In this document: positions 1-64,000 of the stretch, piece after piece
How the letters are laid out: each line of letters begins with the position of its first letter
How positions within the stretch are numbered: position 1 is the stretch's first letter
Source: a virus
Virus record (IMG/VR): IMGVR_UViG_3300024350_000252
Span: 62,001-126,000 of that record
Strand: one strand, 5' to 3'
DNA length: 64,000 bases
Translations under genes and position numbers: made by a program
Notes under the pieces: model-generated
The model's database searches: none
Told to the model about the DNA's origin: nothing
Seen by the model: the letters and a program-made list of their open reading frames with translations, nothing else

Positions 1-1
1 A

Positions 2-547
2 ATGGCCGACAACAATCTAGAAACACTAAGACGTGCTGTAGACGGTTTAGACGATCTTATACAGACAGGCGATAACTTGCCTGAATGGTGCCAGGAAAAG
101 ATCGCTGTAGCTAAAAATATGCTAGTAGCAGTGTGGGATTATATGGAATCAGAAGAAGCCACACATCAAGAAACAGAAGCCATGAACATGCCATTTGCTG
201 GCGCTGCTGTTGGGCATAAAGAAGGTCCAGCCGGTCAACTGAAAGGCCGCATGAAGCGTCCGGCTAGCGCAGGAGATCTAGTAGGCGGTGAGAGCATCGA
301 GAATGAAGCCAAGTATCATGGCAAGGAAGTTCCGCTAGGTAAAAAACTTCCCGGTGATGTTAAAAAATCTAAAGTCTATGTACGCGATCCAAAGACCGGC
401 AACATTAAAAAAGTAAACTTTGGTGATAAGAAAATGCGTATTAAGAAATCAAATCCTGCTCGTCGTAAGTCATTTAGAGCAAGACATAATTGCGCTAATC
501 CAGGACCACGCACTAAAGCTCGTTACTGGTCATGTAGGAGCTGGTAA
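2..547 (+). CDS. Conserved phage protein with basic C-terminal Cys motif (5' end may lie outside window)
   Basis: A 181-residue protein of unknown function. The N-terminal 50 residues are helical and acidic, with a segment around LPEWCQEKI that I recall from head-associated proteins of marine T4-like phages. The middle is low-complexity. The C-terminal 45 residues are very basic and end in an ARHNCANPGPRTKARYWSC motif, where a Cys pair and aromatics suggest a small nucleic-acid or metal-binding tail. The ATG at position 2 sits at the window edge, so the true start may be further upstream. The stop overlaps the next ATG (TAATG). The coding region is certain; the function is not. Confidence 0.75.
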   Translation: MADNNLETLRRAVDGLDDLIQTGDNLPEWCQEKIAVAKNMLVAVWDYMESEEATHQETEAMNMPFAGAAVGHKEGPAGQLKGRMKRPASAGDLVGGESIENEAKYHGKEVPLGKKLPGDVKKSKVYVRDPKTGNIKKVNFGDKKMRIKKSNPARRKSFRARHNCANPGPRTKARYWSCRSW

Positions 548-888
548 TGAGATTACAAGAGCTTTTTGCATCTCTTGAGAAAGAACAAGATCATAGACTA
601 GATCCTGAAATAAACTATCTAGCTGATCTTAAATTTTTCATCGACAACGATAATGATATCTTGTCTAAATTTTTCTTTCCTGCTATAAAACAACATAAAG
701 ACACTGCGTCACCAGACGACTATCATCACTATGTTGAACCCATTAAAAAGACCATAGTGATTTATTGTAAGAAACATGATCTCGATGATGTCAAAGATGA
801 CATATTCGGTGAAGATGATATTCTAGAACTAGCTAAGAGAATGGCTCAAGAACAACATAGATATATAGACCGAGGCGATTACGAATAA
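547..888 (+). CDS. Small acidic protein with capsid-targeting-like N terminus
   Basis: A 113-residue acidic protein rich in Asp, His and Lys, with no family I recognise. It begins MRLQELF, close to the N termini of seven other genes up to 4.6 kb, which fits a head-targeting peptide (inference). Start and stop overlap both neighbours, TAATG upstream and TAATG downstream, so it is translationally coupled. There is no membrane segment or signal peptide. It may be a head-internal protein. Confidence 0.72.
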   Translation: MRLQELFASLEKEQDHRLDPEINYLADLKFFIDNDNDILSKFFFPAIKQHKDTASPDDYHHYVEPIKKTIVIYCKKHDLDDVKDDIFGEDDILELAKRMAQEQHRYIDRGDYE

Positions 889-1979
889 TGAGACTAAAGC
901 AGTTATGGGAAGATTCGGGAGATTCTATAGCATTCTGTTTTGGTAGAATGAATCCTCCCACGCGAGGGCATAAAGCTGTGTTTGATACACTAGCAAAAAC
1001 CAACAAGAACTATAGAATATTCATTAGCCCCGCACAAAAACCCTTAAAAAATAATCCATTAGACTTTGATACAAAAATCAAATTTATCAGAGTGATGTTT
1101 CCAGAACATGCCGCACATGTTTCAGCAGATCCTGGCCTAAACACTATCATGGCTATCGCTGCTAAACTGTACGATGAAGGTTACAGGAAAATCACATTCG
1201 TAGGTGGCAGTGATAGAGTTGGCACATTCAAAGAGCTACTAGACAAATATAATGGGGTAGAAATGCCCAACGGCATGTACAACTTTGAAGAAATAAATGT
1301 TGTTACTAGCGGAGACAGAGATCCCGATGACGAGGGACTAGCAGGAATTAGTGCTAGTGGCGCACGTGATGCTGCTAGAGCAGGAGATGTAGAAGCATTC
1401 ACTGAAATAACAGGTGCAGGCAAGTATGCCAAGCAATTATATGATGCTGTACGTTCGGGATTAAAAATCAAAGAAGAAGTTAATGAAGGTCCATTAGAAC
1501 TTAACACTAAAGATCCTGTTGTAGTTATATCTGATCCTAAGACAGGAAAGATACTAGATAAAATGAATCTGTCTGCCGCTGCTATAAAATATAGATTAGG
1601 TCCGCCAGAGAATGTCAAGCAACAATTAGCACATCAAAACTACACTACCATAGGAAACTATGTAGTACAGGCACCAATGACAGGACAAGCCGCAGAGGCA
1701 ATATTAGTAAATGATCCAGAGAAAGGTGCTCAGATCCGTCCAGACGGTGGTATGGGAACTTGGGATGAAAAATCTCTAGTATCTAACCTAAGCCGTAAAT
1801 TTGAATCTATACAAGAGTTTCTCAAATACGGTAACTACGAAAATATCGAATACGTATTATACAAAGCAGGTGCTATGGAATCTATGATAACAGCGTTAGC
1901 ACAATACAATAGATTCAAACAGAAACAAGGCAAACGCCCCATAGGCAGAGGCCGAGAAATAGATATGGGGAAATACTGA
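888..1979 (+). CDS. Cytidylyltransferase-like nucleotidyltransferase with C-terminal extension
   Basis: A 363-residue protein. Residues 12-195 form a nucleotidylyltransferase (HIGH superfamily) domain. It has FGRMNPPTRGHK at about 18-29, where T-R-G-H is the TxGH nucleotide-binding motif, a GGSDR segment near residue 105, and an ISASGAR motif matching the family's ISxTxxR signature. Relatives include NMN adenylyltransferase and phosphopantetheine adenylyltransferase. The substrate cannot be read from the sequence, although T4-like phages often carry NAD-related members. Residues 200-363 form a second, unrecognised domain. The N terminus, MRLKQLWED, resembles the putative head-targeting peptide of its neighbours, so the enzyme could be packaged in the capsid. 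Confidence 0.85.
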   Translation: MRLKQLWEDSGDSIAFCFGRMNPPTRGHKAVFDTLAKTNKNYRIFISPAQKPLKNNPLDFDTKIKFIRVMFPEHAAHVSADPGLNTIMAIAAKLYDEGYRKITFVGGSDRVGTFKELLDKYNGVEMPNGMYNFEEINVVTSGDRDPDDEGLAGISASGARDAARAGDVEAFTEITGAGKYAKQLYDAVRSGLKIKEEVNEGPLELNTKDPVVVISDPKTGKILDKMNLSAAAIKYRLGPPENVKQQLAHQNYTTIGNYVVQAPMTGQAAEAILVNDPEKGAQIRPDGGMGTWDEKSLVSNLSRKFESIQEFLKYGNYENIEYVLYKAGAMESMITALAQYNRFKQKQGKRPIGRGREIDMGKY

Positions 1980-2164
1980 TGCGTCTACGTGACTTATTTG
2001 AAAACGACTTACCTAAAAAGAGAGATCCTAATTGGAAAACTCTACAGGCCAAGCGTACTAGTGGTGCTGCTGGTGTTCATCGCGATAAGAAAAAAGAACA
2101 GAAGCAAGGCTACGAAAAACATAAAAGTAAATCTACAGAAGAATCTCAAGATGGAACTCAGTGA
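1979..2164 (+). CDS. Small basic protein with capsid-targeting-like N terminus
   Basis: A 61-residue, highly charged Lys/Arg/Gln-rich protein, probably disordered. It begins MRLRDLFEND, one of the clearest copies of the N-terminal motif shared in this gene run. L-F-E followed by N fits the L/I-x-E rule for T4-type prohead protease cleavage. The start overlaps the previous stop (TGATG), and its 3' end overlaps the next gene by 14 bp. A small DNA-binding internal head protein is a reasonable guess. Confidence 0.65.
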   Translation: MRLRDLFENDLPKKRDPNWKTLQAKRTSGAAGVHRDKKKEQKQGYEKHKSKSTEESQDGTQ

Positions 2165-2354
2165 ATTAAAACGCCTAGCAGGCATAACAGAATTTAAGGG
2201 CTATCAGCCATACGGCGGTAGCAATATAAGTATTACTGGCAATGAAAAAGGCGAACTGATGAAAAAACACAATATCAAACCAGGAACACCTGAATGGTTC
2301 CAGTTATGGTTTAGCAAGCCTTATCTAACCGGTGAAAAACCTGTAGGAAAATAA
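2151..2354 (+). CDS. Small conserved phage protein, possible head-internal protein
   Basis: 67 residues from ATG 2151. The reading frame is open further upstream, but that part overlaps the preceding gene, and a start at 2151 gives the usual short overlap. The N terminus, MELSELKRLAGITEF, matches the local targeting-like motif and contains I-T-E, a fit to the prohead protease site. The remainder contains PGTPEWFQLWFSKPYLTGEKP, which I recall as a conserved block in T4-like aquatic phages. No enzymatic motif is visible. Confidence 0.68.
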   Translation: MELSELKRLAGITEFKGYQPYGGSNISITGNEKGELMKKHNIKPGTPEWFQLWFSKPYLTGEKPVGK

Positions 2355-2355
2355 A

Positions 2356-2700
2356 ATGCGTTGGAAAGAAATAACAGAAGGTTTGAAAAAAGAAAATACC
2401 ACAGTACATGGCGCTAAAACCTTTCCTGCGATCAAAGGATGGACTTATGATATGTATAGATGGGGTGTGGCTGCAGCTGGTAGCCCAGATCCACTACATG
2501 ACATGGCTAAAGAAAGCGATATCGCTAATAATCTAGTAGCTGTACAATTCAGTGATGGCGATAGAGAAATCATAGACCACAGCGCAAAAAGAATTGGTTT
2601 GAAAACACAAAAAATAGGTCCCGACAAAAGAAAAGAAAGCGAACACATCAACAATGCTAGTCCTGTAGCTAATGTAAAAAGAAATCGTTTCGGAGTTTAA
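2356..2700 (+). CDS. Conserved phage protein with ITE|G protease-like site
   Basis: A 114-residue protein beginning [13 protein letters not shown]. The I-T-E|G junction at residues 6-9 is a textbook match to the T4 gp21 cleavage rule, so removal of an 8-residue leader in the prohead is plausible. The body ([15 protein letters not shown], then [16 protein letters not shown]) looks globular, and I recall it as a conserved unknown in marine T4-like phages. The C terminus is basic. It lies between a small head-type gene and the Fe-S carrier. Function unknown. Confidence 0.72.
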
Positions 2701-2701
2701 C

Positions 2702-3025
2702 ATGGTAGAAATCACTCCAGCAGCAAAAGTCAAAATACAAGATTTACTTTCAGAAGAAAATAATGAAAATCTAAAACTTCGTACCTTTGTACAAGGTGGA
2801 GGATGTAGTGGGTTTAGTTATGGGTTTACTTTTGATGATGTAAAAAACGATGATGATTTTTCTATAGATATCGGACGTTGGCAAGTGCTTATCGATTCTA
2901 TGAGCATGATGTATCTAGAAGGTGCCAGCATAGATTACAAAGAAGATATCATGGGCAGTCAATTTGTTATCAGCAATCCTAATGCGCAAAGCACATGTGG
3001 TTGCGGGAGCAGTTTTTCAGTATGA
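2702..3025 (+). CDS. iscA: A-type iron-sulfur cluster carrier (IscA/ErpA/HesB family)
   Basis: A 107-residue, full-length A-type carrier. The three cluster ligands are visible: Cys35 in the [11 protein letters not shown] signature and Cys99/Cys101 in the terminal CGCG motif. Family members receive Fe-S clusters from the assembly scaffold and pass them to apo-proteins in the cytoplasm. It lacks the N-terminal targeting-like peptide of its neighbours, so it probably acts in the cell rather than in the head. Possible clients encoded here are QueE and the radical SAM enzyme at 27.1-28.5 kb (inference). The stop overlaps the start of a 23-residue reading frame. Confidence 0.93.
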
Positions 3026-3093
3026 ACGAGTATCCAGTATATCCAGAGGATGATGGTTATGACCGTCCGAGAAACCCTTATAGCCCTGTTTAA
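3022..3093 (+). CDS. Possible 23-residue ORF overlapping iscA
   Basis: The ATG at 3022 overlaps the iscA stop as ATGA, the coupling seen throughout this operon. It encodes 23 residues rich in Tyr, Pro and Asp. There is no homology evidence. The case rests on the overlap and on otherwise filling the gap, and it competes with the better candidate starting at 3059 in another frame. Confidence 0.3.
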
Positions 3094-3160
3094 AGACATA
3101 CTAGAAGGAATTATTAGATTTGGTTGTGGCCTAGCAGGAATAATTTATGAGAGCAAGTGA
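3059..3160 (+). CDS. Small hydrophobic peptide (33 aa)
   Basis: A 33-residue peptide with an amphipathic, hydrophobic profile: a central stretch from [12 protein letters not shown] to CGLAGIIYESK. It looks like a real short membrane-associated or helical protein rather than noise, and I recall similar short frames in marine T4-like phages. It fills the gap between iscA and the HAD gene and overlaps the latter by 14 bp. Function unknown. Confidence 0.45.
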   Translation: MTVRETLIALFKDILEGIIRFGCGLAGIIYESK

Positions 3161-4241
3161 ATTAAAATTACCGCAGGGAATGGAAGTCTATGTTGACATG
3201 GACGGTGTCCTCGCAGATTTTTTCTCAGAATATGCCAAACTAGCCGGTATCGAATCAGGCAACTACAGAGACATTCCTCCAGCTAAAGCAGATCCAACGT
3301 TAAACAAGATGATAGGCACTGACTTCTTTTATAGATTGCCTAAGTTTCCTACCGCTGACAAACTACTAGATATCGTTGTCGATGCTGCTGGCAGCTATAA
3401 TATCTGTTCAAGCCCTCTCAGAGGCGATCACGAAAATTCCGGTGTACAAAAAAGACGCTGGATAGAAAAACATCTAGCAGTAAAACCTAAAAATATTTTT
3501 ATAGTAGCTAACAAAGCCAAGTACGCAGTCAATGCCAATGGCATGCCTAATGTCTTAATAGATGATAGAGGTAGCAACATTTCATCCTGGGAAGCAGCAG
3601 GCGGTATAGGTATCAAATATCAAGCTGACGAAGATACACTTAAAAAAGTATTAGATGGGTTGAAACGTGCCCGTCGTGTTGGTCAAGGAGAAGAGCCTCA
3701 CGAACCACAACAGCTAATCAGCAAAGATAGAGGCGGCAGCAATGCTATCGCTACTGCCAAAGACGAAAGTATCGAAGAATCAAGAAGATCTGGGTTTTAT
3801 TCTGTACACAAGTTCTTAACAAAATACAATAGATTCGACCCTATAGGCAGTCCTACTAAGTTTTCCGGAAGTGCTGTCGGCAAGACTTTGGACTATCTCA
3901 AACAGACTAACATGCCAGTAAAGGTAACTATCAATGATCATAAAGGTGAATTTGATAGTGTGATTATCGAACCGGGCGATCACGTAAAACGTGCTGTCGA
4001 AAGACTGGGTTTCATAGATGACAGTCCGGATGTAGCATTAGACGTTAAAGAAGTTAGCAAGCAAGGTGTGGCGGAAAACTTTGCTGATGGCAAAGGACCA
4101 GGTCGCCCAGGTGATAGCCAACGCCATGGAATACCTAAAAAAGCCACTATGGCTGAATTAGAAAAAGCCTCACACGCTAAAGGACGTAAAGGACAGCTAG
4201 CCCGTTGGCAAATAAATATGAGACGGGGTAGAAAGAAATGA
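3147..4241 (+). CDS. HAD-superfamily 5'(3')-nucleotidase-like protein with long C-terminal extension
   Basis: A 364-residue protein. Residues 12-175 are a HAD phosphatase domain of the 5'-nucleotidase (NT5C) type. Motif I is DMDGVLADF with nucleophile Asp17 and acid/base Asp19. A Ser in ICSSP supplies motif II, and IDDRGSN supplies the metal-binding acidic pair. Family members dephosphorylate (deoxy)nucleoside monophosphates. Residues 200-364 are an added tail ending in a Lys/Arg-rich segment. The MRASELKLPQG start matches the local N-terminal pattern, so this enzyme too may be head-packaged. ATGA overlap links it to the next gene. Confidence 0.85.
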   Translation: MRASELKLPQGMEVYVDMDGVLADFFSEYAKLAGIESGNYRDIPPAKADPTLNKMIGTDFFYRLPKFPTADKLLDIVVDAAGSYNICSSPLRGDHENSGVQKRRWIEKHLAVKPKNIFIVANKAKYAVNANGMPNVLIDDRGSNISSWEAAGGIGIKYQADEDTLKKVLDGLKRARRVGQGEEPHEPQQLISKDRGGSNAIATAKDESIEESRRSGFYSVHKFLTKYNRFDPIGSPTKFSGSAVGKTLDYLKQTNMPVKVTINDHKGEFDSVIIEPGDHVKRAVERLGFIDDSPDVALDVKEVSKQGVAENFADGKGPGRPGDSQRHGIPKKATMAELEKASHAKGRKGQLARWQINMRRGRKK

Positions 4242-4423
4242 GATTTGGCGAGCTAGTAAATGATTATAGATATTATGGAGCTAGGATCAAGGTAAAACTT
4301 AATGGATCTACTTCTTACATTGATACAGCAGTTAACGCTAAAAACAGAGAAATGGCTAGGAGATTGTTTAAAGTAATGTACGGGCCCAGCTCTATGGTAA
4401 CTAATGTACGAGAAATCAAATGA
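4238..4423 (+). CDS. Small basic protein with capsid-targeting-like N terminus
   Basis: A 61-residue basic protein starting MRFGELVNDY. After the leader, the body alternates strand-like (RIKVKLNGSTSYIDTAV) and helical (NREMARRLFKVMYG) segments, suggesting a small folded domain. ATGA overlaps exist at both ends. An AATAAATA octamer lies at 4211-4218, about 20 bp upstream, inside the preceding coding region. No known family. Confidence 0.65.
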   Translation: MRFGELVNDYRYYGARIKVKLNGSTSYIDTAVNAKNREMARRLFKVMYGPSSMVTNVREIK

Positions 4424-4611
4424 AATTAGCAGAACTACTAGCAAAACCATCAAAAATCAAGGAATCTGCTACAGCAGGTGCTACTAGCGCAGGAAATATA
4501 GCGTCTGTAGCCAACCCTAACATAGCTAGATCTAAGAAAAAAGTAAAAACAGCTAATGCCCTTGATACCAAGGACGTAAGCATATTCGGCGGTCCGGCTT
4601 TCAAAAGATAA
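4420..4611 (+). CDS. Small Ala/Lys-rich protein, possibly frameshifted at its 3' end
   Basis: A 63-residue, Ala/Ser/Lys-rich, probably disordered protein beginning MKLAELLAKPSKIKES, which fits the shared leader with an I-K-E|S cleavage-like site. It ends at a TAA at 4609. In the +1 frame, reading from 4607 continues without a stop to 4672 as a plausible Lys-rich tail (DKYTYEKKAHGANKLMKTQGK, about 21 residues) stopping just before the next gene. One extra A in the AAAA run at 4603-4606 would explain this. Alternatively the GATAAATA at 4607-4614 is a late promoter. Confidence 0.65.
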   Translation: MKLAELLAKPSKIKESATAGATSAGNIASVANPNIARSKKKVKTANALDTKDVSIFGGPAFKR

Positions 4612-4673
4612 ATATACGTATGAAAAGAAAGCTCATGGAGCCAACAAGTTAATGAAGACCCAAGGAAAATAAC

Positions 4674-5909
4674 ATGGATTTTAAAGCACTCATCCAAAAA
4701 ATAGACAGTATTGATATTCCAGCGACGCCTGTAGCAGCACCAAAGCTAGCTGATCCCGTCGTACTAGAAGAAAGCATGGCTATCAAGGTTCTAGCAGGAG
4801 TTACTCCGCTAACAGAATCAATTCTAGCTGAAAAGAAAGCCAAGCCCGATTTCCTAGATATGGATAAAGATGGCAACAAGAAAGAGCCAATGAAAAAGGC
4901 AGCTAAAGACGCTAAGGTCAAAGAAGCTTCCGAACACAAAGACAAGGATTCATTTGATAAGAGTGCTAAACCAGGTGATACTGTCAAAACTTCTAAGGGC
5001 ACATTGACCAAGACCAAGACTGGTGTCAAGCATGAGCGCAAATATACAGAAGGTATGGAAAGCACAGCAGAAATGGCTCATCACCATGCTTCAGAATATG
5101 CCAAGCATCACAAAGCAGGAAACCTAGAGATGTGTATGCATCACAAAGAATCCTGTGAAAAATGCGGTGGTAAGATTTCACACGGTGAAATGGGTGAATG
5201 CTACCATCAACACGCAGGCATGAACCAAGGTCAACCATACAATGTACAAGAAGGTGTTATCGGCGCAGGAGTAGGCGCTGGCCTAGGAGCTCTAGTCGGT
5301 GGACCAGTTGGTGCTGTCGTAGGTGGCGGTTTGGGTCAAGCTGTAACCAATTCTATGACCAACGAAACTAAAAAGTGTACCTGTGAAACTGTAGGCAAGA
5401 CCAAATGCTCAGTACATGGTTCGATGAAAGAAGCTTCTACAGGAGATTATTCTGCCAAGAAAGCTCGCGCTGGTAAAGACATTGGTAAGCCAGGTAAGAA
5501 CTTTTCTAAGATTGCTAAGTCAGCAGGTGGTGGAGAAAAAGGCAAGAAGATTGCCGGCGCTGTGTTAAAGAAACAACGTGCCAACGAAGCTGCCAAACCA
5601 GATTATATCGATCTAGACAAAGATGGTAACAAGAAAGAGCCAATGAAGAAGGCAGCTAAGGATGCTAAAACCAAGAAGCCTATGAAAGAATCAGTAGAAA
5701 CAAAACTGACCTTTGTCAATGCTCTTGCTATCGTTAAAGAAAGCAATTACACAAAACAGATCGATCCTAAAGATGAAGCACTGTGGGATTGGGCTCAACG
5801 TGTAGCAAAAAACAAATTCACTGAATCAGCAAAAGCAGATGCGTTTGCCGCTATGACCTATGAAAGAATGGGCGGTGATTGGGACGTCTGCGATACTATT
5901 ACAGAATAA
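4674..5909 (+). CDS. Large Lys/His-rich protein with duplicated DxDxDG motif and glycine zipper
   Basis: A 411-residue composite protein, probably virion-associated. Near residue 47 an L-T-E|S site fits prohead protease cleavage. A motif of about 25 residues (FLDMDKDGNKKEPMKKAAKD) occurs twice, near residues 58-82 and 306-330; its DMDKDG/DLDKDG core resembles a calcium-binding loop. A His/Cys cluster (residues about 135-180, including CEKCGG) and a second Cys set (KCTCETVGKTKC) suggest metal binding. Between them, residues about 196-225 form a glycine zipper (GAGVGAGLGALVGGPVG), typical of membrane-inserting helices. The C-terminal 70 residues appear globular. A membrane role during DNA entry is possible but unproven. 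Confidence 0.75.
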   Translation: MDFKALIQKIDSIDIPATPVAAPKLADPVVLEESMAIKVLAGVTPLTESILAEKKAKPDFLDMDKDGNKKEPMKKAAKDAKVKEASEHKDKDSFDKSAKPGDTVKTSKGTLTKTKTGVKHERKYTEGMESTAEMAHHHASEYAKHHKAGNLEMCMHHKESCEKCGGKISHGEMGECYHQHAGMNQGQPYNVQEGVIGAGVGAGLGALVGGPVGAVVGGGLGQAVTNSMTNETKKCTCETVGKTKCSVHGSMKEASTGDYSAKKARAGKDIGKPGKNFSKIAKSAGGGEKGKKIAGAVLKKQRANEAAKPDYIDLDKDGNKKEPMKKAAKDAKTKKPMKESVETKLTFVNALAIVKESNYTKQIDPKDEALWDWAQRVAKNKFTESAKADAFAAMTYERMGGDWDVCDTITE

Positions 5910-5920
5910 GGAAATAAAAG

Positions 5921-6535
5921 ATGGCTAGTCTAGAACAAATCCAAGCTGCTTTCCCACATGCTAATCCTAACAGAATAGCTGAACTATATGATGGATTCAT
6001 GGAAGCATTTGAATTGTTTGAAATTAACACACCTTCAAGACAAGCTGCTTTCTTAGCGCAATGCGCACATGAAAGTGGCAACTTTAATGCTATGGTAGAA
6101 AATCTAAATTACTCAGCCGATGGTTTACAAAAGATTTTCCATAAGTATTTTCCAGATTCAGAAATAGCAAGTCAATACGCTCGCAAACCAGAAATGATTG
6201 CCAACAGAGTGTATGCTAACAGAATGGGCAACGGTGACGAAGCCAGCGGAGATGGTTTCCGCTATCGTGGTCGTGGACTGATCCAAGTCACAGGCAAGAA
6301 CAACTACAGAGCCTGTGGTGATGCTCTTGGTGCTGATTTATTATCAGAACCAGATCTATTAGAAACATCCCCAGGCGCAGTACTATCAGCTGGTTGGTTC
6401 TGGGCTGCTAATGGGTTGAATGCCTACGCAGATGCCGGCGACATCCTAACAATGACCAAACGTATCAATGGCGGCACTATTGGTCTAGAAGATCGCAAAA
6501 AGCATTACGAACACGCGATGCACGTTTTGGCATAA
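5921..6535 (+). CDS. GH19-type endolysin (chitinase-like muramidase)
   Basis: A 204-residue glycoside hydrolase family 19 domain without a signal peptide or extra binding domain. The catalytic acid Glu51 is in CAHESGNF. The substrate-cleft signature YRGRGLIQVTGKNNY lies at about 114-128, and a C-terminal FWAANGLNAYAD helix follows. Phage GH19 enzymes cleave peptidoglycan glycan strands and act as lysins; release would normally need a holin, which I do not recognise nearby. The upstream gene ends 11 bp before. It is the last gene of this run before a probable promoter. Confidence 0.92.
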   Translation: MASLEQIQAAFPHANPNRIAELYDGFMEAFELFEINTPSRQAAFLAQCAHESGNFNAMVENLNYSADGLQKIFHKYFPDSEIASQYARKPEMIANRVYANRMGNGDEASGDGFRYRGRGLIQVTGKNNYRACGDALGADLLSEPDLLETSPGAVLSAGWFWAANGLNAYADAGDILTMTKRINGGTIGLEDRKKHYEHAMHVLA

Positions 6536-6541
6536 AAATTT

Positions 6542-6571
6542 TTGCTCTTCGGGGCTCAAGTCATATATAAT
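6542..6571 (+). promoter_or_regulatory. Putative sigma70-like promoter before the DsbA-like gene
   Basis: The 59-bp gap between the lysin and the DsbA-like gene contains a consensus -10 (TATAAT, 6566-6571). A partial -35 (TTGCTC, 6542-6547) lies 18 bp upstream. The -35 overlaps a small GCTC-TTCG-GGGC hairpin (6544-6555). The next gene has a good Shine-Dalgarno (AGGAG, 6581-6585). The -10 is strong and the -35 weak, so a phage-modified polymerase or an activator might be needed. Confidence 0.45.
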
Positions 6572-6594
6572 AGCTATATTAGGAGTTATTATAA

Positions 6595-6855
6595 ATGGCT
6601 AAAATTTACGGTCCCGAAGAAAAAGCAAAATTAGAACGTTTAATCGCAGAAGGTTCTAATGTTCTAAGAGAAGTAGAAGACCTACAAGAAGGTCTTAAAG
6701 AAACTGTCAAAGCTGTGGCAGAAGAACTCCAAGTAAAACCCAGCATCATCAACAAAGCTATACGTATCGCTCATAAGGGTAACTGGAAAGACCACGAATC
6801 TGAATGGGAAGAAATCGAAGGCATCCTCGGTGTTACTAAACATTTACCAGAATGA
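6595..6855 (+). CDS. dsbA: DsbA-like double-stranded DNA-binding protein
   Basis: An 86-residue, all-helical charged protein matching T4 DsbA in size and layout: an N-terminal coiled helix (residues 5-45), then a compact helical domain with ELQVKPSIINKAIRIAHKGNW resembling the DsbA C-terminal block. In T4, DsbA binds double-stranded DNA near late promoters and modulates late transcription. It is preceded by AGGAG and a probable promoter, and its stop overlaps the next start (ATGATAG). No oxidoreductase motif is present, so it is unrelated to periplasmic DsbA. Confidence 0.82.
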   Translation: MAKIYGPEEKAKLERLIAEGSNVLREVEDLQEGLKETVKAVAEELQVKPSIINKAIRIAHKGNWKDHESEWEEIEGILGVTKHLPE

Positions 6856-7142
6856 TAGATCTATTAAAACCCACATTCGATTGGATTAGGGATGACTGGT
6901 CTAGTCATCCTGTCCGCTTTGTGGTGGAGTTGTTTGCTTGGGCTATCAGCATATTTTGTAGTATCACGATGGCAGTCACTGTACCAAACCCGCCTCTTTT
7001 GGCTCTCTACCCTGTTTGGATTACTGGCTGTGCTCTGTATGCTTGGGCTGCTTGGACTAGAAAAAGTTTCGGCATGTTGGCTAACTATATCTTGCTGACC
7101 AGTATCGATACTGTTGGCTTGATAAGAATGCTAACTAATTAA
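6852..7142 (+). CDS. Small three-helix inner-membrane protein
   Basis: A 96-residue protein with three predicted transmembrane segments (about 22-44, 47-68 and 74-93). They are separated by short loops containing NPP and WTRKSFG. The N-terminal 20 residues are amphipathic and Trp-rich. I recall similar proteins between dsbA-like and polymerase genes in marine T4-like phages. It could be a transporter-like (PnuC-related) fragment or a lysis or membrane-remodelling protein; no motif decides this. It overlaps the dsbA stop by 4 bp and precedes the polymerase operator. Confidence 0.75.
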   Translation: MIDLLKPTFDWIRDDWSSHPVRFVVELFAWAISIFCSITMAVTVPNPPLLALYPVWITGCALYAWAAWTRKSFGMLANYILLTSIDTVGLIRMLTN

Positions 7143-7155
7143 TATAGATTACGGT

Positions 7156-7209
7156 TGATCAGCCATAAATGATCAGTTTGGTATTTGCCAGCCCTAAATG
7201 GCATAGGAG
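7156..7209 (+). promoter_or_regulatory. Tandem 8-nt-loop hairpins: probable gp43 translational operator
   Basis: Two hairpins lie in the leader of the DNA polymerase gene. Hairpin 1 has a 6-bp TGATCA stem (7156-7161 with 7170-7175) closing loop GCCATAAA (7162-7169). Hairpin 2 has a 5-bp stem TGCCA/TGGCA (7186-7190 with 7199-7203) closing loop GCCCTAAA (7191-7198). The loops are both 8 nt and differ at one base, while the stems differ completely, so the loop sequence is what is conserved. The ribosome binding site AGGAG (7205-7209) starts 2 nt after hairpin 2. T4 gp43 represses its own translation by binding a short-stem, 8-nt-loop hairpin at the same position. Confidence 0.75.
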
Positions 7210-7214
7210 AATTG

Positions 7215-9887
7215 ATGAGTTACGTTGACGCTTTGTACAGCAGAGATTCTGATCTTGTAAGTATCGTAGAACGAGATAAAGAAGGTCGCAGACAATATAA
7301 AGAATTTCCTGCTAGATATATTTTCTATTATCCAGATACTAGAGGCAAGTATACCAGTGTGTACGGTGACACACTAAACAGAGTTACTTGTAAGAACCTC
7401 AAAGAATTCCACAAAGAAATAAAGATACACGGTAGCCAACGGCTATTTGAATCCGACATCAATCCTATATTCCGATGCCTAGAAGAAAATTATCTAGGAC
7501 AAGATGCTCCAAAATTGAATGTAGCATTTTTCGACATCGAAGTCGATTTCGATCCTGAACGCGGTTACGCATCGCCTGAAGATGCTTTCATGCCTATCAC
7601 TTCTATCGCTATACATCTACAATGGTTAGATACACTAGTCTGTTTGGCTGTGCCTCCAAAAACGATGTCTATGGCCGAAGCTACAGAAGCTGTTAAAGAA
7701 TTCCCTAATACATATCTCTTCGAAACTGAAGCGGAGATGTTAGACAACTTTCTAACTCTTATTGAAGACGCAGACGTTATCAGTGGTTGGAACAGCGAAG
7801 GATATGATATTCCCTATACTGTTAATCGTGTTACCAAAGCATTAAGCAAAGAAGATACTCGCAGATTCTGCCTTTGGGATCAGTTTCCCAAAAAGCGCGA
7901 ATATGAAAAGTTTGGTAAGACCGCAGTTACATACGACTTCATCGGTCGTGTACATCTAGACAGTCTAGAACTTTATAGAAAATATACCTACGAAGAACGC
8001 CACACCTATAGATTAGATGCTATCGGTGAGATGGAAATCGGAGAAAACAAAACTGTCTATGAAGGCACACTAGATCAATTGTATAACAACGACTTCCGTA
8101 AGTTTATCGAATACAATAGACAAGACTGTGCGTTGTTAGATAAACTTGATAAAAAACTAAAATTTATCGATCTAGCCAATCAGATCGCACATGAAAATAC
8201 TGTGTTGCTACAGACCACTATGGGTGCTGTAGCTGTTACTGAACAGGCTATTATTAACGAAGCACACCGCAGAGGCATGATCGTGCCCAACAGAGCCAAT
8301 AGAGATTCACACGGCGATACACAGGCTGCTGGTGCGTATGTAGCATATCCAAAGAAGGGTATAGCAGAATGGATTGGATCAGTTGACATTAACTCACTGT
8401 ATCCGTCTGCTATTCGTGCTCTAAACATGGGTCCAGAAACAGTGATAGGACAGTTGCGTCCAGATTATACCAAAGCCTATATTGACGAGCAGATGGTACG
8501 TCACGGTAAGTCATTTGCCGCAGCTTGGGAAGGACTTTTCGGAACATTAGAATACGAATTTGTAATGGATCGAAATGTCGCTAAAGAAATCACTATCGAC
8601 TGGGAAAAGGGCGGCAGTGACACGCTCTCAGGAGCCCAAATTAATGATCTCATATTTGATAGCAACCAACCGTGGATGTTGTCAGCTAATGGTACTATCT
8701 TTACATATGAAAAAGAAGGTGTAATACCAGGTCTGCTAAAACGCTGGTATGCTGAACGTAAAGAACTACAGGCCAAATTAAAAGAAAGTATTGCCGCAGG
8801 TAATAAGATTGAAGAAGAATACTGGGACAAACGACAGCTGGTCAAGAAGATTAACTTGAATAGTTTGTATGGTGCTATTCTTAACGTTGGCTGTAGATTC
8901 TTTGATCCGCGCATAGGACAATCTACTACACTCAGTGGTCGTACTATCGTGAAACATATGGCTAGTAAGATCAACGAAATTATTACAGGTGAATATGACT
9001 ACAAGGGCAAAGCTATCATCTACGGCGACACCGACTCTTGTTATTTTTCCGCATACAATGTTCTCAAGAAAGAAATCGAATCTGGTCAGATTCCTTGGAC
9101 TAAAGAAACTGTAATACAGCTATATGATCAGATAGCAGAAGAAACTAATCTTAGCTTTGCTAAGATGATGAACGAAAAATTCCATTGTCCAAAGACACGC
9201 GGCGAAGTCATACGTGCTGGTCGTGAAATCGTAGCATCAAAAGGATTGTTTATTACCAAGAAACGTTATGCTGTTCTTTATTACGACAAGGAAGGCAAAC
9301 GATCTGATGTTGACGGCAAGCCTGGCAAGATCAAAGCTATGGGGCTGGATCTTAAGCGTTCAGATACTCCTGTAATCATTCAGAACTTTCTAAGCGAAGT
9401 ATTAGAAAAAGTTCTTAAAGGTACTGACAGAGATGAAATCCTAAACTTTATCACGGAGTTTAGGACTGAGTTTAAATTAAGACCTGGTTGGGAGAAAGGA
9501 TCGCCCAAGCGAGCCAATAACATAACAGAATATCAAGCCAAAGAAAAGAAAGCAGGCAAAGCTAATATGCCAGGACATGTGCGAGCCAGTATCAATTGGA
9601 ATACTCTCAAACGCATGTATGGTGACAAGTATTCTATGAATATCACCGATGGTGCCAAAGTTATTGTGTGTAAGTTAAAAGAAAATCCCATGGGATATAC
9701 TTCTGTAGCTTATCCGGTAGACGAACTTAGACTACCATCGTGGTTCAAAGAATTACCATTCAATGACGGTGAGATGGAAAATGCCGTCATAGATGAAAAA
9801 CTAGAAAATTTGATCGGTGTGCTAGAGTGGGACATCAGTCAGACTAGAAGCGATAACACCTTTAACTCGCTTTTTGATTTTGAATAA
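7215..9887 (+). CDS. 43: T4-like family B DNA polymerase (gp43)
   Basis: 890 residues from ATG 7215, preceded by AGGAG at 7205; an in-frame TTG 30 bp upstream would place the ribosome site inside the gene and is rejected. The 3'-5' exonuclease motifs are FFDIEV (Asp107, Glu109), SGWNSEGYDIPY (Asp198) and YNRQDC (Asp304). The polymerase motifs are DINSLYPS (Asp391), KKINLNSLYG (about 544-553), YGDTDS (Asp605, Asp607) and a downstream TKKRY. All catalytic residues are intact, so it should be a proofreading replicative polymerase working with the clamp encoded next. Size and order match T4 gp43, with no intron or split. Confidence 0.97.
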   Translation: MSYVDALYSRDSDLVSIVERDKEGRRQYKEFPARYIFYYPDTRGKYTSVYGDTLNRVTCKNLKEFHKEIKIHGSQRLFESDINPIFRCLEENYLGQDAPKLNVAFFDIEVDFDPERGYASPEDAFMPITSIAIHLQWLDTLVCLAVPPKTMSMAEATEAVKEFPNTYLFETEAEMLDNFLTLIEDADVISGWNSEGYDIPYTVNRVTKALSKEDTRRFCLWDQFPKKREYEKFGKTAVTYDFIGRVHLDSLELYRKYTYEERHTYRLDAIGEMEIGENKTVYEGTLDQLYNNDFRKFIEYNRQDCALLDKLDKKLKFIDLANQIAHENTVLLQTTMGAVAVTEQAIINEAHRRGMIVPNRANRDSHGDTQAAGAYVAYPKKGIAEWIGSVDINSLYPSAIRALNMGPETVIGQLRPDYTKAYIDEQMVRHGKSFAAAWEGLFGTLEYEFVMDRNVAKEITIDWEKGGSDTLSGAQINDLIFDSNQPWMLSANGTIFTYEKEGVIPGLLKRWYAERKELQAKLKESIAAGNKIEEEYWDKRQLVKKINLNSLYGAILNVGCRFFDPRIGQSTTLSGRTIVKHMASKINEIITGEYDYKGKAIIYGDTDSCYFSAYNVLKKEIESGQIPWTKETVIQLYDQIAEETNLSFAKMMNEKFHCPKTRGEVIRAGREIVASKGLFITKKRYAVLYYDKEGKRSDVDGKPGKIKAMGLDLKRSDTPVIIQNFLSEVLEKVLKGTDRDEILNFITEFRTEFKLRPGWEKGSPKRANNITEYQAKEKKAGKANMPGHVRASINWNTLKRMYGDKYSMNITDGAKVIVCKLKENPMGYTSVAYPVDELRLPSWFKELPFNDGEMENAVIDEKLENLIGVLEWDISQTRSDNTFNSLFDFE

Positions 9888-9894
9888 ATTTCAC

Positions 9895-9923
9895 TTGACA
9901 TTTACTCACGATCTAAATAAAAT
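9895..9923 (+). promoter_or_regulatory. Consensus sigma70 promoter for the sliding-clamp gene
   Basis: A perfect -35 TTGACA (9895-9900) is followed by a 17-bp spacer and -10 TAAAAT (9918-9923) in the 59-bp gap after the polymerase gene. The ribosome site GGAG (9936-9939) and ATG 9947 follow at normal distances. The arrangement implies host-RNA-polymerase early transcription of gene 45 independent of gene 43. Confidence 0.75.
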
Positions 9924-9946
9924 TAACTTATACATGGAGAACTCTA

Positions 9947-10684
9947 ATGAAGGACATTTTACAAGACATCGTAAGCCATACACAGAACCTAGGATTCCTA
10001 ACTACTGTTAAGGTTACGGGCACAGAAGAAAGCACAACTTTCTTTTCTATGGCAGAAGATCGTTCAGTGATCATGGATGCCAATACACACAATCCATATC
10101 CTGATATGATTGGTACTTTTGGTATGCCTCAACTACAAAAGTTGAAGTATCTGCTAGATGGATCAGAATACAAAGAAGATGCTAAGATCAATATTTTCAA
10201 AGCAGAACGCAACGGCGAGACCCTGCCAGTAGGCATCCACTTTGAAAATAAAGATGGCGACTTCAAGAACGACTATCGTTTTATGAGCATGGAAGCTGTA
10301 AACGAAAAGCTAAAGAATGTTAAGTTCCGTGGCGTTGCTTGGCACGTAGAATTAGAACCCAGTGTGGCAGCAGTGGCTCGTTTCAATTTCCAAGCAGGTG
10401 CTCATAGCGAACATCCAACATTCTTGGCCAAGACAGAAAACAACAATCTAAAGTTTATCTTCGGTGATGCTAGCACACACGGTGGTGAATTTGTTTTTGC
10501 TACCGATGTCGTAGGTACGTTGAACAAGGGTTGGACTTGGCCAGTGTTGCCAGTACTAAGCATCTTGAAGATTGCTGATGTTAATAATACCAAGATGAAA
10601 CTTTCCAACGAAGGTGCTATCGAAATCACACTAGACAGCGGGTTGACTACTTACAGGTATATCATTCCAGCACAGGCGTCTTGA
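9947..10684 (+). CDS. 45: Sliding clamp, DNA polymerase processivity factor (gp45-like)
   Basis: A 245-residue protein of sliding-clamp size (T4 gp45 is about 228). It has the alternating strand pattern of the family and an N-terminal helix-rich start, and it lies directly after gp43. Recognisable clamp-like parts are a MPQLQKLKYLL helix preceding strands and a final LTTYRYIIPA strand. The trimeric clamp tethers the polymerase to DNA and in T4 also activates late transcription. Sequence similarity is moderate, so the call rests on size, context and recollection of marine T4-like homologues. It has its own consensus promoter. Confidence 0.85.
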   Translation: MKDILQDIVSHTQNLGFLTTVKVTGTEESTTFFSMAEDRSVIMDANTHNPYPDMIGTFGMPQLQKLKYLLDGSEYKEDAKINIFKAERNGETLPVGIHFENKDGDFKNDYRFMSMEAVNEKLKNVKFRGVAWHVELEPSVAAVARFNFQAGAHSEHPTFLAKTENNNLKFIFGDASTHGGEFVFATDVVGTLNKGWTWPVLPVLSILKIADVNNTKMKLSNEGAIEITLDSGLTTYRYIIPAQAS

Positions 10685-10688
10685 TATC

Positions 10689-10787
10689 ATGGATCTTGAT
10701 TTAATTTTCAGTCTTGTAGCATTAGTGGTCGTGGTTGGCATGATCGCTTTTGCTATTAAGGCAACTAAAGGTGATTGCGATGATTAA
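10689..10787 (+). CDS. 32-residue single-span membrane peptide
   Basis: It starts 4 bp after the gene 45 stop and ends 8 bp into the next gene. It has a short acidic N terminus, one hydrophobic helix (residues about 5-23, LIFSLVALVVVVGMIAFAI) and a charged tail with one Cys. Composition and tight packing suggest a real small membrane protein. Function unknown. Confidence 0.5.
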   Translation: MDLDLIFSLVALVVVVGMIAFAIKATKGDCDD

Positions 10788-11175
10788 AAATATTACTACC
10801 AACAGCCGTTACTTAAATGTACAAGGCGGTTCTCCTATGAGCACATATATCAGTCCAGGCAGTTTGTCTGCTGGTTCTCTAAGATACAATCCGAATAATT
10901 CGGCCGTAGAAGTCTATGACGGAAATTCATGGAAAGAAATGGGTATGAGCTATGCCAGCGTGAATCTTTCTTCAGAAGCAGAAGCATTGCTGGATTGGGC
11001 ACGTCAGAGACGCAACGAAGAACAAGAATATGAACGGTTGGCTTCTACTAATCAAGCTGTTAAAATAGCTATGGAGAATGTAGAAAAAGCCAAACAACAA
11101 TTAACAATAACAGCAAAACTAGCCAAAGATACATATCACGATCATGGCGAAGTTATGGAACAGGCAAGCCCTTAA
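10780..11175 (+). CDS. Conserved phage protein with virion-like N-terminal module
   Basis: 131 residues from ATG 10780, overlapping the preceding small gene; an upstream alternative start would overlap it entirely. Residues 8-52 resemble the repeat seen in the fibre proteins of this phage (LRYNPNNSAVEVYDGNSWKEM, compare IWYD...KLKFYDGS), suggesting a shared structural fold. Residues 60-115 are a helical coiled coil. A virion part is possible, though its location among replication genes is odd. Directly upstream of dpdA. Confidence 0.68.
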   Translation: MIKNITTNSRYLNVQGGSPMSTYISPGSLSAGSLRYNPNNSAVEVYDGNSWKEMGMSYASVNLSSEAEALLDWARQRRNEEQEYERLASTNQAVKIAMENVEKAKQQLTITAKLAKDTYHDHGEVMEQASP

Positions 11176-11176
11176 T

Positions 11177-12700
11177 ATGAACCCACCAGTCAACTTAACA
11201 CCTTTACAAAAAGATTACGCAGTATATCTGCCAGCTATCAGCTGTTTCTTTAGCACGTATATCAGTAAACAACGTTTCGAACAATTCGTTCCCGACGATC
11301 GTATTCCACAAGGTTTCGATCGTGGTATCGAAGGTATGAACTTTCTTAATCCTGAACAAGGGTACTTTACTTACAAGTATGGTCTTTATTCCGCAGGACA
11401 TGCTACACTAGATCTTAACAAGACTATGACCATGGATGCGATGATCCAAGATCGCGATCGTGCTAACACTGTTATCGTTGGAGATTCCGGTGGATATCAG
11501 ATTGGTAAAGGTGTTCTTAAGTTTGACTGGCAGAACTTTGAAGGCAAGGCTGCTAATGATGTTCGTGATAAGATCCTTAATTGGCTAGAGCTAACTGCTG
11601 ATTGGTCTATGTTGCTAGACGTTCCGACATGGGCTTGTGATCATATACACAGTCCAAAGACAGGTCTTAAGAGCTTCCAAGACTGTTTAGATAAAACTCT
11701 ACATAATAACGATTACTTTATCCGTAATCGACTAGGACAAACTAAGTTTCTAAACGTGTTACAAGGCAGCGACTGGGAAACAGCCGATGCTTGGTATCAG
11801 GCTGTCAAACATCTTCCTACCGAAGGTTGGGCGATGGGTGGTAAGAACATGTGCGACATGGAAATCGCACTTAAACGTCTTATCATATTGCGAGATGAAA
11901 AGCTGTTAGACGATCGTAATTGGATGCACTTCTTGGGTACAGCCCAATTAGATTGGTCTTGCTATTTGACTTCTATTCAAAGACAGATTAGGAAGAACGT
12001 AAATGAAAACTTTACCATATCTTTTGATTGCGCATCACCGTTTATCGCAACAGCACACGGGCTCGTCTACACAAACGCACAGCACACAAACAAACGCTGG
12101 TCAGTTATCATGGACAAAGCCCCAGACAACAAAGCCCTTAGCCAGGCTTTTCATGTCCCGTTCCCCTTCGAATCAGAAATAGGACGCAGGCTGTCAATCG
12201 GAGACATCTGCTGGTACAAACCAGGTATGTTAAACAAAGTCGGCAAAGAAGGCAAGACAAGCTGGGACAGCTTTGGTTATGCGCTTATGATGGCACATAA
12301 CACATATTGCCATATCGTTGCTGTACAACGTGCTAACAATCTCATGGATATCGAAACTAAGAAGATACAGCCTGATTGGAAACTATGGCGTAAGGTCAAA
12401 GAAAACGATATGAGCGATGAATACTCTGATTGGGTTCCTCGCAATATCCTGTATTTTGATAGATTTGTCGAAGAGTTATTCAAATCAGAAACTCCGATGC
12501 AGATGATCGAACAGGCAAGACCTATGCTCAATGACATGATGGGTATGAGATTGAAAGGTGGTGTTGCTAAGAACACATACAATTCGCTGTTTGAAGAAGA
12601 TCAAAAAACAGGAACAGTAGAAGACTTCATGGATCCAAATGATGAAGCACTTTTGGAATTAGAAGAACTCTATCACGAGCAGGAGGCTCAGCATGTATGA
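11177..12700 (+). CDS. dpdA: DpdA: 7-deazaguanine DNA transglycosylase (TGT-like)
   Basis: 507 residues from ATG 11177; ATG 11144 (518 aa) is an alternative. It is a TGT-superfamily TIM barrel. DSGGYQ (Asp103) matches the substrate-binding Asp of bacterial TGT. MLLDVPT, VLQGSD and GWAMGGKN correspond to the LD, QG and GG barrel motifs. ISFDCASP (Asp284) matches the nucleophile motif FDCVxPT. I do not see the Cys-x-Cys-x2-Cys...His zinc site of tRNA enzymes, as expected for DNA-acting DpdA. The enzyme exchanges guanine in DNA for a 7-deazaguanine base. The same phage encodes folE, a queD-like gene and queE. Confidence 0.9.
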   Translation: MNPPVNLTPLQKDYAVYLPAISCFFSTYISKQRFEQFVPDDRIPQGFDRGIEGMNFLNPEQGYFTYKYGLYSAGHATLDLNKTMTMDAMIQDRDRANTVIVGDSGGYQIGKGVLKFDWQNFEGKAANDVRDKILNWLELTADWSMLLDVPTWACDHIHSPKTGLKSFQDCLDKTLHNNDYFIRNRLGQTKFLNVLQGSDWETADAWYQAVKHLPTEGWAMGGKNMCDMEIALKRLIILRDEKLLDDRNWMHFLGTAQLDWSCYLTSIQRQIRKNVNENFTISFDCASPFIATAHGLVYTNAQHTNKRWSVIMDKAPDNKALSQAFHVPFPFESEIGRRLSIGDICWYKPGMLNKVGKEGKTSWDSFGYALMMAHNTYCHIVAVQRANNLMDIETKKIQPDWKLWRKVKENDMSDEYSDWVPRNILYFDRFVEELFKSETPMQMIEQARPMLNDMMGMRLKGGVAKNTYNSLFEEDQKTGTVEDFMDPNDEALLELEELYHEQEAQHV

Positions 12701-12908
12701 GAATCGAATCAAGCACTTACAAGAAGTACATCAACACCTAGATAACCAAATCGATAAAATGGAGCGAAATGGTAATTTCAAAGATGAAGAACTAGCTGCT
12801 TTGAAAAAGAAAAGGTTGTTTTTTAGAGACGAAATTGCTAAACTAGAACGTAAGCAATGGGAACACGATCACGATACATTGGAACACTGGGATGACGAAG
12901 AAAGATAA
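12693..12908 (+). CDS. DUF465/YdcH-like small coiled-coil protein
   Basis: A 71-residue, almost entirely helical protein. It has the DUF465 pattern: an HLQEVHQHLDNQIDKME helix, then DEELAALKKKRLFFRDEIAKLE. Family members are small cytoplasmic helical hairpins of unknown function common in proteobacteria and phages. The tail is His/Asp/Glu-rich. The start overlaps the dpdA stop and is preceded by AGGAGG. Confidence 0.8.
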   Translation: MYENRIKHLQEVHQHLDNQIDKMERNGNFKDEELAALKKKRLFFRDEIAKLERKQWEHDHDTLEHWDDEER

Positions 12909-13122
12909 ACCAATTCCTCCGGCACAATTTGCTCTCAATAGGACTCAAGTCGAAAAACTATCTAAAATGGCCGCGCACTTCAAAGAAGTAGAATGGTTTA
13001 CCTTAGAGGAAAGCCATAGTAGCGGTATCGGTCCTACTGTCGTAGTTAAATTCAATCTGTTCAACGATAACGACAAAGATAACGACACTACCGTCGATAT
13101 CACTGACGTTTCAACTTGGTGA
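12892..13122 (+). CDS. Small hypothetical protein
   Basis: A 76-residue protein overlapping the previous gene by 17 bp. It has a helical N-terminal half (RTQVEKLSKMAAHFKEV), a strand-rich middle (GPTVVVKFNLF) and an Asp/Asn-rich end. No recognised family or membrane segment. It sits between dpdA and the other deazaguanine-related genes, but nothing in the sequence links it to modification. Confidence 0.6.
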   Translation: MTKKDKPIPPAQFALNRTQVEKLSKMAAHFKEVEWFTLEESHSSGIGPTVVVKFNLFNDNDKDNDTTVDITDVSTW

Positions 13123-13125
13123 AAT

Positions 13126-13671
13126 ATGAAAAGAGATTATTCATCTGGACAAGCAGACGACGCTGTATTTTTCACAGGTATTGAAGTAGAAAAAACTCCT
13201 GCCTTTGGATTAAAGACTTTATTCGTTGTAGGAGTACAGCCTACTAGCAAAATTCATGCGGCAGCAGTAGCATATGGCTGTGAACATATCTATTTTGGCG
13301 CTAATCAAAGTTTTCCTAAGCTACAAGTCAACGACGGTGACGGATGGCGTCCATGGGAAGATATGATCCAAACAATGTTACGAAGTGGTCTTAGAGACGG
13401 ACATCAATACCTATGTACTTTAGATCTTGATGTTAGTTGCGTAGAAGGTCTTCTTGAATCTGCGTGTTGCGAATATACAAATTTCATTCCGCAGATATCT
13501 GTAAAGATCCCCTATCTACAACAATTAGGCTATAATGCCACAATTAAAATCGACGATAGAGATTTTAATGCTACTAATCACGGAGTGTGGTGCCATAACC
13601 TCCATGACCTACTGGGAAGAGATCGCTTCACTAGTTGGACCGAATATGGTAAAGATGAGATTATAAAGTAA
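13126..13671 (+). CDS. Conserved unknown protein in the DNA-modification locus
   Basis: A 181-residue protein. The chain alternates strands and helices like a partial TIM barrel: TLFVVGVQP (31-39), EHIYFGANQSF (53-63), YLCTLDLDVS (95-104), FIPQISVKIPY (120-130) and ATIKIDD (138-144). Conserved-looking polar residues include Asp100, Asp102, Lys127, Asp143 and the HGVWCHNLH end (His152, Cys156, His157). I recall this as widely conserved and unannotated in marine T4-like phages, usually near the queD-like gene. With dpdA and queD-like within 2.5 kb, it is a candidate tailoring enzyme of the 7-deazaguanine pathway (inference). No Fe-S Cys triad is visible. Confidence 0.78.
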   Translation: MKRDYSSGQADDAVFFTGIEVEKTPAFGLKTLFVVGVQPTSKIHAAAVAYGCEHIYFGANQSFPKLQVNDGDGWRPWEDMIQTMLRSGLRDGHQYLCTLDLDVSCVEGLLESACCEYTNFIPQISVKIPYLQQLGYNATIKIDDRDFNATNHGVWCHNLHDLLGRDRFTSWTEYGKDEIIK

Positions 13672-14000
13672 TGGCAACTGGACAATATGCTGTCGAAACA
13701 ACAGCAAAAACACAAAGGCAAGTAATGAAACGATCTTTTAAACAAAAATTTCGATCTTGGTTATTCGACGAAGAAAGTTCTCAACCAATAGCTTCTCTCG
13801 GAATGGTCGAAGAAGCTAAACTACAATCAGAAGGTATGCGACTACAAATCTACAAGGCATCTGGCGGTTATGTAGTTGAAACTAGAAGCTATGATCGTTT
13901 AAAGGATCGTAGCGGTTGTAAGATGTTCGTTATCAAAGAAGAAGACGACCTAGGCACAGAACTAGGAAAGATCGTCATGATGGAGGCATTAAGAGGATGA
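13671..14000 (+). CDS. Hypothetical protein
   Basis: A 109-residue protein starting at a TAATG overlap with the previous gene. The first 40 residues are basic (MKRSFKQKFRSWLFDEE). Residues 45-105 look like a small strand-rich domain (GMRLQIYKASGGYVVETRSY, then KMFVIKEEDDLGTELGKIVMME). I recall similar proteins in T4-like aquatic phages, without a function. It sits between the unknown modification-locus gene and the queD-like gene. Confidence 0.65.
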   Translation: MATGQYAVETTAKTQRQVMKRSFKQKFRSWLFDEESSQPIASLGMVEEAKLQSEGMRLQIYKASGGYVVETRSYDRLKDRSGCKMFVIKEEDDLGTELGKIVMMEALRG

Positions 14001-14392
14001 ATATTCGGCAGGACGTCCGCCCTAACAAAATGATTTGGGTCACTTTTCGCAAAGAAGGTATTCATAAATATCCAGCAGCCTTGGAAGATCCAAGTCTAGC
14101 TACTGGAGATGAATATGACGTATCGTTTTTGGGTTACCCTCATCGCCACATCTTTCATTTCAGGGTGTGGATCAATGTGCTCCACAATGATAGGGACATC
14201 GAGTTCATCCAATTCAAACGATGGCTCGAGTCGCTGTATAATGGTCAAGGTGCCGTTCTAAGCCTTGACTACAAGAGTTGTGAGATGATGAGCGATGATT
14301 TACACGCTCAGATTATCGCAAAGTACCCAGGCCGCGAGGTTTGGATTGAGATCTCCGAAGACGGAGAAAATGGTTCATTCATCAAATATTAA
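13997..14392 (+). CDS. queD: QueD-like 6-carboxytetrahydropterin synthase homologue (T-fold)
   Basis: A 131-residue protein of the 6-pyruvoyl-tetrahydropterin synthase/QueD fold. The three zinc histidines are in the expected order: His23 in FRKEGIH and His49/His51 in YPHRHIFHF. SCEMMSDDL stands where the family has its P-T-x-E helix, and WIEISEDGENG at the C-terminal strand matches the substrate-binding Glu region. The usual catalytic Cys near the first His is not obvious, so activity may be altered. QueD converts dihydroneopterin triphosphate (the FolE product) to the QueE substrate. ATGA overlap with the previous gene. Confidence 0.72.
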   Translation: MNIRQDVRPNKMIWVTFRKEGIHKYPAALEDPSLATGDEYDVSFLGYPHRHIFHFRVWINVLHNDRDIEFIQFKRWLESLYNGQGAVLSLDYKSCEMMSDDLHAQIIAKYPGREVWIEISEDGENGSFIKY

Positions 14393-14406
14393 AACAAGAG
14401 GCTATA

Positions 14407-14673
14407 ATGTCTAAGAACTACAAGGAATATAAGTATTTCGCCAATCGCCCAGATGTCGTCAAGATTTTTGATGACTTAGATGCTTATCTCGACTTTTGTC
14501 GATTTGAGCTTCGTCCTTATAATCCTGCTGATCTTTATAGAAAAGACAGCGAACACTATAGGGCATTTCTAAACTCTCAACGCCATAGCAATGGTGGTTA
14601 TCATAATAACCACAATCATCAACGTAGAGATTTTAGACACAACAATAAGCCAAGAAACTTCACAAGACAATGA
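14407..14673 (+). CDS. Conserved phage protein with His/Asn/Arg-rich tail
   Basis: An 88-residue protein. Residues 1-60 are a conserved-looking domain (YKYFANRPDVVKIFDDLDAY then FRFELRPYNPADLYRKDSE), which I recall from marine T4-like phages. Residues 60-88 are a low-complexity His/Asn/Arg/Phe tail, likely RNA- or DNA-binding or simply disordered. It overlaps the glycosyltransferase start by 4 bp (ATGA). Function unknown. Confidence 0.68.
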   Translation: MSKNYKEYKYFANRPDVVKIFDDLDAYLDFCRFELRPYNPADLYRKDSEHYRAFLNSQRHSNGGYHNNHNHQRRDFRHNNKPRNFTRQ

Positions 14674-15761
14674 CAGTATTTTTAGTTGATTTAGAAGCTG
14701 TCGAGACCAGGTACACGGGACAATGGAAGGCTCATGTACCTGAGCTCTTACGAAAAAGGGTACAAAATGTTCAAATTATCGATGGCCCTACGGATATTCC
14801 TGCTGCCACTACGCCTGGTGCTTTTCTCAATTTTGGTGGCACCAATGTATATAAGTCTAGTCAAGTTGAGAAGATTAGCAGACTATTTTGCGCCGGATCA
14901 GTGGGCCCTGGTGATCATTTTATTTTTACAGATGCGTGGCATCCTGGGATCATTAACATCAAATACATGAGTGAGTTACTTGGCATTCCTGTCAAGATAC
15001 ACGCTCTATGGCATGCTGGTAGTTATGATCCTCAGGACTTCTTAGGGCGTCTTATTGGTAACGCAGGTTGGGTAAGACATGCCGAAAAGAGTTTTTTCCA
15101 CGCGATTGATCACAATTATTTTGCTACAGAATTTCATATCAAGATGTTCGATGACAATCTCTTGAATGATGAGATTTTTGAAAATCCATGGAGGCATGAG
15201 GATCTAAAAAATTATCGTGATGATGGTAAGATAATTCGATCTGGTTGGCCTATGGAGTATATGCCAGACACTTTGATCATGTACAAAAACATGCCAAAGA
15301 AAAATGTCATTCTTTTCCCACATCGACTTGCTCCAGAAAAGCAATTAGACATATTCATGGACTTGAAGAAGCATCTTCCTCAATACGAATTCCGTGTATG
15401 TCAAGAATATCCATTGACCAAGAATGAATATCACAATATGCTGGGCGAAGCTAAACTAGTGTTTAGTGCTAATTTACAAGAAACCTTAGGCATAAGTTGG
15501 TACGAAGGCGCACTAGTAGATGCTATTCCAATGGTGCCTGATAGACTCAGCTATAGCGAAATGGCATTAGATACATTTAAGTATCCGAGCAAATGGACAG
15601 AGTCTTTCGAATCGTACGACATCCATAGAAAAGAAGTCTGCCATAAGATTATCCAGTACATGGAAAATTACGAAAAATTCTTACCTAGCCTAAATAAACA
15701 AGTAGATATGTTAACTAAAGACTTCTTCAGTTGCGATAACTTGCTGAAGATGTTAAAATAA
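14670..15761 (+). CDS. GT-B fold glycosyltransferase
   Basis: A 363-residue protein. The N-terminal half is an acceptor-type Rossmann domain (residues 1-195). The C-terminal half has GT4-type donor motifs: FPHRLAPEKQLDIF (about 236-249) and the E-x7-E region QETLGISWYEGALVDA. The acceptor is not readable from sequence. T4 glycosylates modified cytosines in its DNA, and this gene lies between the queD-like gene and folE, so glycosylation of a modified DNA base is one possibility; a virion or host surface acceptor is another. No membrane segment is visible. Confidence 0.8.
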   Translation: MTVFLVDLEAVETRYTGQWKAHVPELLRKRVQNVQIIDGPTDIPAATTPGAFLNFGGTNVYKSSQVEKISRLFCAGSVGPGDHFIFTDAWHPGIINIKYMSELLGIPVKIHALWHAGSYDPQDFLGRLIGNAGWVRHAEKSFFHAIDHNYFATEFHIKMFDDNLLNDEIFENPWRHEDLKNYRDDGKIIRSGWPMEYMPDTLIMYKNMPKKNVILFPHRLAPEKQLDIFMDLKKHLPQYEFRVCQEYPLTKNEYHNMLGEAKLVFSANLQETLGISWYEGALVDAIPMVPDRLSYSEMALDTFKYPSKWTESFESYDIHRKEVCHKIIQYMENYEKFLPSLNKQVDMLTKDFFSCDNLLKMLK

Positions 15762-15798
15762 TACATATGTCATCCACGACACAAACTCGGAGAAAAAA

Positions 15799-16197
15799 AT
15801 GTTAAAGTTTAAAACAATAGAAGATATAACTTCTACTAAAGAAGAATATGATCGATTATACAATATGGATCATATTTTTGTAATTAGAAGCAAGAAACCC
15901 GATGACAACGATTTAACTAAAGCACTGTCGATATTCGAAAGAGACAACTTTGACTGGACTTCAACCCTCAGAGGTCCGTACAAAGGTCAACCAAAAATCA
16001 CAAACGAATTAAATTATCAAGATTATGCTCACGGTTACGTGTTTGAAGTTAGTGATGATAAGTTAATTAATTTCGAAAGAAAAGCATTCATGCTTATTAT
16101 GACAACAGATTTTATCGTTGAAAAATTAGATATAGTAAGATCTAAAAAAGAAGCATCAGACGAAATGTTTTACTCCCTATTTGAGGAACAAGAATAA
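15799..16197 (+). CDS. Hypothetical protein
   Basis: A 132-residue soluble protein preceded by GGAGAAAAAAA. It is strand/helix mixed with a C-terminal acidic helix. A TSTLRGPYKGQPKITNELNYQDYAHGYVFEV region reads like a small folded domain. No family recognised. Start and stop overlap folE (TAATG), so it is co-translated with it. Confidence 0.62.
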   Translation: MLKFKTIEDITSTKEEYDRLYNMDHIFVIRSKKPDDNDLTKALSIFERDNFDWTSTLRGPYKGQPKITNELNYQDYAHGYVFEVSDDKLINFERKAFMLIMTTDFIVEKLDIVRSKKEASDEMFYSLFEEQE

Positions 16198-17033
16198 TGA
16201 CAAAAGAATTTACACCAGATCCTGTTATTAACGCAGAACTCAATAGAGAATTTATTAAGCAAGAATACGAACCTTTAGGTAAACCTGTGTTCATCAAGAA
16301 AGAAACAGGGTTAGATGCTATGAACGGCGACGGCGGATATGAACTAGCTAAACTAAGTGATCATTTACGTTTTAAAATGAAACGTGAAAACAAAAGATTC
16401 TGGGCCGGCGATAACATTAGCGATTTCCTAAGCGACGGTGATAAAGAAAAACTTATCGACGAAGCAACTCTAGCATTTGAAAAAGTCTTAGATGTCTTGT
16501 TGATCGATCGCGAAAACGATCCCAATAGTAAAGGCACAGCTCGTCGCCTTGCTAAGATGTACTTTAACGAAATAATGGCAGGAAGATATGACCCAGCACC
16601 AGACGCAACAGCATTTCCCAATGATTCGCAGGACCGTTACGAAGGTATGCTTGTTGTTCGCAGTGAGCTTCGCAGTATGTGTAGCCATCATCATCAACCC
16701 GTTACTGGCGTTGCTTATATTGGCATTATTGCCGCCGAGAAACTTATCGGACTCAGCAAGTACACACGTATCGCACAATGGTGTGCCCGTCGAGGTACTC
16801 TCCAGGAGGAACTGGCTAATGATATTGCTCGGGAGATCGAACGTGCCACAGGCGCCAAAGACCTAGGCGTTTATATTCAAGCCACTCATGGTTGCTGTGA
16901 GAATCGTGGCATCATGGCACACTCTAGTCTAACACAGACTACTGTACTAAAGGGTGCGTTTAAAGATGATCCGGGTACAAAGAAAGAGTTTATGGACAAT
17001 ATTAAACTTCAACAAGAGTTCGCTCCACGATAA
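16197..17033 (+). CDS. folE: GTP cyclohydrolase I (FolE)
   Basis: A 278-residue type I enzyme. Residues 95-258 are the catalytic domain: DPNSKGTARRLAKMYFNE, then Cys162-x2-His165 in MCSHHHQPVTG, GLSKYTRIAQW, and ATHGCCENRGI with Cys233 as third zinc ligand. It converts GTP to dihydroneopterin triphosphate, the entry step to both folate and 7-deazaguanine synthesis. With queD-like and queE in the same phage, the deazaguanine route is the better reading. The N-terminal 90 residues exceed those of E. coli FolE and are unrecognised. Confidence 0.95.
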   Translation: MTKEFTPDPVINAELNREFIKQEYEPLGKPVFIKKETGLDAMNGDGGYELAKLSDHLRFKMKRENKRFWAGDNISDFLSDGDKEKLIDEATLAFEKVLDVLLIDRENDPNSKGTARRLAKMYFNEIMAGRYDPAPDATAFPNDSQDRYEGMLVVRSELRSMCSHHHQPVTGVAYIGIIAAEKLIGLSKYTRIAQWCARRGTLQEELANDIAREIERATGAKDLGVYIQATHGCCENRGIMAHSSLTQTTVLKGAFKDDPGTKKEFMDNIKLQQEFAPR

Positions 17034-17044
17034 AGGATAAAACA

Positions 17045-17524
17045 ATGAAGTGGTTTTTAAACTTCCTAGAACGCATTGGTCGTAAACGTATCATCCTCGA
17101 TAGAGAATCTAACGAACCATATCTCGAAAGATATTATGTCTTTCTCAAAGATAGGTCTTGGTTTCCCTTCAATGTGTTCTTACACAAATTCTTAAAGTCA
17201 GATCCCGACGATGTACACGATCATCCTTGGCCGTATGCCACTCTCATCCTTAAAGGCGGATACTACGAGTGGGTTCCTAAATTTAACGGCAACGGAGAAA
17301 TGATCGGACAGGTCCGTCATTGGCGTGGCCCTGGTCATTTTCGTGTATGTAATCCCACTTCTTATCATCGTATCGAACTTAAAGAAGGTGTTACAGCATG
17401 GACGTTGTTTATGCCTGGACCACATCGTAGGGAGTGGGGATTCCTTGTTAAAGGTAAGGAATGGATACAACATGAACAATATATTGAACAAAGGAAAAAG
17501 TTAAATGTACAAACGAACGGTTAG
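17045..17524 (+). CDS. Cupin-like protein
   Basis: A 159-residue protein with a double-stranded beta-helix pattern. A DVHDHPWPYATLILKGGYYEW segment resembles cupin motif 1 (His-x-His), and RVCNPTSYHRIELKEG resembles motif 2 with a His. An RREWGF segment follows. Metal binding by these His residues is likely. I recall it as a conserved phage protein without assigned reaction. It overlaps the phosphoribosyltransferase gene by 20 bp. Confidence 0.72.
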   Translation: MKWFLNFLERIGRKRIILDRESNEPYLERYYVFLKDRSWFPFNVFLHKFLKSDPDDVHDHPWPYATLILKGGYYEWVPKFNGNGEMIGQVRHWRGPGHFRVCNPTSYHRIELKEGVTAWTLFMPGPHRREWGFLVKGKEWIQHEQYIEQRKKLNVQTNG

Positions 17525-18002
17525 TTGGTACGATTTACAAAAAACAGTTAATAAAATTTGTCGGGACGTCACATTAACAGGTTGGCGTCCTGATTATGTT
17601 GTAGGCATCACACGTGGTGGATTGCTACCAGCTGTAATGATCAGTCATTATTTCGATATACCCTGTAACACATTAAAAGTCTGTCTTAGAGACAACGAAG
17701 AAACAGAAAGCAATCTGTGGATGGCTGAAGATGCATTTGCTGGTAAGAAAATTCTTGTCGTCGATGACATCAATGATTCAGGTGCCACCATTAATTGGTT
17801 ATTAAAAGATTGGCCTAGTGGATGTTTTCCAAATGATCCCAAATGGGAAAGTATATGGGGAGATAATGTTCGCTTTGCCGTCCTGTTCGATAACTTAGCT
17901 TCTAAAGCACAAGTATCCGCAGACTACGTCGGTGAAGAAATCAATAAAGCCGAAGACGATTGTTGGATAGACTTTCCTTATGAAGATTGGTGGACAAAAT
18001 GA
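17505..18002 (+). CDS. Phosphoribosyltransferase (type I, purine-type)
   Basis: A 165-residue type I PRTase. The PRPP-binding signature ILVVDDINDSGAT lies at about 85-97. VGITRGGLLPAVMISHYF (about 33-50) supplies the PPi loop (RGG) and following helix, as in xanthine/hypoxanthine-guanine PRTases. The WIDFPYEDWW ending is typical of xanthine-type members. It could salvage purine bases to nucleotides. The gene lies next to folE and the cupin protein, so a role in feeding GTP into the deazaguanine pathway is conceivable but unproven. Confidence 0.85.
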   Translation: MYKRTVSWYDLQKTVNKICRDVTLTGWRPDYVVGITRGGLLPAVMISHYFDIPCNTLKVCLRDNEETESNLWMAEDAFAGKKILVVDDINDSGATINWLLKDWPSGCFPNDPKWESIWGDNVRFAVLFDNLASKAQVSADYVGEEINKAEDDCWIDFPYEDWWTK

Positions 18003-18229
18003 TAGACGAAAAAGTAAAATTACATTGTACAGACAACGGCAAAGACCTCGATGGACATATTCTGTCTTACAAGCCTAAAGCATATCTAGAAGTAGCTGTA
18101 CAAACATTAAAGATTCGTATGGCGTATCAAGAACGCACTAAGGTATTTGTAGGCAGCGTAGGCGGAAAAGAATTCGTTCTAAAAGAATCCAATCTGCCTA
18201 CCGAACGCAAGGAGTTTAGTAGAAAATGA
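17999..18229 (+). CDS. Small hypothetical protein
   Basis: 76 residues from ATG 17999, which overlaps the previous stop as ATGA; a TTG 12 bp earlier is less likely. Strand-rich, with KVKLHCTDNGKDLDGHILSY and KVFVGSVGGKEFVLKES segments. No family recognised. The 3' end overlaps the HIT gene by 4 bp. Confidence 0.65.
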   Translation: MIDEKVKLHCTDNGKDLDGHILSYKPKAYLEVAVQTLKIRMAYQERTKVFVGSVGGKEFVLKESNLPTERKEFSRK

Positions 18230-18615
18230 GCAACGAAGCACACACATTAAGCGATGCCAAAGCAGAAGGTGTAGCACCATGGGATGATCTTGTAGAAGAA
18301 GATTTCCATGTTGCTGTTTTTAAAGATAGATATCCTGTCACAGAAGGACATCTTTTGTTTGTACCGCAATATGATGCTGACGGCATCATAGCCGATGCGT
18401 TCCGAGATGCTTTACGCAAAGGTAGAGAAATGATGGCTAATAACGAATGCGATGGATTCAACATCGGAATCAATGTTGGTAAAGCAGCAGGCCAAACAGT
18501 AATGTATCCGCATGTACATCTCATTCCTAGAAGAAATGGCGATATGGCCGATCCTAGAGGCGGTGTACGTCATGTTATTCCTGAAAAAGGTAATTACAAG
18601 AAGGAGACTGTATGA
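18226..18615 (+). CDS. HIT-family nucleotide hydrolase with altered triad
   Basis: A 129-residue histidine-triad protein. The C-terminal signature GQTVMYPHVHLIPRR (about 88-102) matches the HIT motif, except that Tyr replaces the first His of His-x-His-x-His. The catalytic central His and the following one remain. Upstream parts (PVTEGHLLFVP and GFNIGINVGKAAGQ) are also typical. HIT proteins hydrolyse Ap4A or nucleoside phosphoramidates. It overlaps both neighbours by ATGA. Confidence 0.87.
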   Translation: MSNEAHTLSDAKAEGVAPWDDLVEEDFHVAVFKDRYPVTEGHLLFVPQYDADGIIADAFRDALRKGREMMANNECDGFNIGINVGKAAGQTVMYPHVHLIPRRNGDMADPRGGVRHVIPEKGNYKKETV

Positions 18616-18824
18616 CAAATAAAATCAAAGAAGGTAGTAAATGGCGTGCCGGGGATAAAACATTCCATGTATTGAGTGTTGTCGAAATAAACAATAATAT
18701 TTGGGTACACTATATCGAAGATACAAAACTGTCATTAAACGGCGACAAACTGCCAGGCGAAAAGGAGTACAGTTGTTTTGCTGAAAGCTTCGTCAGTAGG
18801 TTCACACCCTTTGAAAACTATTAA
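18612..18824 (+). CDS. Small hypothetical protein
   Basis: 70 residues, predicted strand-rich (GSKWRAGDKTFHVLSVVEIN then IWVHYIED), resembling a small SH3-like barrel with a conserved-looking YSCFAESFVSRFTPFEN end. I recall similar short proteins in T4-like phages. ATGA overlap upstream. No function assigned. Confidence 0.65.
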   Translation: MTNKIKEGSKWRAGDKTFHVLSVVEINNNIWVHYIEDTKLSLNGDKLPGEKEYSCFAESFVSRFTPFENY

Positions 18825-19011
18825 GATTCCGTGGTCTTCTAAACTCGACAACATACCAAAATGGGATGAAGTGAGTATCAAGATCGTACAAACATTTGGT
18901 TTACCAGGACACAAGTATCGTTGCGAAATGAGTACCGAGGCTATGATATATCATTTTGAAAACGAACAAGATTGCTTTTTATGTAAACTGATGGTGAGTG
19001 AATATCTATGA
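18811..19011 (+). CDS. Small hypothetical protein (TTG start inferred)
   Basis: The frame has no ATG before the conserved-looking part. TTG 18811 (66 aa, preceded by AGTAGG) is preferred over TTG 18778 (77 aa), because it gives the short overlap usual here and begins LKTIKIPWSSKLDNIPKWDE, which I recall from cyanophage relatives starting with Met-Lys-Thr-Ile. Mixed alpha/beta with two Cys near the C terminus. Function unknown. Confidence 0.58.
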   Translation: MKTIKIPWSSKLDNIPKWDEVSIKIVQTFGLPGHKYRCEMSTEAMIYHFENEQDCFLCKLMVSEYL

Positions 19012-19826
19012 GCATAGCATTATTCTTAGGCGATAGTCATACCTGTGGGTATGTAACAGTGCCAGGACAACAAGGGCCTGGAACATATACCATGTGGAAC
19101 AATAACAATTATGCCGAATCATATGCTAGACAAAATAACAAAAAAACTGTTATCTATGCTGTGCCTGGAAGTTGTAATAGAGTCTACCCCGATTGGTTAA
19201 GATCTATGTTGGACAAATATCCAGATATAGATGAAGTATATGTATTGTTAGCTTATTGGAATAGATTTGTTTTAGGGTTCAATGAAACCCTATCTCCTTC
19301 TGTTTTGCCAGCTGATTATTTTACTACACACGTAATGAACAAAGACAATTTAATAGATATCTATCAAGATGTACTGTTCAAAGAAGATCGATTCCAACTA
19401 TACAATAAACCCACTTATGAAGATTTTTCAAGCGGAGCATCTGTTAGTTTTAACTATCAAAATGCTTTAGTTGATCCGGATCTAAGAAAAGACAGCTTTA
19501 TGAAAGTCAAATTATTCTTTGATCTAAATACACACCTAGAACAAAGAGATTTTTTTAAAGATGTATACACAATGGATAATATGTGCCATGATAGGAATTG
19601 TCGTTTATTTTTCTTTAACATGACTGATCGCATGAAGTTTCCTGATTCATTTGATTTTTATGGAAAGCTAAAAGCTACAACAGTAGCACCAATGTCTGTA
19701 GAATCGTATTTTAAAAGCAAATTCATAGATCATAAAAAATATTACATAGAAGACGGTGAGCATTACAATCAAGAATATCACGACCTTATTGCGAGCAGAT
19801 TTATTCCATGGCTAAAGACTCAGTAA
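19008..19826 (+). CDS. SGNH/GDSL-type hydrolase-like protein
   Basis: A 272-residue protein. Block I GDSH at residues 8-11 supplies the nucleophile Ser. A block III-like YAVPGSCNR and YVLLAYWNRF follow, and a C-terminal D-G-E-H-Y-N segment supplies the Asp-x-x-His pair. Family members are esterases or acetylhydrolases acting on lipids or sugars. The substrate is unknown. It overlaps its own probable relative downstream, so the two form a pair. No signal peptide, hence cytoplasmic or virion-associated. Confidence 0.75.
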   Translation: MSIALFLGDSHTCGYVTVPGQQGPGTYTMWNNNNYAESYARQNNKKTVIYAVPGSCNRVYPDWLRSMLDKYPDIDEVYVLLAYWNRFVLGFNETLSPSVLPADYFTTHVMNKDNLIDIYQDVLFKEDRFQLYNKPTYEDFSSGASVSFNYQNALVDPDLRKDSFMKVKLFFDLNTHLEQRDFFKDVYTMDNMCHDRNCRLFFFNMTDRMKFPDSFDFYGKLKATTVAPMSVESYFKSKFIDHKKYYIEDGEHYNQEYHDLIASRFIPWLKTQ

Positions 19827-20407
19827 AAATCCTAATCGCCGGAGATAGTTTTGCTGCTAAATGGCCTGGCAAAGGTTGGCCTGATCTGTTATCTGAATAT
19901 ATCAATGTGACTAATCTAGCACAAGCCGGTGTAGGCGAATACAAGATTCTAGAACAGATAAAATCAGCAAATCTACAAGATTATTCTGCTGTAATCGTTT
20001 GCCATACCAGTCCTAGTAGAGTACATACCAGATCACATCCTATTCATAAAACAGGGCTACATGAAAATTGTGATTTGATATGGACTGATATCGAATCTCA
20101 TAAAGATTATTTCAATAGTAGTTTGAAAGCAGCTAAAGGATATTTCCAACATCATTACGATGATCAATATTACAAAGACATTTACAGCTTGATTAGGAAA
20201 GAAATATCTAATATAATAGATATACCATACATATCTGTAGATAATCTAAAAGCTAGCACAGAGTTTAAGTTTGAAACAAATTCAATAGACTTTAGCGACT
20301 ACTGGTTAGAAAATAGAGGAAATACAAACCATTTTAACGAACAAGGAAACAGTTACGTATGTCAGACATTACTAACGAAACTAAAAAGCATTGGACTATC
20401 ACTTTAG
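19808..20407 (+). CDS. Second SGNH/GDSL-type hydrolase-like protein
   Basis: 199 residues with block I GDSFAAKWPG (residues 12-21), Gly in QAGVGEYK (block II), VIVCHTSPSR in the block III position, and NHFNEQGN at the C terminus as the Asp/Asn-x-x-His block. The catalytic Asp appears replaced by Asn in that last block, so activity is uncertain. It overlaps the upstream hydrolase by 19 bp and the AbrB-like gene by 49 bp. Confidence 0.72.
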   Translation: MAKDSVKILIAGDSFAAKWPGKGWPDLLSEYINVTNLAQAGVGEYKILEQIKSANLQDYSAVIVCHTSPSRVHTRSHPIHKTGLHENCDLIWTDIESHKDYFNSSLKAAKGYFQHHYDDQYYKDIYSLIRKEISNIIDIPYISVDNLKASTEFKFETNSIDFSDYWLENRGNTNHFNEQGNSYVCQTLLTKLKSIGLSL

Positions 20408-20571
20408 AAGAAGATCCCGAAACTGGCGAATTGGTAATGCCATTGCCTGACGATGCTCTACAGCAAGCAGGATTTAAAGAAGGCGATATTTTAGTTTGGA
20501 AAGATCTTGGTAACGGATCATTTGAACTAAGAAAAAAGGTTGACAATCAAGATACAAAGGATGTAAAATAA
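20359..20571 (+). CDS. AbrB/MazE-like DNA-binding domain protein
   Basis: A 70-residue protein with the SpoVT/AbrB swapped-hairpin pattern: WTITLEEDPETGELVMPLP, DDALQQAGFKEGDILVWKD, then GNGSFELRKK. Such domains are transcription factors or antitoxins; no toxin lies next to it. The start is inside the upstream gene (49-bp overlap), so translation is coupled. It lies directly before queE. Confidence 0.8.
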   Translation: MSDITNETKKHWTITLEEDPETGELVMPLPDDALQQAGFKEGDILVWKDLGNGSFELRKKVDNQDTKDVK

Positions 20572-20575
20572 AACA

Positions 20576-21424
20576 ATGAGCAAAATCAAGATAGCAGAAC
20601 TATTTTATTCAATTCAAGGCGAAGGACGCTATATGGGTGTACCTTCGGTCTTCTTGCGTACTTTTGGTTGTAACTTTAAGTGCGCAGGCTTTGGTATGCC
20701 TAAAGGAGAACTCAGCAATGAAGCAGATAATATTGACCCATCTCTTTACACCGAGTACAAATCGCTTCCTTTGGTGTCTACAGGTTGTGATAGTTACGCT
20801 AGTTGGGATCCTCGCTTTAAGCATCTTTCTCCCGTTTTGGATACTGATGCGATTGCCGATGCTATTGTGGATACGTTACCTTACAAAGAATGGCGCGACG
20901 AACATCTCGTGATTACAGGCGGTGAGCCGTTGCTAGGTTGGCAACGTGCTTACCCAGACTTGCTACGTCATCCTAAGATGGCAGGTCTCAAGGAAATCAC
21001 TTTTGAAACAAATGGCACTCAGCCGCTAACTGAAGAATTCGCAGAGTATTTGTTAGAATGGTTGATGCCTCATCCAGAATATCACAAAGAAATCACATTC
21101 AGTGTCAGTGCTAAACTAAGTTGCTCTGGTGAAGCAAGACATGAAGCTATTCGGCCAGATGTAGTTTGTAACTACGAAACTCTAGGATATACATATCTTA
21201 AATTTGTTGTGGCTACAGAAGAAGACGCAGAAGAAGCTATCGAAACAGTAGACCTTTACAGAGCAGAAGGATTTACAGGACCGGTGTATTTGATGCCTGT
21301 AGGCGGTGTAGAAAGTGTTTATACATTGAATAATCGCCGTGTAGCAGAGCTAGCAATGAAGAACGGTTTACGTTATAGCGACAGATTACAAGTGCCGTTA
21401 TTTAAAAATGAATGGGGTACATAA
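20576..21424 (+). CDS. queE: QueE: 7-carboxy-7-deazaguanine synthase (radical SAM)
   Basis: A 282-residue radical SAM enzyme. The opening KIAELFYSIQGEGRYMGVPSVF is the QueE signature. The cluster Cys are Cys32 and Cys36 (GCNFKC), with the third after an unusually long insertion at Cys71 (STGCDSYASW). The SAM-binding GGEP lies at 115-118, and FETNG and FSVSAKLS follow. It converts 6-carboxytetrahydropterin to 7-carboxy-7-deazaguanine. QueC, the next enzyme to preQ0, is not in this window. A TTGACA/TAAAAT pair (18-bp spacer) sits just upstream but would give a leaderless message. Confidence 0.93.
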   Translation: MSKIKIAELFYSIQGEGRYMGVPSVFLRTFGCNFKCAGFGMPKGELSNEADNIDPSLYTEYKSLPLVSTGCDSYASWDPRFKHLSPVLDTDAIADAIVDTLPYKEWRDEHLVITGGEPLLGWQRAYPDLLRHPKMAGLKEITFETNGTQPLTEEFAEYLLEWLMPHPEYHKEITFSVSAKLSCSGEARHEAIRPDVVCNYETLGYTYLKFVVATEEDAEEAIETVDLYRAEGFTGPVYLMPVGGVESVYTLNNRRVAELAMKNGLRYSDRLQVPLFKNEWGT

Positions 21425-21852
21425 TGAAAGATTGGTTAAAGAAAATCACAGGTATTAAACAATTAGAAGAAGAAAAAGCTCGTGCCGAACAAGAACGCAC
21501 CGAAGCACTTGCTCGTGCGGCTGAAGCGCAGGCTAAAGAGGAAGAAGCTAAACTAACTCCTAAAGAACGTGCTACCAAAAAAGGCGAGCCTTGGGTAGCT
21601 GTGCTGGATACTAAAGTAAACAAAGATAATATACGTAACGGTTTTTTTGAGCTTGACTGGAATGAACAATTCATAGTACAATTAAAGCAAGAAGGATACG
21701 GATTTGACGGCGACCTTGATGAAGAAATCGTAGATCGTTGGTTCAAAGATATCGTTCGAAACATGCTAGCCGACGAAGGACAAGATACTACTCGTGGGGC
21801 TGGTTATATCAATGTTGTTCCTATTACTAAAGAAAAGTCTGCTATTTCATGA
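21424..21852 (+). CDS. Hypothetical protein with N-terminal coiled coil
   Basis: 142 residues from ATG 21424, which overlaps the queE stop (TAATG); an upstream ATG 12 bp earlier is possible. Residues 10-45 are an Ala/Glu-rich coiled coil. Residues 55-140 are a globular domain containing GEPWVAVLDTKVNKDNIRNG and FFELDWNEQFI, which I recall as conserved in marine T4-like phages. It overlaps the exonuclease gene by 4 bp. Function unknown. Confidence 0.68.
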   Translation: MKDWLKKITGIKQLEEEKARAEQERTEALARAAEAQAKEEEAKLTPKERATKKGEPWVAVLDTKVNKDNIRNGFFELDWNEQFIVQLKQEGYGFDGDLDEEIVDRWFKDIVRNMLADEGQDTTRGAGYINVVPITKEKSAIS

Positions 21853-22835
21853 ACTATATCTTGGTAGATACAGCTAACACTTTTTTCCGTGCTAGACATG
21901 TTATCAGAGGTGATGCTGATATTAAAATTGGCATGGCTTTTCATATCACTTTTAACAGTATCAAGAAAGCATGGAAAGACTTTAATGGTAGCCATGTTAT
22001 TTTCTGTTTAGAAGGTCGTAGCTGGCGTAAGGACTATTACGAGCCATATAAGCGTAATAGAGCAGAAAGTCGTGCTGCGCTAACTGCGTCCGAACAAGAA
22101 GAAGATAAATTGTTTTGGGAAGCGTTTGACACGTTTAAAGAATTTATTTCAGATAAAACAAACTGTACAGTATTACATAATCCAAGGTTAGAAGCAGATG
22201 ATCTCATCGCTGGTTTTATTCAAAATCATCCTAACGATAACCATATTATTATTTCTACAGACAGTGATTTCGAACAGATGATCGCCTCGAATGTAAAACA
22301 ATACAACGGTGTAAGCGAAGTTACTATTTCACATGACGGATACTTTGACAGCAAAGGTAATAGAGTTAAAGACAAAAAGACAGGTGAAGATAAGGCACCG
22401 CCTGATCCACAATGGTTGCTTTTCGAAAAGTGTATGCGAGGAGACACATCTGACAATGTCTTTAGTGCTTATCCGGGTGTGCGCACAAAAGGCACAAAAA
22501 GTAAAGTCGGTCTGCTAGAAGCATTCGAAGATCGTAACAGTAAAGGATTTTCGTGGAATAACCTCATGCTACAACGTTGGGTAGACCACGAAGGAAAAGA
22601 ACACAGAGTTTTGGAAGACTATGAGCGAAATCGTAGACTTATAGATCTTTCATATCAACCTGATGATATCAAAGCCATCATCAAAGAAACTATCGATCAA
22701 GCTATTGCTGCCGATAAAAATATCAGTCAGGTTGGAATTAGGTTGATGAAGTTTTGTAATCTGTATGATCTTAAAAAGATCGCAGATCAAGCCAACCTAT
22801 ATGCTGAACCACTCAATGCGAGGTACACACAATGA
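21849..22835 (+). CDS. rnh: FEN-type 5'-3' exonuclease / RNase H (T4 Rnh-like)
   Basis: A 328-residue PIN/FEN-family nuclease. Metal-binding acidic residues are visible in order: Asp7 (ILVDTAN), the acidic pair in LEADDLIAGF, ISTDSDFEQM, and MRGDTSDNV. The RxxYYEPYKRNR helical-arch region and a C-terminal H3TH-like part are present. Length (T4 Rnh is about 305) fits the enzyme that removes RNA primers from lagging strands. It belongs to the replication set with genes 43 and 45. Confidence 0.9.
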   Translation: MNYILVDTANTFFRARHVIRGDADIKIGMAFHITFNSIKKAWKDFNGSHVIFCLEGRSWRKDYYEPYKRNRAESRAALTASEQEEDKLFWEAFDTFKEFISDKTNCTVLHNPRLEADDLIAGFIQNHPNDNHIIISTDSDFEQMIASNVKQYNGVSEVTISHDGYFDSKGNRVKDKKTGEDKAPPDPQWLLFEKCMRGDTSDNVFSAYPGVRTKGTKSKVGLLEAFEDRNSKGFSWNNLMLQRWVDHEGKEHRVLEDYERNRRLIDLSYQPDDIKAIIKETIDQAIAADKNISQVGIRLMKFCNLYDLKKIADQANLYAEPLNARYTQ

Positions 22836-23308
22836 CAGAATTACATGCTAAACCAATTATCGAAAATAAGTTTTGGATAGTCGAAAAAGATGGCAATAGA
22901 TTTGCTACACTAAGAAAGAACGAAGATGATCGTTTTGTTCTTAGCAATGAGTCAGGTGTAAAAATCTATCCTAGTAAAGAAAGCCTAACTAAACAGTTTG
23001 GTAAAGATTTTTTTATCGCCAAGATTGTCAAGGAATCTAGAGATTCAGAAGAAAACGAAGTACATGGTTTTCCAACTAGCGTCAAGCCACATAACGCCAT
23101 GTTTGACATACAACGTAAACTACCACTGTTTACCAAAAGTGGCGACAGCAAGAGTTTATACTGTTCTGGCTACTATGTGATCCGATTCGATAAAGGTTGG
23201 GTCAAAAGTTTCTGTCCCAAGTTAATTACTTTACAAAGATACGAGTATAAAGGTCCATTCAAGACAGAACTGGAAATGAGACAGGTATTAGCAAATGTCT
23301 CAAAATAA
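22832..23308 (+). CDS. Conserved phage protein next to RNase H
   Basis: A 158-residue protein. Strand-rich N-terminal half (FWIVEKDGNRFATLRKNED), then HGFPTSVKPHNAMFDIQRKLPLF and a Cys-containing SLYCSGYYVIRFDKGW. I recall it as a conserved unknown adjacent to rnh in T4-like marine phages. ATGA overlap with rnh suggests coupled expression. No catalytic motif is obvious. Confidence 0.75.
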   Translation: MTELHAKPIIENKFWIVEKDGNRFATLRKNEDDRFVLSNESGVKIYPSKESLTKQFGKDFFIAKIVKESRDSEENEVHGFPTSVKPHNAMFDIQRKLPLFTKSGDSKSLYCSGYYVIRFDKGWVKSFCPKLITLQRYEYKGPFKTELEMRQVLANVSK

Positions 23309-23543
23309 ACTACCCGATACCTTTCCTTCTGTAGAAAGATTCATACAGCGTACCATACAAGCTGAAAAGACTAATCAGCGAGAGATTCGCATGACTCTAG
23401 AAGAAGCTAAGGATATAGTAACTGATCTTAGTATCTTGACTAGTAAATTGGGTAAACACATAAAAGAAATACACGAAAAGCTGGATAAAATAGCTGTACA
23501 AAGCAATCAAGTGTCTATTAATATGGACGGGGGAACTTTTTAA
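23295..23543 (+). CDS. Small helical protein
   Basis: 82 residues. A long central amphipathic helix (about 28-66, TLEEAKDIVTDLSILTSKLG) suggests a coiled-coil oligomer. It overlaps the previous gene by 14 bp. No family recognised. Confidence 0.65.
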   Translation: MSQNKLPDTFPSVERFIQRTIQAEKTNQREIRMTLEEAKDIVTDLSILTSKLGKHIKEIHEKLDKIAVQSNQVSINMDGGTF

Positions 23544-23546
23544 CGG

Positions 23547-23573
23547 CATAAATATATGCGTGTATTATAAATC
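23547..23573 (+). promoter_or_regulatory. Possible late-type promoter octamers
   Basis: The 39-bp gap before the 96-residue gene contains CATAAATA (23547-23554) and TATAAATC (23566-23573), each one base off the T4 late consensus TATAAATA. ATG 23583 lies 10-36 bp downstream. In AT-rich DNA such octamers occur by chance, so this rests on position only. Confidence 0.3.
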
Positions 23574-23582
23574 GAGAAACGC

Positions 23583-23873
23583 ATGAGTAGACCAAAACCC
23601 AAGATACTTTTAGAGTATGCTAATAAAGAAAACTATAAGGTAGAACAGGTTCTTGAAGCTGAAGCTATCTGGGCGGTCTTTTATAAAGGAAACCCCTTCA
23701 ATTTAAAGAGCGGTAGTTTGGTAGCCAGTTATCCAGGACCAAAATACAAGAAGGTAAGTTTTTCTAATCCAGGACACGCTCACAACCTTGCCAAGAAACT
23801 GAACAAGATGTTTAAGTCTACCGACTTCCAAGTTGTTAAACTAACATCCGGTGAAATTCTTGGCAAACAATGA
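23583..23873 (+). CDS. Conserved small phage protein
   Basis: A 96-residue basic protein with a compact alpha/beta pattern (EAIWAVFYKGNPFNLKS, then HAHNLAKKLNKMFKSTDFQVVKL). I recall it from marine T4-like phages without a function. It overlaps the next gene by 4 bp. Two late-promoter-like octamers lie just upstream. Confidence 0.68.
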   Translation: MSRPKPKILLEYANKENYKVEQVLEAEAIWAVFYKGNPFNLKSGSLVASYPGPKYKKVSFSNPGHAHNLAKKLNKMFKSTDFQVVKLTSGEILGKQ

Positions 23874-24262
23874 ACAAAGATAGATATACCAAAATATTTC
23901 TAACTGCGGCTGATTTAGTTTCAGACGATGAAGCCGTAAAGGCAAAAAGAACAGAATGGTGGTATAATAATCGAGATCAAGGTGGCCTAAGATTGACAGA
24001 AGCAGGGTTGGATTTTGTCATAGAAAAAGCTAAAATAAAAACATACAACATCAAGTTCCCAGGAACATTTTCAATCACTCCACAAATCTTAGTATGGTTA
24101 GATCGTTTCATAGACTGTCCATTTTATCTAACAAAAAAAGACATAACTGTGCTATCAGAAAAATCAGCATTTGAATTATATCTATTTTCAGGCGATGTTA
24201 AAAAAATGGGATATTCGAAAGCTCTAGCCAAAAGATTAAGCCAAGAATCCCTAGAACAATAA
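23870..24262 (+). CDS. Conserved phage protein
   Basis: A 130-residue protein, helical N terminus (TKIFLTAADLVSDDEAVKAKR), a GGLRLTEAGLDFV helix-turn segment, then SITPQILVWLDRFIDCPFYLTKKDITVLSEKSAFELYLF. The pattern looks like a winged-helix-type DNA-binding fold and I recall homologues in cyanophages, but no function. ATGA overlap upstream. Confidence 0.7.
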   Translation: MNKDRYTKIFLTAADLVSDDEAVKAKRTEWWYNNRDQGGLRLTEAGLDFVIEKAKIKTYNIKFPGTFSITPQILVWLDRFIDCPFYLTKKDITVLSEKSAFELYLFSGDVKKMGYSKALAKRLSQESLEQ

Positions 24263-24282
24263 ACATAGGATTTAAATATATC

Positions 24283-24558
24283 ATGATGATAGAGCTCAAC
24301 CCCCTGAATGTCATACAGGAAAGAAAACTTTCTTGGTGTCCTCCGCATTTTAAAACTGCGAAAATAAAAAGCCAAGACACTGGTTGGTGGGCTCTTGGCA
24401 CGCCAGCCAACGATCTAGAAGACTGGATTACATTCAGATTACAGGGAAGATATTGTATCATAAACACACCGACAGAATCAGGGGAGCAATCCACTTTTGT
24501 TGGTTTTGAAGATGAAAAAGAACTAACATACTTTATGTTGGCTTGCCCACACATTTAA
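24283..24558 (+). CDS. Small hypothetical protein
   Basis: 91 residues, Trp- and Cys-containing (LSWCPPHFKTAKI, TGWWALGTPANDLEDWITFRL), predicted mostly beta. Two ATGs occur at the start; the first is taken. Twenty bases separate it from the upstream gene with no clear promoter. No family recognised. Confidence 0.62.
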   Translation: MMIELNPLNVIQERKLSWCPPHFKTAKIKSQDTGWWALGTPANDLEDWITFRLQGRYCIINTPTESGEQSTFVGFEDEKELTYFMLACPHI

Positions 24559-24568
24559 GGAGATAAAA

Positions 24569-24820
24569 ATGGCAGAAGAAAATAATACACAGACTAACGA
24601 AGCACAGGCCACTCAGCCTACCAATCAATCGGCTGCGCCTGACTTAACTATCAACGATCTCAATGCTGTACGCACCATCCTGGATGTTGCTACTTCGAGA
24701 GGTGCTTTTAAAGCGAACGAATTAGAAGCCGTTGGTAAAGTTTATAACAAATTAAACAGCTTCTTGGAAAGTGTAACACCAGCTACACCTAATCAAGCAG
24801 CACCACAAACCCAAGGATAA
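24569..24820 (+). CDS. Small protein with low-complexity termini
   Basis: 83 residues preceded by AGGAGAT. Both ends are Gln/Thr/Pro/Ala-rich and probably disordered. The core (DLTINDLNAVRTILDVATSRG to VGKVYNKLNSFLES) is helical, a pattern I recall in many T4-like marine phages. Strong ribosome site suggests high expression. Function unknown. Confidence 0.72.
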   Translation: MAEENNTQTNEAQATQPTNQSAAPDLTINDLNAVRTILDVATSRGAFKANELEAVGKVYNKLNSFLESVTPATPNQAAPQTQG

Positions 24821-24824
24821 TATC

Positions 24825-25412
24825 ATGACCACAGCACTAAAACACGTGGGGCGATTAAAAGATACAAAACAAAAGGTCCTAGTAGTGTTTAAGACCATTC
24901 CAGACGATTTCTATAATTGTTTGGTAGCTAGTACATCTAACTTTAATGACGAAGATCATAATTCTATCATGACCGTCGTAGAAAGCACACAAGGACAAGA
25001 TGCTTTTGAATTAGGTGAAGTACTAGCCAATCGTTATTTTAGAGATGGCAGACCCATGCTGGCTTCTCTACATCAAGATGGCAAGTTAGTCAAGATTCCT
25101 ACAAGTAGGATAGAAATGACTCCGACTACTACCGATGTGATCAATTTAGATGAACTAAATGTTATGATCGCAGAACAAAGAGGAACACCAGTTCCTAATA
25201 AAGGAGTAGAAGTACAAGAATTAGCCAGAGTACAAGACATACCAAATACTGCCGATAGCGCACAACCGTTGTCTGATAAAGACCTAGCACGTTCTTATCG
25301 CAGTCAAGCTGATGCTATGTATAAAGAAGCAGCCAGACTACGCAAACAAGCAGACGAATTAGATCCGCCTGCTAAGAAAACTGTCAAAGCTAAAGAAGAA
25401 GTAAGTGCCTAA
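24825..25412 (+). CDS. Conserved phage protein with C-terminal coiled coil
   Basis: A 195-residue protein. Residues 1-105 form a globular domain (KQKVLVVFKTIPDDFYNCLVAS, GQDAFELGEVLANRYF). Residues 145-190 are a helical region ending in a Lys-rich tail. It resembles conserved unknowns adjacent to the 24.6-kb gene in cyanophages (recollection). The stop overlaps the GTG start of the next gene. Confidence 0.7.
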   Translation: MTTALKHVGRLKDTKQKVLVVFKTIPDDFYNCLVASTSNFNDEDHNSIMTVVESTQGQDAFELGEVLANRYFRDGRPMLASLHQDGKLVKIPTSRIEMTPTTTDVINLDELNVMIAEQRGTPVPNKGVEVQELARVQDIPNTADSAQPLSDKDLARSYRSQADAMYKEAARLRKQADELDPPAKKTVKAKEEVSA

Positions 25413-25719
25413 AAAATTTTTTAAGCCGCCCGCAGATGTCGTCAAGGAGTGGCCCGAAATATTCGAAGATATGTATATGAGCAGCATGCCTGTAAAATAC
25501 ATACGGGGAGTCGAAATAACATTCGACGACGGAAGAGTTTGGGCCATAGACATCTCAGAACAGTTAGATTTAAGAGATGAAAAAGAAATCTTAGATAAGC
25601 TATTTGCTGCTTTCAAAGACTATCAAGAAGAAATACTAACTGTTAATTTCCAAGTCGATATTTCAAAATTGAAAACCGACGTAATAGATTCAACGAAAGG
25701 CCTATTGGACGACAAATGA
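25405..25719 (+). CDS. Hypothetical protein (GTG start)
   Basis: 104 residues from GTG 25405, giving an 8-bp overlap and MPKKFFKPP as N terminus; no ATG is available before the conserved-looking part. It has a YIRGVEITFDDGRVWAIDIS strand pair followed by helices. Acidic overall. It overlaps thyX by 4 bp. Function unknown. Confidence 0.65.
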   Translation: MPKKFFKPPADVVKEWPEIFEDMYMSSMPVKYIRGVEITFDDGRVWAIDISEQLDLRDEKEILDKLFAAFKDYQEEILTVNFQVDISKLKTDVIDSTKGLLDDK

Positions 25720-26384
25720 ATGTTAAACTGGTTTCCTATTCTCAACCAACAGCAGAGTTTGCGAACATGGGCATCTCGGATGCGCAGGAACTCATTGCGT
25801 ACTGCGCCCGTGTGTCCAACCCAAGCAATCAATTTAACACCGAGACATCAGAAAAACTCATCAGATACTTGGTCAAACACGCACACTGGAGCCCACTCGA
25901 AATGGTCTCAGCCTGCGTTGAAATCACAACCACCCGGGACATTGCCAGACAGATCTTGCGACACAGAAGTTTCAGTTTCCAAGAATTCAGTCAACGCTAT
26001 GCTGACCCAACTAAAGATCTTAAATTCGTTACAAGAGAAGCTAGACTCCAAGACGACAAAAACAGACAGAATAGTATCGAAGCAGATGATCCAGAGTTAC
26101 AAGCATGGTGGGATGCCAAACAAAAATGGGTCATTGAACAAGCTCGCATAGCCTACGAAGAAGCTATCAATAAGGGCATGGCAAAAGAACAGGCTAGAGC
26201 AGTATTGCCAGAAGGTCTGATTGAAAGTAGGCTATATATGAATGGAACCTTGCGCAGTTGGGTACATTTTATAGAATTGCGTTCAGGTAACGGAACTCAA
26301 AAAGAACATAGAGAAATAGCCAAAATGTGTGCTCAGGTTATTGCTCAAGTGTTTCCAATGAGTGTACAATATATACAAGATTAA
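25716..26384 (+). CDS. thyX: FAD-dependent thymidylate synthase (ThyX)
   Basis: 222 residues with the diagnostic RHRx7S motif at Arg82-His83-Arg84 through Ser92, followed by Gln93-Arg94-Tyr95. LPEGLIESRLYMNGTLRSWVHFIELR supplies the active-site Ser and Arg region near residues 167-192. ThyX makes dTMP from dUMP using methylenetetrahydrofolate and reduced flavin, supplying phage DNA synthesis. Length is typical for phage and bacterial ThyX. ATGA overlap upstream. Confidence 0.96.
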   Translation: MNVKLVSYSQPTAEFANMGISDAQELIAYCARVSNPSNQFNTETSEKLIRYLVKHAHWSPLEMVSACVEITTTRDIARQILRHRSFSFQEFSQRYADPTKDLKFVTREARLQDDKNRQNSIEADDPELQAWWDAKQKWVIEQARIAYEEAINKGMAKEQARAVLPEGLIESRLYMNGTLRSWVHFIELRSGNGTQKEHREIAKMCAQVIAQVFPMSVQYIQD

Positions 26385-26403
26385 CTTTAAGGAGAATATC
26401 TCT

Positions 26404-27081
26404 ATGTTAGCAACAGGTACATATAGAAGTGCGGATGCCATTAACTCTGCTATGTTGAGAGTCTACAATCACATGCTCAGTGCTGTTGTGATTTCTGGAC
26501 TGACTGCCGCAGGTGTTGCCAGTTCACCCGCATTATTGTCTTTCTTTTTTACAGGCCCAATGATGTGGGTTACACTATTCCTGCCGTTGGTTTGTATCTT
26601 AGGATTTGCCTTTGCTCAAGAAAATTTGAGCAAGACAGGACTACAACTATTCCTAATGGCATTTGCTGCTCTTATGGGGCTTAGCCTTAGTGCTATGTTT
26701 GCTGTGTTCACTTTAGGTTCAGTAGTCAGCGCATTTTTAGGATCGGCGGTTCTGTTTGGTACCATGAGCTTTTATGGTTACTTTACTAAACGCAGTTTAG
26801 AAAGTTTAGGCCAGTTTATGTTTATTGGTTTGATCGCTATCGTTATCGCAAGCATTGTCAATATCTTTATCGGTTCATCAGTAATGACCATGGTGATTTC
26901 AGCATTGGCAATCATTATATTCTTAGGTTTAACAGCCTATGACACACAACAAATTCGTGAAATGGTAACTATTGATTCCGACACCGGACGAGAAGAAGTA
27001 TTAGGTGCGTTGACACTATACATGGACTTTATCAATCTGTTTATCAATCTATTACAGATTATTGGTGTTAAACGGGATTAA
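26404..27081 (+). CDS. Bax inhibitor-1-like (YbhL/YccA family) membrane protein
   Basis: 225 residues from ATG 26404, with AAGGAG upstream; an in-frame ATG at 26362 would overlap thyX and lacks a ribosome site. Seven hydrophobic segments are visible between residues 20 and 220. The C-terminal GLTAYDTQQIREM and ALTLYMDFINLFINLLQI are UPF0005/BI-1 signatures, including the conserved Asp residues. Bacterial relatives are calcium-leak channels or FtsH-associated regulators. In phages it is rare outside aquatic groups. It ends 14 bp inside the opposite-strand gene. Confidence 0.9.
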   Translation: MLATGTYRSADAINSAMLRVYNHMLSAVVISGLTAAGVASSPALLSFFFTGPMMWVTLFLPLVCILGFAFAQENLSKTGLQLFLMAFAALMGLSLSAMFAVFTLGSVVSAFLGSAVLFGTMSFYGYFTKRSLESLGQFMFIGLIAIVIASIVNIFIGSSVMTMVISALAIIIFLGLTAYDTQQIREMVTIDSDTGREEVLGALTLYMDFINLFINLLQIIGVKRD

Positions 27082-28495
27082 GTTTTTTACAGTAAAAATA
27101 AAATTCTGCCAATTCGGGGAACGTTTCTAAAAAATTCGTTCCCCGTCTCTTATCATGTTCATCGACAAAGGCTACAAAATCTTTTCTATTTCTATCCTGT
27201 AGTCCATCCATTCTGCTACTGAATATAGAATATAGACGTTCTAGTTTCTGTATCTCGCTTTTATAAAATCCGACAGAATTGTCACCTTTAGAAACAGTAT
27301 TAGCTTTCATAAAAGCAATTTGTTCTTTGATCATAGACATGATATCTTTGGTCAAGATACCTACTGTTTGATGAGGAGGATTATTCAAATATGGTATGTC
27401 TAGATTAACAGGATGGGTGCCTATATCAATATTAAAGACTTTGTTTAGTACTCTTTCGTACCATTTTGGTTTTCCATATTTTTCATTAAGATAAAGGATA
27501 TCTTTTAGAAACTCTGTATAACTAGTAACAGACAGAGCATTATAAGTGCTCATTATTCCTATCTTGGCTCTGGGAACTTCTGTTAGATACTTTTCACAAT
27601 TAGACAACCACTTGGCGTAATCTAATCCGAAACGAATATACTCTGCTTGTTTGCCATGTGCTTCACAGCTAGTATAAACAAGAATAGATTTTACAGATTT
27701 TGATATCTGTATCTTTTTAAGTTTTTCTATAAACTTATCAAACAGGTCATCAGGTACACAAAAATTCGAATTGATGTTTAATTCTAGATTCTTATTAGGA
27801 TTTTCCAGTATATGATCTAACACTCTGAAAGTATGCTTGCTAAGGAGAGGTTCGCCTCCAGTGATACGGAATGTGTGTAGAGTTGGGTATAATTCAGGCC
27901 ACCATTGCCAAAATGCTTCAACATATGGATTATATTCTCTTTCAGGATGTGGCATCTTGTTCTGTATCTGTACCCATTCTAGATTATTAAATCTCATAGA
28001 AGTAGGATACGGACCAAACTCTTTTATCTCTTCCATCCACTTGCTGCTAACATCCGGAGAGCAATACGAACACTTAAAATTACAAACATTTGAAAAAGAA
28101 ATTTCTAGATAACTAGGATTTACGTTACCATCTGATCCGGCTGCTAGATATTCTTTCAATCTATCTTTAGACCAGGGTTCGTAACTTTTTAATATCCTAT
28201 CGCTGAGTGTATGACCACTGTCCTCAGCTTTCCAACAATAATCACATTCGCTAGGGCGAGATCCATCTAGCATCTGTTTACGCAACAGTTTTTTGTATCC
28301 TGTATTATGTAATGCGCTGGGGTTTTCTTTTATTTCTTCTATAGGGATGACATGAGTTCTAGGGTGATGGCAACTGTGCGTATGCCCTACACCAAGATGT
28401 ATAGTTACCTGGCTCCATTTGGCCGTACAGAAGCTAGGACTAATCTTGTCCATTTCTTTCTTATATTCTAGACGTTCTTTAGTCCAACTGTTCAT
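27068..28495 (-). CDS. Radical SAM protein with twitch/SPASM-like auxiliary Cys set
   Basis: A 475-residue radical SAM enzyme. The cluster motif Cys138-x3-Cys142-x2-Cys145 (VCNFKCSYC) is followed by TGGEP near residue 215. An N-terminal extension carries four Cys (Cys23, Cys42, Cys84, Cys87, the last as CDYCW), likely an auxiliary Fe-S site of twitch type. I recall such proteins in cyanophages with no known substrate. It is the last gene of a leftward cluster with GT-A-like genes and overlaps the convergent membrane-protein gene by 14 bp. Peptide or sugar modification is possible. Confidence 0.87.
   Translation of the reverse strand: MNSWTKERLEYKKEMDKISPSFCTAKWSQVTIHLGVGHTHSCHHPRTHVIPIEEIKENPSALHNTGYKKLLRKQMLDGSRPSECDYCWKAEDSGHTLSDRILKSYEPWSKDRLKEYLAAGSDGNVNPSYLEISFSNVCNFKCSYCSPDVSSKWMEEIKEFGPYPTSMRFNNLEWVQIQNKMPHPEREYNPYVEAFWQWWPELYPTLHTFRITGGEPLLSKHTFRVLDHILENPNKNLELNINSNFCVPDDLFDKFIEKLKKIQISKSVKSILVYTSCEAHGKQAEYIRFGLDYAKWLSNCEKYLTEVPRAKIGIMSTYNALSVTSYTEFLKDILYLNEKYGKPKWYERVLNKVFNIDIGTHPVNLDIPYLNNPPHQTVGILTKDIMSMIKEQIAFMKANTVSKGDNSVGFYKSEIQKLERLYSIFSSRMDGLQDRNRKDFVAFVDEHDKRRGTNFLETFPELAEFYFYCKKLNPV
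27115..27145. other. Perfect GC-rich hairpin at the convergent gene junction
   Basis: CGGGGAACG (27115-27123) and CGTTCCCCG (27137-27145) form a perfect 9-bp stem with a 13-nt loop. It lies 34 bp past the rightward membrane-protein gene and inside the 3' coding part of the leftward radical SAM gene. No T-tract of terminator quality follows on either strand, so it is not a classical intrinsic terminator, but it could stop or slow polymerases or protect mRNA 3' ends. Confidence 0.5.
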
Positions 28496-29153
28496 ATTGA
28501 TTTTTTAACCACACAAAATCATTTATTTTTTTAAGTGCTTCTTGATTGTCTTTGTTTTCTCGACCAAACTGTTCGCCTGCTCTAGCACCTTTAAGAGATT
28601 CATAAGCAAAAGGAGAATCGTTAGATTCAGTACACCAAATTTTTAATCGTGCTTCGTCTGTTTTTATATTTCTATTCTTGATAGTGCCCGATGCTAATTT
28701 GACACACTCCCTAAATGCTGTTCTCCAAGCATGGAATGCTGTGCTGTTATAAGCATGATAATTCAACACATGTTCTACTATCTTTATTCGGCCATAAAAA
28801 CTGGTACTGAAATCTATGCGTTCTTGATCATCGAACAGAGTTTTATCAAATATTTTTATTCCGCCGTGACCGTATTCCAACCCATTTATAGGATTTCTTG
28901 CTCTAAAAATATAGATGTATCCTCTTTCTTGTGTTTTCTTGTAGACATCAAAAAGATTAAAATCATCCAAGAGAACAGCATCTCCATCTATAAGCATAAA
29001 TTGATTAGTGTCAGAGATATTAGCACAGTGCTTATGAGACTGTGCTATAGACATTTTGGTGTCTATTTTTTTAAGATCTTTTATCTTTTCTTTTGCCAGC
29101 TGAAAGTTTTTTTCTGCGTTTGGCTCATCATATGCTAGGAAAAATTTTTCCAT
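28479..29153 (-). CDS. GT-A-like putative glycosyltransferase (paralogue A1)
   Basis: A 224-residue protein opening FFLAYDEPNAEKNF. LIDGDAVLLDDF (about 54-65) looks like a metal-binding DxD strand. A GHGGIKIF motif and an AWRTAFRECVKLA helix follow. The same three blocks occur in the adjacent gene, so the two are tandem paralogues. Donor and acceptor are unknown; no membrane segment. It overlaps the radical SAM gene by 17 bp and the upstream paralogue by 19 bp. Confidence 0.7.
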   Translation of the reverse strand: MEKFFLAYDEPNAEKNFQLAKEKIKDLKKIDTKMSIAQSHKHCANISDTNQFMLIDGDAVLLDDFNLFDVYKKTQERGYIYIFRARNPINGLEYGHGGIKIFDKTLFDDQERIDFSTSFYGRIKIVEHVLNYHAYNSTAFHAWRTAFRECVKLASGTIKNRNIKTDEARLKIWCTESNDSPFAYESLKGARAGEQFGRENKDNQEALKKINDFVWLKNQYEQLD

Positions 29154-30055
29154 ATTGGACTCTTATTGTAATAGGTCTGTCCTAACGAAATAGATTCAGA
29201 ATAAAGATCTAATATGTATTCGCTTTGATCTTTATCAAAATAGGCCCAGTTTAAACCTAGTTCTAATTTTATTTTTTCACCTAGTGATTTTATTTCTTCT
29301 ACAAGACCCTTGTCGTTATCATCAACATAGGGTTTCACATACTGACCATAGATTCCCTGTAATATGTCAAAGTCTCTAACTTCACGATAGTCCCAATCTG
29401 TACAATAGGCTAACCATGTACCTAATCTCGCACCATATATAGCATAAAGCCCATTATTAACGTGAGCCCCTACAGAACTCCAAATACGAAGTCTATGTAT
29501 GTTGTGCCAGTAGATTTCTTTCGTGATTAAAGACTTGTGTACTTTTACACCGTTCTTGGTCAACATCTTTACTCCTTCGCGGAAGCCGGCACGCCAGGCC
29601 TGTAAAGGAGTAGCATTTATTATAGTGTCGCTGAATACTGATGGAAAGTTCATATAACCTTTTTCCCAACAGAAATCAACTTGTGCGTTTTCTGATTCAG
29701 CAGCTTCATGCGTTTTCATCTGCTCTATGAAAGATTTTTTCCATATTTTTAAACCACCGTTGCCATAACTTAGATGATTAATATTGTTTTGACCGCACCA
29801 GCTATACACTTCTATAGCAGGTAGTTCCTCAAAGGCAATATCAAAAAAAGCTGGTCGTACTTGATTATCACCATCAACAGTTACTAACCACTCTGTGTTA
29901 GATAATTTTGCTGCTGCTTTATGAGCATTATCACTGCCTTTGACTCCGTGTACACGTTGAGCCCAGGGTGCCTTAGATAGCAGGTCAGCCCAATTTATTT
30001 CAGCATTAGGCTCATCATAGGAAATAAAAATAATATCTAGATCTGAAACTTTCAT
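29135..30055 (-). CDS. GT-A-like putative glycosyltransferase (paralogue A2)
   Basis: 306 residues from ATG 30055 (ATGA overlap with the upstream stop); a TTG start 15 bp earlier is possible. It shares with its downstream neighbour ISYDEPNAEINW, TVDGDNQVRP (DxD-like), LSYGNGGLKIWKK and AWRAGFREGVKML. The added C-terminal 90 residues are unique. I recall the family in marine phage genomes annotated as glycosyltransferase or unknown. Function is inferred from the DxD-like strand only. Confidence 0.7.
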   Translation of the reverse strand: MKVSDLDIIFISYDEPNAEINWADLLSKAPWAQRVHGVKGSDNAHKAAAKLSNTEWLVTVDGDNQVRPAFFDIAFEELPAIEVYSWCGQNNINHLSYGNGGLKIWKKSFIEQMKTHEAAESENAQVDFCWEKGYMNFPSVFSDTIINATPLQAWRAGFREGVKMLTKNGVKVHKSLITKEIYWHNIHRLRIWSSVGAHVNNGLYAIYGARLGTWLAYCTDWDYREVRDFDILQGIYGQYVKPYVDDNDKGLVEEIKSLGEKIKLELGLNWAYFDKDQSEYILDLYSESISLGQTYYNKSPIWKNFS

Positions 30056-30636
30056 TTTATAGTGTAACAAGCTGAAATAAAAATCTTTCTATAATACAGA
30101 CTAAAATCATTGGCAAACAATTTAGTAGGATTCATGTCTGTTATCATAAATTCTTTTTCATTGTTTTCATCAAACTCATCAAAATTACAATTAAAAGTCT
30201 GATAGTGTGCGTTAATATCTCCCTTGCCGGTAAGATGTAAATCGAAACTATTCTTAGAAGGATCTGCTTTAGCAGATGGCGGTCCATTGTATTTTACGAT
30301 CATACGAGGTGAATGATCTCTAGTAAAAACAGTGACTACTAGATCAGTAGTTTGATTGTTCCTAGCTGGGGAAAACGGTAATTGAATGAATTGATTAAAA
30401 TCAGGATCATTGTCTAAAGTTTCTTCTATGCTATAGATCCTTATACTATTACCGTCAATATTAACTTTATAGTTGTGTATATTTTTAACACCTCGAGATA
30501 TTTCGTCAAACAATGGCTGGTATTCGTCAGGAACTGTGATTACCTGTAGAGTGGGATCATTGCTTTTAACAATAACAGATTTACTACCTCCTACTATATC
30601 CCCGGTAGTAGTTCTTACTACGATGTTATGTAACAT
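30052..30636 (-). CDS. Hypothetical strand-rich protein between glycosyltransferase genes
   Basis: A 194-residue protein, mostly predicted beta (NIVVRTTTGDIVGGSKSVIV, YKVNIDGNSIRIYSIEE, TDLVVTVFTRDHS). No catalytic motif and no signal peptide. It may be a virion-associated acceptor or scaffold for the neighbouring transferases (inference from position only). Overlaps both neighbours by 4-11 bp. Confidence 0.62.
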   Translation of the reverse strand: MLHNIVVRTTTGDIVGGSKSVIVKSNDPTLQVITVPDEYQPLFDEISRGVKNIHNYKVNIDGNSIRIYSIEETLDNDPDFNQFIQLPFSPARNNQTTDLVVTVFTRDHSPRMIVKYNGPPSAKADPSKNSFDLHLTGKGDINAHYQTFNCNFDEFDENNEKEFMITDMNPTKLFANDFSLYYRKIFISACYTIK

Positions 30637-31486
30637 TTTTAAAATTCTCCATCATGATGTTATGATAGTTACTTATCATATCCTGTGTGAACAGATCTTT
30701 TTGACTGTAATGTATGATATCAGTTTGATTAAAACTACCTATCTTAAATCGATTCAGCTTGTCAAAGTAATAACCAACTTCTTTGCCCATTTTTTGTACA
30801 TTGGTTTTGAACCCTTGTATCCTAGGTTTTAGATGTACAAATCGAGGAAATTCTAAATCATATGAAATAGTATCTTCTAAATCTAATATCTTTGCTGCTA
30901 AAGAAAATGCTTCATCTGTGCCTACAACTTCTGGTATATCTTTATCAAGGAAATAATTTTTAAATTCAGTTGGATAATCTATGATATATCGACCCATGTT
31001 GAAAAATTTTTCAACAATTAATGATGTCTTATCAAAAAATGTATACGCCGAATATAGGATAGGCAATTGATTTTTTTCATATGTTTGTCTATAAAAATTA
31101 TCAGTAACAATATCGTCTCTAAATGTCTTTACCTTATTAGTCACATAAATTTCTGTATTAGAATTTATAAAATAATCAATCCAATGACTAGTATCTCTGA
31201 CCATCAACATATCAGCATCAAGACAGACTGTGTATCGCCAAGGGCTTAACTGATCCATATATGATCTACCATCCCAGTGCTGTTTTTTATCCCAGAATAT
31301 AACTTGATTAAACACAGGACTAGAACTAATGACTGGTATCGTTTCCTTATCATCTGTTATTAATGCTACTTTATCGTATCCTTGTTTCTGTGTGGCTTTT
31401 ATAGATAAAGCCAACAAGTAGGCCATCGACAGATATTCATTGGTGCTAGATTTAGAAATGACTACAAGATATCCAAAATCTTTCAT
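30626..31486 (-). CDS. GT8-like putative glycosyltransferase (B1)
   Basis: A 286-residue protein with a nucleotide-sugar-binding N-terminal half (LVVISKSSTNEYLSMAYLLA, KVALITDD). A metal-binding DxD in VCLDADMLMVRD lies near residue 95, and VVGTDEAFSLAAKI resembles the GT8 acceptor-side motif. The following gene has the same layout. Substrates unknown. It overlaps neighbours by 4-11 bp, so the cluster is one transcription unit. Confidence 0.72.
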   Translation of the reverse strand: MKDFGYLVVISKSSTNEYLSMAYLLALSIKATQKQGYDKVALITDDKETIPVISSSPVFNQVIFWDKKQHWDGRSYMDQLSPWRYTVCLDADMLMVRDTSHWIDYFINSNTEIYVTNKVKTFRDDIVTDNFYRQTYEKNQLPILYSAYTFFDKTSLIVEKFFNMGRYIIDYPTEFKNYFLDKDIPEVVGTDEAFSLAAKILDLEDTISYDLEFPRFVHLKPRIQGFKTNVQKMGKEVGYYFDKLNRFKIGSFNQTDIIHYSQKDLFTQDMISNYHNIMMENFKNVT

Positions 31487-32298
31487 AGAGATAGAATCTC
31501 CTTTTCAAACTTTAGAATGTCTTGTTTTTTCATAATATGAATAGAAGAATTTTTTATCGATAGCAGAGCAGTTTTATCAAATGCGTCTACAGAAAAATGT
31601 AATCCGTGTTCGTTAACATTTATTAATGTGTCAGTTTTTGTCATCCATATGATAGACGGCAATAAATTCGCACCTTCAACAAATCCATTATAAATGTGAT
31701 TGGCTAATGTAAAAGCTATATCATTCCTAAAAATCCTAGGATTAAATTTATGTATATCACTAACAAATCGATATTCTGTTTTGATGTACTTCATTGTATC
31801 GAACACTAATTTTGCTGCCTGATTTTTTGTAAACATCATAGCAGTAGCCCATCTCAATCGCATAGCAGTATCAGATACACGTAGGTCTTCCGGGTGTAAT
31901 TTATTACCTATAAAATCTATCATACTGTCAGTGATCATAAAATCTTCATCATACTCCCAATAGTGAGAATACTGATCATCGAATATTAAAAGGTCACTAT
32001 CTATCAATAGAGTTCTATCGTATGGTGTAAGTTCAAAAGCCAACTGCCTAGAATCATTTAGGAAAAGCTCAGACTTTCCTTCATATATTCTATAATTATT
32101 TTTTTGAGGAGAATCTATTTCTATAATATTATCAAATATAGAATCATCAAAAGTAGAATTTTCTCTACTTTCTTTGTCGGTGATCAAAGATACCGGCACT
32201 GATAATTTTTTCATAGCTAATTTCGCCGATATTTCAGCTAGCTTTAGATAATCTATAGATTGATTATTGTGTCCAAATATCAATATGCCTTTGTTCAT
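31483..32298 (-). CDS. GT8-like putative glycosyltransferase (B2)
   Basis: A 271-residue protein. It has GILIFGHNNQSIDYLKLAEIS at the start, SLITDKES, then TLLIDSDLLIFD (DxD, near residue 100) and a FNPRIFRNDIAFTLANHI segment near the acceptor site. Its order of motifs parallels the adjacent transferase, making a second divergent pair. I see no transmembrane anchor. Acceptor could be a fibre or capsid protein, DNA, or a host surface polymer. Confidence 0.7.
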   Translation of the reverse strand: MNKGILIFGHNNQSIDYLKLAEISAKLAMKKLSVPVSLITDKESRENSTFDDSIFDNIIEIDSPQKNNYRIYEGKSELFLNDSRQLAFELTPYDRTLLIDSDLLIFDDQYSHYWEYDEDFMITDSMIDFIGNKLHPEDLRVSDTAMRLRWATAMMFTKNQAAKLVFDTMKYIKTEYRFVSDIHKFNPRIFRNDIAFTLANHIYNGFVEGANLLPSIIWMTKTDTLINVNEHGLHFSVDAFDKTALLSIKNSSIHIMKKQDILKFEKEILSL

Positions 32299-32651
32299 TC
32301 TTTAGGCATCACTCTTAATATATTATTTTTTTGATTTTTTAGATCTTCATAACCTGCTTGATAAAACCCCACAGCAGACCAATATCTGTCTTTTATTAGA
32401 TTTTCAAAATCTTTAAGATCCGGTATCACTATAGGATTTCCATTTGAATCTATAAGGATAACGTCTCGAATTTTTCCTTCAATGATTAGAGACCTTACAA
32501 AAACTAAAAGATGGCTGTCTATCTTGAACAGACCTCCTTGATAGCCAAATGTAGTGTCAGCTGAAAATTTTTCAGCAAGATATTTTTTTTGAGTCTTAAT
32601 GCTCAACATCTTGTTTGAAAAATCTATAGCATTTTGTAGATTTTCGTTCAT
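32295..32651 (-). CDS. Small conserved phage protein whose ribosome site lies in a terminator hairpin
   Basis: A 118-residue protein. Helical N terminus, strand pair FKIDSHLLVFVRSLI, and RYWSAVGFYQAGYEDLKNQ at the end; no recognised family. The best ribosome-site match, AGGGG, is part of the 3' arm of the terminator immediately upstream, and the ATG directly follows the terminator T-tract. Translation may therefore need the hairpin to be opened or transcription to start beyond it. First gene of the leftward cassette. Confidence 0.68.
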   Translation of the reverse strand: MNENLQNAIDFSNKMLSIKTQKKYLAEKFSADTTFGYQGGLFKIDSHLLVFVRSLIIEGKIRDVILIDSNGNPIVIPDLKDFENLIKDRYWSAVGFYQAGYEDLKNQKNNILRVMPKE

Positions 32652-32654
32652 AAA

Positions 32655-32689
32655 AAAACCCCTAGCTTTGTATATATGCTAAGGGTTTT
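32655..32689 (-). terminator. Rho-independent terminator after the tail module
   Basis: On the minus strand, a 12-bp stem (arm AAAACCCTTAGC, 32678-32689, with GCTAGGGGTTTT, 32655-32666) has one G-T wobble, an 11-nt loop and a seven-T run. It lies 20 bp past the stop of the last structural gene. All features of a strong intrinsic terminator are present. Confidence 0.85.
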
Positions 32690-32708
32690 GCTGATCTGTA
32701 AGTCTTGA

Positions 32709-34055
32709 TTACGAAAATACTGAGCCACCGGATCCATTGCTGAAACTAATTTGCGAATTAGTCCAAGGTACTACGTAAGGATCTGATTGTAGTGTTATAC
32801 TGCCAACGGTGTAATATAATGTCAAATTCAATTGGAATCTAGCTGTCACGTTTGGAGAGAATTGGTTCACGTGTCCGTTGTATAGATCGATCAAAATACC
32901 AATTTTCTTTTGTGTATATGCTCTGTGTTTAATACCTATATAGTTAGTAGTATAACTGGTTGTAGTAGATGTCACTTGATTGATATAACCAAGGTTACCA
33001 TATGTAGCTGCGGTGGCATTGTATGCTCCTGCCGAAGTCCAAGGTGCGCTTGCCGGTTGCCCATACGCTCCAGTCTGGCCGTAAGGTCCTACTCCTGATG
33101 CTGTATAGCCCATGCCTGCTTTGTTATAGGCACCATAGTTAATACCTCCTGTGCCAAATAAAGACTTGGCTAAATTTTGCCAATCTTGGTTTTGAGAGGC
33201 GGCGCTTGCCGGACCATTGGTAATATTTGTTACTACTAGGTTAAGATTAAAAAATCCCCCAGTATTAAAATACTGTACGAAATCATAATTAGTCGGAAAG
33301 TCGATGATCGTTTCAACGCTCATAAGACCGTTACCCCAAGGATTGGTCGCACCATCTCTAACAGGAGCAACGTTCCAACCAAAATAAAATGCGTCTTGCA
33401 TGATAAACTTGTAAGTGTTTACATCATTTACTCTGTTGTAAAATGGAAGATAGATATCATGTAAAATAGGATCTCCACGAACAGGTTGAGGACAATGACT
33501 TGTTACACCTGTCGTAGGCCATGCGTTACCTATTTGCGGATCATTAGCTAAATCACTGCCAGTCACATGCTTCCATGCTTTATTAAGATCTATCCTTAAA
33601 TTATTGAACTGATTAGCAGAAATAACAAACTGTGATATAGCACCAGTACCGCCTGCCCATCCACTAGGATAACCATTGGATACTCTGCTATCCACATTAA
33701 CCAGCGAAAATACTGTAGGACTAATTATTTGATTGACTACAAAATAATTACCGTTCAGAGGAGTTGCTCCCCAAGATACATTGCTTATATTATCAATGTA
33801 AATTTGTTCACCTGCTACTAAGTTATGATTAGCAGTTGTAGTAATTTGGCAGGGATTGGTATTCGATATGCTAGCTATAGTTCTGTTAAATGGATATGCC
33901 AAAGATGCTAGGCTACTTAAAGGTAATCCATATCCAGTTCCTTTTATATACACATTCGGTGCGGAAGTCTGAAGAGGCCCAACCAATGTGGCTATTGTGC
34001 TATAAAGAGCATTGTAATCACTATATCTAACTGGATCATACTGGTTTGCTGGCAT
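32709..34055 (-). CDS. Virion structural protein (tail-associated)
   Basis: A 448-residue, Gly/Asn/Tyr/Ser-rich beta protein. The opening (MPANQYDPVRYSDYNALYSTIATLVGP) is helical; the middle has TANHNLVAGEQIYIDNISN, a motif common in phage tail and fibre proteins; residues about 310-360 are Gly/Ala/Tyr-rich. It follows the fibre cluster and ends just before the terminator. Structural role inferred from composition and location; no exact counterpart named. Confidence 0.72.
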   Translation of the reverse strand: MPANQYDPVRYSDYNALYSTIATLVGPLQTSAPNVYIKGTGYGLPLSSLASLAYPFNRTIASISNTNPCQITTTANHNLVAGEQIYIDNISNVSWGATPLNGNYFVVNQIISPTVFSLVNVDSRVSNGYPSGWAGGTGAISQFVISANQFNNLRIDLNKAWKHVTGSDLANDPQIGNAWPTTGVTSHCPQPVRGDPILHDIYLPFYNRVNDVNTYKFIMQDAFYFGWNVAPVRDGATNPWGNGLMSVETIIDFPTNYDFVQYFNTGGFFNLNLVVTNITNGPASAASQNQDWQNLAKSLFGTGGINYGAYNKAGMGYTASGVGPYGQTGAYGQPASAPWTSAGAYNATAATYGNLGYINQVTSTTTSYTTNYIGIKHRAYTQKKIGILIDLYNGHVNQFSPNVTARFQLNLTLYYTVGSITLQSDPYVVPWTNSQISFSNGSGGSVFS

Positions 34056-34065
34056 CTGTCTTACC

Positions 34066-35868
34066 TTATAAAATTATGGCTTCTACTATTTTTATTATTT
34101 CTCTATCATCCGAAGCTAATGCTATAGCGAAATTATCTAGTCTATCTGTAGCTGCTCGAGCTGTACCATCGGCAGCAGCTACTAATCTTTGACCTTTCTT
34201 GATCGGACCAACTACTTTAACTGGTACTCTTCCTTTTAATGCTACCGGCTGTCCTTCAGCTTCACTGTTCATCAGATAAGCTGGATTTTGTGAAATAACT
34301 CCTATAGCTCTATCACCGTCTTGGCAAGCAGTAACTTCGTATTCTCCTCCTACAACCATCACTGTGCCTACTTCATATTCTTTGTCAGTTTTATATATCT
34401 CAGCTAAATCGGCATAGTTAGCACTACTGGCTGTACCATTGAAAAACCTACCGTTAACATCACCGGAAGCAGTTCTTATTACTAGCGTATCACCGGTCTT
34501 GTTAACATCTGCTTGTCTGCCATTTACTGTTTGTGTATCTTTAGCTTGACCGTCAAATAATACAGCCTTGATCGCTCCCGAGGCGCTTCTTATTGGAATA
34601 GAAATAACTCCAGGATTAGCAATATCTAAAGGATCATATGTTCCTAACTTGCTAGCATTTACCGCAGATGTTGCTTGACCACTTAACGATCCTGTAAACT
34701 GTCCATAGAAATTGTCTGCTGTAAATGATCTAGTAGTGGCATTATACGCGGTAGTGCCAGCTGCGTTATTGATATTTCCGGTATGTGTGCCAGTAGTGTT
34801 GCCTGTAACATTACCTGTTAGATTACCAAAAAGAGACTGAGCATAGATATTTTTCCAATGTCTTGACGAAGCTCCAAGATTGATAGTTTCGGTATTTGCT
34901 GGGAATATCGCTTTGGCTGTAGTAATATCGTTAGTATCATACTGCTGCCTAGAGAAAATCATCATGTCATCTCTATCAGTAACTGAAGCAGCATTGCTGA
35001 TACGGAACAGTATTACACCGTTATTTTGATTTTCTATAGTTGGTTGGTTAGCTGTATTGATATAGATACGCAGATCTTTTCTTACAGTTAGATCACCAAG
35101 ACCAACAGTTAGACCTGCGCCAGAGAATGACACAGGATCGGCACCAGTGAATTGTTGTGCTGTACCTCCTGTGCTTCTAATAAAATCTTCTACTGGATGA
35201 CCACCTAGTCTTTCTGAATTACTAGCGGTACCCCAGAATCTATAACCCGAACTGTCACTAACTCCTGTATCTGATACAGAATTTAGTGTAACACCTTTCT
35301 TAATCTGCCTACCAGCTTCTGAAAAACCTGCGATACTATTAGTAGAAGATAAAGTAAAATCGGGATCATTACTAAAAACAGCAGTAGTAAGGCCGCCGAC
35401 CACAGCTTTCAATATAACATGGCTGGTATTATTAACGTCTTTAACTACCTGTGTAACAATCTGTGATGTACCAAAACCTGGTGCGCTCTGTGGTCCAATA
35501 AGCACAAAGCTAGATCCGTTCCATGCGCTCAGCTGATTTGTATTAGTATCAAACCAAAGATCTCCTTGTGAAAGCCCTGCTGGCGGACTGCTGGCTATTT
35601 CAGCACCACTTGCTGACTTAAACTTAGATCCATCATAAAACTTTAATTTCTTTGAGCTAGAATCATACCATATCTGACCGCTTACTGGCTTGCTAGGCTG
35701 TACAGTATTAGCGAAATTTTCCAATAGATATAGGAAATTTTCGTTTTGTATCTGCCCGTAGCCAGTATAATTCTTACCTACGAATTTTAAATCCGTAGAT
35801 GTATCAATAGAACCATCTTCTACATTAGTTAGAAAAGTTCCGTTATATCTATCTACTCTGTAAGTCAT
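34066..35868 (-). CDS. Tail-fibre paralogue 5 with C-terminal autoproteolysis/trimerisation-like domain
   Basis: 600 residues. Residues 1-135 are the module shared by all five fibre proteins: YRVDRYNGTF, FVGKNYTGYGQIQNENFLYLLENF, then two IWYD/LWFD-x-K/QL-x-x-YDG/WNG repeats. A Gly/Thr-rich shaft with GNLTGNVTGNTTGTHTGN repeats follows. The last 115 residues (YADLAEIYKTDKEYEVGTVM, GRVPVKVVGPIKKG) match a C-terminal domain seen in many phage fibres. A late-promoter-like octamer lies 19 bp upstream. Likely a receptor-binding or baseplate-attached fibre. Confidence 0.85.
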   Translation of the reverse strand: MTYRVDRYNGTFLTNVEDGSIDTSTDLKFVGKNYTGYGQIQNENFLYLLENFANTVQPSKPVSGQIWYDSSSKKLKFYDGSKFKSASGAEIASSPPAGLSQGDLWFDTNTNQLSAWNGSSFVLIGPQSAPGFGTSQIVTQVVKDVNNTSHVILKAVVGGLTTAVFSNDPDFTLSSTNSIAGFSEAGRQIKKGVTLNSVSDTGVSDSSGYRFWGTASNSERLGGHPVEDFIRSTGGTAQQFTGADPVSFSGAGLTVGLGDLTVRKDLRIYINTANQPTIENQNNGVILFRISNAASVTDRDDMMIFSRQQYDTNDITTAKAIFPANTETINLGASSRHWKNIYAQSLFGNLTGNVTGNTTGTHTGNINNAAGTTAYNATTRSFTADNFYGQFTGSLSGQATSAVNASKLGTYDPLDIANPGVISIPIRSASGAIKAVLFDGQAKDTQTVNGRQADVNKTGDTLVIRTASGDVNGRFFNGTASSANYADLAEIYKTDKEYEVGTVMVVGGEYEVTACQDGDRAIGVISQNPAYLMNSEAEGQPVALKGRVPVKVVGPIKKGQRLVAAADGTARAATDRLDNFAIALASDDREIIKIVEAIIL

Positions 35869-35886
35869 CTTAGCTCCAGTTCCCTG

Positions 35887-35894
35887 TATTTATT
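35887..35894 (-). promoter_or_regulatory. Late-promoter-like octamer AATAAATA
   Basis: On the minus strand the 28-bp gap upstream of the fibre gene contains AATAAATA, 19 bp before its ATG. T4 late promoters are TATAAATA, and cyanophage late promoters are described as NATAAATA. The same octamer lies at nearly the same distance (20 bp) from gene 6. Confidence 0.5.
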
Positions 35895-35896
35895 CG

Positions 35897-36364
35897 TTAG
35901 AGTTTTTGCTTTTGAGCTAAGATAGCTTGCTCTTGATCTTCATTTATCCATGTATAGGCATCCGGGTTTGACGCATATGCCTGTACCTGTTCTGCGTGTT
36001 GATTTCTAGCAGCATCAATAAACTCTTTCATAGCTATAAATTCGTCTGTTTTTACAGCTGAATTCTTATCTAACATATCTATAATAATATTCAGCTGCTT
36101 GTGTATAGGGTATTCTTTCAAAACAGTGACGTTTGTGTTATATTTTACATAAGATTCTGTAAGGACTGGTTTATCAGACCGAGATCTTACTTCACCTGTG
36201 CTGTAATCGCCATACCAATAATCACCAGCTTCGTCATCTATTTCTACAGTCTTGATAAGAAACTTATCTAGATTTAACTGCGACGAATCTGTATCTTGTG
36301 GAATTTCTCCTATTAGAGTTCCTGTACTTTTTATAAACAATAAATTTCTTTCTACTTTTGCCAT
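35897..36364 (-). CDS. Tail-fibre-associated small protein (possible assembly factor)
   Basis: A 155-residue protein. The beta-rich N-terminal half (NLLFIKSTGTLIGEI, GDYWYGDYSTGEV) is followed by a helical C-terminal half with EFIAMKEFIDAARNQHAEQ. Small proteins between fibre genes are often fibre assembly chaperones; this is only positional evidence. It sits between the 2OG oxygenase and a fibre paralogue with 1-2 bp spacing upstream. Confidence 0.6.
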   Translation of the reverse strand: MAKVERNLLFIKSTGTLIGEIPQDTDSSQLNLDKFLIKTVEIDDEAGDYWYGDYSTGEVRSRSDKPVLTESYVKYNTNVTVLKEYPIHKQLNIIIDMLDKNSAVKTDEFIAMKEFIDAARNQHAEQVQAYASNPDAYTWINEDQEQAILAQKQKL

Positions 36365-36365
36365 A

Positions 36366-36863
36366 TTATCCTACCTTCCCCCATGCTAGAACAAGGCTGT
36401 ATTTAGGCCTTTCATCTTGTTCAATTGTTGTCACTTCGTGCTCTAAGTGTATTGGCATGTCTAACAATGCGCCCGGTTCTTCTTCTACTACGAAACCGTT
36501 ACCATCTTTATCATACCATTTGAAATGAGGACGATCGCTCCTCAAAAAAACTAATTTAAATTTCCAATAACCCCCAACGCTGTCTTTATGTCTTAGCAAA
36601 TAATCACCGGGATCATATCTATTAATAGTGTAACTGGTCACAAAACGTCGATCATCTGGTATGGTTTTAAATATAGCATCTTTAAGATCGCTATCCATAT
36701 TAAAATAGAACAAACTCTTTAGCTGGCTATTTCCATATTGTGTGACAAAATTATGAGCCTCATCTTTTTCCCTTACAGAGAAACGATCTCTGTGCCTTTC
36801 AGCCAGTTCTATGATTTCGTCAACATTAGTGATATAGTTTTTAATCATATTAACCTGAGACAT
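36366..36863 (-). CDS. 2OG-Fe(II) oxygenase (prolyl-4-hydroxylase-like)
   Basis: 165 residues with a double-stranded beta-helix. The iron ligands are His92 and Asp94 in YLLRHKDS and distal His142 in LEHEVTTI; Lys154 or Arg152 just downstream would bind 2-oxoglutarate. The preceding INRYDPGDYLLRH is typical of phage P4H-like enzymes. It overlaps the fibre paralogue upstream by 14 bp, so it is co-expressed with tail fibres. Hydroxylation of a fibre residue is a natural hypothesis; a nucleic-acid substrate is also possible. Confidence 0.85.
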   Translation of the reverse strand: MSQVNMIKNYITNVDEIIELAERHRDRFSVREKDEAHNFVTQYGNSQLKSLFYFNMDSDLKDAIFKTIPDDRRFVTSYTINRYDPGDYLLRHKDSVGGYWKFKLVFLRSDRPHFKWYDKDGNGFVVEEEPGALLDMPIHLEHEVTTIEQDERPKYSLVLAWGKVG

Positions 36864-38631
36864 ATTCCCAACTCGTTTGTGTACTGTTTATTCTATAGAT
36901 CAAAAGATTGTTTCTTGTAGGATTTTGTATAGTTGTAGTCACTGTAACACTTGAAACATAATTGATAGAAATCCATCTAGATGTTGAAGTAGCAACTGTC
37001 GATGATACATTCTGTATCGTACTTGCGATATGTGCTACTTTGTATGAAGGAAACGAAGTAGGCGGACATAGTTCGTTAAGGACAGATACTACTGAGCCAG
37101 CGGCTACACCTGTTATATCAAGTCCTCTAGTATCTAAGCTGAAAAACAATGGTATCTGAGATACTTGGGCATCAACATAACCTTTGTTAGCTGCGTGTAA
37201 ACTATTAGTAGGAGCACCAGGTAAAGTGATAGCACCAGTCATCACACCACCGGATTTAGGTAAAGCATACGGATCGATGATATCGATATTAGCTGTACCG
37301 TCGAATAATACTCCGTTGATGTATTTTCCGTTAATTAACCTAGATGCTGTATCAGCATTTCCGACTAATGAACCATAAAACTGTTTGGTACCATTGTTAA
37401 AAGCCATGCTATCATCGTTGGCGTAGAGATCTCCCTTAACATCACCTACCAATTTATCTATTAATGTAAGAGTATTAGCATTGATATTTGTGATATTGGC
37501 ATTTAATGATGATACTGTGTTAGTAGTTGCATCAAAAATCAGTGTATTATCAGCAGCTCTTACATTACCTTTATGGGTTCCTACTGTTGTACCTGTAAAT
37601 TGTTTAAGTACATTGTCTATCATCAATGTAGCATCACTGGCATATACATTACCTGTGATGTTACCAGTTACTTCACCATATATGTTAGCTGCGAATAGAT
37701 TCCTATATTTGAATAAAGAAGTACCTATATCGTAGGCGTTGTTTCTACCAGGAGTTAACCCTGCGGCAGAAAATACAACAACATCATTATTATCAGTACC
37801 AACTGTGATACGAACTTTGATATTATTACCAAGTGTGTTTTGTAGTACAGGAACATTGGTATTTTCGACAAATACCTTTAAATCAGCATCATTACCTACT
37901 GTGAAACCAGCATCATCGAAGGTAGATCCTGATCCTGTTCTCAACACAAAATCAGCGATAGGATGTCCTGCTAATTTGATAGAATCACTAGATGTACCCC
38001 AAAATCTAAAATTAGAAGTAGTTACTCCACTTATTGGTGTATCTTTGATCGTGATACCTTGGTTTATGCGTGAAAATCCCGGAATAACTGTAATGTTACC
38101 AATATCAAACGTATCATTGCTCATGATACCTATAACATTACTATCTGATATAATTTTAATAACAGGATGCGCTGTATTTCCATTGTCTCTAATAACATCA
38201 GATCTCAGTCTAGTTTCACCAAAACCGGGTGCTTGATCCGGACCAATAAGGACATAATTAGCACCATCCCAAACATTCATCTGTTTGTTAGTTTCATCAA
38301 ACCACAAAGCACCTTTATCTACTGCTGTTAGCCCTAAAGGTGCAGTAGTGCTGCTGTTCGAAATAGGCATCGTTCTCCACGCTGCGCTAGAATCATAAAA
38401 TTTTATCTTGTTTGTGGATTCGTCATACCAGATCTGTCCAATAACCGGACGCCTTGGTTGTGTTGTACCTCTAAAATTTTCTAGTAGATGTAGAAAGTTT
38501 TCATTTTCTATCGTACCATATCCAGCATAGTTCTTTCCAATAAATTTAATATCACTAGAAGAACTATCGACAGATTGATCTTTTACTTCTACAAAAAATG
38601 TTCCGTTATATCTATAAACTTGATATGCCAT
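36850..38631 (-). CDS. Tail-fibre paralogue 4
   Basis: 593 residues. N-terminal module as in its neighbours (YQVYRYNGTF, FIGKNYAGYGTIENENFLHLLENF, IWYDESTNKIKFYDSS, LWFDETNKQMNVWDG). A shaft with GEVTGNITGNVYASD-type and GTHKGNV repeats follows, with a conserved ANKGYVDAQVS segment near residue 500 and a strand-rich tip. It lacks a collar domain. The last 14 bp overlap the oxygenase gene. Confidence 0.82.
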   Translation of the reverse strand: MAYQVYRYNGTFFVEVKDQSVDSSSSDIKFIGKNYAGYGTIENENFLHLLENFRGTTQPRRPVIGQIWYDESTNKIKFYDSSAAWRTMPISNSSTTAPLGLTAVDKGALWFDETNKQMNVWDGANYVLIGPDQAPGFGETRLRSDVIRDNGNTAHPVIKIISDSNVIGIMSNDTFDIGNITVIPGFSRINQGITIKDTPISGVTTSNFRFWGTSSDSIKLAGHPIADFVLRTGSGSTFDDAGFTVGNDADLKVFVENTNVPVLQNTLGNNIKVRITVGTDNNDVVVFSAAGLTPGRNNAYDIGTSLFKYRNLFAANIYGEVTGNITGNVYASDATLMIDNVLKQFTGTTVGTHKGNVRAADNTLIFDATTNTVSSLNANITNINANTLTLIDKLVGDVKGDLYANDDSMAFNNGTKQFYGSLVGNADTASRLINGKYINGVLFDGTANIDIIDPYALPKSGGVMTGAITLPGAPTNSLHAANKGYVDAQVSQIPLFFSLDTRGLDITGVAAGSVVSVLNELCPPTSFPSYKVAHIASTIQNVSSTVATSTSRWISINYVSSVTVTTTIQNPTRNNLLIYRINSTQTSWEYVSG

Positions 38632-38642
38632 CTGTCGCTCCG

Positions 38643-40463
38643 TTATGTCTTAATACATGGTAGCAATGCTACGTTTCTTGGTCTTGTTTCTGTGTTGCCA
38701 CCCGGCTCAGTCCTGCCTAAGGCATAACGAGCTCCGTAATCTGCGTCTTCGTCATACATGAAATACTGATCATCTGGATAAGGATAGTTTTTATTACCAT
38801 TTCTATCTGTCCAATCTGATGCTCCATCATCTTCAAACCCATATACATCTTTGAAATCGTGTGTATGTGGTCCCACATCTGCGGACTGTCTTGTACCTAA
38901 CACTCGACCAGTGTCTACTCCACGTCCTATGTCTAACCCTCTAATAAACTCACCACGTAGATCTGGAAGGTTAAAGGTGTTTACACCGTCGCCCGATCCC
39001 CATATGGTACTAATAGCTGCGAATAAATTAGGATAATCGGTCCTAGATACTGCGGTACCATCACAGATCAACCACCCAGTTGGCGGAACTGCCATAGCAA
39101 AATATGCCACTTGACCAGTAGTACCATTAGGTGCGCTGATCCAAGTGCCGCCTGTAGAAGTTAAAACATTTCCCTGTGTCCCTGGGGCTACAAAATTAAC
39201 ATTACCGGCCCCTGCGCCTAGTAAAACATTGCCTGTAGTTAATGAACTTCTTCCAGTTCCGCCATGGGGTACTGATAGTATATTTGTAACTTGATTGCTA
39301 AGGTCTATGACAGGTGTGCCCCACACTGGAGGTTGATTAGCTCCTTGGGATTTTAAAATATATCCTATCGTGCCTGCTGATCCATTAGTTACTAATTGGT
39401 CGCTTATCGTTATAGAAGTAAATGTTGCTGTACTAGGAGTTATATTTCCCACCACACCGTTGTGCTGACCTGTAGTATTACCTGTTAGATTACCTTGTAC
39501 ATCTCCTTGTAGATCACCAGTAAATCCAAGACTAGCAGATACACTAGTACCGGTTACAGCACCTTGTACTGGTCCATAATGTGTACCTGTGGTATTACCT
39601 GTTAGATCTGCGGTTATCCTGCTAGCAGAAAAATTACCTAGAGAATCTCTAGACACTATCGTGTCATCTACATTGTTTGCTGTGGCATTGATAGACCAAG
39701 TAATTTCTGAACTACCATCAAATCTAGAACCCTGTATAAATTGACTAGCGTTGATACCGTATGGTGTTAGAGCTTTGATCGTTATGTTTGCGGTGCCATC
39801 AAATGCTACACCATTAATATTTTTAGGTGCTGCTAATTTAGTAGCGGTATCAGCATTACCGACAACGTCGCCGCGCAATTTACTTGAAGAACTGACTGTT
39901 ATACCCTTACTCAACTGATCGAATCCAGGTACAGCATCTAATGCGTTGATGGTAAAATCTCTTTCTGCTGTTATCGCTACCACTGTATCATTTAATGTAG
40001 ACAAAATAACTGGATGATATGATCCAGTAGTATCTCTTAATTTTGTAGATATATTTCTTGTTTTTCCGTAACCTGCGACACTTTCTGCTCCAACAAAAAC
40101 AAATTGAGTTCCGTCATAGACATAAAATTTATTGTCTGTTGTATCTAACCATCCATCGCCGGGCGCAGCTTCTGTTGGTTCTGTTGCGCTGATAACGGTA
40201 TTACCAACTATAGTCCAAGTAGGACCTGTGTTTACCCTCAGTCTCTTAGTCGATGCATCGTACCAAATTTGTCCTACTAGTGCCTTTGGTGGAGCATTAT
40301 TTCCTGCGAAGTTTTCTAACAGGAATACAAAATTTTCATTTTGTATTTCTCCATACCCGGCAAAGTTTTTACCTATAAGGCCAATGCTGGTACTTCGATC
40401 TAATGTACCATCATCTAGTTGGACTAGTTTATCTCCGTTGTATTTGTTAATCTGATATGCCAT
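38643..40463 (-). CDS. Tail-fibre paralogue 3 with phage tail collar domain
   Basis: 606 residues. The shared N-terminal module (YQINKYNGDKLVQL, LIGKNFAGYGEIQNENFVFLL, IWYDASTKRLRV) comes first. A Gly/Thr-rich shaft with GDLQGDVQGNLTGNTTGQHN repeats follows. The C terminus has a tail-collar domain (AVPPTGWLICDGTAVSRTDYP, FNLPDLRGEFIRGLD), then TRPRNVALLPCIK, a fibre-tip ending seen in many phages. Collar-type tips are usually trimeric receptor-binding ends. Confidence 0.9.
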   Translation of the reverse strand: MAYQINKYNGDKLVQLDDGTLDRSTSIGLIGKNFAGYGEIQNENFVFLLENFAGNNAPPKALVGQIWYDASTKRLRVNTGPTWTIVGNTVISATEPTEAAPGDGWLDTTDNKFYVYDGTQFVFVGAESVAGYGKTRNISTKLRDTTGSYHPVILSTLNDTVVAITAERDFTINALDAVPGFDQLSKGITVSSSSKLRGDVVGNADTATKLAAPKNINGVAFDGTANITIKALTPYGINASQFIQGSRFDGSSEITWSINATANNVDDTIVSRDSLGNFSASRITADLTGNTTGTHYGPVQGAVTGTSVSASLGFTGDLQGDVQGNLTGNTTGQHNGVVGNITPSTATFTSITISDQLVTNGSAGTIGYILKSQGANQPPVWGTPVIDLSNQVTNILSVPHGGTGRSSLTTGNVLLGAGAGNVNFVAPGTQGNVLTSTGGTWISAPNGTTGQVAYFAMAVPPTGWLICDGTAVSRTDYPNLFAAISTIWGSGDGVNTFNLPDLRGEFIRGLDIGRGVDTGRVLGTRQSADVGPHTHDFKDVYGFEDDGASDWTDRNGNKNYPYPDDQYFMYDEDADYGARYALGRTEPGGNTETRPRNVALLPCIKT

Positions 40464-40483
40464 TTCGTTCGCCCGTTTTTATT

Positions 40484-42460
40484 TTAAGTCCTATCAAAAG
40501 TTGAGATAGCTAAATCGTAAGGATTAGGTTCTTCAACTAGAGGAGTTAACTGAGTCCAAGTAAGTGATCCGCCCGGAGCCGAAAGTTGGAACTCCCAGTA
40601 ACCTCTTACAATGTACATTCTTGGTGGTTGTTTATTTTCTGGAACAGTACCAGATGCTGAACTGCCTGATACTCCAAGCGTCACCGGTACCGATGAAACA
40701 TTTTCTAAGTAGTATCTATAAGTGGCTATTCTAGCTATAGTACCCGGATCATACTCTGCCGGAGGTGCTATCTGTGCTAAAATACTAGCCATCTTGGTCT
40801 GTGTTATCACAGTTTCAGGTGTTGGATAGCCTCCAAAAATATCAGTTATATCCATCGACAATGGTATGTTTCTTGTTCTTACAAGATTATTAACGTATTT
40901 TTTATTTGTGGCTTCTGACAGTTCTGTCGAACTTAGCAATGAAGAAGATTCTGTTGTCTGTCTAGTACCTACACTATCTTCATTAGTGTTATGTATGCCC
41001 ACTATCTTCACATTAGAACCAATAACGTTGATATCACCTAACGGTTCTATTTCTAGATTAGTTGGAACAGCCGGATCGTTATTTGAGTATAATCCTGTTC
41101 TTCCGTTATTGGCTATCCTATTATTGTTTAAAGTGATATTGTCTATTACAGCCTGTATCTGAGCACCAAAATTAGATAGACCAGGAGCATTAATAACAGC
41201 AGAAGTTAGTGTTATGCCGGCGCCTGTATCTTCAATAATCGGAATGCCGTTGATACTAATAGTTCTATTAGAACCATTTACACTAATATTTTCACTAAAA
41301 TTCCAAGTATCAGTAAGATTATCCCATAGTATTGTATGGTTTGTTGTACCTTTTAAAATTAGACCACCGCCATCGGCATAAGCATCTGTGGATACTCCTC
41401 CAGACACATTAGCTAATTCTATATTCCTATCATCTACTTTTAATGTTGTACTTTCAACTGTGGTAGTTGTACCTTGTACATCAAGATTTCCAACTATGGT
41501 AACATTACCACCTATAGTGGTAATACTCGATGGGTTACCTGGCATTAACTCTAAAGTATCTACGTTGCCAGATACAAAAGTATTGTATGGTTGTATTTCT
41601 ATAAAAGAAATGTTACTATTGTTCTTGTTTAATTTTACAGAAAACTTTTTATTATTGGCAATGTTTCTAATATAGATATCACCGAAGCCGTCAACTCCTA
41701 ATTGACCTTGCGGACCATCACCCCATCTTATTCCGCCATTATTACTGACTGTTAATACTTCTGTAAAAATATTACCTTGATCTTTTCTAGCAAAATAGAT
41801 AGAATTGATATTACCAAGAGAATCAGAATTAGAAGCGGTTCCATGCCATTTTACATCCGAGTTAATCGGGTTGAAACCAATCTTAACTGATGTTTGATTA
41901 GCACCGGTGCTATCTTTAAAATTGGGAATTTGATTTCTAGTAGTAAATTCTGTACTACTGAAAAATCCCTGTAATGAATTTGAAACATATACAGCAGCTA
42001 TAGTTCTGTTTCTTCTAGACGAATCTTCAATAGTTTCTATTTTTACACCACTTAAACTCTGAGCGGTGCTATAAGCTGGGCCTATCAAAACATCGGCCAA
42101 TCCGGTAAAGAAATATAGTTGATTGTCACTAGTGTTGTACCAAAAGTCACCTGTACCAACATCTAACGGCCTTGCCGCAGAAAGTGCTGTGCTACCTACT
42201 GAACGCCATTGAGTTCCTGAGTAAACTTTTATTCTATTTTCAGTAGTGTCATACCATAACTGCCCTATCAACGGTGATGCAGGCGAAGATCCTGCGCTGG
42301 CAAAATTTTCTAAAATTTGTACAAAATTTTCGTTGATGTACTGACCAAAGCCGCTGAAATTTTTTCCTACCAATGTAATAGAAGTTGACGCAGTATCTAT
42401 CTGCCCGTCAGCTACTGTTGCTATCGTCGTTCCGTCTGTTTTAGTTAAGATGTATGACAT
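40484..42460 (-). CDS. Tail-fibre paralogue 2
   Basis: 658 residues. It has the same N-terminal module (LVGKNFSGFGQYINENFVQILENF, LWYDTTENRIKVYSGTQW, FWYNTSDNQLYFFTG). The middle contains GNVTIVGNLDVQGTTTTVESTTLKVDDRNIE-like content, a pattern typical of structural fibre shafts, and a helical ATNKKYVNNLV. The C terminus is a strand-rich head without a collar motif. Tip specificity therefore differs from paralogues 1 and 3. Confidence 0.82.
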   Translation of the reverse strand: MSYILTKTDGTTIATVADGQIDTASTSITLVGKNFSGFGQYINENFVQILENFASAGSSPASPLIGQLWYDTTENRIKVYSGTQWRSVGSTALSAARPLDVGTGDFWYNTSDNQLYFFTGLADVLIGPAYSTAQSLSGVKIETIEDSSRRNRTIAAVYVSNSLQGFFSSTEFTTRNQIPNFKDSTGANQTSVKIGFNPINSDVKWHGTASNSDSLGNINSIYFARKDQGNIFTEVLTVSNNGGIRWGDGPQGQLGVDGFGDIYIRNIANNKKFSVKLNKNNSNISFIEIQPYNTFVSGNVDTLELMPGNPSSITTIGGNVTIVGNLDVQGTTTTVESTTLKVDDRNIELANVSGGVSTDAYADGGGLILKGTTNHTILWDNLTDTWNFSENISVNGSNRTISINGIPIIEDTGAGITLTSAVINAPGLSNFGAQIQAVIDNITLNNNRIANNGRTGLYSNNDPAVPTNLEIEPLGDINVIGSNVKIVGIHNTNEDSVGTRQTTESSSLLSSTELSEATNKKYVNNLVRTRNIPLSMDITDIFGGYPTPETVITQTKMASILAQIAPPAEYDPGTIARIATYRYYLENVSSVPVTLGVSGSSASGTVPENKQPPRMYIVRGYWEFQLSAPGGSLTWTQLTPLVEEPNPYDLAISTFDRT

Positions 42461-42462
42461 TA

Positions 42463-44655
42463 TTATTGAGTTCCATCGTTACTTGGTCTACCAGATCTAA
42501 TAATATAATTCATAGTCATGAATGGATTCATTACGTTAAATGGTCTACCTATTTGTGAATCAACCAAACCAGAAACACGTTTATCTTCATTAGCAATTCT
42601 TACTAGTCCAGTAGATGCCATAGCTTGGCCGCCGCCAATAACTGTGCCTGCTTTGATCCTTGAGTTTGCTTGTCCCGAACCACCAATTAATGTAGTTGGT
42701 CCAAAATCTGTCGGAACCGATGTGTTTTCGTTAATAACATAAAATTGCGATCCCGAAGTTTGGTTGTCTGCTCTTCTTCCTTTTAAATCATGGTCATGAT
42801 CTGGAATATTATATGGTTCTATGACATACTGATCTTTACCACTAGTGCCTCCTAGAACACTAGCTTTAGAATCGTTGACTAGAGGAGTAACCAAAGCACC
42901 GCCACCAGCACTAGGGCTGCTAGTACCGCCCGGATAAGGTACAGTCAGCGCATTATACATATCCTGCTTACCTAACACTAATCTTCCACGAAGATCCGGC
43001 AATCTAAAAGTATTTCCTTTTGGCGATCCTAGCAGCGGAGTAGTACCGTTGTATATGGTTCCTACTACAGCAGCTAAATCTCTATATCTATATTCTTCTA
43101 CTTCTGATCCGTCGCAGAACAAATAACCTGTTGGACAAACTGGTCCAGCAAATGCTAATATTGTTCCAATAGGCACGTTAGCATCTCCTAAGAATGTGTC
43201 TCTAGTGATTTTTCTTAGACCTTGACCTGCTCTATAAATCAACATTTCGTCGTTGACTTGATAATTTCCTACAGATGCCTTATTAGAAATAATGTCAGAT
43301 GTTAGTGTAGTTGTAAAGACTTTATTAAGGTTACCTGTACCGTTAAATGCCACAACGTTACTAGACACGTCACCTTCCAATTTAAAATTAGTAGCCGATC
43401 TTAAGCTGGTAGCTGAATTTGAGTTTCCATCGATATTACCACTAACTGTACCTGTAATTGTATCAGCTACTACATTTCTAGCATAAATGGTAGCATATCT
43501 ATTAGTCGCTTCACCTATTGTTTCTGATGCTGTACGTGGTTTGATGGATTTTGTTCTAAGTGTACCGTTTTGTATTTCAACATCACCACCTACCCAAATG
43601 TTTTTCTTAACTGCCATACCACCCAGTGTCTGTATAGATCCACTGTCAAGATTAGTAGCATCTATTTCAGAACCGTTAGTGATAGTGCCTACTAGATTAA
43701 AATCTCCTACAAGATCTAATTGCTTTGTAGGATTAAGATTATTAATACCTACTCTATTTTCTACCACACGTACAATAGGTGTTCCAACACCAAAAGATCC
43801 TGTTCTACTAGGCTGTATGTCTATGCTGGCACCGGGTGTAGCATTATAGATTACAGCATTAGCCGATGTTACACTGATGTTTAAATTACCATTAGCACCA
43901 ACGTATATACCCGCATCATCTCTAACGTTAAACTGTGCTTGTACAGTTTGAATAGTATCTGTTCTAACAAAACTTGTAGCCGGAACTATAGTGGTTCCGT
44001 ATAAAAGACTATCGGCGCTAGTAGCTGTACCAACGAATCTAGGAGACACAGTAGTACTAGATATATCAGTTCTAGTTGTTAGATTGACACCAGTTTGTAT
44101 ACTGGTAAAGCCCTGTATGGTAACTTTAGGTGTAAAGGTATCTTTACTGATGATAGCAACAGGAATATCGTCTGTATACATGACCACAACTGATCTAGGA
44201 TTGTTGTCAATATCAAATAAACTTTCAACTTGCGGTCCAGTTTTAGTTCCTGAACTGTATTGAGGTCCCACCAAAACCCAGGATGTACCTGCCCACAGAT
44301 ATAATTGTTGTGTACTGGCGTTTACCCATAGATCACCAATAGTAGCACCGGATGGTTCATTGACTGCTGTCTGGATGTTACTAGTTGATTTCCAGCTAAT
44401 ACCATCAAATACAAATAATTTATTGTTACCGGAATCATACCAAAGCTGTCCTGTAACAGCTTTAGCTACATCTGGAGCACTATCGCTAGCAAAATTTTCT
44501 AATAAGTGTAATAGGTCTTCTGAAATAATCTTGGCGTACCCGACTTGGTTCCTACCAGGAAAAGACAAGCTAGTATCTTGATTAGTAGTATTATCTTGTA
44601 CTACCAATGGCTCAGGATGTAGCGTGGAATTTGTGAAATTTACGTTATATGACAT
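42463..44655 (-). CDS. Tail-fibre paralogue 1 with phage tail collar domain
   Basis: 730 residues, the longest of the five. The N-terminal module (FPGRNQVGYAKIISEDLLHLLENF, LWYDSGNNKLFVFDGISW, LWVNASTQQLYLWAG) is the most divergent. After the shaft, VPIGTILAFAGPVCPTGYLFCDGSE and FRLPDLRGRLVLGK form a collar domain. A Gly/Ser-rich tip containing NIPDHDHDL and a final FMTMNYIIRSG follow. The layout matches T4-like short-fibre or gp12-type collar proteins. It is transcribed directly after the small structural gene (3-bp gap). Confidence 0.9.
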   Translation of the reverse strand: MSYNVNFTNSTLHPEPLVVQDNTTNQDTSLSFPGRNQVGYAKIISEDLLHLLENFASDSAPDVAKAVTGQLWYDSGNNKLFVFDGISWKSTSNIQTAVNEPSGATIGDLWVNASTQQLYLWAGTSWVLVGPQYSSGTKTGPQVESLFDIDNNPRSVVVMYTDDIPVAIISKDTFTPKVTIQGFTSIQTGVNLTTRTDISSTTVSPRFVGTATSADSLLYGTTIVPATSFVRTDTIQTVQAQFNVRDDAGIYVGANGNLNISVTSANAVIYNATPGASIDIQPSRTGSFGVGTPIVRVVENRVGINNLNPTKQLDLVGDFNLVGTITNGSEIDATNLDSGSIQTLGGMAVKKNIWVGGDVEIQNGTLRTKSIKPRTASETIGEATNRYATIYARNVVADTITGTVSGNIDGNSNSATSLRSATNFKLEGDVSSNVVAFNGTGNLNKVFTTTLTSDIISNKASVGNYQVNDEMLIYRAGQGLRKITRDTFLGDANVPIGTILAFAGPVCPTGYLFCDGSEVEEYRYRDLAAVVGTIYNGTTPLLGSPKGNTFRLPDLRGRLVLGKQDMYNALTVPYPGGTSSPSAGGGALVTPLVNDSKASVLGGTSGKDQYVIEPYNIPDHDHDLKGRRADNQTSGSQFYVINENTSVPTDFGPTTLIGGSGQANSRIKAGTVIGGGQAMASTGLVRIANEDKRVSGLVDSQIGRPFNVMNPFMTMNYIIRSGRPSNDGTQ

Positions 44656-44658
44656 TTA

Positions 44659-45306
44659 TCAAACTCCAGTAAACCCAGTCAAGCTCTGTATCCTTATCGT
44701 GTAATCGATCTGGATCAATCTGTTTAAAGATTTCTGAACAGGATGGAAGACCACGTGTGTTAACAGTTTTCCGGTAGAAGATTTTAATCCTAGTTCATCA
44801 AAGACATAATCACCGTTCATGTCTACAGAATTGTCAAATGCTTCTTGTCCACTAGGCTCTCCGTAATCTAGCAAACATTTGATAACAATATCTGTATATG
44901 TTGCTCCACTGACATGGTTAATTTCCATATAATTTCTTGCTGTATCAGTGTTCAAAGGAGAATTTTGATCTACTACTTTGTTGTATGTCTGATAATACAA
45001 GCTGGAATTGATACCATTTGTGTTTGGTGTTAGATAAGTTATCAGCCCTGTGCTGTCAACTACTGTGCCACCGTTACCAAAAACCATTTCGGAAATCCAG
45101 CCTTGACCCTGATTTGATAGACTGTTAGCAAGAGCAACACTCATATTTTCGTAATGGATAGCGTTTGGCTTATCCCTGAACACTTCTCCAGTGCTAGGAT
45201 CCCAAATTTTTATATGTCCTCTGATGTCAAAACCGCAAATTTCGTTGGGTTTTTTATGATTTTGATCTGTTTTATTTTCAGGCATTTTTTCCGATTCCGT
45301 GTTCAT
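44659..45306 (-). CDS. Small baseplate/tail structural protein
   Basis: 215 residues from ATG 45306; a second start at 45285 (MPENKTDQ) is better spaced from the octamer upstream and has GGAAAAA before it, so it may be the real one. The core (GFDIRGHIKIWDPSTGEVF, NGGTVVDSTGLITYLTPNTNG) is strand-rich, and I recall it in baseplate clusters of T4-like aquatic phages. Position after the giant protein corresponds to the gp8 area of T4 but I cannot confirm homology. Confidence 0.72.
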   Translation of the reverse strand: MNTESEKMPENKTDQNHKKPNEICGFDIRGHIKIWDPSTGEVFRDKPNAIHYENMSVALANSLSNQGQGWISEMVFGNGGTVVDSTGLITYLTPNTNGINSSLYYQTYNKVVDQNSPLNTDTARNYMEINHVSGATYTDIVIKCLLDYGEPSGQEAFDNSVDMNGDYVFDELGLKSSTGKLLTHVVFHPVQKSLNRLIQIDYTIRIQSLTGFTGV

Positions 45307-45310
45307 ATGT

Positions 45311-45318
45311 TATTTATT
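45311..45318 (-). promoter_or_regulatory. Late-promoter-like octamer AATAAATA
   Basis: AATAAATA on the minus strand overlaps the stop of the giant gene. It is 5 bp from the first ATG of the next gene, but 26 bp from the internal ATG at 45285. If it is a functional late promoter, the internal start would be used from that message. Confidence 0.35.
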
Positions 45319-48300
45319 ATGGCAAATTTGTAGTCTTCTGCTGTAGGAACGTCACTATCGAAGTTTTGCTATTGCTTAATCCTTCTCCGGTAGTAGCTGA
45401 ACTGTTACCAACATCATACCATAGCTTGCCGGTTCTCTTAACCACTGTGATCCTAGTTGCTGCTTCTACAGCCGAAGTTAATCTTATATATGGCGTTGAT
45501 CCATCTACAGAAAATTCAGCTTCTACTAGCACATCGCCCGCAGGGCTATGTGAACCTACAGTTTGATCGTATACGTAGACAGGATCTTTGTTCAATCTGC
45601 GTCCAGCCACAAATACTTCGATAGTATCGCATGGTCCGTACTCTTCAGGTATACTGTCTACCGGCCATTCTTTCCTGTATCCTGTTCCATCTACAGCAGA
45701 TTTAGCAGGAATAAAAGTTAATGGCCCAATAAGCAAAGAAGTTCCGTCTGATACAAAATCTTCTTTTTCTTGAGAATCCTTGTAAGGAATAGCTTCTGTA
45801 TAACCTGTGATTACTACTTCAGTTCCCGCACTAAACAATGGCGTTACAGAAGTACCAAACATACCTCTTCTTAATCCCGTTAGACGATTACCATCTATAG
45901 CTAGATATTGTATTTTTTCTCCGCCTATAGTCACTATACCCGGCTGATCAAATTTGGGTACAGGAAGTGCTGTAGCATCTGTCAGTGTCATAGATTCGTC
46001 ATAGTAATTTAAATTTTCTACCAATTTGATGTTAGACAATGAGTATCTGCTGTAATAATTTTTGTTCAACACATCTTTAAATATTTCAAACGATACCGGT
46101 TCACGATAAATCATATCAGATCCGCTGATTATTTCCACTACATCAGTAGAGGTTGTAATAAATGAAGGATTGAATATAATTTCGTTTCTATTTCTTGATA
46201 GATAGTAATCTATATCCTGTGTAGCTCTTTCACCATTTACATATACCCATACATAAGAAACTCCTAAAACAGGTTTTTCTAGAGAATAAGCTAATTCGCC
46301 ACCTTTAAAGATGTCTCTGGTTAGATCCATCGTAGTATACTGTTCAAACCACTTGACGTTTAAAACATCACCTAATTGTAGATTTAAATCTGTCCTAAAA
46401 ACAATATTGTTATTTTTGATTTCATAGTTGCTATTAGAATAATCTTCTATCCTAATAATATCTCCTATGTCATATTTTCCAAACAGAGTCACTGTGTTGT
46501 CTTCAGCTGTGAACCCATAATCGATACCAAATATCAATAAATTGTCATTTACAAAAACTTTAACTTGGCTATCGATAATATCTCCTGGGTTTCTAAAAGG
46601 ATCTAAACCTATCTTTATAGAATCGTTACCTGAATAGATTTCTATAACAGTATCAACAGTGGTTAGTAAGTTACCGTTTCTTTCTACAAGAACGTTACTT
46701 GTAGGTGATCCTCCTAGATTGATAAATGATTCTAAAGGATATATTCTTTGTACGATATCAGTTACTGTTATAGTTTGATCATTGACTTTGATCAAAGGAG
46801 AATATGATCCCGATTCAGCAGATAGAACAACGATAGAAATCTTTCTGTTAACTTCCGGAGGATTACCAAACTCTACTAGAGTTTGATCTAGATCATTTAC
46901 CTGTCCTTTGCTGTTAACGAATCCGGCATCAACGATCTGTCCATCAACAGTAGCATAGATAGATCCAGTTTCAAAATATGATGCTCCTGTTAGATAATAT
47001 CTTGTTAGTCCGTCTGCTATAAATTCTTTATAGTCAAGAATTTCTGTACCACCTAACGCCATGGATACAACTTCTATTGTAGAACCAGCAGGTGGTAAAA
47101 CTCCGACGAATCTAACTTGATTAGTTTCAAAAGATATTGTATAATCTAGGCCGTTATCTTTTTTGACTTTATCGACATAAACTGTAACAGATTTTCTCTC
47201 AGTTACTTTCTGACCTATTTCATAGAGATCTGTCTGACCGTCTCCAAAATAAATTCTAGTTAATAGCGCAGGAGCTCCTGCTCTATCAGTATGGAACACT
47301 TTGATACTAAGTGTATCTAAAACCTGTCCCGGAACATTTTCCTCTGGAGCAGGTACTTGTTCTGGACTGATAAATTTTTGTCCGTCTAATACTATCTCAG
47401 AAGCAGTTTTACCTGTCGCTGTAGAGTATGCTCCACCTATATTTGTTAGATCCCCGCCAGATATAGCCGTATCGATATTTCTACCTACTAGTGCTACAGT
47501 ACCATCACTTTCGATCGGTCTGAATATCAGTGTATCATCTTTATCGATTTGTACTCCCGGAGGAATCGTTACAGCTATAGTAGATCCATCACCAACAAAT
47601 GTCTGCATCACAGCATGTTCGGGAGCTTCTTTCAAGCCGTTTATCTGTATCGTGCTTCCATCATAATAGTCAAAGAAAGGATCGTCTAATCTGACAGAAT
47701 TGTATTCTAATTTCTTTCTTAGATAGATTGTTATTTCTTTACCTAGAGGTGGCGGTTCAGGTAGATAGAATGTTCTATTAACACCATCAGCTGCTACATA
47801 AAAATCAGTGTTCATGTCGCCGGAGCTGTCCCATCCTTCTAATCCCCATGGCACAGCATCCCAACCAGCACCTACATCAAACATTGATCCTTGTACTATA
47901 ACTCCGCCAAAGTCTATGCCGGTGACTAGCTGTGAATAATCGCTGATTATTTCGCCATCTATTGTGTTCTTTTCTACACCTAACATACCAGATGTTGGTT
48001 GATAATACTTGTCTATCCTATTAAGAGCATCAAGTATTTCGTCATTCTTTTCGTAATGAACTGTAACTGTAGCACCCTGTGGCGGAGCTGCGTTCAATAA
48101 TAATTGACCAGTAAGAACTTCCGTTCCAGAAATATTTGTCTTGAAAATCTTGATCAAATATTGGCTGTTTAACAACTTGGCACCGTCTGTGCCTGCTGCT
48201 GTATTAGGATGTTTTAAAAATACAGCAATCTTAGATTTGTCTGTAGTGGGTGGATACTTTAGTGTGAAAGTATTTTTAGTACCAGGACATACAAATGATT

Positions 48301-51300
48301 CTGTTTCTAAGAAATTGTTTCCTAGATTTTTAAACTTCGGAGTCTTTGAATATCTATCAAACTTGATAGACATATCAAATGTACGAGCTTTAGATTGTCC
48401 TATGATGGCTACAGCTTTAGCAGAATTTTCTATCACTGTACCAACACCGCCAACTAATGTTACTGTAGGAGCAGAAGTATATCCTGATCCATGCTTGATC
48501 ATTCTTATATGTGTTACTACGCCGCTAGAAACAAATGCTTGTGCTTCTGCTCCATTACCACCACCGCCTTCGATGACTACCTTAGGTACGCTGGTATAGT
48601 TCTTTCCGCTGTATGTCAATACGATGTCTTTGACTACAAAAGCATGATTGTCTTTCCAGAATTTCCAAGGGTACTGATCGATTTCCAATCTTGTAGAATC
48701 AACAGGAACTATGCTTTGTGAATTAATATCAAAGACTGGAGGTAAATCAAAATCACTAATCGGTGAAGATGCTAGCTCTTGCCCTAAGTACCTACTGGTA
48801 TATTTTCTAATTTTGGTTCTATAAGGTTTAACTTCTTCGATATATTTCTGATAGCTAGAAAGATTATCGCTCTTATAGTTGATCCTATTGCTAAAATAAC
48901 CAACGTTGTGTGTTGCGTTCAAGAAACTGGTCTTGAATGCCCAATCGACATAAAGTTGTTCGCTGAATATGTAATGTATAGAAACAAAGAACAACTTGTT
49001 CCATTCGTTACTAAGTTCATCGATGAATATATTTTCTTTTACCGCTTTTAGAATATTTCTAAACTCGATAGAGAACGAAGTATCATATTTGTTACTATCA
49101 TAGCTTTGAGTTAAATCGTATCCTGTAGATTCCGCAGCAGTATTGTAGAACTTATTAACTATCTGGATAGTTCCATTTTTACGACCAACTAAACGATATT
49201 TGTTTTGTAAATCAGTAGCTATCGGATCGACTGTTTCAAAAACTGCCCAACCGCCAGAACCATATTCATCCACTCTTACTAGATCTCCTATCTCTACAGT
49301 CAGACCTGATTCTCTATAAAGTCCAGGAATAGTATATTTGATTCTAGAAGTATTGCTAAATCCCGACTTCCAATAGTCGACAGGAATCCAGAATTTAGTG
49401 GTATCATATGCTTGTGTTGCTGTCTTATAAAATGTTTCTGTTTTATCATCCCAACTATAGATAGCCCAATAGCCGTTTGAGTTCACATCGCTTTCGATCA
49501 ATACAGAAAACGGTCTAACATTTAGTCTAGCATTGATATACTTGGTGCCGCTATTTTCAATGATGACACCAGTCACCACGCCTAATTTATTAATAACTGT
49601 TTTAATCTTTGCGCCGGTGCCTGACCCATCTATTTCGACATAAGGTGGTACTCTATATCCTCGACCACCATCTATAACATCAACAGAAGTTATTTTTCCG
49701 TTAGCTATATTAGCTGACAACAAAGCCGGTTTTATTTTAGCAGTAGCTATAGTAGATAATTCTTTATAGCTGGCAAAAGATTGATCATACAGATTTAAAT
49801 TAGATTTAGGTAATGGTGCTGTTAAATTTAAATATTCATAAGAAATAGAATCTGCCAATGGATAACGAGAAAGTATATTGTTAATATAATCTACTGTTAT
49901 CTGTACCGCTTTATTTCTGTTAATAAACATAGACTGTCTAGGTCTATTGGCTATTCCGTATTTTGATTTTTCTGGAAGATCTTTATCAGGAACTGATCTA
50001 CCTAGAATATCTTCACCAACAAGACTGTCGATCCACTTTCTTTCTATATCTTCAACAGGATATTCATCAGAACCTTCTGTCAACAGAGTATATTCGTTGT
50101 GGACTAGATTTATGTTTTTATCAGTTTTATAGAATTGTATATTCAATAAAAATTCATCAGTATTGATAGAACCTTGTAAGTTATACAAAGAAATTTTATC
50201 AACATCAGTTATAGCAGCAAACGGAATTCCTGCTGTCGTTGGATTAGCAATGTAATTTGCTATAACTCCTGCGCTATTTGTTTTAGTAGAATTATTAGGC
50301 AGAGTATTTTTGCTTCTTACCCAATAATAGTAAACATTATATAATACTTCGCCGGTTATTGAGTCTAGTTTTTGCTTGTAAGAATAGTTTGAATCATCAG
50401 GATACAATGGTGTCCCGCTGATACCTTCTTCAAAACCAGCAGTAGTGCCAGTCATAGCTGCCCACTCGCTAGGCCTATAAATGGTTTCTACCCATTCGTA
50501 AACATCGATGCTAGCACCATATGCTAGTGAACCCCAATTAGCTGTCTTATAAACAAAATCATTTTGTTCATAATCAAGATACTTTGCGGTAGATGTTCTC
50601 CACCATATCTTACCAACATTATCATCCATCCATGCTTGGCCGGCGTCGATAGCATTATCAACAGTACCAGTAGAATAAACAGCAGGATCATAAGATGTTT
50701 TATAATCTATATCTTGATCAGCTATAGAAAGTATCTTTCCTTTAAATGGATCTATTATATCAAGGTCAGCAATCTTGCGATTATTAACAGCATCGTATAT
50801 GGCTAGATTTTTTAATTTGTCTATATCTATGCCGTTTGTTTGCTGCCTAATCACTGTCCAAGGTTTTACTCCTGCTTTCTTAGTAAATTTTTGTATCCTA
50901 CCAATCCTAGTAGTAGCAAAAGCAGGATCTAATGATAGATATTTTGGTGATCCAACAATGATCGAATCATTGGATGCTGAAAGAGACTTACCAAAGTCTT
51001 CATTGGTGTTAAGGCCTTCATCAAATATTTCTGAAAGAACAAACTTACCTACATACTTGTCAAACACATAGACTTTACCAGTTTTTCCTTGTGAATCTTT
51101 GAAGTTGGTAACAAAACGATCAAATCTAGTATCATTAGCATCAAATGTTGTAGTTTTATAACTTTCAGCACCTTCAGCTGAAATAGCTATAGTTTGATTA
51201 TCAGGAGTGATACAGATATTTGAACCGAATCTTTCGTTAGGATCTAGTTGACCGCTATCTAGTTTTTGTATCAGTTTATATGTTCCGTTTTTGTTTTCAA

Positions 51301-54300
51301 ATACGAATGTAGCTCCCTGGTCTACTCCTTTGAAGTTAGAAGCAGGAGCAGTAACAAACATATTTGTGGATTCAGAACTTAATAGAATCTTGTAACCAAA
51401 TTGATCGCCTGCGGAGATTTCTGTACTGTCAGTAAGATAAGAATTAACATTAACAGAATCTATATGTTGAGAAAGTTTATATGTGTTATTGCTATCTCTA
51501 TCATAGATAAACACCGCACCAGTCCTTGGCTGCTCTTCAGGATATTCTATAGACCAAATCGAAGGATTACCTTCCGGTATAGTTCCTTTATCAGAATCTG
51601 CTGCCAATGTATAGTAGCTGTCGTTTCTCCTAACAGTATCTCCTTTGAGATATATTTGATAGGATTTCCAGACACCTTTATACGAATCAAATGTCAGGCT
51701 ATCTGCGTTAGGTGCTCCAATTATTAACTTGCTGCCATCGGCATTAAAACTTAATGAATATCCATACGATGAACCTATTTTAATATTTTCTACATCATCA
51801 GTCGGTTTGATACCAGTTTGTATAGTAGATCCGTCATCTGGGGTAGCTGCTGTTACTGGCAGCATACCTGTATTCAATGAATCAATAGCTTCCCAATAGA
51901 CTGTAGAATCACCAGTAATAACTCCGGGAGTTTCTGTGTTAGGTGATATATCTGATAGAGCTTTGTAATAATTGTTTGTGTGCCAAACAACTGTACCTGC
52001 CGGATAGAATTTGGTGCTGTCAAATATTCCAACAAAACCTTCATCTTGGAAATGCGTCCATTCGATTCCGTTAAATTTATAAAGATATACTCTACCAGTA
52101 TCGTCTAGAGATCCCGGAGCACCAACTGCCATATAATAAGTTTCAGGAACAGCACCAATCGAAGTTCCTAAAATCCTAATTTGATCTCCTACATTATAGC
52201 GTAAACCTTTAACACCAACGGTAGCTGAATATGAACCTTCTGCCCTCGTCAATGTAAAGATAGCACCATTACCCGGCTCGCTGATATCTTCACCAACAAC
52301 ATCGTTATATTGTGCTTCGCCGGAAGATGCTATGCCACTCCAAGAAATTCCTGGTACCGCTGTACCAAAGAAACTAAAATCAGATATAGAAGTATCTGTA
52401 GCTGATGTTACAGCATCGACTCTTATAGTTAAATCATTAGCTGGTGAATATCCGCCTAGTTCAGTTCCGGGAATAGTTATTATTGTACCTGGAGTATAAG
52501 TAACTCGCAACCCTGTAGTAATTGCTCTATCTCTCCAAGGCAGAGCATTTGAAGCAAAATTAGATCCAGTAACTGGTTCCCAGAAATCAGTATCTGTAGG
52601 TAAGATAGGATTATGTGTTTCGTAATACTGTTCATCAGGTGGTGCTATCCCAGTAACTATAGCAGTCACTTTAAAATAGCCTACAGGTAGTACTGGATTA
52701 TATTGATAATAAACTATATCACCTGGATAATATGTAGTGTTGATATCCCAGGCACCTCGTTCAATTCTAGTATCTCTAATACAGGCATAGTATCTACCGT
52801 TATAACTAACAATGCTTCTTGCTGTATATCCCTGACCACTGTTTGTCAAATTAACATCAACATACAAATCCCTAAGTTTTGAAATTTGAAATACCGCTTG
52901 TTCAGATACGAGATTTGATTCTATACCGGTCACATTATTATATGTTTCCGATCCTAAAATTTCACCTAAAGAATTTACTGCGTTGACTGTTACAATAAGA
53001 TCATTTGTAGGTGTTACTCCACCAAGGCGACTACCAACTATCTTGATCCTGTCACCGACCGCGTATCTTGTGCCACCGTTTCTAACTGTTACAACATATC
53101 TATTCAATGCTCTGTTGATGTCAAACGAAGCATTAGAACCGGGTTCGCTGACATCTATACCACTGATGTTTTCAAATATAGCATTATTAAGACCACTGAC
53201 TCCCGATGCTGTTACTCCGAGGATTCCTCCTTCGGCATCTACAGTTGTGACCGTCAATGTAACATCACCACTAGTTCCTTCAATTCCAGCTACTTTAGCT
53301 ATAGATATACCAGAAGCAAAGTATTCACCGTGTCCCGGGCGAGGACTTATAATGGTATCTCGTAAAACATATTGTCCTTCGGAATATTCAAAGATATCGA
53401 TAGCACCTTGATTTCTATAACCTTGATTTATATCATAGATAGATTTGCCTAATGGGTTGGCTTTATGAATTACAGCTGGTTCCCAATCTTGAGAATTAAG
53501 ATTTATCGTACTACCATCACCGTAAATAGATCTAACCGCTCTCCATAGTTTGCCAGCATAAAGAACAGTGTCGTCTTGCTGATAGGTAGCATTTGGATCA
53601 AATGTTTCTCTATAATTACTAGGCACATAAGAAACGTTAGGTGAGCCTATCATCAACCAGCGACCATCTTCGCTAGTTGTCATTACTGTAGCATAAGAAC
53701 CCAGATATGTGCTTTGAAGACCAGAATTAGGTACTAATACCTGTAACGGTATCAAGCCACCCTGGCCCTGAGAATATACTATAACTGCCGACTCTCTAGT
53801 AACATCACCAGAAGTAACAACTGCGCCAGGGTTACCAACAATAGTGTTTCCTCTGCTGGCTAGATAGATCACACTGGCTCCTGTACCTGTCGGGAAAGCG
53901 ATACCGTATTCGGATATCTGTGTAGGATTATATTGTTTCTGTCTATTCAATACTTGCCAATATCCATCTCCACTATCATCTAACCATATCTTAGATCCTA
54001 CCGGTAATAAAGCAATTTTCTTAGATGTAAGATAAGATTGATCATCAATCCTTACTGTTTCAAATGTAGAGATATAACAGAAACTACTTTGATCTATAAC
54101 AGGTTCTTTAGTAGTACCTGCTACAGCTATGATAATCGTCTTAGGATTAACTCCGGCTACCTGATAAAAACCTGTTAGGTTTTCTATGTTAGTCAATCCA
54201 ATAATATCGCCTACTTTAAAATTGTGTACAATATTAGTGATTAACGAAACAAATCCTGTTTCGACTGCTACTGCTTTACCTACTAAGATTGATGTTATAG

Positions 54301-57300
54301 TATATCTATATACATCCCAGCCTGTTGGTAGGGAGGTCAACCATACTAACGAACCTTCTTTAAATATTGTTATATCAAGACTGTATAATTCGTCAAGTGT
54401 AGTAACTGTAAAATCGACGTCGGCAGGATTTACATACCCCGCAGACATATTGTTTATAGGATAGTATTTTGTAGGAAATTTAAATTTCCTAGATCCTATC
54501 TTATAATCAGAGTCTTTTACCAATACAGATGTTTGATACTGCTTAATATCTATTCCTGTTGTATCTAATAACACAGGTTGCGGATTGATATTGATATTTT
54601 CTTTTTTGATCGAAACTTCTATTTCATTAGACTGATCAATACCACCTAGTCTACCTACAAGAAATGCCCATTCTTCATCAAGAACGACAGCATCTGCTTC
54701 GATAGCACTCACCTTGTCAAATATCTTAGTGATAGAATTTGCTGTACCTTTTTCTCTTATGAAGCCTTGGTATAATCTAAATTGAGTTACTTCATCTTCT
54801 GCTATATCCTGTAGGTATTCTCTTTGTTGATACCCAATAGAGTGTTGTGCTAACTTTTTCTGTTCGTTATCGATACCGATATAGTCTAGTTCGAAATAAT
54901 CTTCTATTTGATTGATTTTATAATCAAAATTAGATACTAGACCTTTCTGAGGAAGATTATCTAATCTTTCCCAATTATTAGAATTAAATTCAACGGAACC
55001 TTTTTGAAACTTCAAGCTGGTATAGTAAAACTGTTTGTATTGTACTATATCTCCTAATCTATAATCAGTAAACGGTTTCCAAGTTTCTATATTAACATCG
55101 TCATAGATGAATCCCGGACTTGTGTAGTCACCATCCCAGTCGGTGGTACGGAAACCTGCGACTTTGATTCTTTCTTGTCGATATCCTGGTGCCTTATCAA
55201 ATATAACATCACCAAACACAGTTCTATCATTGAATACAACTACGTGTTCTTTGGTCACATAATTGATTTTAGCAAAATAAATTCCGTCTGTGCTATCAAG
55301 AGGTGTTAGTATAAACTTGTTAAATGTCCTATAAACCTGTATGTCCTTAGGTTGTATTTTTGTCCCGTCACTTCTTTGTATATTATAATCATAAAAATTA
55401 TCAAGTAGATTATCAGCGACTCGACCAACTTTTTCTATAGTGATCGCAGACGCAGACGGGCTTAGTGAAATGATAGAACCATTGGCCCAATTATGAGTAG
55501 TCCAGAACATGAATTCTTTGCAACTAGTTTCCCAATCATTGGGTACTTGTAAATCTGTATTAAAAGATTCAAATACCATTCCCTGGTCTTTGAGATATTC
55601 TCCATAACCAAGAAGGAAATCTACTACAGACTGTAAATCAGCGAATACAGTATTATATGGCAGCACAGCCGGCTGATACTTAGAAAATTTACTTCTGTTA
55701 ATAGCTGTAATCGATCCAACTATGGGAACCGACAGTATAGATACCCAAAGAGAACTTTCAAAATTTTCTGAGCTAGTATGAGCCTGTCTAGATCTGTAAA
55801 ATTTACTTTGATATCTAATCAATGTTCCTGATGGATAGTATTGATTAGCAGTCCACTCTACAAAAGTTTCGCTAACACCGCCTACAGAAAATACAGGATC
55901 ACTAGCTGTAGTCAATGGATGATAATATGTAAAAGCAGAAACTAATGTGTCATAGCCTGTGAGTTTCCAACCCGAAGATGTTTTTTCGATAATTACAGCC
56001 GAATAAGAAACAGTTTCTACTGGTGTGCTAACATTAAAAAATATCTCATAATCTTCAGAAGGAACAAAAATTCCTGAAGTTTTAGATTGAGGACTCTTGC
56101 TATCTAACAAATACTTCTGTTGATTTTTATCTACGAACCCACCTATCTTGTTAGATAATTTTACTTTAAAATTATCAGAATTAAATTTTGAAGCTAATTC
56201 TACAGATGCTACAGAATTAGATTTTAGATAATCAACGACATAATTTACGAGACCTTTTGGTTTTGTAACATCTAGTGTTGATTGATAAACTTCATCTAAA
56301 CTAAGGAATTTTCCTGTAGACGTAGACACCATTTGATCCATATCATTTTTAGTCAACAGCGTTCTGTCAAAATTCAATGATACAGTCTGTAATGGTCGTA
56401 ATAAAATAATTGCTTGTAATAGAGCGAAAGGATATCTGCCACTTTTTCTCCAAGCAGATTCAGCCGGACCTATGTCGCCAAATACAAATGCTTCGGCAGG
56501 CTGTATGATAGCATAATTTATAATCGATCCAGATGACACAGGATCTAATAATCTACCCTCATCGTCAACTGGAAGATAAGAAAGCAAGTTTGGTCTCTTG
56601 AATCTAATATGAGTACCTGCTCTATTACCTTGTCTAATTACACCGTCTCTTATATCTTCCCACAACAATAAGTTTCCACTAGTGTACGGTGCTGGACCAT
56701 ACTCTTCTTCCCACCATGTTGGTTTTTCACTAAAACCTAGCATTTCCCATGGTCGAGTATGAGGAGCATCAGTATCATATAGATAGATATAAATGCCTCG
56801 CCAGTATGCTGGCATTTTTTCAGTTCGAGTTATATCTGTGGCTTTAGAAAAGCTATAGGTGTACTGATTTTCGCTTTCAAAATAGTTATTAGCATAAGGA
56901 TCTATTCCTAATGGATTAGCCCATCTTAAAAATTCTTGATTTAATACACTGTCTAATTGTGCTTTAGTGAATTCACCAGTCTTTCCATAACCGCCCAAAA
57001 GATTATCAAGATCTAAGAAATCAGGATTGTATTGAATCTTGATATTGTTATAAATTCTTTTTTCTAATTCTAAAAGTAGTTCATCTCTGAAATCATCATA
57101 AGCTACTATAATACTACCGTCATGCCCTCTTATCACTCTAGTAGGTTCTAGATATGTGTCGTCGAGATAAATCTCAGGTGTAAATTTTTTATATAATCCT
57201 AATTTAGTAGGAGTCATCGGCATAAAATTAAATGCCGTTGTATAATATTCTTTTATCTGTATCTGATCATTTTCTACTAAGTCTATCAGTAAACGAACAA

Positions 57301-60142
57301 ACCCAAATGTAGAATCAAATTCATAATCTCTACCAACTAAAAGCTGTACGTTGTTGCGATAAACATAAACAGCTTTTAATGATTCAGTAGATAAGTCAAA
57401 TTTCTGAGAAAGAGCAAAAACTTTTATACCTTCGTCTTCTACAGTATAATCGATAGAATTATACGCACCGCTACCAATCATGTCTGAATTAGCAAAAGGC
57501 GAATTACTATTTTTTGATTTGCTAATATGATCGATGATCTGATCAACAAATTTTACTGTATCTAGTTCAAACGGTAATTCTACAGCTAAATTTAAAAATT
57601 CTGATTTATATTTGTCATATTCTAAAGCAGCATAAGAAATAGCCTTGATTACATTAATCTGTCTATCACAGACCAAAGGTAATGATATAGAAGGTACTCC
57701 AGAATGTTTTATAAATCTTCTACCGTAATAGAGGTAATCATCTATATCTCTAAGATTGCTTATACCAGGAAATTGTCCAGAAAAATCTCTAGATAATTCT
57801 ACCATAGATCTTAGATGATCATTAACCTGGCCTAAAGTGAATTGTGCTACATCTTCATTAAGTGGATTTCTTTCTAATGGCAACGGAAATTCATAAAAAC
57901 CTAAATTAGGTTCAGCATCAGAATAAACTTTAATCATCAGTACATCATTTACAGCAAACTCTCTGATAAATGTAAAAGTTCTTTTATCGTTGATGACAGT
58001 ATCTGTGTACGAATCTTTGATTAAATCTCCGTTGAGATAGAAGAGAATTTTTTCTCTAGTAACTTGATCCCAAAAAACAGCATCAAACTCCACTGTGTTT
58101 GTAACTTCAGTAAAGGTATGAGTCTGTATTACTGCCTGACAATAATCTTCATCAAACAATGACCAAGAATTCTTATGTACCCAACTGCCTAGCTCTTTTA
58201 ACAGTCTGTAATAACCAAAATTTATATTTCTTGTTACGACTGTTGGTCCGGACTGATAGGTAAAGTTCTGTGTTTCAAAATCAAAATCAAAAAGTATATC
58301 GCCAGTATTATTGATATTAAGGTAACTGACTGCGAATCCTAATTCTTTGTCCACTACTCCCGCAGGATCAACTTTGTAACTTATCAATCTAGTTCCTTGG
58401 AAACTAGATGTTACATATTTTTGTGTATCTGAAAGGCTGACATTATCGCTATCAAATATATCGAATAATGGTGCTTGGTTGACTGCTAGTTTTTCCTGGC
58501 TCTTCTTCCATACTGTTCCATCAAAATGATACATCTTGCCGGCATTTGTTTTGCCTTTAGTAACGATAAGACATTCTCCAGCTAGTGTTTCACTGTCATC
58601 TGCTTCTACTAGATTTATTTGTTTTCTGTTAACTGTGTTAGTGCTAGTCTGGATCGTGACAAATTTAACAACATAGATCTTGTTATTGACCATATTGTCG
58701 TTGTCTGCTGTAAACAGAACTCTAGCTCCTTCAAACAACGGCACATTGTCGATATTATATCCAGCAGTGCCTTCTATAGTAGAAAACACATCAGTGGTAA
58801 AATCATCGATTAGATCTACGCTGTTCTTGGCTTTAGAACCATGGTTGAAAAGCTGTAGATTAGTTTGGAATTCTATGATAGGACGTTTAGCTCTGCTGTC
58901 TTCAGCTAATCCCGCCGTGGTGCCATTTAATTGGGCAGAATATTCTATGACACTTCTATGGAACCAACGATTGTAACGACTCCATGGATTCTTATCCAAG
59001 CTGGCACGATTGATGGTTATATAATCTTTTTTAGACGGATAGGTAGAAGCATCATCGAATGGTTCTGTGTCAAAAGGCTGATCGTCAAACACCAATGCTC
59101 CGTAAGGATTTGGTATGGGAGGTAACTCTAAATCTGACAAATTAATCAGTTTGATACCTGTGCCTACTCCTTCTACTATCCAATAACCTTTTCTGTAGAT
59201 TTCCGGAGAAGTTTTGCCTACAAATTCTACTCGTAGTCCATTGGTAAATTTTACACCGTTGCTGCTTTGATAATTGAGCTTACCGATAATATCTTTTTCT
59301 ACATCGAGATATGTATTATCTAATACGTTAGCTATCCTAAAAGAACCTATACGGTTGATATTAGTTCCACTTTGATAGTAGAGCATGTCTGGTGCATCAT
59401 TAGGAACTTTAAATGTGATTTTGCCAACTTCAATGCCGTTATTAGTAACACCCTTGTTGTAATCTGATGGTGTTCCTAGCAGTGTTGTAAGATAATCGAT
59501 CGTGTCTGAAGTTCTAATATGGAAACCGTCGCCTGGACAATTAACATTAAATTCATATGTCTGCCCTCGATACAAAGTTATCGCAGGATTTCTTTTTAAT
59601 CCGTCAGGAAAAAATAACCATTCATTCTGTCCTTCGGTTACTACTTTGTATGAAGATACTACTGATTGTTCTTGTCCTAATACCTGTACAGGATCTGGTC
59701 CGGCAGGAAGCCAATAGTATTCTCTATAATTAACAAACTTGTCTAGGTCGAGAGGTGGAGTCCATGTATAGTGCTGCTGACCTGTAGTTAGATCATCTCT
59801 TTCATTTTTGTTATTAAAAAATTTTAATTGATTTTTTAGATCTACATAATCAAAAAGATTTTTAGGTTTTTTATTTTCATCGTAGATCACTACGCCGGGT
59901 TCAAATTGATAAGCGTGTCTTAGGCTTTGAGCGACATCTAAGTAAACGTCACTAGTATTATATGTGCGACCATAATTGCGCCCAATGTAACCGTTTAATC
60001 TATCTAAGGTACCTGGCTGTATTAAAGGATCTAAAGTAGCTGACAAAAATTTGTCATTAGACGAAGACCTAAAAATTTCAGGTAATAGTTCTACGGTCCT
60101 CCTTAGAGGTAAACCACTTTGTTTAAAAACTTTTTTATCCAT
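45317..60142 (-). CDS. Giant mosaic baseplate/adhesin protein (4,941 aa)
   Basis: A single uninterrupted frame of 4,941 residues at the T4 gene 7 position. The N-terminal region (LPEIFRSSSNDKFLSATLD, NGYIGRNYGRTYN) recalls large proteins following gp6 in marine T4-like phages and probably anchors it to the wedge. About six CBM5/12-like modules with a Y-x2-G-x2-V-x-Y...Y...W pattern occur near residues 1440, 1700, 2190, 2465, 2720 and 2840. FG-GAP-like beta-propeller repeats (YSLSFNADGSKLIIGAP) lie at about 2780-3130, with GxGYxxxPxV repeats near 3500 and 3860. A receptor-binding role in the tail is inferred. Uneven size and modular repeats suggest growth by duplication. Confidence 0.9.
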   Translation of the reverse strand: MDKKVFKQSGLPLRRTVELLPEIFRSSSNDKFLSATLDPLIQPGTLDRLNGYIGRNYGRTYNTSDVYLDVAQSLRHAYQFEPGVVIYDENKKPKNLFDYVDLKNQLKFFNNKNERDDLTTGQQHYTWTPPLDLDKFVNYREYYWLPAGPDPVQVLGQEQSVVSSYKVVTEGQNEWLFFPDGLKRNPAITLYRGQTYEFNVNCPGDGFHIRTSDTIDYLTTLLGTPSDYNKGVTNNGIEVGKITFKVPNDAPDMLYYQSGTNINRIGSFRIANVLDNTYLDVEKDIIGKLNYQSSNGVKFTNGLRVEFVGKTSPEIYRKGYWIVEGVGTGIKLINLSDLELPPIPNPYGALVFDDQPFDTEPFDDASTYPSKKDYITINRASLDKNPWSRYNRWFHRSVIEYSAQLNGTTAGLAEDSRAKRPIIEFQTNLQLFNHGSKAKNSVDLIDDFTTDVFSTIEGTAGYNIDNVPLFEGARVLFTADNDNMVNNKIYVVKFVTIQTSTNTVNRKQINLVEADDSETLAGECLIVTKGKTNAGKMYHFDGTVWKKSQEKLAVNQAPLFDIFDSDNVSLSDTQKYVTSSFQGTRLISYKVDPAGVVDKELGFAVSYLNINNTGDILFDFDFETQNFTYQSGPTVVTRNINFGYYRLLKELGSWVHKNSWSLFDEDYCQAVIQTHTFTEVTNTVEFDAVFWDQVTREKILFYLNGDLIKDSYTDTVINDKRTFTFIREFAVNDVLMIKVYSDAEPNLGFYEFPLPLERNPLNEDVAQFTLGQVNDHLRSMVELSRDFSGQFPGISNLRDIDDYLYYGRRFIKHSGVPSISLPLVCDRQINVIKAISYAALEYDKYKSEFLNLAVELPFELDTVKFVDQIIDHISKSKNSNSPFANSDMIGSGAYNSIDYTVEDEGIKVFALSQKFDLSTESLKAVYVYRNNVQLLVGRDYEFDSTFGFVRLLIDLVENDQIQIKEYYTTAFNFMPMTPTKLGLYKKFTPEIYLDDTYLEPTRVIRGHDGSIIVAYDDFRDELLLELEKRIYNNIKIQYNPDFLDLDNLLGGYGKTGEFTKAQLDSVLNQEFLRWANPLGIDPYANNYFESENQYTYSFSKATDITRTEKMPAYWRGIYIYLYDTDAPHTRPWEMLGFSEKPTWWEEEYGPAPYTSGNLLLWEDIRDGVIRQGNRAGTHIRFKRPNLLSYLPVDDEGRLLDPVSSGSIINYAIIQPAEAFVFGDIGPAESAWRKSGRYPFALLQAIILLRPLQTVSLNFDRTLLTKNDMDQMVSTSTGKFLSLDEVYQSTLDVTKPKGLVNYVVDYLKSNSVASVELASKFNSDNFKVKLSNKIGGFVDKNQQKYLLDSKSPQSKTSGIFVPSEDYEIFFNVSTPVETVSYSAVIIEKTSSGWKLTGYDTLVSAFTYYHPLTTASDPVFSVGGVSETFVEWTANQYYPSGTLIRYQSKFYRSRQAHTSSENFESSLWVSILSVPIVGSITAINRSKFSKYQPAVLPYNTVFADLQSVVDFLLGYGEYLKDQGMVFESFNTDLQVPNDWETSCKEFMFWTTHNWANGSIISLSPSASAITIEKVGRVADNLLDNFYDYNIQRSDGTKIQPKDIQVYRTFNKFILTPLDSTDGIYFAKINYVTKEHVVVFNDRTVFGDVIFDKAPGYRQERIKVAGFRTTDWDGDYTSPGFIYDDVNIETWKPFTDYRLGDIVQYKQFYYTSLKFQKGSVEFNSNNWERLDNLPQKGLVSNFDYKINQIEDYFELDYIGIDNEQKKLAQHSIGYQQREYLQDIAEDEVTQFRLYQGFIREKGTANSITKIFDKVSAIEADAVVLDEEWAFLVGRLGGIDQSNEIEVSIKKENININPQPVLLDTTGIDIKQYQTSVLVKDSDYKIGSRKFKFPTKYYPINNMSAGYVNPADVDFTVTTLDELYSLDITIFKEGSLVWLTSLPTGWDVYRYTITSILVGKAVAVETGFVSLITNIVHNFKVGDIIGLTNIENLTGFYQVAGVNPKTIIIAVAGTTKEPVIDQSSFCYISTFETVRIDDQSYLTSKKIALLPVGSKIWLDDSGDGYWQVLNRQKQYNPTQISEYGIAFPTGTGASVIYLASRGNTIVGNPGAVVTSGDVTRESAVIVYSQGQGGLIPLQVLVPNSGLQSTYLGSYATVMTTSEDGRWLMIGSPNVSYVPSNYRETFDPNATYQQDDTVLYAGKLWRAVRSIYGDGSTINLNSQDWEPAVIHKANPLGKSIYDINQGYRNQGAIDIFEYSEGQYVLRDTIISPRPGHGEYFASGISIAKVAGIEGTSGDVTLTVTTVDAEGGILGVTASGVSGLNNAIFENISGIDVSEPGSNASFDINRALNRYVVTVRNGGTRYAVGDRIKIVGSRLGGVTPTNDLIVTVNAVNSLGEILGSETYNNVTGIESNLVSEQAVFQISKLRDLYVDVNLTNSGQGYTARSIVSYNGRYYACIRDTRIERGAWDINTTYYPGDIVYYQYNPVLPVGYFKVTAIVTGIAPPDEQYYETHNPILPTDTDFWEPVTGSNFASNALPWRDRAITTGLRVTYTPGTIITIPGTELGGYSPANDLTIRVDAVTSATDTSISDFSFFGTAVPGISWSGIASSGEAQYNDVVGEDISEPGNGAIFTLTRAEGSYSATVGVKGLRYNVGDQIRILGTSIGAVPETYYMAVGAPGSLDDTGRVYLYKFNGIEWTHFQDEGFVGIFDSTKFYPAGTVVWHTNNYYKALSDISPNTETPGVITGDSTVYWEAIDSLNTGMLPVTAATPDDGSTIQTGIKPTDDVENIKIGSSYGYSLSFNADGSKLIIGAPNADSLTFDSYKGVWKSYQIYLKGDTVRRNDSYYTLAADSDKGTIPEGNPSIWSIEYPEEQPRTGAVFIYDRDSNNTYKLSQHIDSVNVNSYLTDSTEISAGDQFGYKILLSSESTNMFVTAPASNFKGVDQGATFVFENKNGTYKLIQKLDSGQLDPNERFGSNICITPDNQTIAISAEGAESYKTTTFDANDTRFDRFVTNFKDSQGKTGKVYVFDKYVGKFVLSEIFDEGLNTNEDFGKSLSASNDSIIVGSPKYLSLDPAFATTRIGRIQKFTKKAGVKPWTVIRQQTNGIDIDKLKNLAIYDAVNNRKIADLDIIDPFKGKILSIADQDIDYKTSYDPAVYSTGTVDNAIDAGQAWMDDNVGKIWWRTSTAKYLDYEQNDFVYKTANWGSLAYGASIDVYEWVETIYRPSEWAAMTGTTAGFEEGISGTPLYPDDSNYSYKQKLDSITGEVLYNVYYYWVRSKNTLPNNSTKTNSAGVIANYIANPTTAGIPFAAITDVDKISLYNLQGSINTDEFLLNIQFYKTDKNINLVHNEYTLLTEGSDEYPVEDIERKWIDSLVGEDILGRSVPDKDLPEKSKYGIANRPRQSMFINRNKAVQITVDYINNILSRYPLADSISYEYLNLTAPLPKSNLNLYDQSFASYKELSTIATAKIKPALLSANIANGKITSVDVIDGGRGYRVPPYVEIDGSGTGAKIKTVINKLGVVTGVIIENSGTKYINARLNVRPFSVLIESDVNSNGYWAIYSWDDKTETFYKTATQAYDTTKFWIPVDYWKSGFSNTSRIKYTIPGLYRESGLTVEIGDLVRVDEYGSGGWAVFETVDPIATDLQNKYRLVGRKNGTIQIVNKFYNTAAESTGYDLTQSYDSNKYDTSFSIEFRNILKAVKENIFIDELSNEWNKLFFVSIHYIFSEQLYVDWAFKTSFLNATHNVGYFSNRINYKSDNLSSYQKYIEEVKPYRTKIRKYTSRYLGQELASSPISDFDLPPVFDINSQSIVPVDSTRLEIDQYPWKFWKDNHAFVVKDIVLTYSGKNYTSVPKVVIEGGGGNGAEAQAFVSSGVVTHIRMIKHGSGYTSAPTVTLVGGVGTVIENSAKAVAIIGQSKARTFDMSIKFDRYSKTPKFKNLGNNFLETESFVCPGTKNTFTLKYPPTTDKSKIAVFLKHPNTAAGTDGAKLLNSQYLIKIFKTNISGTEVLTGQLLLNAAPPQGATVTVHYEKNDEILDALNRIDKYYQPTSGMLGVEKNTIDGEIISDYSQLVTGIDFGGVIVQGSMFDVGAGWDAVPWGLEGWDSSGDMNTDFYVAADGVNRTFYLPEPPPLGKEITIYLRKKLEYNSVRLDDPFFDYYDGSTIQINGLKEAPEHAVMQTFVGDGSTIAVTIPPGVQIDKDDTLIFRPIESDGTVALVGRNIDTAISGGDLTNIGGAYSTATGKTASEIVLDGQKFISPEQVPAPEENVPGQVLDTLSIKVFHTDRAGAPALLTRIYFGDGQTDLYEIGQKVTERKSVTVYVDKVKKDNGLDYTISFETNQVRFVGVLPPAGSTIEVVSMALGGTEILDYKEFIADGLTRYYLTGASYFETGSIYATVDGQIVDAGFVNSKGQVNDLDQTLVEFGNPPEVNRKISIVVLSAESGSYSPLIKVNDQTITVTDIVQRIYPLESFINLGGSPTSNVLVERNGNLLTTVDTVIEIYSGNDSIKIGLDPFRNPGDIIDSQVKVFVNDNLLIFGIDYGFTAEDNTVTLFGKYDIGDIIRIEDYSNSNYEIKNNNIVFRTDLNLQLGDVLNVKWFEQYTTMDLTRDIFKGGELAYSLEKPVLGVSYVWVYVNGERATQDIDYYLSRNRNEIIFNPSFITTSTDVVEIISGSDMIYREPVSFEIFKDVLNKNYYSRYSLSNIKLVENLNYYDESMTLTDATALPVPKFDQPGIVTIGGEKIQYLAIDGNRLTGLRRGMFGTSVTPLFSAGTEVVITGYTEAIPYKDSQEKEDFVSDGTSLLIGPLTFIPAKSAVDGTGYRKEWPVDSIPEEYGPCDTIEVFVAGRRLNKDPVYVYDQTVGSHSPAGDVLVEAEFSVDGSTPYIRLTSAVEAATRITVVKRTGKLWYDVGNSSATTGEGLSNSKTSIVTFLQQKTTNLP
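52139..53285 (-). repeat. Degenerate internal repeats of about 100 residues in the giant protein gene
   Basis: The encoded region (residues about 2285-2668) holds three diverged copies. They share blocks such as YxVGDxIxIxGxxxGG, P-x-NDLxxxVxAV, VxGxxxSEPG and FxxxRxxxxYxVTVxxxG. Copies are separated by CBM-like and linker segments. The similarity is protein-level; DNA identity is low. The copies show that this part grew by duplication of one strand-rich unit. Confidence 0.55.
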
Positions 60143-60144
60143 TA

Positions 60145-63100
60145 TTAAATGCTCGTGCTAGTTACGATCGACGACGTTGTAAGTTTAAGATCTGAAGCTG
60201 TTATATTAGTTAGTATATCAATGGTATCCACAGTTACAGCACTGACTAACAGTTCATCGGGTTTACTTTGTATTTCTAAAAGACTGCCAAATGCCTGCGT
60301 TGTTTGTACAGGAACTATTACCATGTTGCTGATGTCTGGTGAATTTTCTTTAACCACATATGTGATTAACTCACTTGCGTGGAATCTATCACCAAAATCA
60401 AAATTCTGTACATCAAAGAAATCAGAAATAGCATTGACAATTCTAACTTTAAGATCATTATCGTTGATACTTCTGTTAGGATTTTTTACAACCTTAATCC
60501 TTGCTTGGAATTCTGCTCTTGCCTTAGATCCAAATAACGGAAAATAGCTCACAGGATGATATACTATTTCGTCACTGATAGCCTTGATAGGAGCTAGATT
60601 ATTACCAAATTCTACTCTTAAAGCTTCTGCGGTCGGTGCTTGTGGCTCTGTAGCGATAGCACCTTTCAACCAAAGTCTATAGTTGTTGTCGTAATTTCTT
60701 GTCAATAGATAAACATCAATGATATTGGTCACAGAAGGATCTATTCTTCTTCCTTCACCAGAAGTGTGAATATACTGGAACTTTAAATCGCTGCGTCCTA
60801 CATATCCCACATACGAAGGTTCTAAAATAAAGGTATTGGTTACCAAATCTACTCGCTTGACAAAATTTTCTAACTGATCATAAAAATATATCAATTGATT
60901 GTGAGCATAATCATTTACTGCTGTATTAGCTTCTTTGTCTCGTACCAATATGTAATCGTTCTTGTTTGGCACAAACACGTAAGTTTTAGCACCAAATTCA
61001 TCAACATCCTCTTTAAAGAATACATATTTGGTAGTATTATTGGTTCCCACTATTTCATCAAAAGCATCAGGATTATCTATGACTCCGTCATCGTTAGAAT
61101 CAATAAAACTGATCTTGATCGAGTCATTGGCTTGATATCCATCATCATAGCGCACACTATCCGAAACAGTAAATGAAACGTCTTCTTTGATAGTCTGTTT
61201 AGAATCAACTATAGATAATACATCAGCAAGAGTAAACTGAGGTTTATTAGTCTTTAAAGCTAGGATAGCATTAGCCACTTCTAATGATCCTACATTCAAT
61301 GCCACCGGTGCTGTGTTTACTGATAATACCTTGACAGCATCTTTGATAACTGTTCTTGTTTTGCTATCATAGATTTTTTGATTCTTATCAAAATAAAATC
61401 TATTTTGTTCAACACTGGTGAAAACATAATCTGTTCCTCTCAGTCTTACTTTGTAAGTTTCACCATCAAAAATAAATGCTATCAACCAAGAAGCATCTAG
61501 GCTCTTGTTGGTAGAATCGCCTGCTTGACCTAGATTAAAATTACTAGTTTGATCTATGTTACTAGCTGTTACTATCGCCCAAGAATTGGTTGTTCTTACA
61601 TATCTTATACCAAAAGTTTGATTTAGGAAACAGAGGTTGATTATTTCTGATTCTATATCGCTGGTAAATTTATTATCAAATTTAGGAACTACCTGCGATG
61701 GTACAGCACCTGTAGGAATAACCGAGCTGACTGTAATCGGGCCTCTGCCTGTTGATAAATTACCTTTACCTGCGTTTGTGCCATCACCTACAACCTGTAC
61801 AACTTTGGCCCAGATATATGTCTTATGATCAGTATTCATGGGATCATAATCAACGACTTTGCCTTTGTAAAATGCTTTCGTGCTGCTAGGTGGTACAAAT
61901 TTAATTAGAGCATTTACTGTTAGATATTTTAAGTTACTGGTAGTATAAGATCCTACACGTATAGGAAAACTGTCAAATGCGTTGCCAAAATAACCCGTAC
62001 TTGATCCAGTATCTGCTGTGCTCTGTAACCATTTAACGTTAACGTCTGAAAGGAAAATTTTATCAAAGTTAGTAAGATAAAAATTATAAGTTTGAAAATC
62101 AGCTACTGCTGGTTCTATGACATCCTTGATATAATTCAACAAAATAGTTTTATTAGAAAGTGTAAAACTAAAAGTTCTTTCGTTGTCATATCGATAGATG
62201 ATTCCGTCGTCGGCAAATACATTTACACCACTGTACTTTCCGCTAGCATCAATGATATCAAAATTCCTGCTTATACCGCTGCTACTTCTGTTGATCGATT
62301 TTACCTTGAGAATATCTTGGCTGCTAGATAGCGGAGCTAGATTATAATCTTCTCCTGTGATCATTCTATTCTGTGTATAATAGACAGCAGGAGCATTAGC
62401 ACGGATAGTGTCCATGTCTTCAGATGCGGCGCTGTTATCCACGCTGTAATAGAGGCTACAGGTCACTGTCAAGGTTTCAGCAGTACCTCTAGAACTAGTA
62501 TAAGGAATTGATAAAGTTACTCCTCGTAATTCGTTAGGAGAAATAATATATCTTAAACCATTGCTGACTCTATAATAAATCTTAAAAGAACCTCTAGGCA
62601 AATTGCCATACACACCGTCAGCAAATAAAAGATCTACCTGATCATTATTTTTTGTAATAGCAGAATAGATATTCTTGACGCCGTTGCTAACACTATTATA
62701 AACAATATTGTTGCCTGTCAAAGAAGAAACCTGTGTCCATTTTTCTCCTTGATTTCCTGCGGCATCGACAGCATATAGCCAAAGGTCATCATTGTTAATA
62801 CCATTGGTAGTGATATTGATTATTTCGTTAACTGTCGGCTGTGTGATCGTAAAATCAGCCGTAGTCATGCTACCTTGCTTGAACAGTAAGAAAAATCCAG
62901 TATTGCTGCTAGCATTACCTTTTCCGTCTTGTCTGTAGACAAAACCTAACTTATTGCCCGGAATAGGATCTTCTTCATAGATATAATCTTTTCCGATTAT
63001 GCTAGTACTAACCAATTCAAAATTCATAGAACGGCCGCCTGCTACCTTACTAAAAGTATAGATAGGAACCCCGGTATTTGAAGCATTAAATCTGTACTGA

Positions 63101-63654
63101 TCGGTAGTGATACCGTCGATAGAAGCAGTGCCTTGACTCTTGCCAAATTCAGTAGTAGACGGCATAGCAGCATTTAAAACAGCGATAAACTGTTGATACC
63201 AATTGGTATTTGTAGGATCATTCCATATCACGGTCTGTTTAGCAAGATTGATACCGTTGGCATCTGTAAGTGTTTCTGTAGTAGAAACCGTGTCAAATTT
63301 TAGTAGCCCCTGGGCAGCTTTATTTCTCTTGGCATTATAAGATAACATACGTGCCAACCTTAACACGCTGTCTTTTCTGCTGGCTAATTCTATGAAATTT
63401 TCTCTAGATGCTAAATCAATACGGAACGCAAGATTTTGTCCCAAGAAGGCGATAAGATCAATTAAGGCGACATATTCGCTAGACTCAATATAATCGTTAA
63501 AATCTTCAGCATAGTTTTCTCTCAGATAAGCGGTCATTACCCTTCTGAGATTTTCAAAATCGTAACTGGTAAAATCAGCATTTTTGAAAGTTTGGTAAAT
63601 CCTCTTCCAATCTTCTGCCAATATTAAATTATTTTGTCTAGCTGTGGTTGTCAT
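60145..63654 (-). CDS. 6: Baseplate wedge protein gp6 (T4-like)
   Basis: A 1,169-residue protein. The N-terminal segment (LRENYAEDFNDYIESSEYVALIDLIAFLGQNLAFRID) is the characteristic gp6/gpJ-type block; ASRKDSVLRLARMLSYNAKR follows. The C-terminal part has FPLFGSKARAEFQARIKV and an FDVQNFDFGDRFHASELI segment typical of gpJ-like baseplate proteins. It is nearly twice as long as T4 gp6 (about 660), with extra strand-rich insertions in the middle. It lies between gp25 and the giant protein, as in T4 order 25-6-7, and is preceded by a late-promoter-like octamer. Confidence 0.93.
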   Translation of the reverse strand: MTTTARQNNLILAEDWKRIYQTFKNADFTSYDFENLRRVMTAYLRENYAEDFNDYIESSEYVALIDLIAFLGQNLAFRIDLASRENFIELASRKDSVLRLARMLSYNAKRNKAAQGLLKFDTVSTTETLTDANGINLAKQTVIWNDPTNTNWYQQFIAVLNAAMPSTTEFGKSQGTASIDGITTDQYRFNASNTGVPIYTFSKVAGGRSMNFELVSTSIIGKDYIYEEDPIPGNKLGFVYRQDGKGNASSNTGFFLLFKQGSMTTADFTITQPTVNEIINITTNGINNDDLWLYAVDAAGNQGEKWTQVSSLTGNNIVYNSVSNGVKNIYSAITKNNDQVDLLFADGVYGNLPRGSFKIYYRVSNGLRYIISPNELRGVTLSIPYTSSRGTAETLTVTCSLYYSVDNSAASEDMDTIRANAPAVYYTQNRMITGEDYNLAPLSSSQDILKVKSINRSSSGISRNFDIIDASGKYSGVNVFADDGIIYRYDNERTFSFTLSNKTILLNYIKDVIEPAVADFQTYNFYLTNFDKIFLSDVNVKWLQSTADTGSSTGYFGNAFDSFPIRVGSYTTSNLKYLTVNALIKFVPPSSTKAFYKGKVVDYDPMNTDHKTYIWAKVVQVVGDGTNAGKGNLSTGRGPITVSSVIPTGAVPSQVVPKFDNKFTSDIESEIINLCFLNQTFGIRYVRTTNSWAIVTASNIDQTSNFNLGQAGDSTNKSLDASWLIAFIFDGETYKVRLRGTDYVFTSVEQNRFYFDKNQKIYDSKTRTVIKDAVKVLSVNTAPVALNVGSLEVANAILALKTNKPQFTLADVLSIVDSKQTIKEDVSFTVSDSVRYDDGYQANDSIKISFIDSNDDGVIDNPDAFDEIVGTNNTTKYVFFKEDVDEFGAKTYVFVPNKNDYILVRDKEANTAVNDYAHNQLIYFYDQLENFVKRVDLVTNTFILEPSYVGYVGRSDLKFQYIHTSGEGRRIDPSVTNIIDVYLLTRNYDNNYRLWLKGAIATEPQAPTAEALRVEFGNNLAPIKAISDEIVYHPVSYFPLFGSKARAEFQARIKVVKNPNRSINDNDLKVRIVNAISDFFDVQNFDFGDRFHASELITYVVKENSPDISNMVIVPVQTTQAFGSLLEIQSKPDELLVSAVTVDTIDILTNITASDLKLTTSSIVTSTSI

Positions 63655-63673
63655 GAATTAGCATCCTATCTTA

Positions 63674-63681
63674 TATTTATT
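63674..63681 (-). promoter_or_regulatory. Late-promoter-like octamer AATAAATA before gene 6
   Basis: AATAAATA on the minus strand lies in the 51-bp gap between gp25 and gp6, 20 bp before the gp6 ATG, with AGGATG-like ribosome site between. Position and spacing match the octamer before the fibre gene at 35.9 kb. Confidence 0.5.
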
Positions 63682-63705
63682 TGGTTTTAAAAACTGCGCA
63701 TATTA

Positions 63706-64000
63706 TCATTGAGCAGTAGTTTTACTTTCTTTCCTATTATCAAAATCAATAGCTATTTTTTCCGATAGGTTAAATTCAACATAAAAGAGATCAACCATGA
63801 CTCGTATACCATATTGTGTAGTATCTACAGTCACATTCTGTACATTAACTCTGGGATCTCTGTTGACTATCTCTGTCACATCGTCGCTGATAGCTTGTAT
63901 ATTCACACCTGTCAAAGGTTCGTAGATCATGTTCCAGATAATAGTTCCAAAATCCGGATTCATCAGTTTTTCGCCTTTCCTAATATTGAAATGATTGAGC
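63706..64000 (-). CDS. 25: Baseplate wedge gp25-like protein (partial, 5' end beyond window)
   Basis: The C-terminal part of a gp25 (GPW/gp25, lysozyme-like) protein. The reading frame stays open to the window edge: upstream of the Met at 63963 it reads NIRKGEKL, then MNPDFGTIIWNMIYEPLT, the family's conserved core with R-K-G-E and P-x-F-G-T. Starting the gene at 63963 would therefore cut the domain; the start lies beyond position 64000. In T4, gp25 joins the wedge core with gp6 and gp53 and links to the sheath. Confidence 0.92.
   Translation of the reverse strand, partial: LNHFNIRKGEKLMNPDFGTIIWNMIYEPLTGVNIQAISDDVTEIVNRDPRVNVQNVTVDTTQYGIRVMVDLFYVEFNLSEKIAIDFDNRKESKTTAQ

Follow-up and report, generated by a model that had tools for sequence, protein, structure and literature searches.

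We analysed a 64,000-nucleotide stretch of viral DNA (IMG/VR record IMGVR_UViG_3300024350_000252, positions 62,001 to 126,000; hereafter the window) and found that a gene of its fibre cluster, predicted to encode a small 2-oxoglutarate (2OG)- and Fe(II)-dependent oxygenase (OXY), has a constant companion, a gene of the PHROG 13209 family, which was absent from the preliminary description of this DNA. The reading that we favour, at a probability of about 60%, is that the two products would act in the oxidation of a tail fibre at the time of its assembly, the 13209 protein serving as adaptor or chaperone and the enzyme not being kept in the virion. On this view, OXY would be a catalytically active protein hydroxylase, dependent on Fe(II) and 2-oxoglutarate, which works inside the infected cell while tails are being assembled; it would be made together with the 13209 protein and would probably bind it. 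The latter, as substrate adaptor or fibre chaperone, would bind both fibre and oxygenase; the pair would hydroxylate a tail fibre, or oxidise it in another way, the likeliest site being the tip domain of the product of the gene just upstream of OXY, either ahead of the folding and mounting of the fibre or in the course of them; and OXY would then be left out of the virion. We base this model on the invariant iron triad, the predicted fold, the purifying selection, the constant linkage with 13209 whichever of the two genes comes first, and the fibre or tail neighbourhood found in three phage groups; from these we infer catalysis, a physical complex, the substrate, the residue, and a benefit to folding, stability or adsorption. 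The novelty lies in the OXY-13209 cassette and not in the enzyme class, and the constant partner and the connection to phage phiKZ make the finding more interesting than first thought. The features concerned, all on the minus strand, are as follows.

30626..31486, minus strand: GT286, glycosyltransferase-like by eye; PHROG 1903 (unknown function) at E 0.002; linkage to OXY not constant
31483..32298, minus strand: GT271, glycosyltransferase-like by eye, with a DxD-type motif; matched by no profile; linkage to OXY not constant
34066..35868, minus strand: F600, fibre lying after g155; PHROG tail fiber at E 4.2e-12; alternative candidate substrate
35897..36364, minus strand: g155, PHROG 13209 family, 155 aa; predicted beta-sheet N-terminal half and helical C-terminal half; constant neighbour of OXY
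36366..36863, minus strand: OXY, predicted small 2OG-Fe(II) oxygenase, 165 aa; iron triad H92/D94/H142; K154 putative 2OG ligand
36850..36863, minus strand: 14-bp overlap of fibre stop and OXY start; putative translational coupling
36850..38631, minus strand: F593, fibre-like, directly upstream of OXY; PHROG tail fiber/virion structural; candidate substrate (C-terminal tip)
38643..40463, minus strand: F606, fibre-like from its N-terminal similarity, by eye
40484..42460, minus strand: F658, fibre-like, with a tip like that of F593, by eye
42463..44655, minus strand: F730, fibre- or collar-like, by eye

The oxygenase gene had previously been placed at 36366-36863, with no strand given, and had been said to overlap a fibre gene by 14 bp. 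An open reading frame starting with ATG occupies exactly these coordinates on the minus strand, the plus-strand translation being interrupted by stops, and the upstream fibre frame (36850..38631) does end 14 bp inside it. For comparison, 83 homologous IMG/VR loci were fetched (one search kept the best 80 of the 110 found), which together with the window and the window's own record made 85 stretches, among which 56 different OXY sequences occur. In every one of the 83 stretches that show an upstream frame, its end is overlapped by OXY, by 1-95 bases, values which are upper bounds as the longest start was taken. Between the OXY genes of two relatives (L022 and L023), dN was 0.058 and dS 0.75 (dN/dS about 0.08), so that the frame is not a chance one and, as judged from these substitution rates, is under purifying selection; against five relatives, the window OXY gave a dN of 0.15-0.23, with dS saturated in all five.

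The His92-Asp94...His142 triad, earlier described as intact, is correctly numbered, and its three residues, together with K154, are invariant in 15 of 15 aligned sequences (the window protein and 14 relatives 45-75% identical to it). K154 sits at the place of the 2OG-binding Arg/Lys of 2OG oxygenases and presumably binds the C5 carboxylate of 2OG. The AlphaFold2 model of OXY (mean pLDDT 86.9) has the double-stranded beta-helix fold of the Fe(II)/2OG superfamily, and its Foldseek matches, with E values down to 9.6e-9, include AlkB, PHD2 and bacterial prolyl hydroxylase. When compared with viral models, OXY had as its second match a 150-aa Psa21 protein, presumably the phiKZ-type homologue considering that phage and length are the same, and several cyanophage oxygenases were also present. 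At the sequence level, Pfam, NCBIfam and PDB searches gave no confident family for OXY: PF13640 (2OG-FeII_Oxy_3) reached 14.7 bits (E 0.063), short of its gathering cut-off of 27 bits, and matched one of the 15 OXY members at E<=0.1; the NCBIfam profiles gave nothing; and calmodulin matches were rejected as a short EF-hand-like stretch (DKDGNGF). The best PHROG was phrog_2696, of unknown function (E 0.0051). A tblastn search of 50,697 phage records with the window OXY returned nothing at 1e-5 and seven weak records at E up to 10, and the 52 stretches of a genome contigs collection that matched a pattern included no relative. Since Pfam and NCBIfam are unable to reach the protein, the oxygenase label rests on motif, predicted fold and a profile match to the oxygenases of phiKZ/Otago-type phages (see below); on these grounds the original assignment was borne out, OXY being by modelled fold and motif a 2OG-Fe(II) oxygenase of predicted catalysis.

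With respect to the substrate, VIA-align scores of the OXY model were tied (Z 15.2 for AlkB, 15.0 for PHD2 and 14.9 for Pseudomonas putida P4H), so that the fold is no guide as to whether protein or nucleic acid is the substrate. The prolyl hydroxylases (P. putida P4H, 4J25/4IW3; PHD2/EGLN1; viral vCPH, 5C5T) act on proline and share with OXY 12-18% identity and its fold, to which the likeness is confined; the likeness to AlkB (3BKZ and others; 12% identity) is likewise one of fold, while, unlike AlkB, the window OXY has no nucleic-acid gene context around it. We consider it very unlikely that OXY serves DNA repair or AlkB/TET-like oxidation of DNA bases. AlkB is among its best structural matches, and OXY shares its superfamily with PHROG 61 and the cyanophage 2OG-Fe(II) oxygenases, for which two reports propose a DNA repair role, with homologues lying next to uvsX/uvsY (PMC2984593, PMC9146016), nine copies in the latter not being located between uvsY and uvsW; however, the protein hydroxylases PHD2 and P4H match the OXY fold equally well, and in the groups examined the OXY-13209 pair has genes for fibres, tail or baseplate as its neighbours and no annotated repair gene like uvsX/uvsY next to it. 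A few genes on from the pair, the annotation gives a 'holliday junction resolvase' in Psa21 and a 'nucleic acid binding protein' in RVTF4. The P. putida prolyl hydroxylase found among the top Foldseek matches was solved with EF-Tu, which leaves host proteins possible as OXY substrates; a hydroxylase directed at the host, with EF-Tu or a ribosomal protein as a possible target, is nevertheless improbable given the position in a fibre operon and the constant partner gene. Elsewhere, the superfamily is linked, in a paper on a Microcystis virus, to phycobiliprotein and secondary metabolite production (PMC12542629), and the Phold paper mentions that EGLN3-like proteins are numerous among phages, above all those infecting marine bacteria (PMC12774648).

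The partner gene, g155, matches PHROG 13209 at E 1.2e-8, and its homologue is the very next gene after OXY in 82 of the 82 stretches with at least 600 bases following OXY (near-duplicates included). Using two 13209 profiles and a phiKZ/Otago OXY profile, 102 IMG/VR loci were fetched, many on contigs already used and some twice, which is to say not 100 new phages; both genes were present in 100 of them, on the same strand and at most 12 bases apart, the order being OXY-13209 in 75 and 13209-OXY in 25. In the two others (L110 and L176), the contig end falls where OXY should be. Comparison of window-type with phiKZ/Otago-type profiles gave hhalign probabilities of 98.8% for 13209 (E 5e-17) and 97.3% for OXY (E 2.6e-11), and HMM searches agreed in both directions. 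As the pair survives both phage distance and a swapped gene order, it probably works as a unit. A confident predicted structure was obtained for 13209 (pLDDT 90.4); compared as a whole-protein model, it had no Foldseek match at E<=0.001 (best 0.52) and a VIA-align score of at most Z 6.1, on a helical part, which does not make the fold new. Searches with 25 members of the 13209 family gave none of the tail-fibre-assembly Pfam families at E<=1, phiKZ gp136 matched SUMO and fusion chains in phmmer (E 0.001-0.01), and tblastn of g155 against the same 50,697 phage records gave nothing at 1e-2. The constant linkage would also be expected if 13209 were itself the substrate, or if OXY were mainly a structural co-chaperone, the pair folding or trimerising fibres with catalysis secondary or directed at 13209; against this, which we regard as unlikely, stands the invariance of the iron triad, needless in a purely structural role.

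The connection to known phages was made through a divergent relative (L020), whose OXY reached Astolliot by tblastn at E 1e-5 and alone matched PHROG 2297 (E 0.002), to which the window OXY gave no match at E<=0.01. Two Pseudomonas phages, Milchi and Astolliot (the latter an Otagovirus), and the phiKZ-like Psa21 and RVTF4 have a PHROG 13209 gene immediately ahead of one for a small oxygenase, which is recorded as a hypothetical protein or as 'DNA endonuclease'; one further record (Churi) labels the homologue '2OG-Fe II oxygenase'. PF13640 was matched by RVTF4 (4e-5) and Psa21 (6.6e-4), both below cut-off, and PHROG 61 (2OG-Fe(II) oxygenase) by Astolliot at 7.4e-8 and by Psa21 and RVTF4 at 0.003-0.004 or better, with no match of the window OXY to PHROG 61 at E<=0.01. 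For Psa21, 72 phage records matched the oxygenase and 72 matched the 13209 protein, the two lists being compared by total alone. The HxD...H triad is also present in six of six phiKZ/Otago oxygenases. PHROG 2297, with phiKZ gp137, resembles OXY as a homologous small oxygenase by profile (about 22-24% identity in profile alignments), with the HxD...H...R pattern, an adjacent PHROG 13209 gene and a tail or structural neighbourhood; it differs in the Arg that stands before the last strand where the window OXY has Lys, so that the putative 2OG-ligand place is basic in both (K154 in the window type, Arg in the phiKZ/Otago set), and in the arrangement of its cassette, where gp136 (13209) comes first, then gp137 (OXY), then a PHROG 14616 gene. 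This third gene (L093:12426-12914 and homologues) lies beside the pair in phiKZ/Otago-type phages; it aligns with the oxygenase in the distal-His region alone (hhalign 31%, E 5e-4; also 1.4%), the HxD not being conserved, which is suggestive only of an oxygenase-like protein without the HxD motif, that is, an inactive second oxygenase. None of the 20 window proteins scanned matched PHROG 14616, and F600 follows g155 instead.

Phage phiKZ gp137 (NC_004629; L093:11935-12417) carries the RefSeq name 'DNA endonuclease', yet it has the 2OG-oxygenase motif and profile homology to OXY; the name is probably wrong, as far as motif and profiles can tell, and its likely source is the name of PHROG 2297. 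The same label stands on many phiKZ-like records and is called into question there as well.

The genes ahead of gp136-gp137 in phiKZ, gp131-135, are on record as coding for tail, tail tip or virion structural proteins, and those ahead of the corresponding pair gp221-222 in 201phi2-1, gp216-220, as coding for paralogues that mass spectrometry detected in the virion; that gp131-135 and gp216-220 would be fibres is our own suggestion. The 201phi2-1 record has no mass-spectrometry mark on gp221, gp222 and gp223, nor on gp225, the missing mark on gp221-223 being negative evidence from a single record. A pair standing behind virion genes and lacking such a mark is in keeping with an assembly factor that the finished virion does not retain. 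Baseplate genes precede the pair in Astolliot and Milchi, the latter also having tail collar fiber genes, and a tail, structural or fibre neighbourhood is common to three phage groups. The portal of the window phage is of the T4 type (PF07230, E 4.3e-109). phiKZ belongs to a different lineage from such a phage. A broader proposal, to which we would give slightly less than an even chance, is that OXY and 13209 form a dedicated fibre-hydroxylation machine common to T4-like and phiKZ-like myophages, in which the adaptor would deliver nascent tips to the oxygenase to yield an oxidised receptor-binding domain, and which would have been kept intact though gene order and fibres changed.

The window genes around the pair owe the name of fibre to the PHROG matches of F593 and F600 and to tblastn, in which annotated tail fibre proteins of PA5oct-like phages match the N-terminus of F600; F606, F658 and F730 were included for their similar N-termini. 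The C-terminus of F600 matched the Peptidase_G2 intramolecular-chaperone domain (PF11962) at E 8.2e-5, below cut-off. A fibre like F600 usually follows g155 among the stretches; it was rejected as a constant mark of the pair because Agrobacterium phage Atu_ph07 and Sinorhizobium phage Phosso, as judged within the fetched stretches, have the fibre and neither OXY nor 13209. Downstream of this fibre, Phosso (L088:10618-17742) carries an oxidoreductase gene and three radical SAM genes, which may belong to a different pathway, for fibre modification or for sugars.

As for the fibre directly upstream of OXY, its ending is of one tip type in 47 of 83 window-type stretches and of other types in the rest. 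Across 33 distinct upstream fibres sharing this ending, mean pairwise identity was 0.61 over the initial 50 residues and 0.62 over the final 43, against 0.28-0.36 for residues 201-400 and 0.51-0.53 for residues 401-550, tip conservation being inflated since the fibres were chosen for their shared ending and their last codons overlap the OXY start; the OXY proteins of the same loci were 0.63 identical. A conserved fibre tip beside OXY is consistent, as far as these alignments go, with its being the hydroxylation target. Tips were then compared by profile across groups, using 47 SG-type and 15 WS-type window rows (WS chosen by hand), all four Otago-type IMG/VR rows plus Astolliot (the gene directly upstream of 13209), and 10 of 11 phiKZ-type second-upstream fibres (all but L191; here the gene lies two positions upstream of 13209); the gp135 type and the tips of L017, L018, L020 and L084 were set aside. 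SG-type and WS-type tips are related (E 5e-7), and the fibres near the pair in the Otago and phiKZ sets have a common C-terminal domain (E 1e-6), in which Gly-Asn-Gly is mostly present; between window-type and Otago/phiKZ fibres, the profile comparison detected no tip homology. The upstream tip as a single homologous domain in all groups was accordingly rejected, and, with the endings of the upstream frames also varied, one common target site is not established.

The preliminary description had further proposed that hydroxylation would provide an attachment site for glycosyltransferases encoded downstream. Its fibre or tail role is supported, with the overlap in 83 of 83 stretches and tail genes by the pair in two other groups; its glycosylation part is not. 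Genes of the GT271/GT286 types were found downstream in 55 of the 69 stretches having at least 5.5 kb there, representing 40 distinct OXY sequences; in the other 14 (11 of 51 distinct OXY sequences) the window's own GT types were not found, one of these (L083) being a weak case where a long gene fills the space. Pfam and NCBIfam gave no glycosyltransferase support for GT271 or GT286, nor did PDB for GT286. The annotation of phiKZ, 201phi2-1, Astolliot, Milchi, RVTF4 and Psa21 places no glycosyltransferase next to the pair, and GT271/GT286 profiles found nothing in the stretches of these six phages but one chance-level match (E 0.76), an absence which covers these two types near the pair and not other kinds or the rest of the genomes. 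That OXY hydroxylates a fibre to create an O-glycosylation site for the downstream genes is therefore unlikely, in spite of the frequent presence of such genes in the window type.

In the literature within reach (titles and the beginnings of abstracts, most subscription journals lying outside it), hydroxylation of a bacteriophage tail fibre was not found described, and the main text of a jumbo phage review (PMC13282480) contains no word beginning with 'hydroxyl' or 'oxygenase'. If the favoured reading is true, phage receptor-binding fibres can need enzymatic oxidation, and fibre maturation would be tied to host oxygen, iron and 2-oxoglutarate, which would be relevant to the making of recombinant fibres. 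An anonymous gene of an uncultured phage thereby leads to a question testable in phiKZ, a standard laboratory phage.

Several further observations concern the window and its record. Promoter-like sites were as frequent as in shuffled sequence (47 versus 48.4), and terminator-like sites numbered 14 against 7.7 (sd 3.0) in shuffles, the latter forming no part of the argument on OXY. Genes of the psbA type (PF00124) were not found in the phage record, which may be a fragment. About 18-20 kb along the record, outside the window, lies a second 2OG oxygenase (L085:1177-1746; PF13640 E 1.6e-8), with another frame, oxygenase-like by eye, two genes on from it (L085:2110-2685). Within the window, a GTP cyclohydrolase family gene is found at 16197-17033 on the plus strand (PHROG 2197, E 1.5e-44), and a single frame of 4941 aa (45317-60142, minus strand) separates the fibre cluster from a baseplate wedge gene (60145-63654).

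Follow-up and report, generated by a model that had tools for sequence, protein, structure and literature searches.

Gene content of the locus

The window analysed here, a stretch of 64,000 nucleotides from a 238,047-base IMG/VR virus record, contains on its minus strand a gene (P0001, 45317-60142) for a giant baseplate-region virion structural protein of 4,941 aa belonging to PHROG 10938. The reading frame begins with ATG and runs uninterrupted through 4,941 codons (about 23% of the window), while the plus-strand frame over the same interval has stops throughout. A first-pass annotation had given these coordinates exactly, together with the correct size and share of the window; the strand, absent from it, is minus, and all features described below lie on this strand.

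The same open frame was found in an independent IMG/VR contig (L008/G001, 88 kb; 4,946 codons), which was identical to the giant protein (100% identity) in both a 579-aa N-terminal and a 342-aa C-terminal query. Intact frames of the giant gene were present in 18 of 18 IMG/VR records checked (4,459-4,946 codons). With the independent contig and 17 other records intact, an assembly artefact or chimaera was ruled out as the source of this reading frame, and the length of the gene is therefore a trait of the group and not an accident of one contig. A DNA-level search against phages gave no match; only protein search works for this gene at such distance.

Along the direction of transcription the locus is ordered gp53, a 708-aa structural protein, gp5, gp25, gp6, the giant gene, a 215-aa protein and tail fibres. 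In the upstream flank (L087) the gp53-type protein is a wedge protein of 100 aa and the gp5-type protein a hub/lysozyme, with the 708-aa structural protein between them and a gp25-type protein after them. Directly upstream of the giant gene lies a gp6-type baseplate wedge protein of 1,169 aa (60145-63654), whose match to TIGR02243 is weak, and directly downstream lies the 215-aa protein (44659-45306; phrog_11259), which is 77-78% conserved in close relatives. This arrangement agrees with the order 53-5-6-7 in T4 and W-J-I-H in P2, and because it does, the placement of the giant gene at the position of T4 gene 7 (P2 gene I) by the first-pass annotation is right: the gene stands directly after gp6.

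The tail-fibre cassette follows at 32709-44655, with collar domains in two of its proteins. Five tail-fibre-like proteins within 34066-44655 have a common N-terminal domain (GKN..GYG...NENF..LLENF; phrog_15511/14394). In the same interval, three proteins related to each other diverge chiefly towards the C-terminus, and one protein has a Peptidase_G2-like end. The cassette also encodes a protein of 165 aa (36366-36863) that is 71% conserved in relatives, has no PHROG match and by eye resembles 2OG-Fe(II) oxygenases. Past the fibres a further run of genes occupies 27068-32298, including a radical SAM protein (27068-28495); several proteins of this run are without PHROG match, and the one at 31483-32298 is glycosyltransferase-like by eye.

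Domain architecture of the giant protein

The protein begins with a conserved block (residues 10-164; 59651-60115), a putative wedge-docking anchor with the motif LLPEIFR..NDKFL..TLDPL..PG..D.LNGYIGR ... YQFEP ... PP.D.DKF.NYREYYW. It is common to the phages RaK2, 121Q, PA5oct, SCTP-2, Phosso, Atu_ph07 and Vibrio 2.275, and its presence even in RaK2 and 121Q bears out the conserved N-terminus noted at first pass. A cupredoxin-like (YHYH) domain at about residues 152-271 (59330-59689) was recognised from an AlphaFold2 model and its fold matches in PDB and BFVD, which are to plastocyanin/rusticyanin and YHYH-named phage proteins; as read from the sequence, the usual Cys/His/Met copper ligands are missing. 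Scans of the N-terminal region with Pfam and NCBIfam gave nothing but CBM_5_12 among credible matches.

Most of the remaining length alternates between blocks of the family core and inserted modules. By HMM match to distant members, core blocks were delimited at residues 363-889 (57476-59056; modelled beyond about residue 370 at a pLDDT of mostly 80-95), 968-1680 (55103-57241), 1734-2004 (54131-54943), 3093-3436 (49835-50866) and 3554-3812 (48707-49483). The C-terminal tail (residues 3836-4941; 45320-48637) is rich in strands; it starts with a GxGY repeat, continues with tail-fibre-like strand modules and is in part common to PA5oct. Strand-rich repeat families had been proposed from the letters, and two sets of related copies were indeed found, one at about residues 2309-2394, 2519-2580 and 2598-2681 and one of GxGY type at residues 3493-3538 and 3846-3891. 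A match to PHROG 460 ("head closure") at residues 3836-3897 was read as a shared GxGY repeat module and not as a head protein, because only 62 residues are covered.

On the whole giant protein the Pfam CBM5/12 family scored 45.7 bits against a cut-off of 26.2 (E = 6.7e-12). An iterated module HMM gave six modules, one of them partial, in agreement with the earlier estimate of roughly six. Module 1 (residues 1429-1467; 55742-55858), found by Pfam as well, lies in core block 968-1680 and resembles the chitin-binding domain of chitinase A1 (E = 0.002) and the deacetylase DA1 (E = 6e-4). Module 2 occupies residues 1687-1727 (54962-55084). Three modules are placed in or between propeller blades, namely modules 3 (residues 2180-2221; 53480-53605) and 6 (residues 2824-2863; 51554-51673), each in a blade loop, and module 5 (residues 2706-2752; 51887-52027), which stands between blades and whose HMM segment ends at 2737 with the terminal Trp at 2750. 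The partial module 4 (residues 2434-2458; 52769-52843) is located inside an insertion. Five of the modules keep both their framework aromatics and a terminal Trp, the Trp in 84-100% of about 50 relatives, and the same architecture and module positions recur in these relatives.

The propeller itself, of FG-GAP type and seven-bladed, spans about residues 2037-3100 (50843-54034). Its blades were assigned via the pattern FG..(S/G)..GAP..G.VYVY, six of them clear and one weaker, and FG-GAP_2 matched the protein just below the Pfam cut-off (E = 1.5e-4). The predicted structure of residues 1990-3170 (mean pLDDT 69.9, 80-95 in the blades) matched the fold of integrin alpha propellers (probability 1.00, E = 1.8e-8) with low TM-scores, which are due to the large insertions in the query. 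The FG-GAP-type propeller suspected at first pass is thus borne out by both the blade repeats and the fold match of the model. One blade holds an internally repeated insertion of about 380 residues (residues 2311-2690; 52073-53212), in which module 4 lies; this insertion is present in the closest relatives, has a mean occupancy of 14% in others and accounts for most of the extra length of the protein.

Relatives of the giant protein

The giant protein matched PHROG 10938 ("virion structural protein") with E = 0 and 1032 bits, the best stretch being residues 698-1681. The cultured homologues range from 3,323 to 4,555 aa (PA5oct gp355, 3,857; Phosso gp294, 4,555; Atu_ph07 gp180, 4,449; Vibrio phage 2.275 NVP2275O_424, 3,771; RaK2 gp465, 3,326; 121Q gp582, 3,323; SCTP-2 gp140, 3,807), and relatives of the N-terminus occur in at least 590 IMG/VR stretches. 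In six of the seven cultured phages (RaK2, 121Q, PA5oct, Atu_ph07, Phosso and Vibrio 2.275) the homologue lies directly after the gp6-type gene; the exception is SCTP-2, in which the gp6 match is elsewhere in the record. With an HMM built from 18 close members, six colinear core blocks were recovered in the same order in all seven distant members.

The cultured members thus share the six colinear blocks and the N-terminal block with the protein described here, identity across the N-terminal third being about 24-29%, whereas the latter is longer and has six CBM5/12 modules instead of 0-2 and a large propeller with inserted modules. In RaK2 and 121Q the region of the propeller and CBMs is for the most part missing, and in RaK2 only about 100 residues separate the blocks that flank the propeller in the giant protein. 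Uncultured freshwater and marine relatives from IMG/VR (e.g., G002, G003 and G017) have a near-identical architecture (4,459-4,946 codons, 4-7 CBM modules), but most of them have one more CBM, near residue 220, and do not have the 380-residue insertion. Within this known family the protein is a new and unexceptional member, which somewhat exceeds the cultured ones in size and in number of modules. Nor is size alone unique, since gp071 of the Synechococcus cyanophage ACG-2014d (L109, record 45306-65759), likewise a giant virion structural protein of a T4-like phage and compared here by size alone, is longer (about 6,800 codons).

Evidence for the virion membership implied at first pass comes through relatives. 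The sequence record of PA5oct gp355 bears an ESI-MS/MS mark, and in the 121Q-like phage phAPEC6, gp245 (381.88 kDa, 17 unique peptides) was detected in virions and adjoins the baseplate wedge protein gp244 (PMC7247149). CBB_236, detected with 21 peptides, adjoins the baseplate wedge protein CBB_237 (PMC5259590), and by this place it may be counted as a further virion-detected relative. By analogy, the giant protein of this record would also be present in virions.

Relation to gp7 of T4

T4 gp7 (a baseplate wedge protein of 1,032 aa) and P2 gpI occupy the same gene position after gp6 and gpJ, respectively, but the giant protein is nearly five times as long as gp7, and similarity to either was detected neither in sequence nor, over residues 1-889, among the listed fold matches. 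The first-pass annotation had regarded it as an altered gp7, and neither the comparison of profiles nor the Pfam domains of gp7 nor fold matches in PDB, sought with residues 1-889, supported this descent. In hhalign, an eight-sequence gp7 alignment reached a probability of at most 0.5% against the whole family alignment and thirteen overlapping chunks, and the anchor compared with gp7 and P2 gpI gave 0.1-0.2%. Pfam gp7 domains were absent from the giant protein, and gp7 was absent among the PDB matches listed for residues 1-889, of which the anchor stretch 14-80 was modelled at low confidence. As a control, T4 gp6 was matched to the gp6 family (E = 6.5e-4), whereas P2 gpJ against the gp6 family failed, so these tests are low in power for very distant homology. 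A resemblance of the N-terminal motif LLP.iFr..n.kFL to P2 gpI was also considered and was unsupported by hhalign.

The protein could still be a true gp7 homologue that has diverged past detection, with the gp7 core in blocks 10-164 or 3093-3812, the latter leaving the most room for a remote relation. The gp6 of a contractile wedge normally requires a partner of gp7/gpI type; the giant gene sits exactly where T4 and P2 encode that partner, and Gp7_helical and Gp8 matched nowhere in the genome record. Against these points stand the hhalign probabilities, obtained with one control working and one failing, and the listed PDB matches, and we lean slightly against homology.

A probable wedge-arm scaffold with inserted modules

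We consider it highly probable that the giant protein is a peripheral structural protein of the baseplate wedge arm of a T4-related jumbo phage, standing in place of T4 gp7 and P2 gpI. We infer the wedge role from synteny; a fold match to any solved wedge protein was not found. The N-terminal block would probably dock on the gp6 wedge and the colinear core blocks would build the arm, from which the FG-GAP propeller and the CBM5/12 modules may project as inserted domains. Such modules could serve as spacers or make weak multivalent contacts with polysaccharide of the host surface, at a stage when the downstream-encoded fibres have yet to commit the phage. RaK2 and 121Q work without the propeller and nearly without CBMs, which means that the core role does not depend on these parts. 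Most probably the protein forms a scaffold of the wedge arm and carries accessory modules for surface binding. A recurrent and unnamed class of giant jumbo-phage proteins is hereby placed at the gene-7 slot, with its constant core separated from add-on modules. What takes the place of gp7 in these phages, and whether baseplate CBMs bind sugars or merely build the particle, become testable questions.

For the inserted modules, loss of sugar binding is possible but rather doubtful; the CBM5/12-like domains would then act as small structural spacers or in protein-protein contacts within the baseplate. Their fixed positions and the existence of low-scoring and partial copies fit such a use, as does their spread over many virion proteins of the phage group, which includes the gp6 of Vibrio 2.275, Phosso and Atu_ph07 and two further large proteins of the same genome. 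However, the modules retain their terminal Trp and further aromatics, and the variation from 4 to 7 modules in close relatives is more in keeping with optional parts of the surface than with load-bearing ones. In the gp6-type wedge protein of Vibrio phage 2.275 (L006:4647-8510) three CBM5/12 modules were counted, so the adjacent wedge gene is likewise subject to CBM insertion.

The opposite emphasis, a strong form of the view taken in the first-pass annotation, makes the protein a dedicated multivalent glycan adhesin, in which receptor binding falls mainly to the CBMs and propeller and the wedge role comes second. The wedge protein Gp119 of phage Vp4 carries CBMs and binds cells (PMC11406892), which gives the idea of a glycan adhesin a precedent and makes it plausible. 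Gp119 and the "evolved" Dit/Tal proteins of siphophages are likewise structural baseplate proteins with inserted CBMs, but they are unrelated to the giant protein, smaller and equipped with other CBM families (CBM16-like, CBM4 and CBM22). The likeness of module 1 to chitinase A1 and DA1 and the aromatics kept in five of the six modules also speak for sugar binding, yet conserved aromatics are no proof of it because the fold needs them too. Every region of the protein is under purifying selection, and the CBMs are the fastest-evolving regions (dN 0.35-0.53, a rough estimate); with dS near saturation the omega values are rough, and only the ranking by dN is usable. This rate would suit an adhesin, whereas the purifying selection, the fixed module positions and the constant architecture argue against one, as do the separate fibre genes immediately downstream, the 0-2 modules of distant members and the better-scoring CBM arrays that this genome encodes in two further proteins. 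Judged from sequence, a glycan-binding activity is possible, but adhesion as the main function is unlikely. A hypervariable adhesin was rejected, as identity among the five closest relatives does not fall sharply across the propeller and is lower only in some of the CBMs.

Very improbable is a wedge protein acting as receptor sensor, in which the CBM-bearing, integrin-like propeller would bind host glycans and signal via the arm to gp6; if it were true, the baseplate and not only the fibres would decide when the tail fires. The wedge-arm scaffold remains the preferred reading.

The two other CBM-bearing proteins of this genome are large paralogues encoded outside the window (L143:5296-11364 and L143:11423 onwards; G000:C1, about 166.3-175 kb). 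They measure 2,022 aa and at least about 2,526 aa, and both start with 7-8 tandem CBM5/12 modules. Since these modules score above those of the giant protein, the paralogues are the better candidates for glycan binding.
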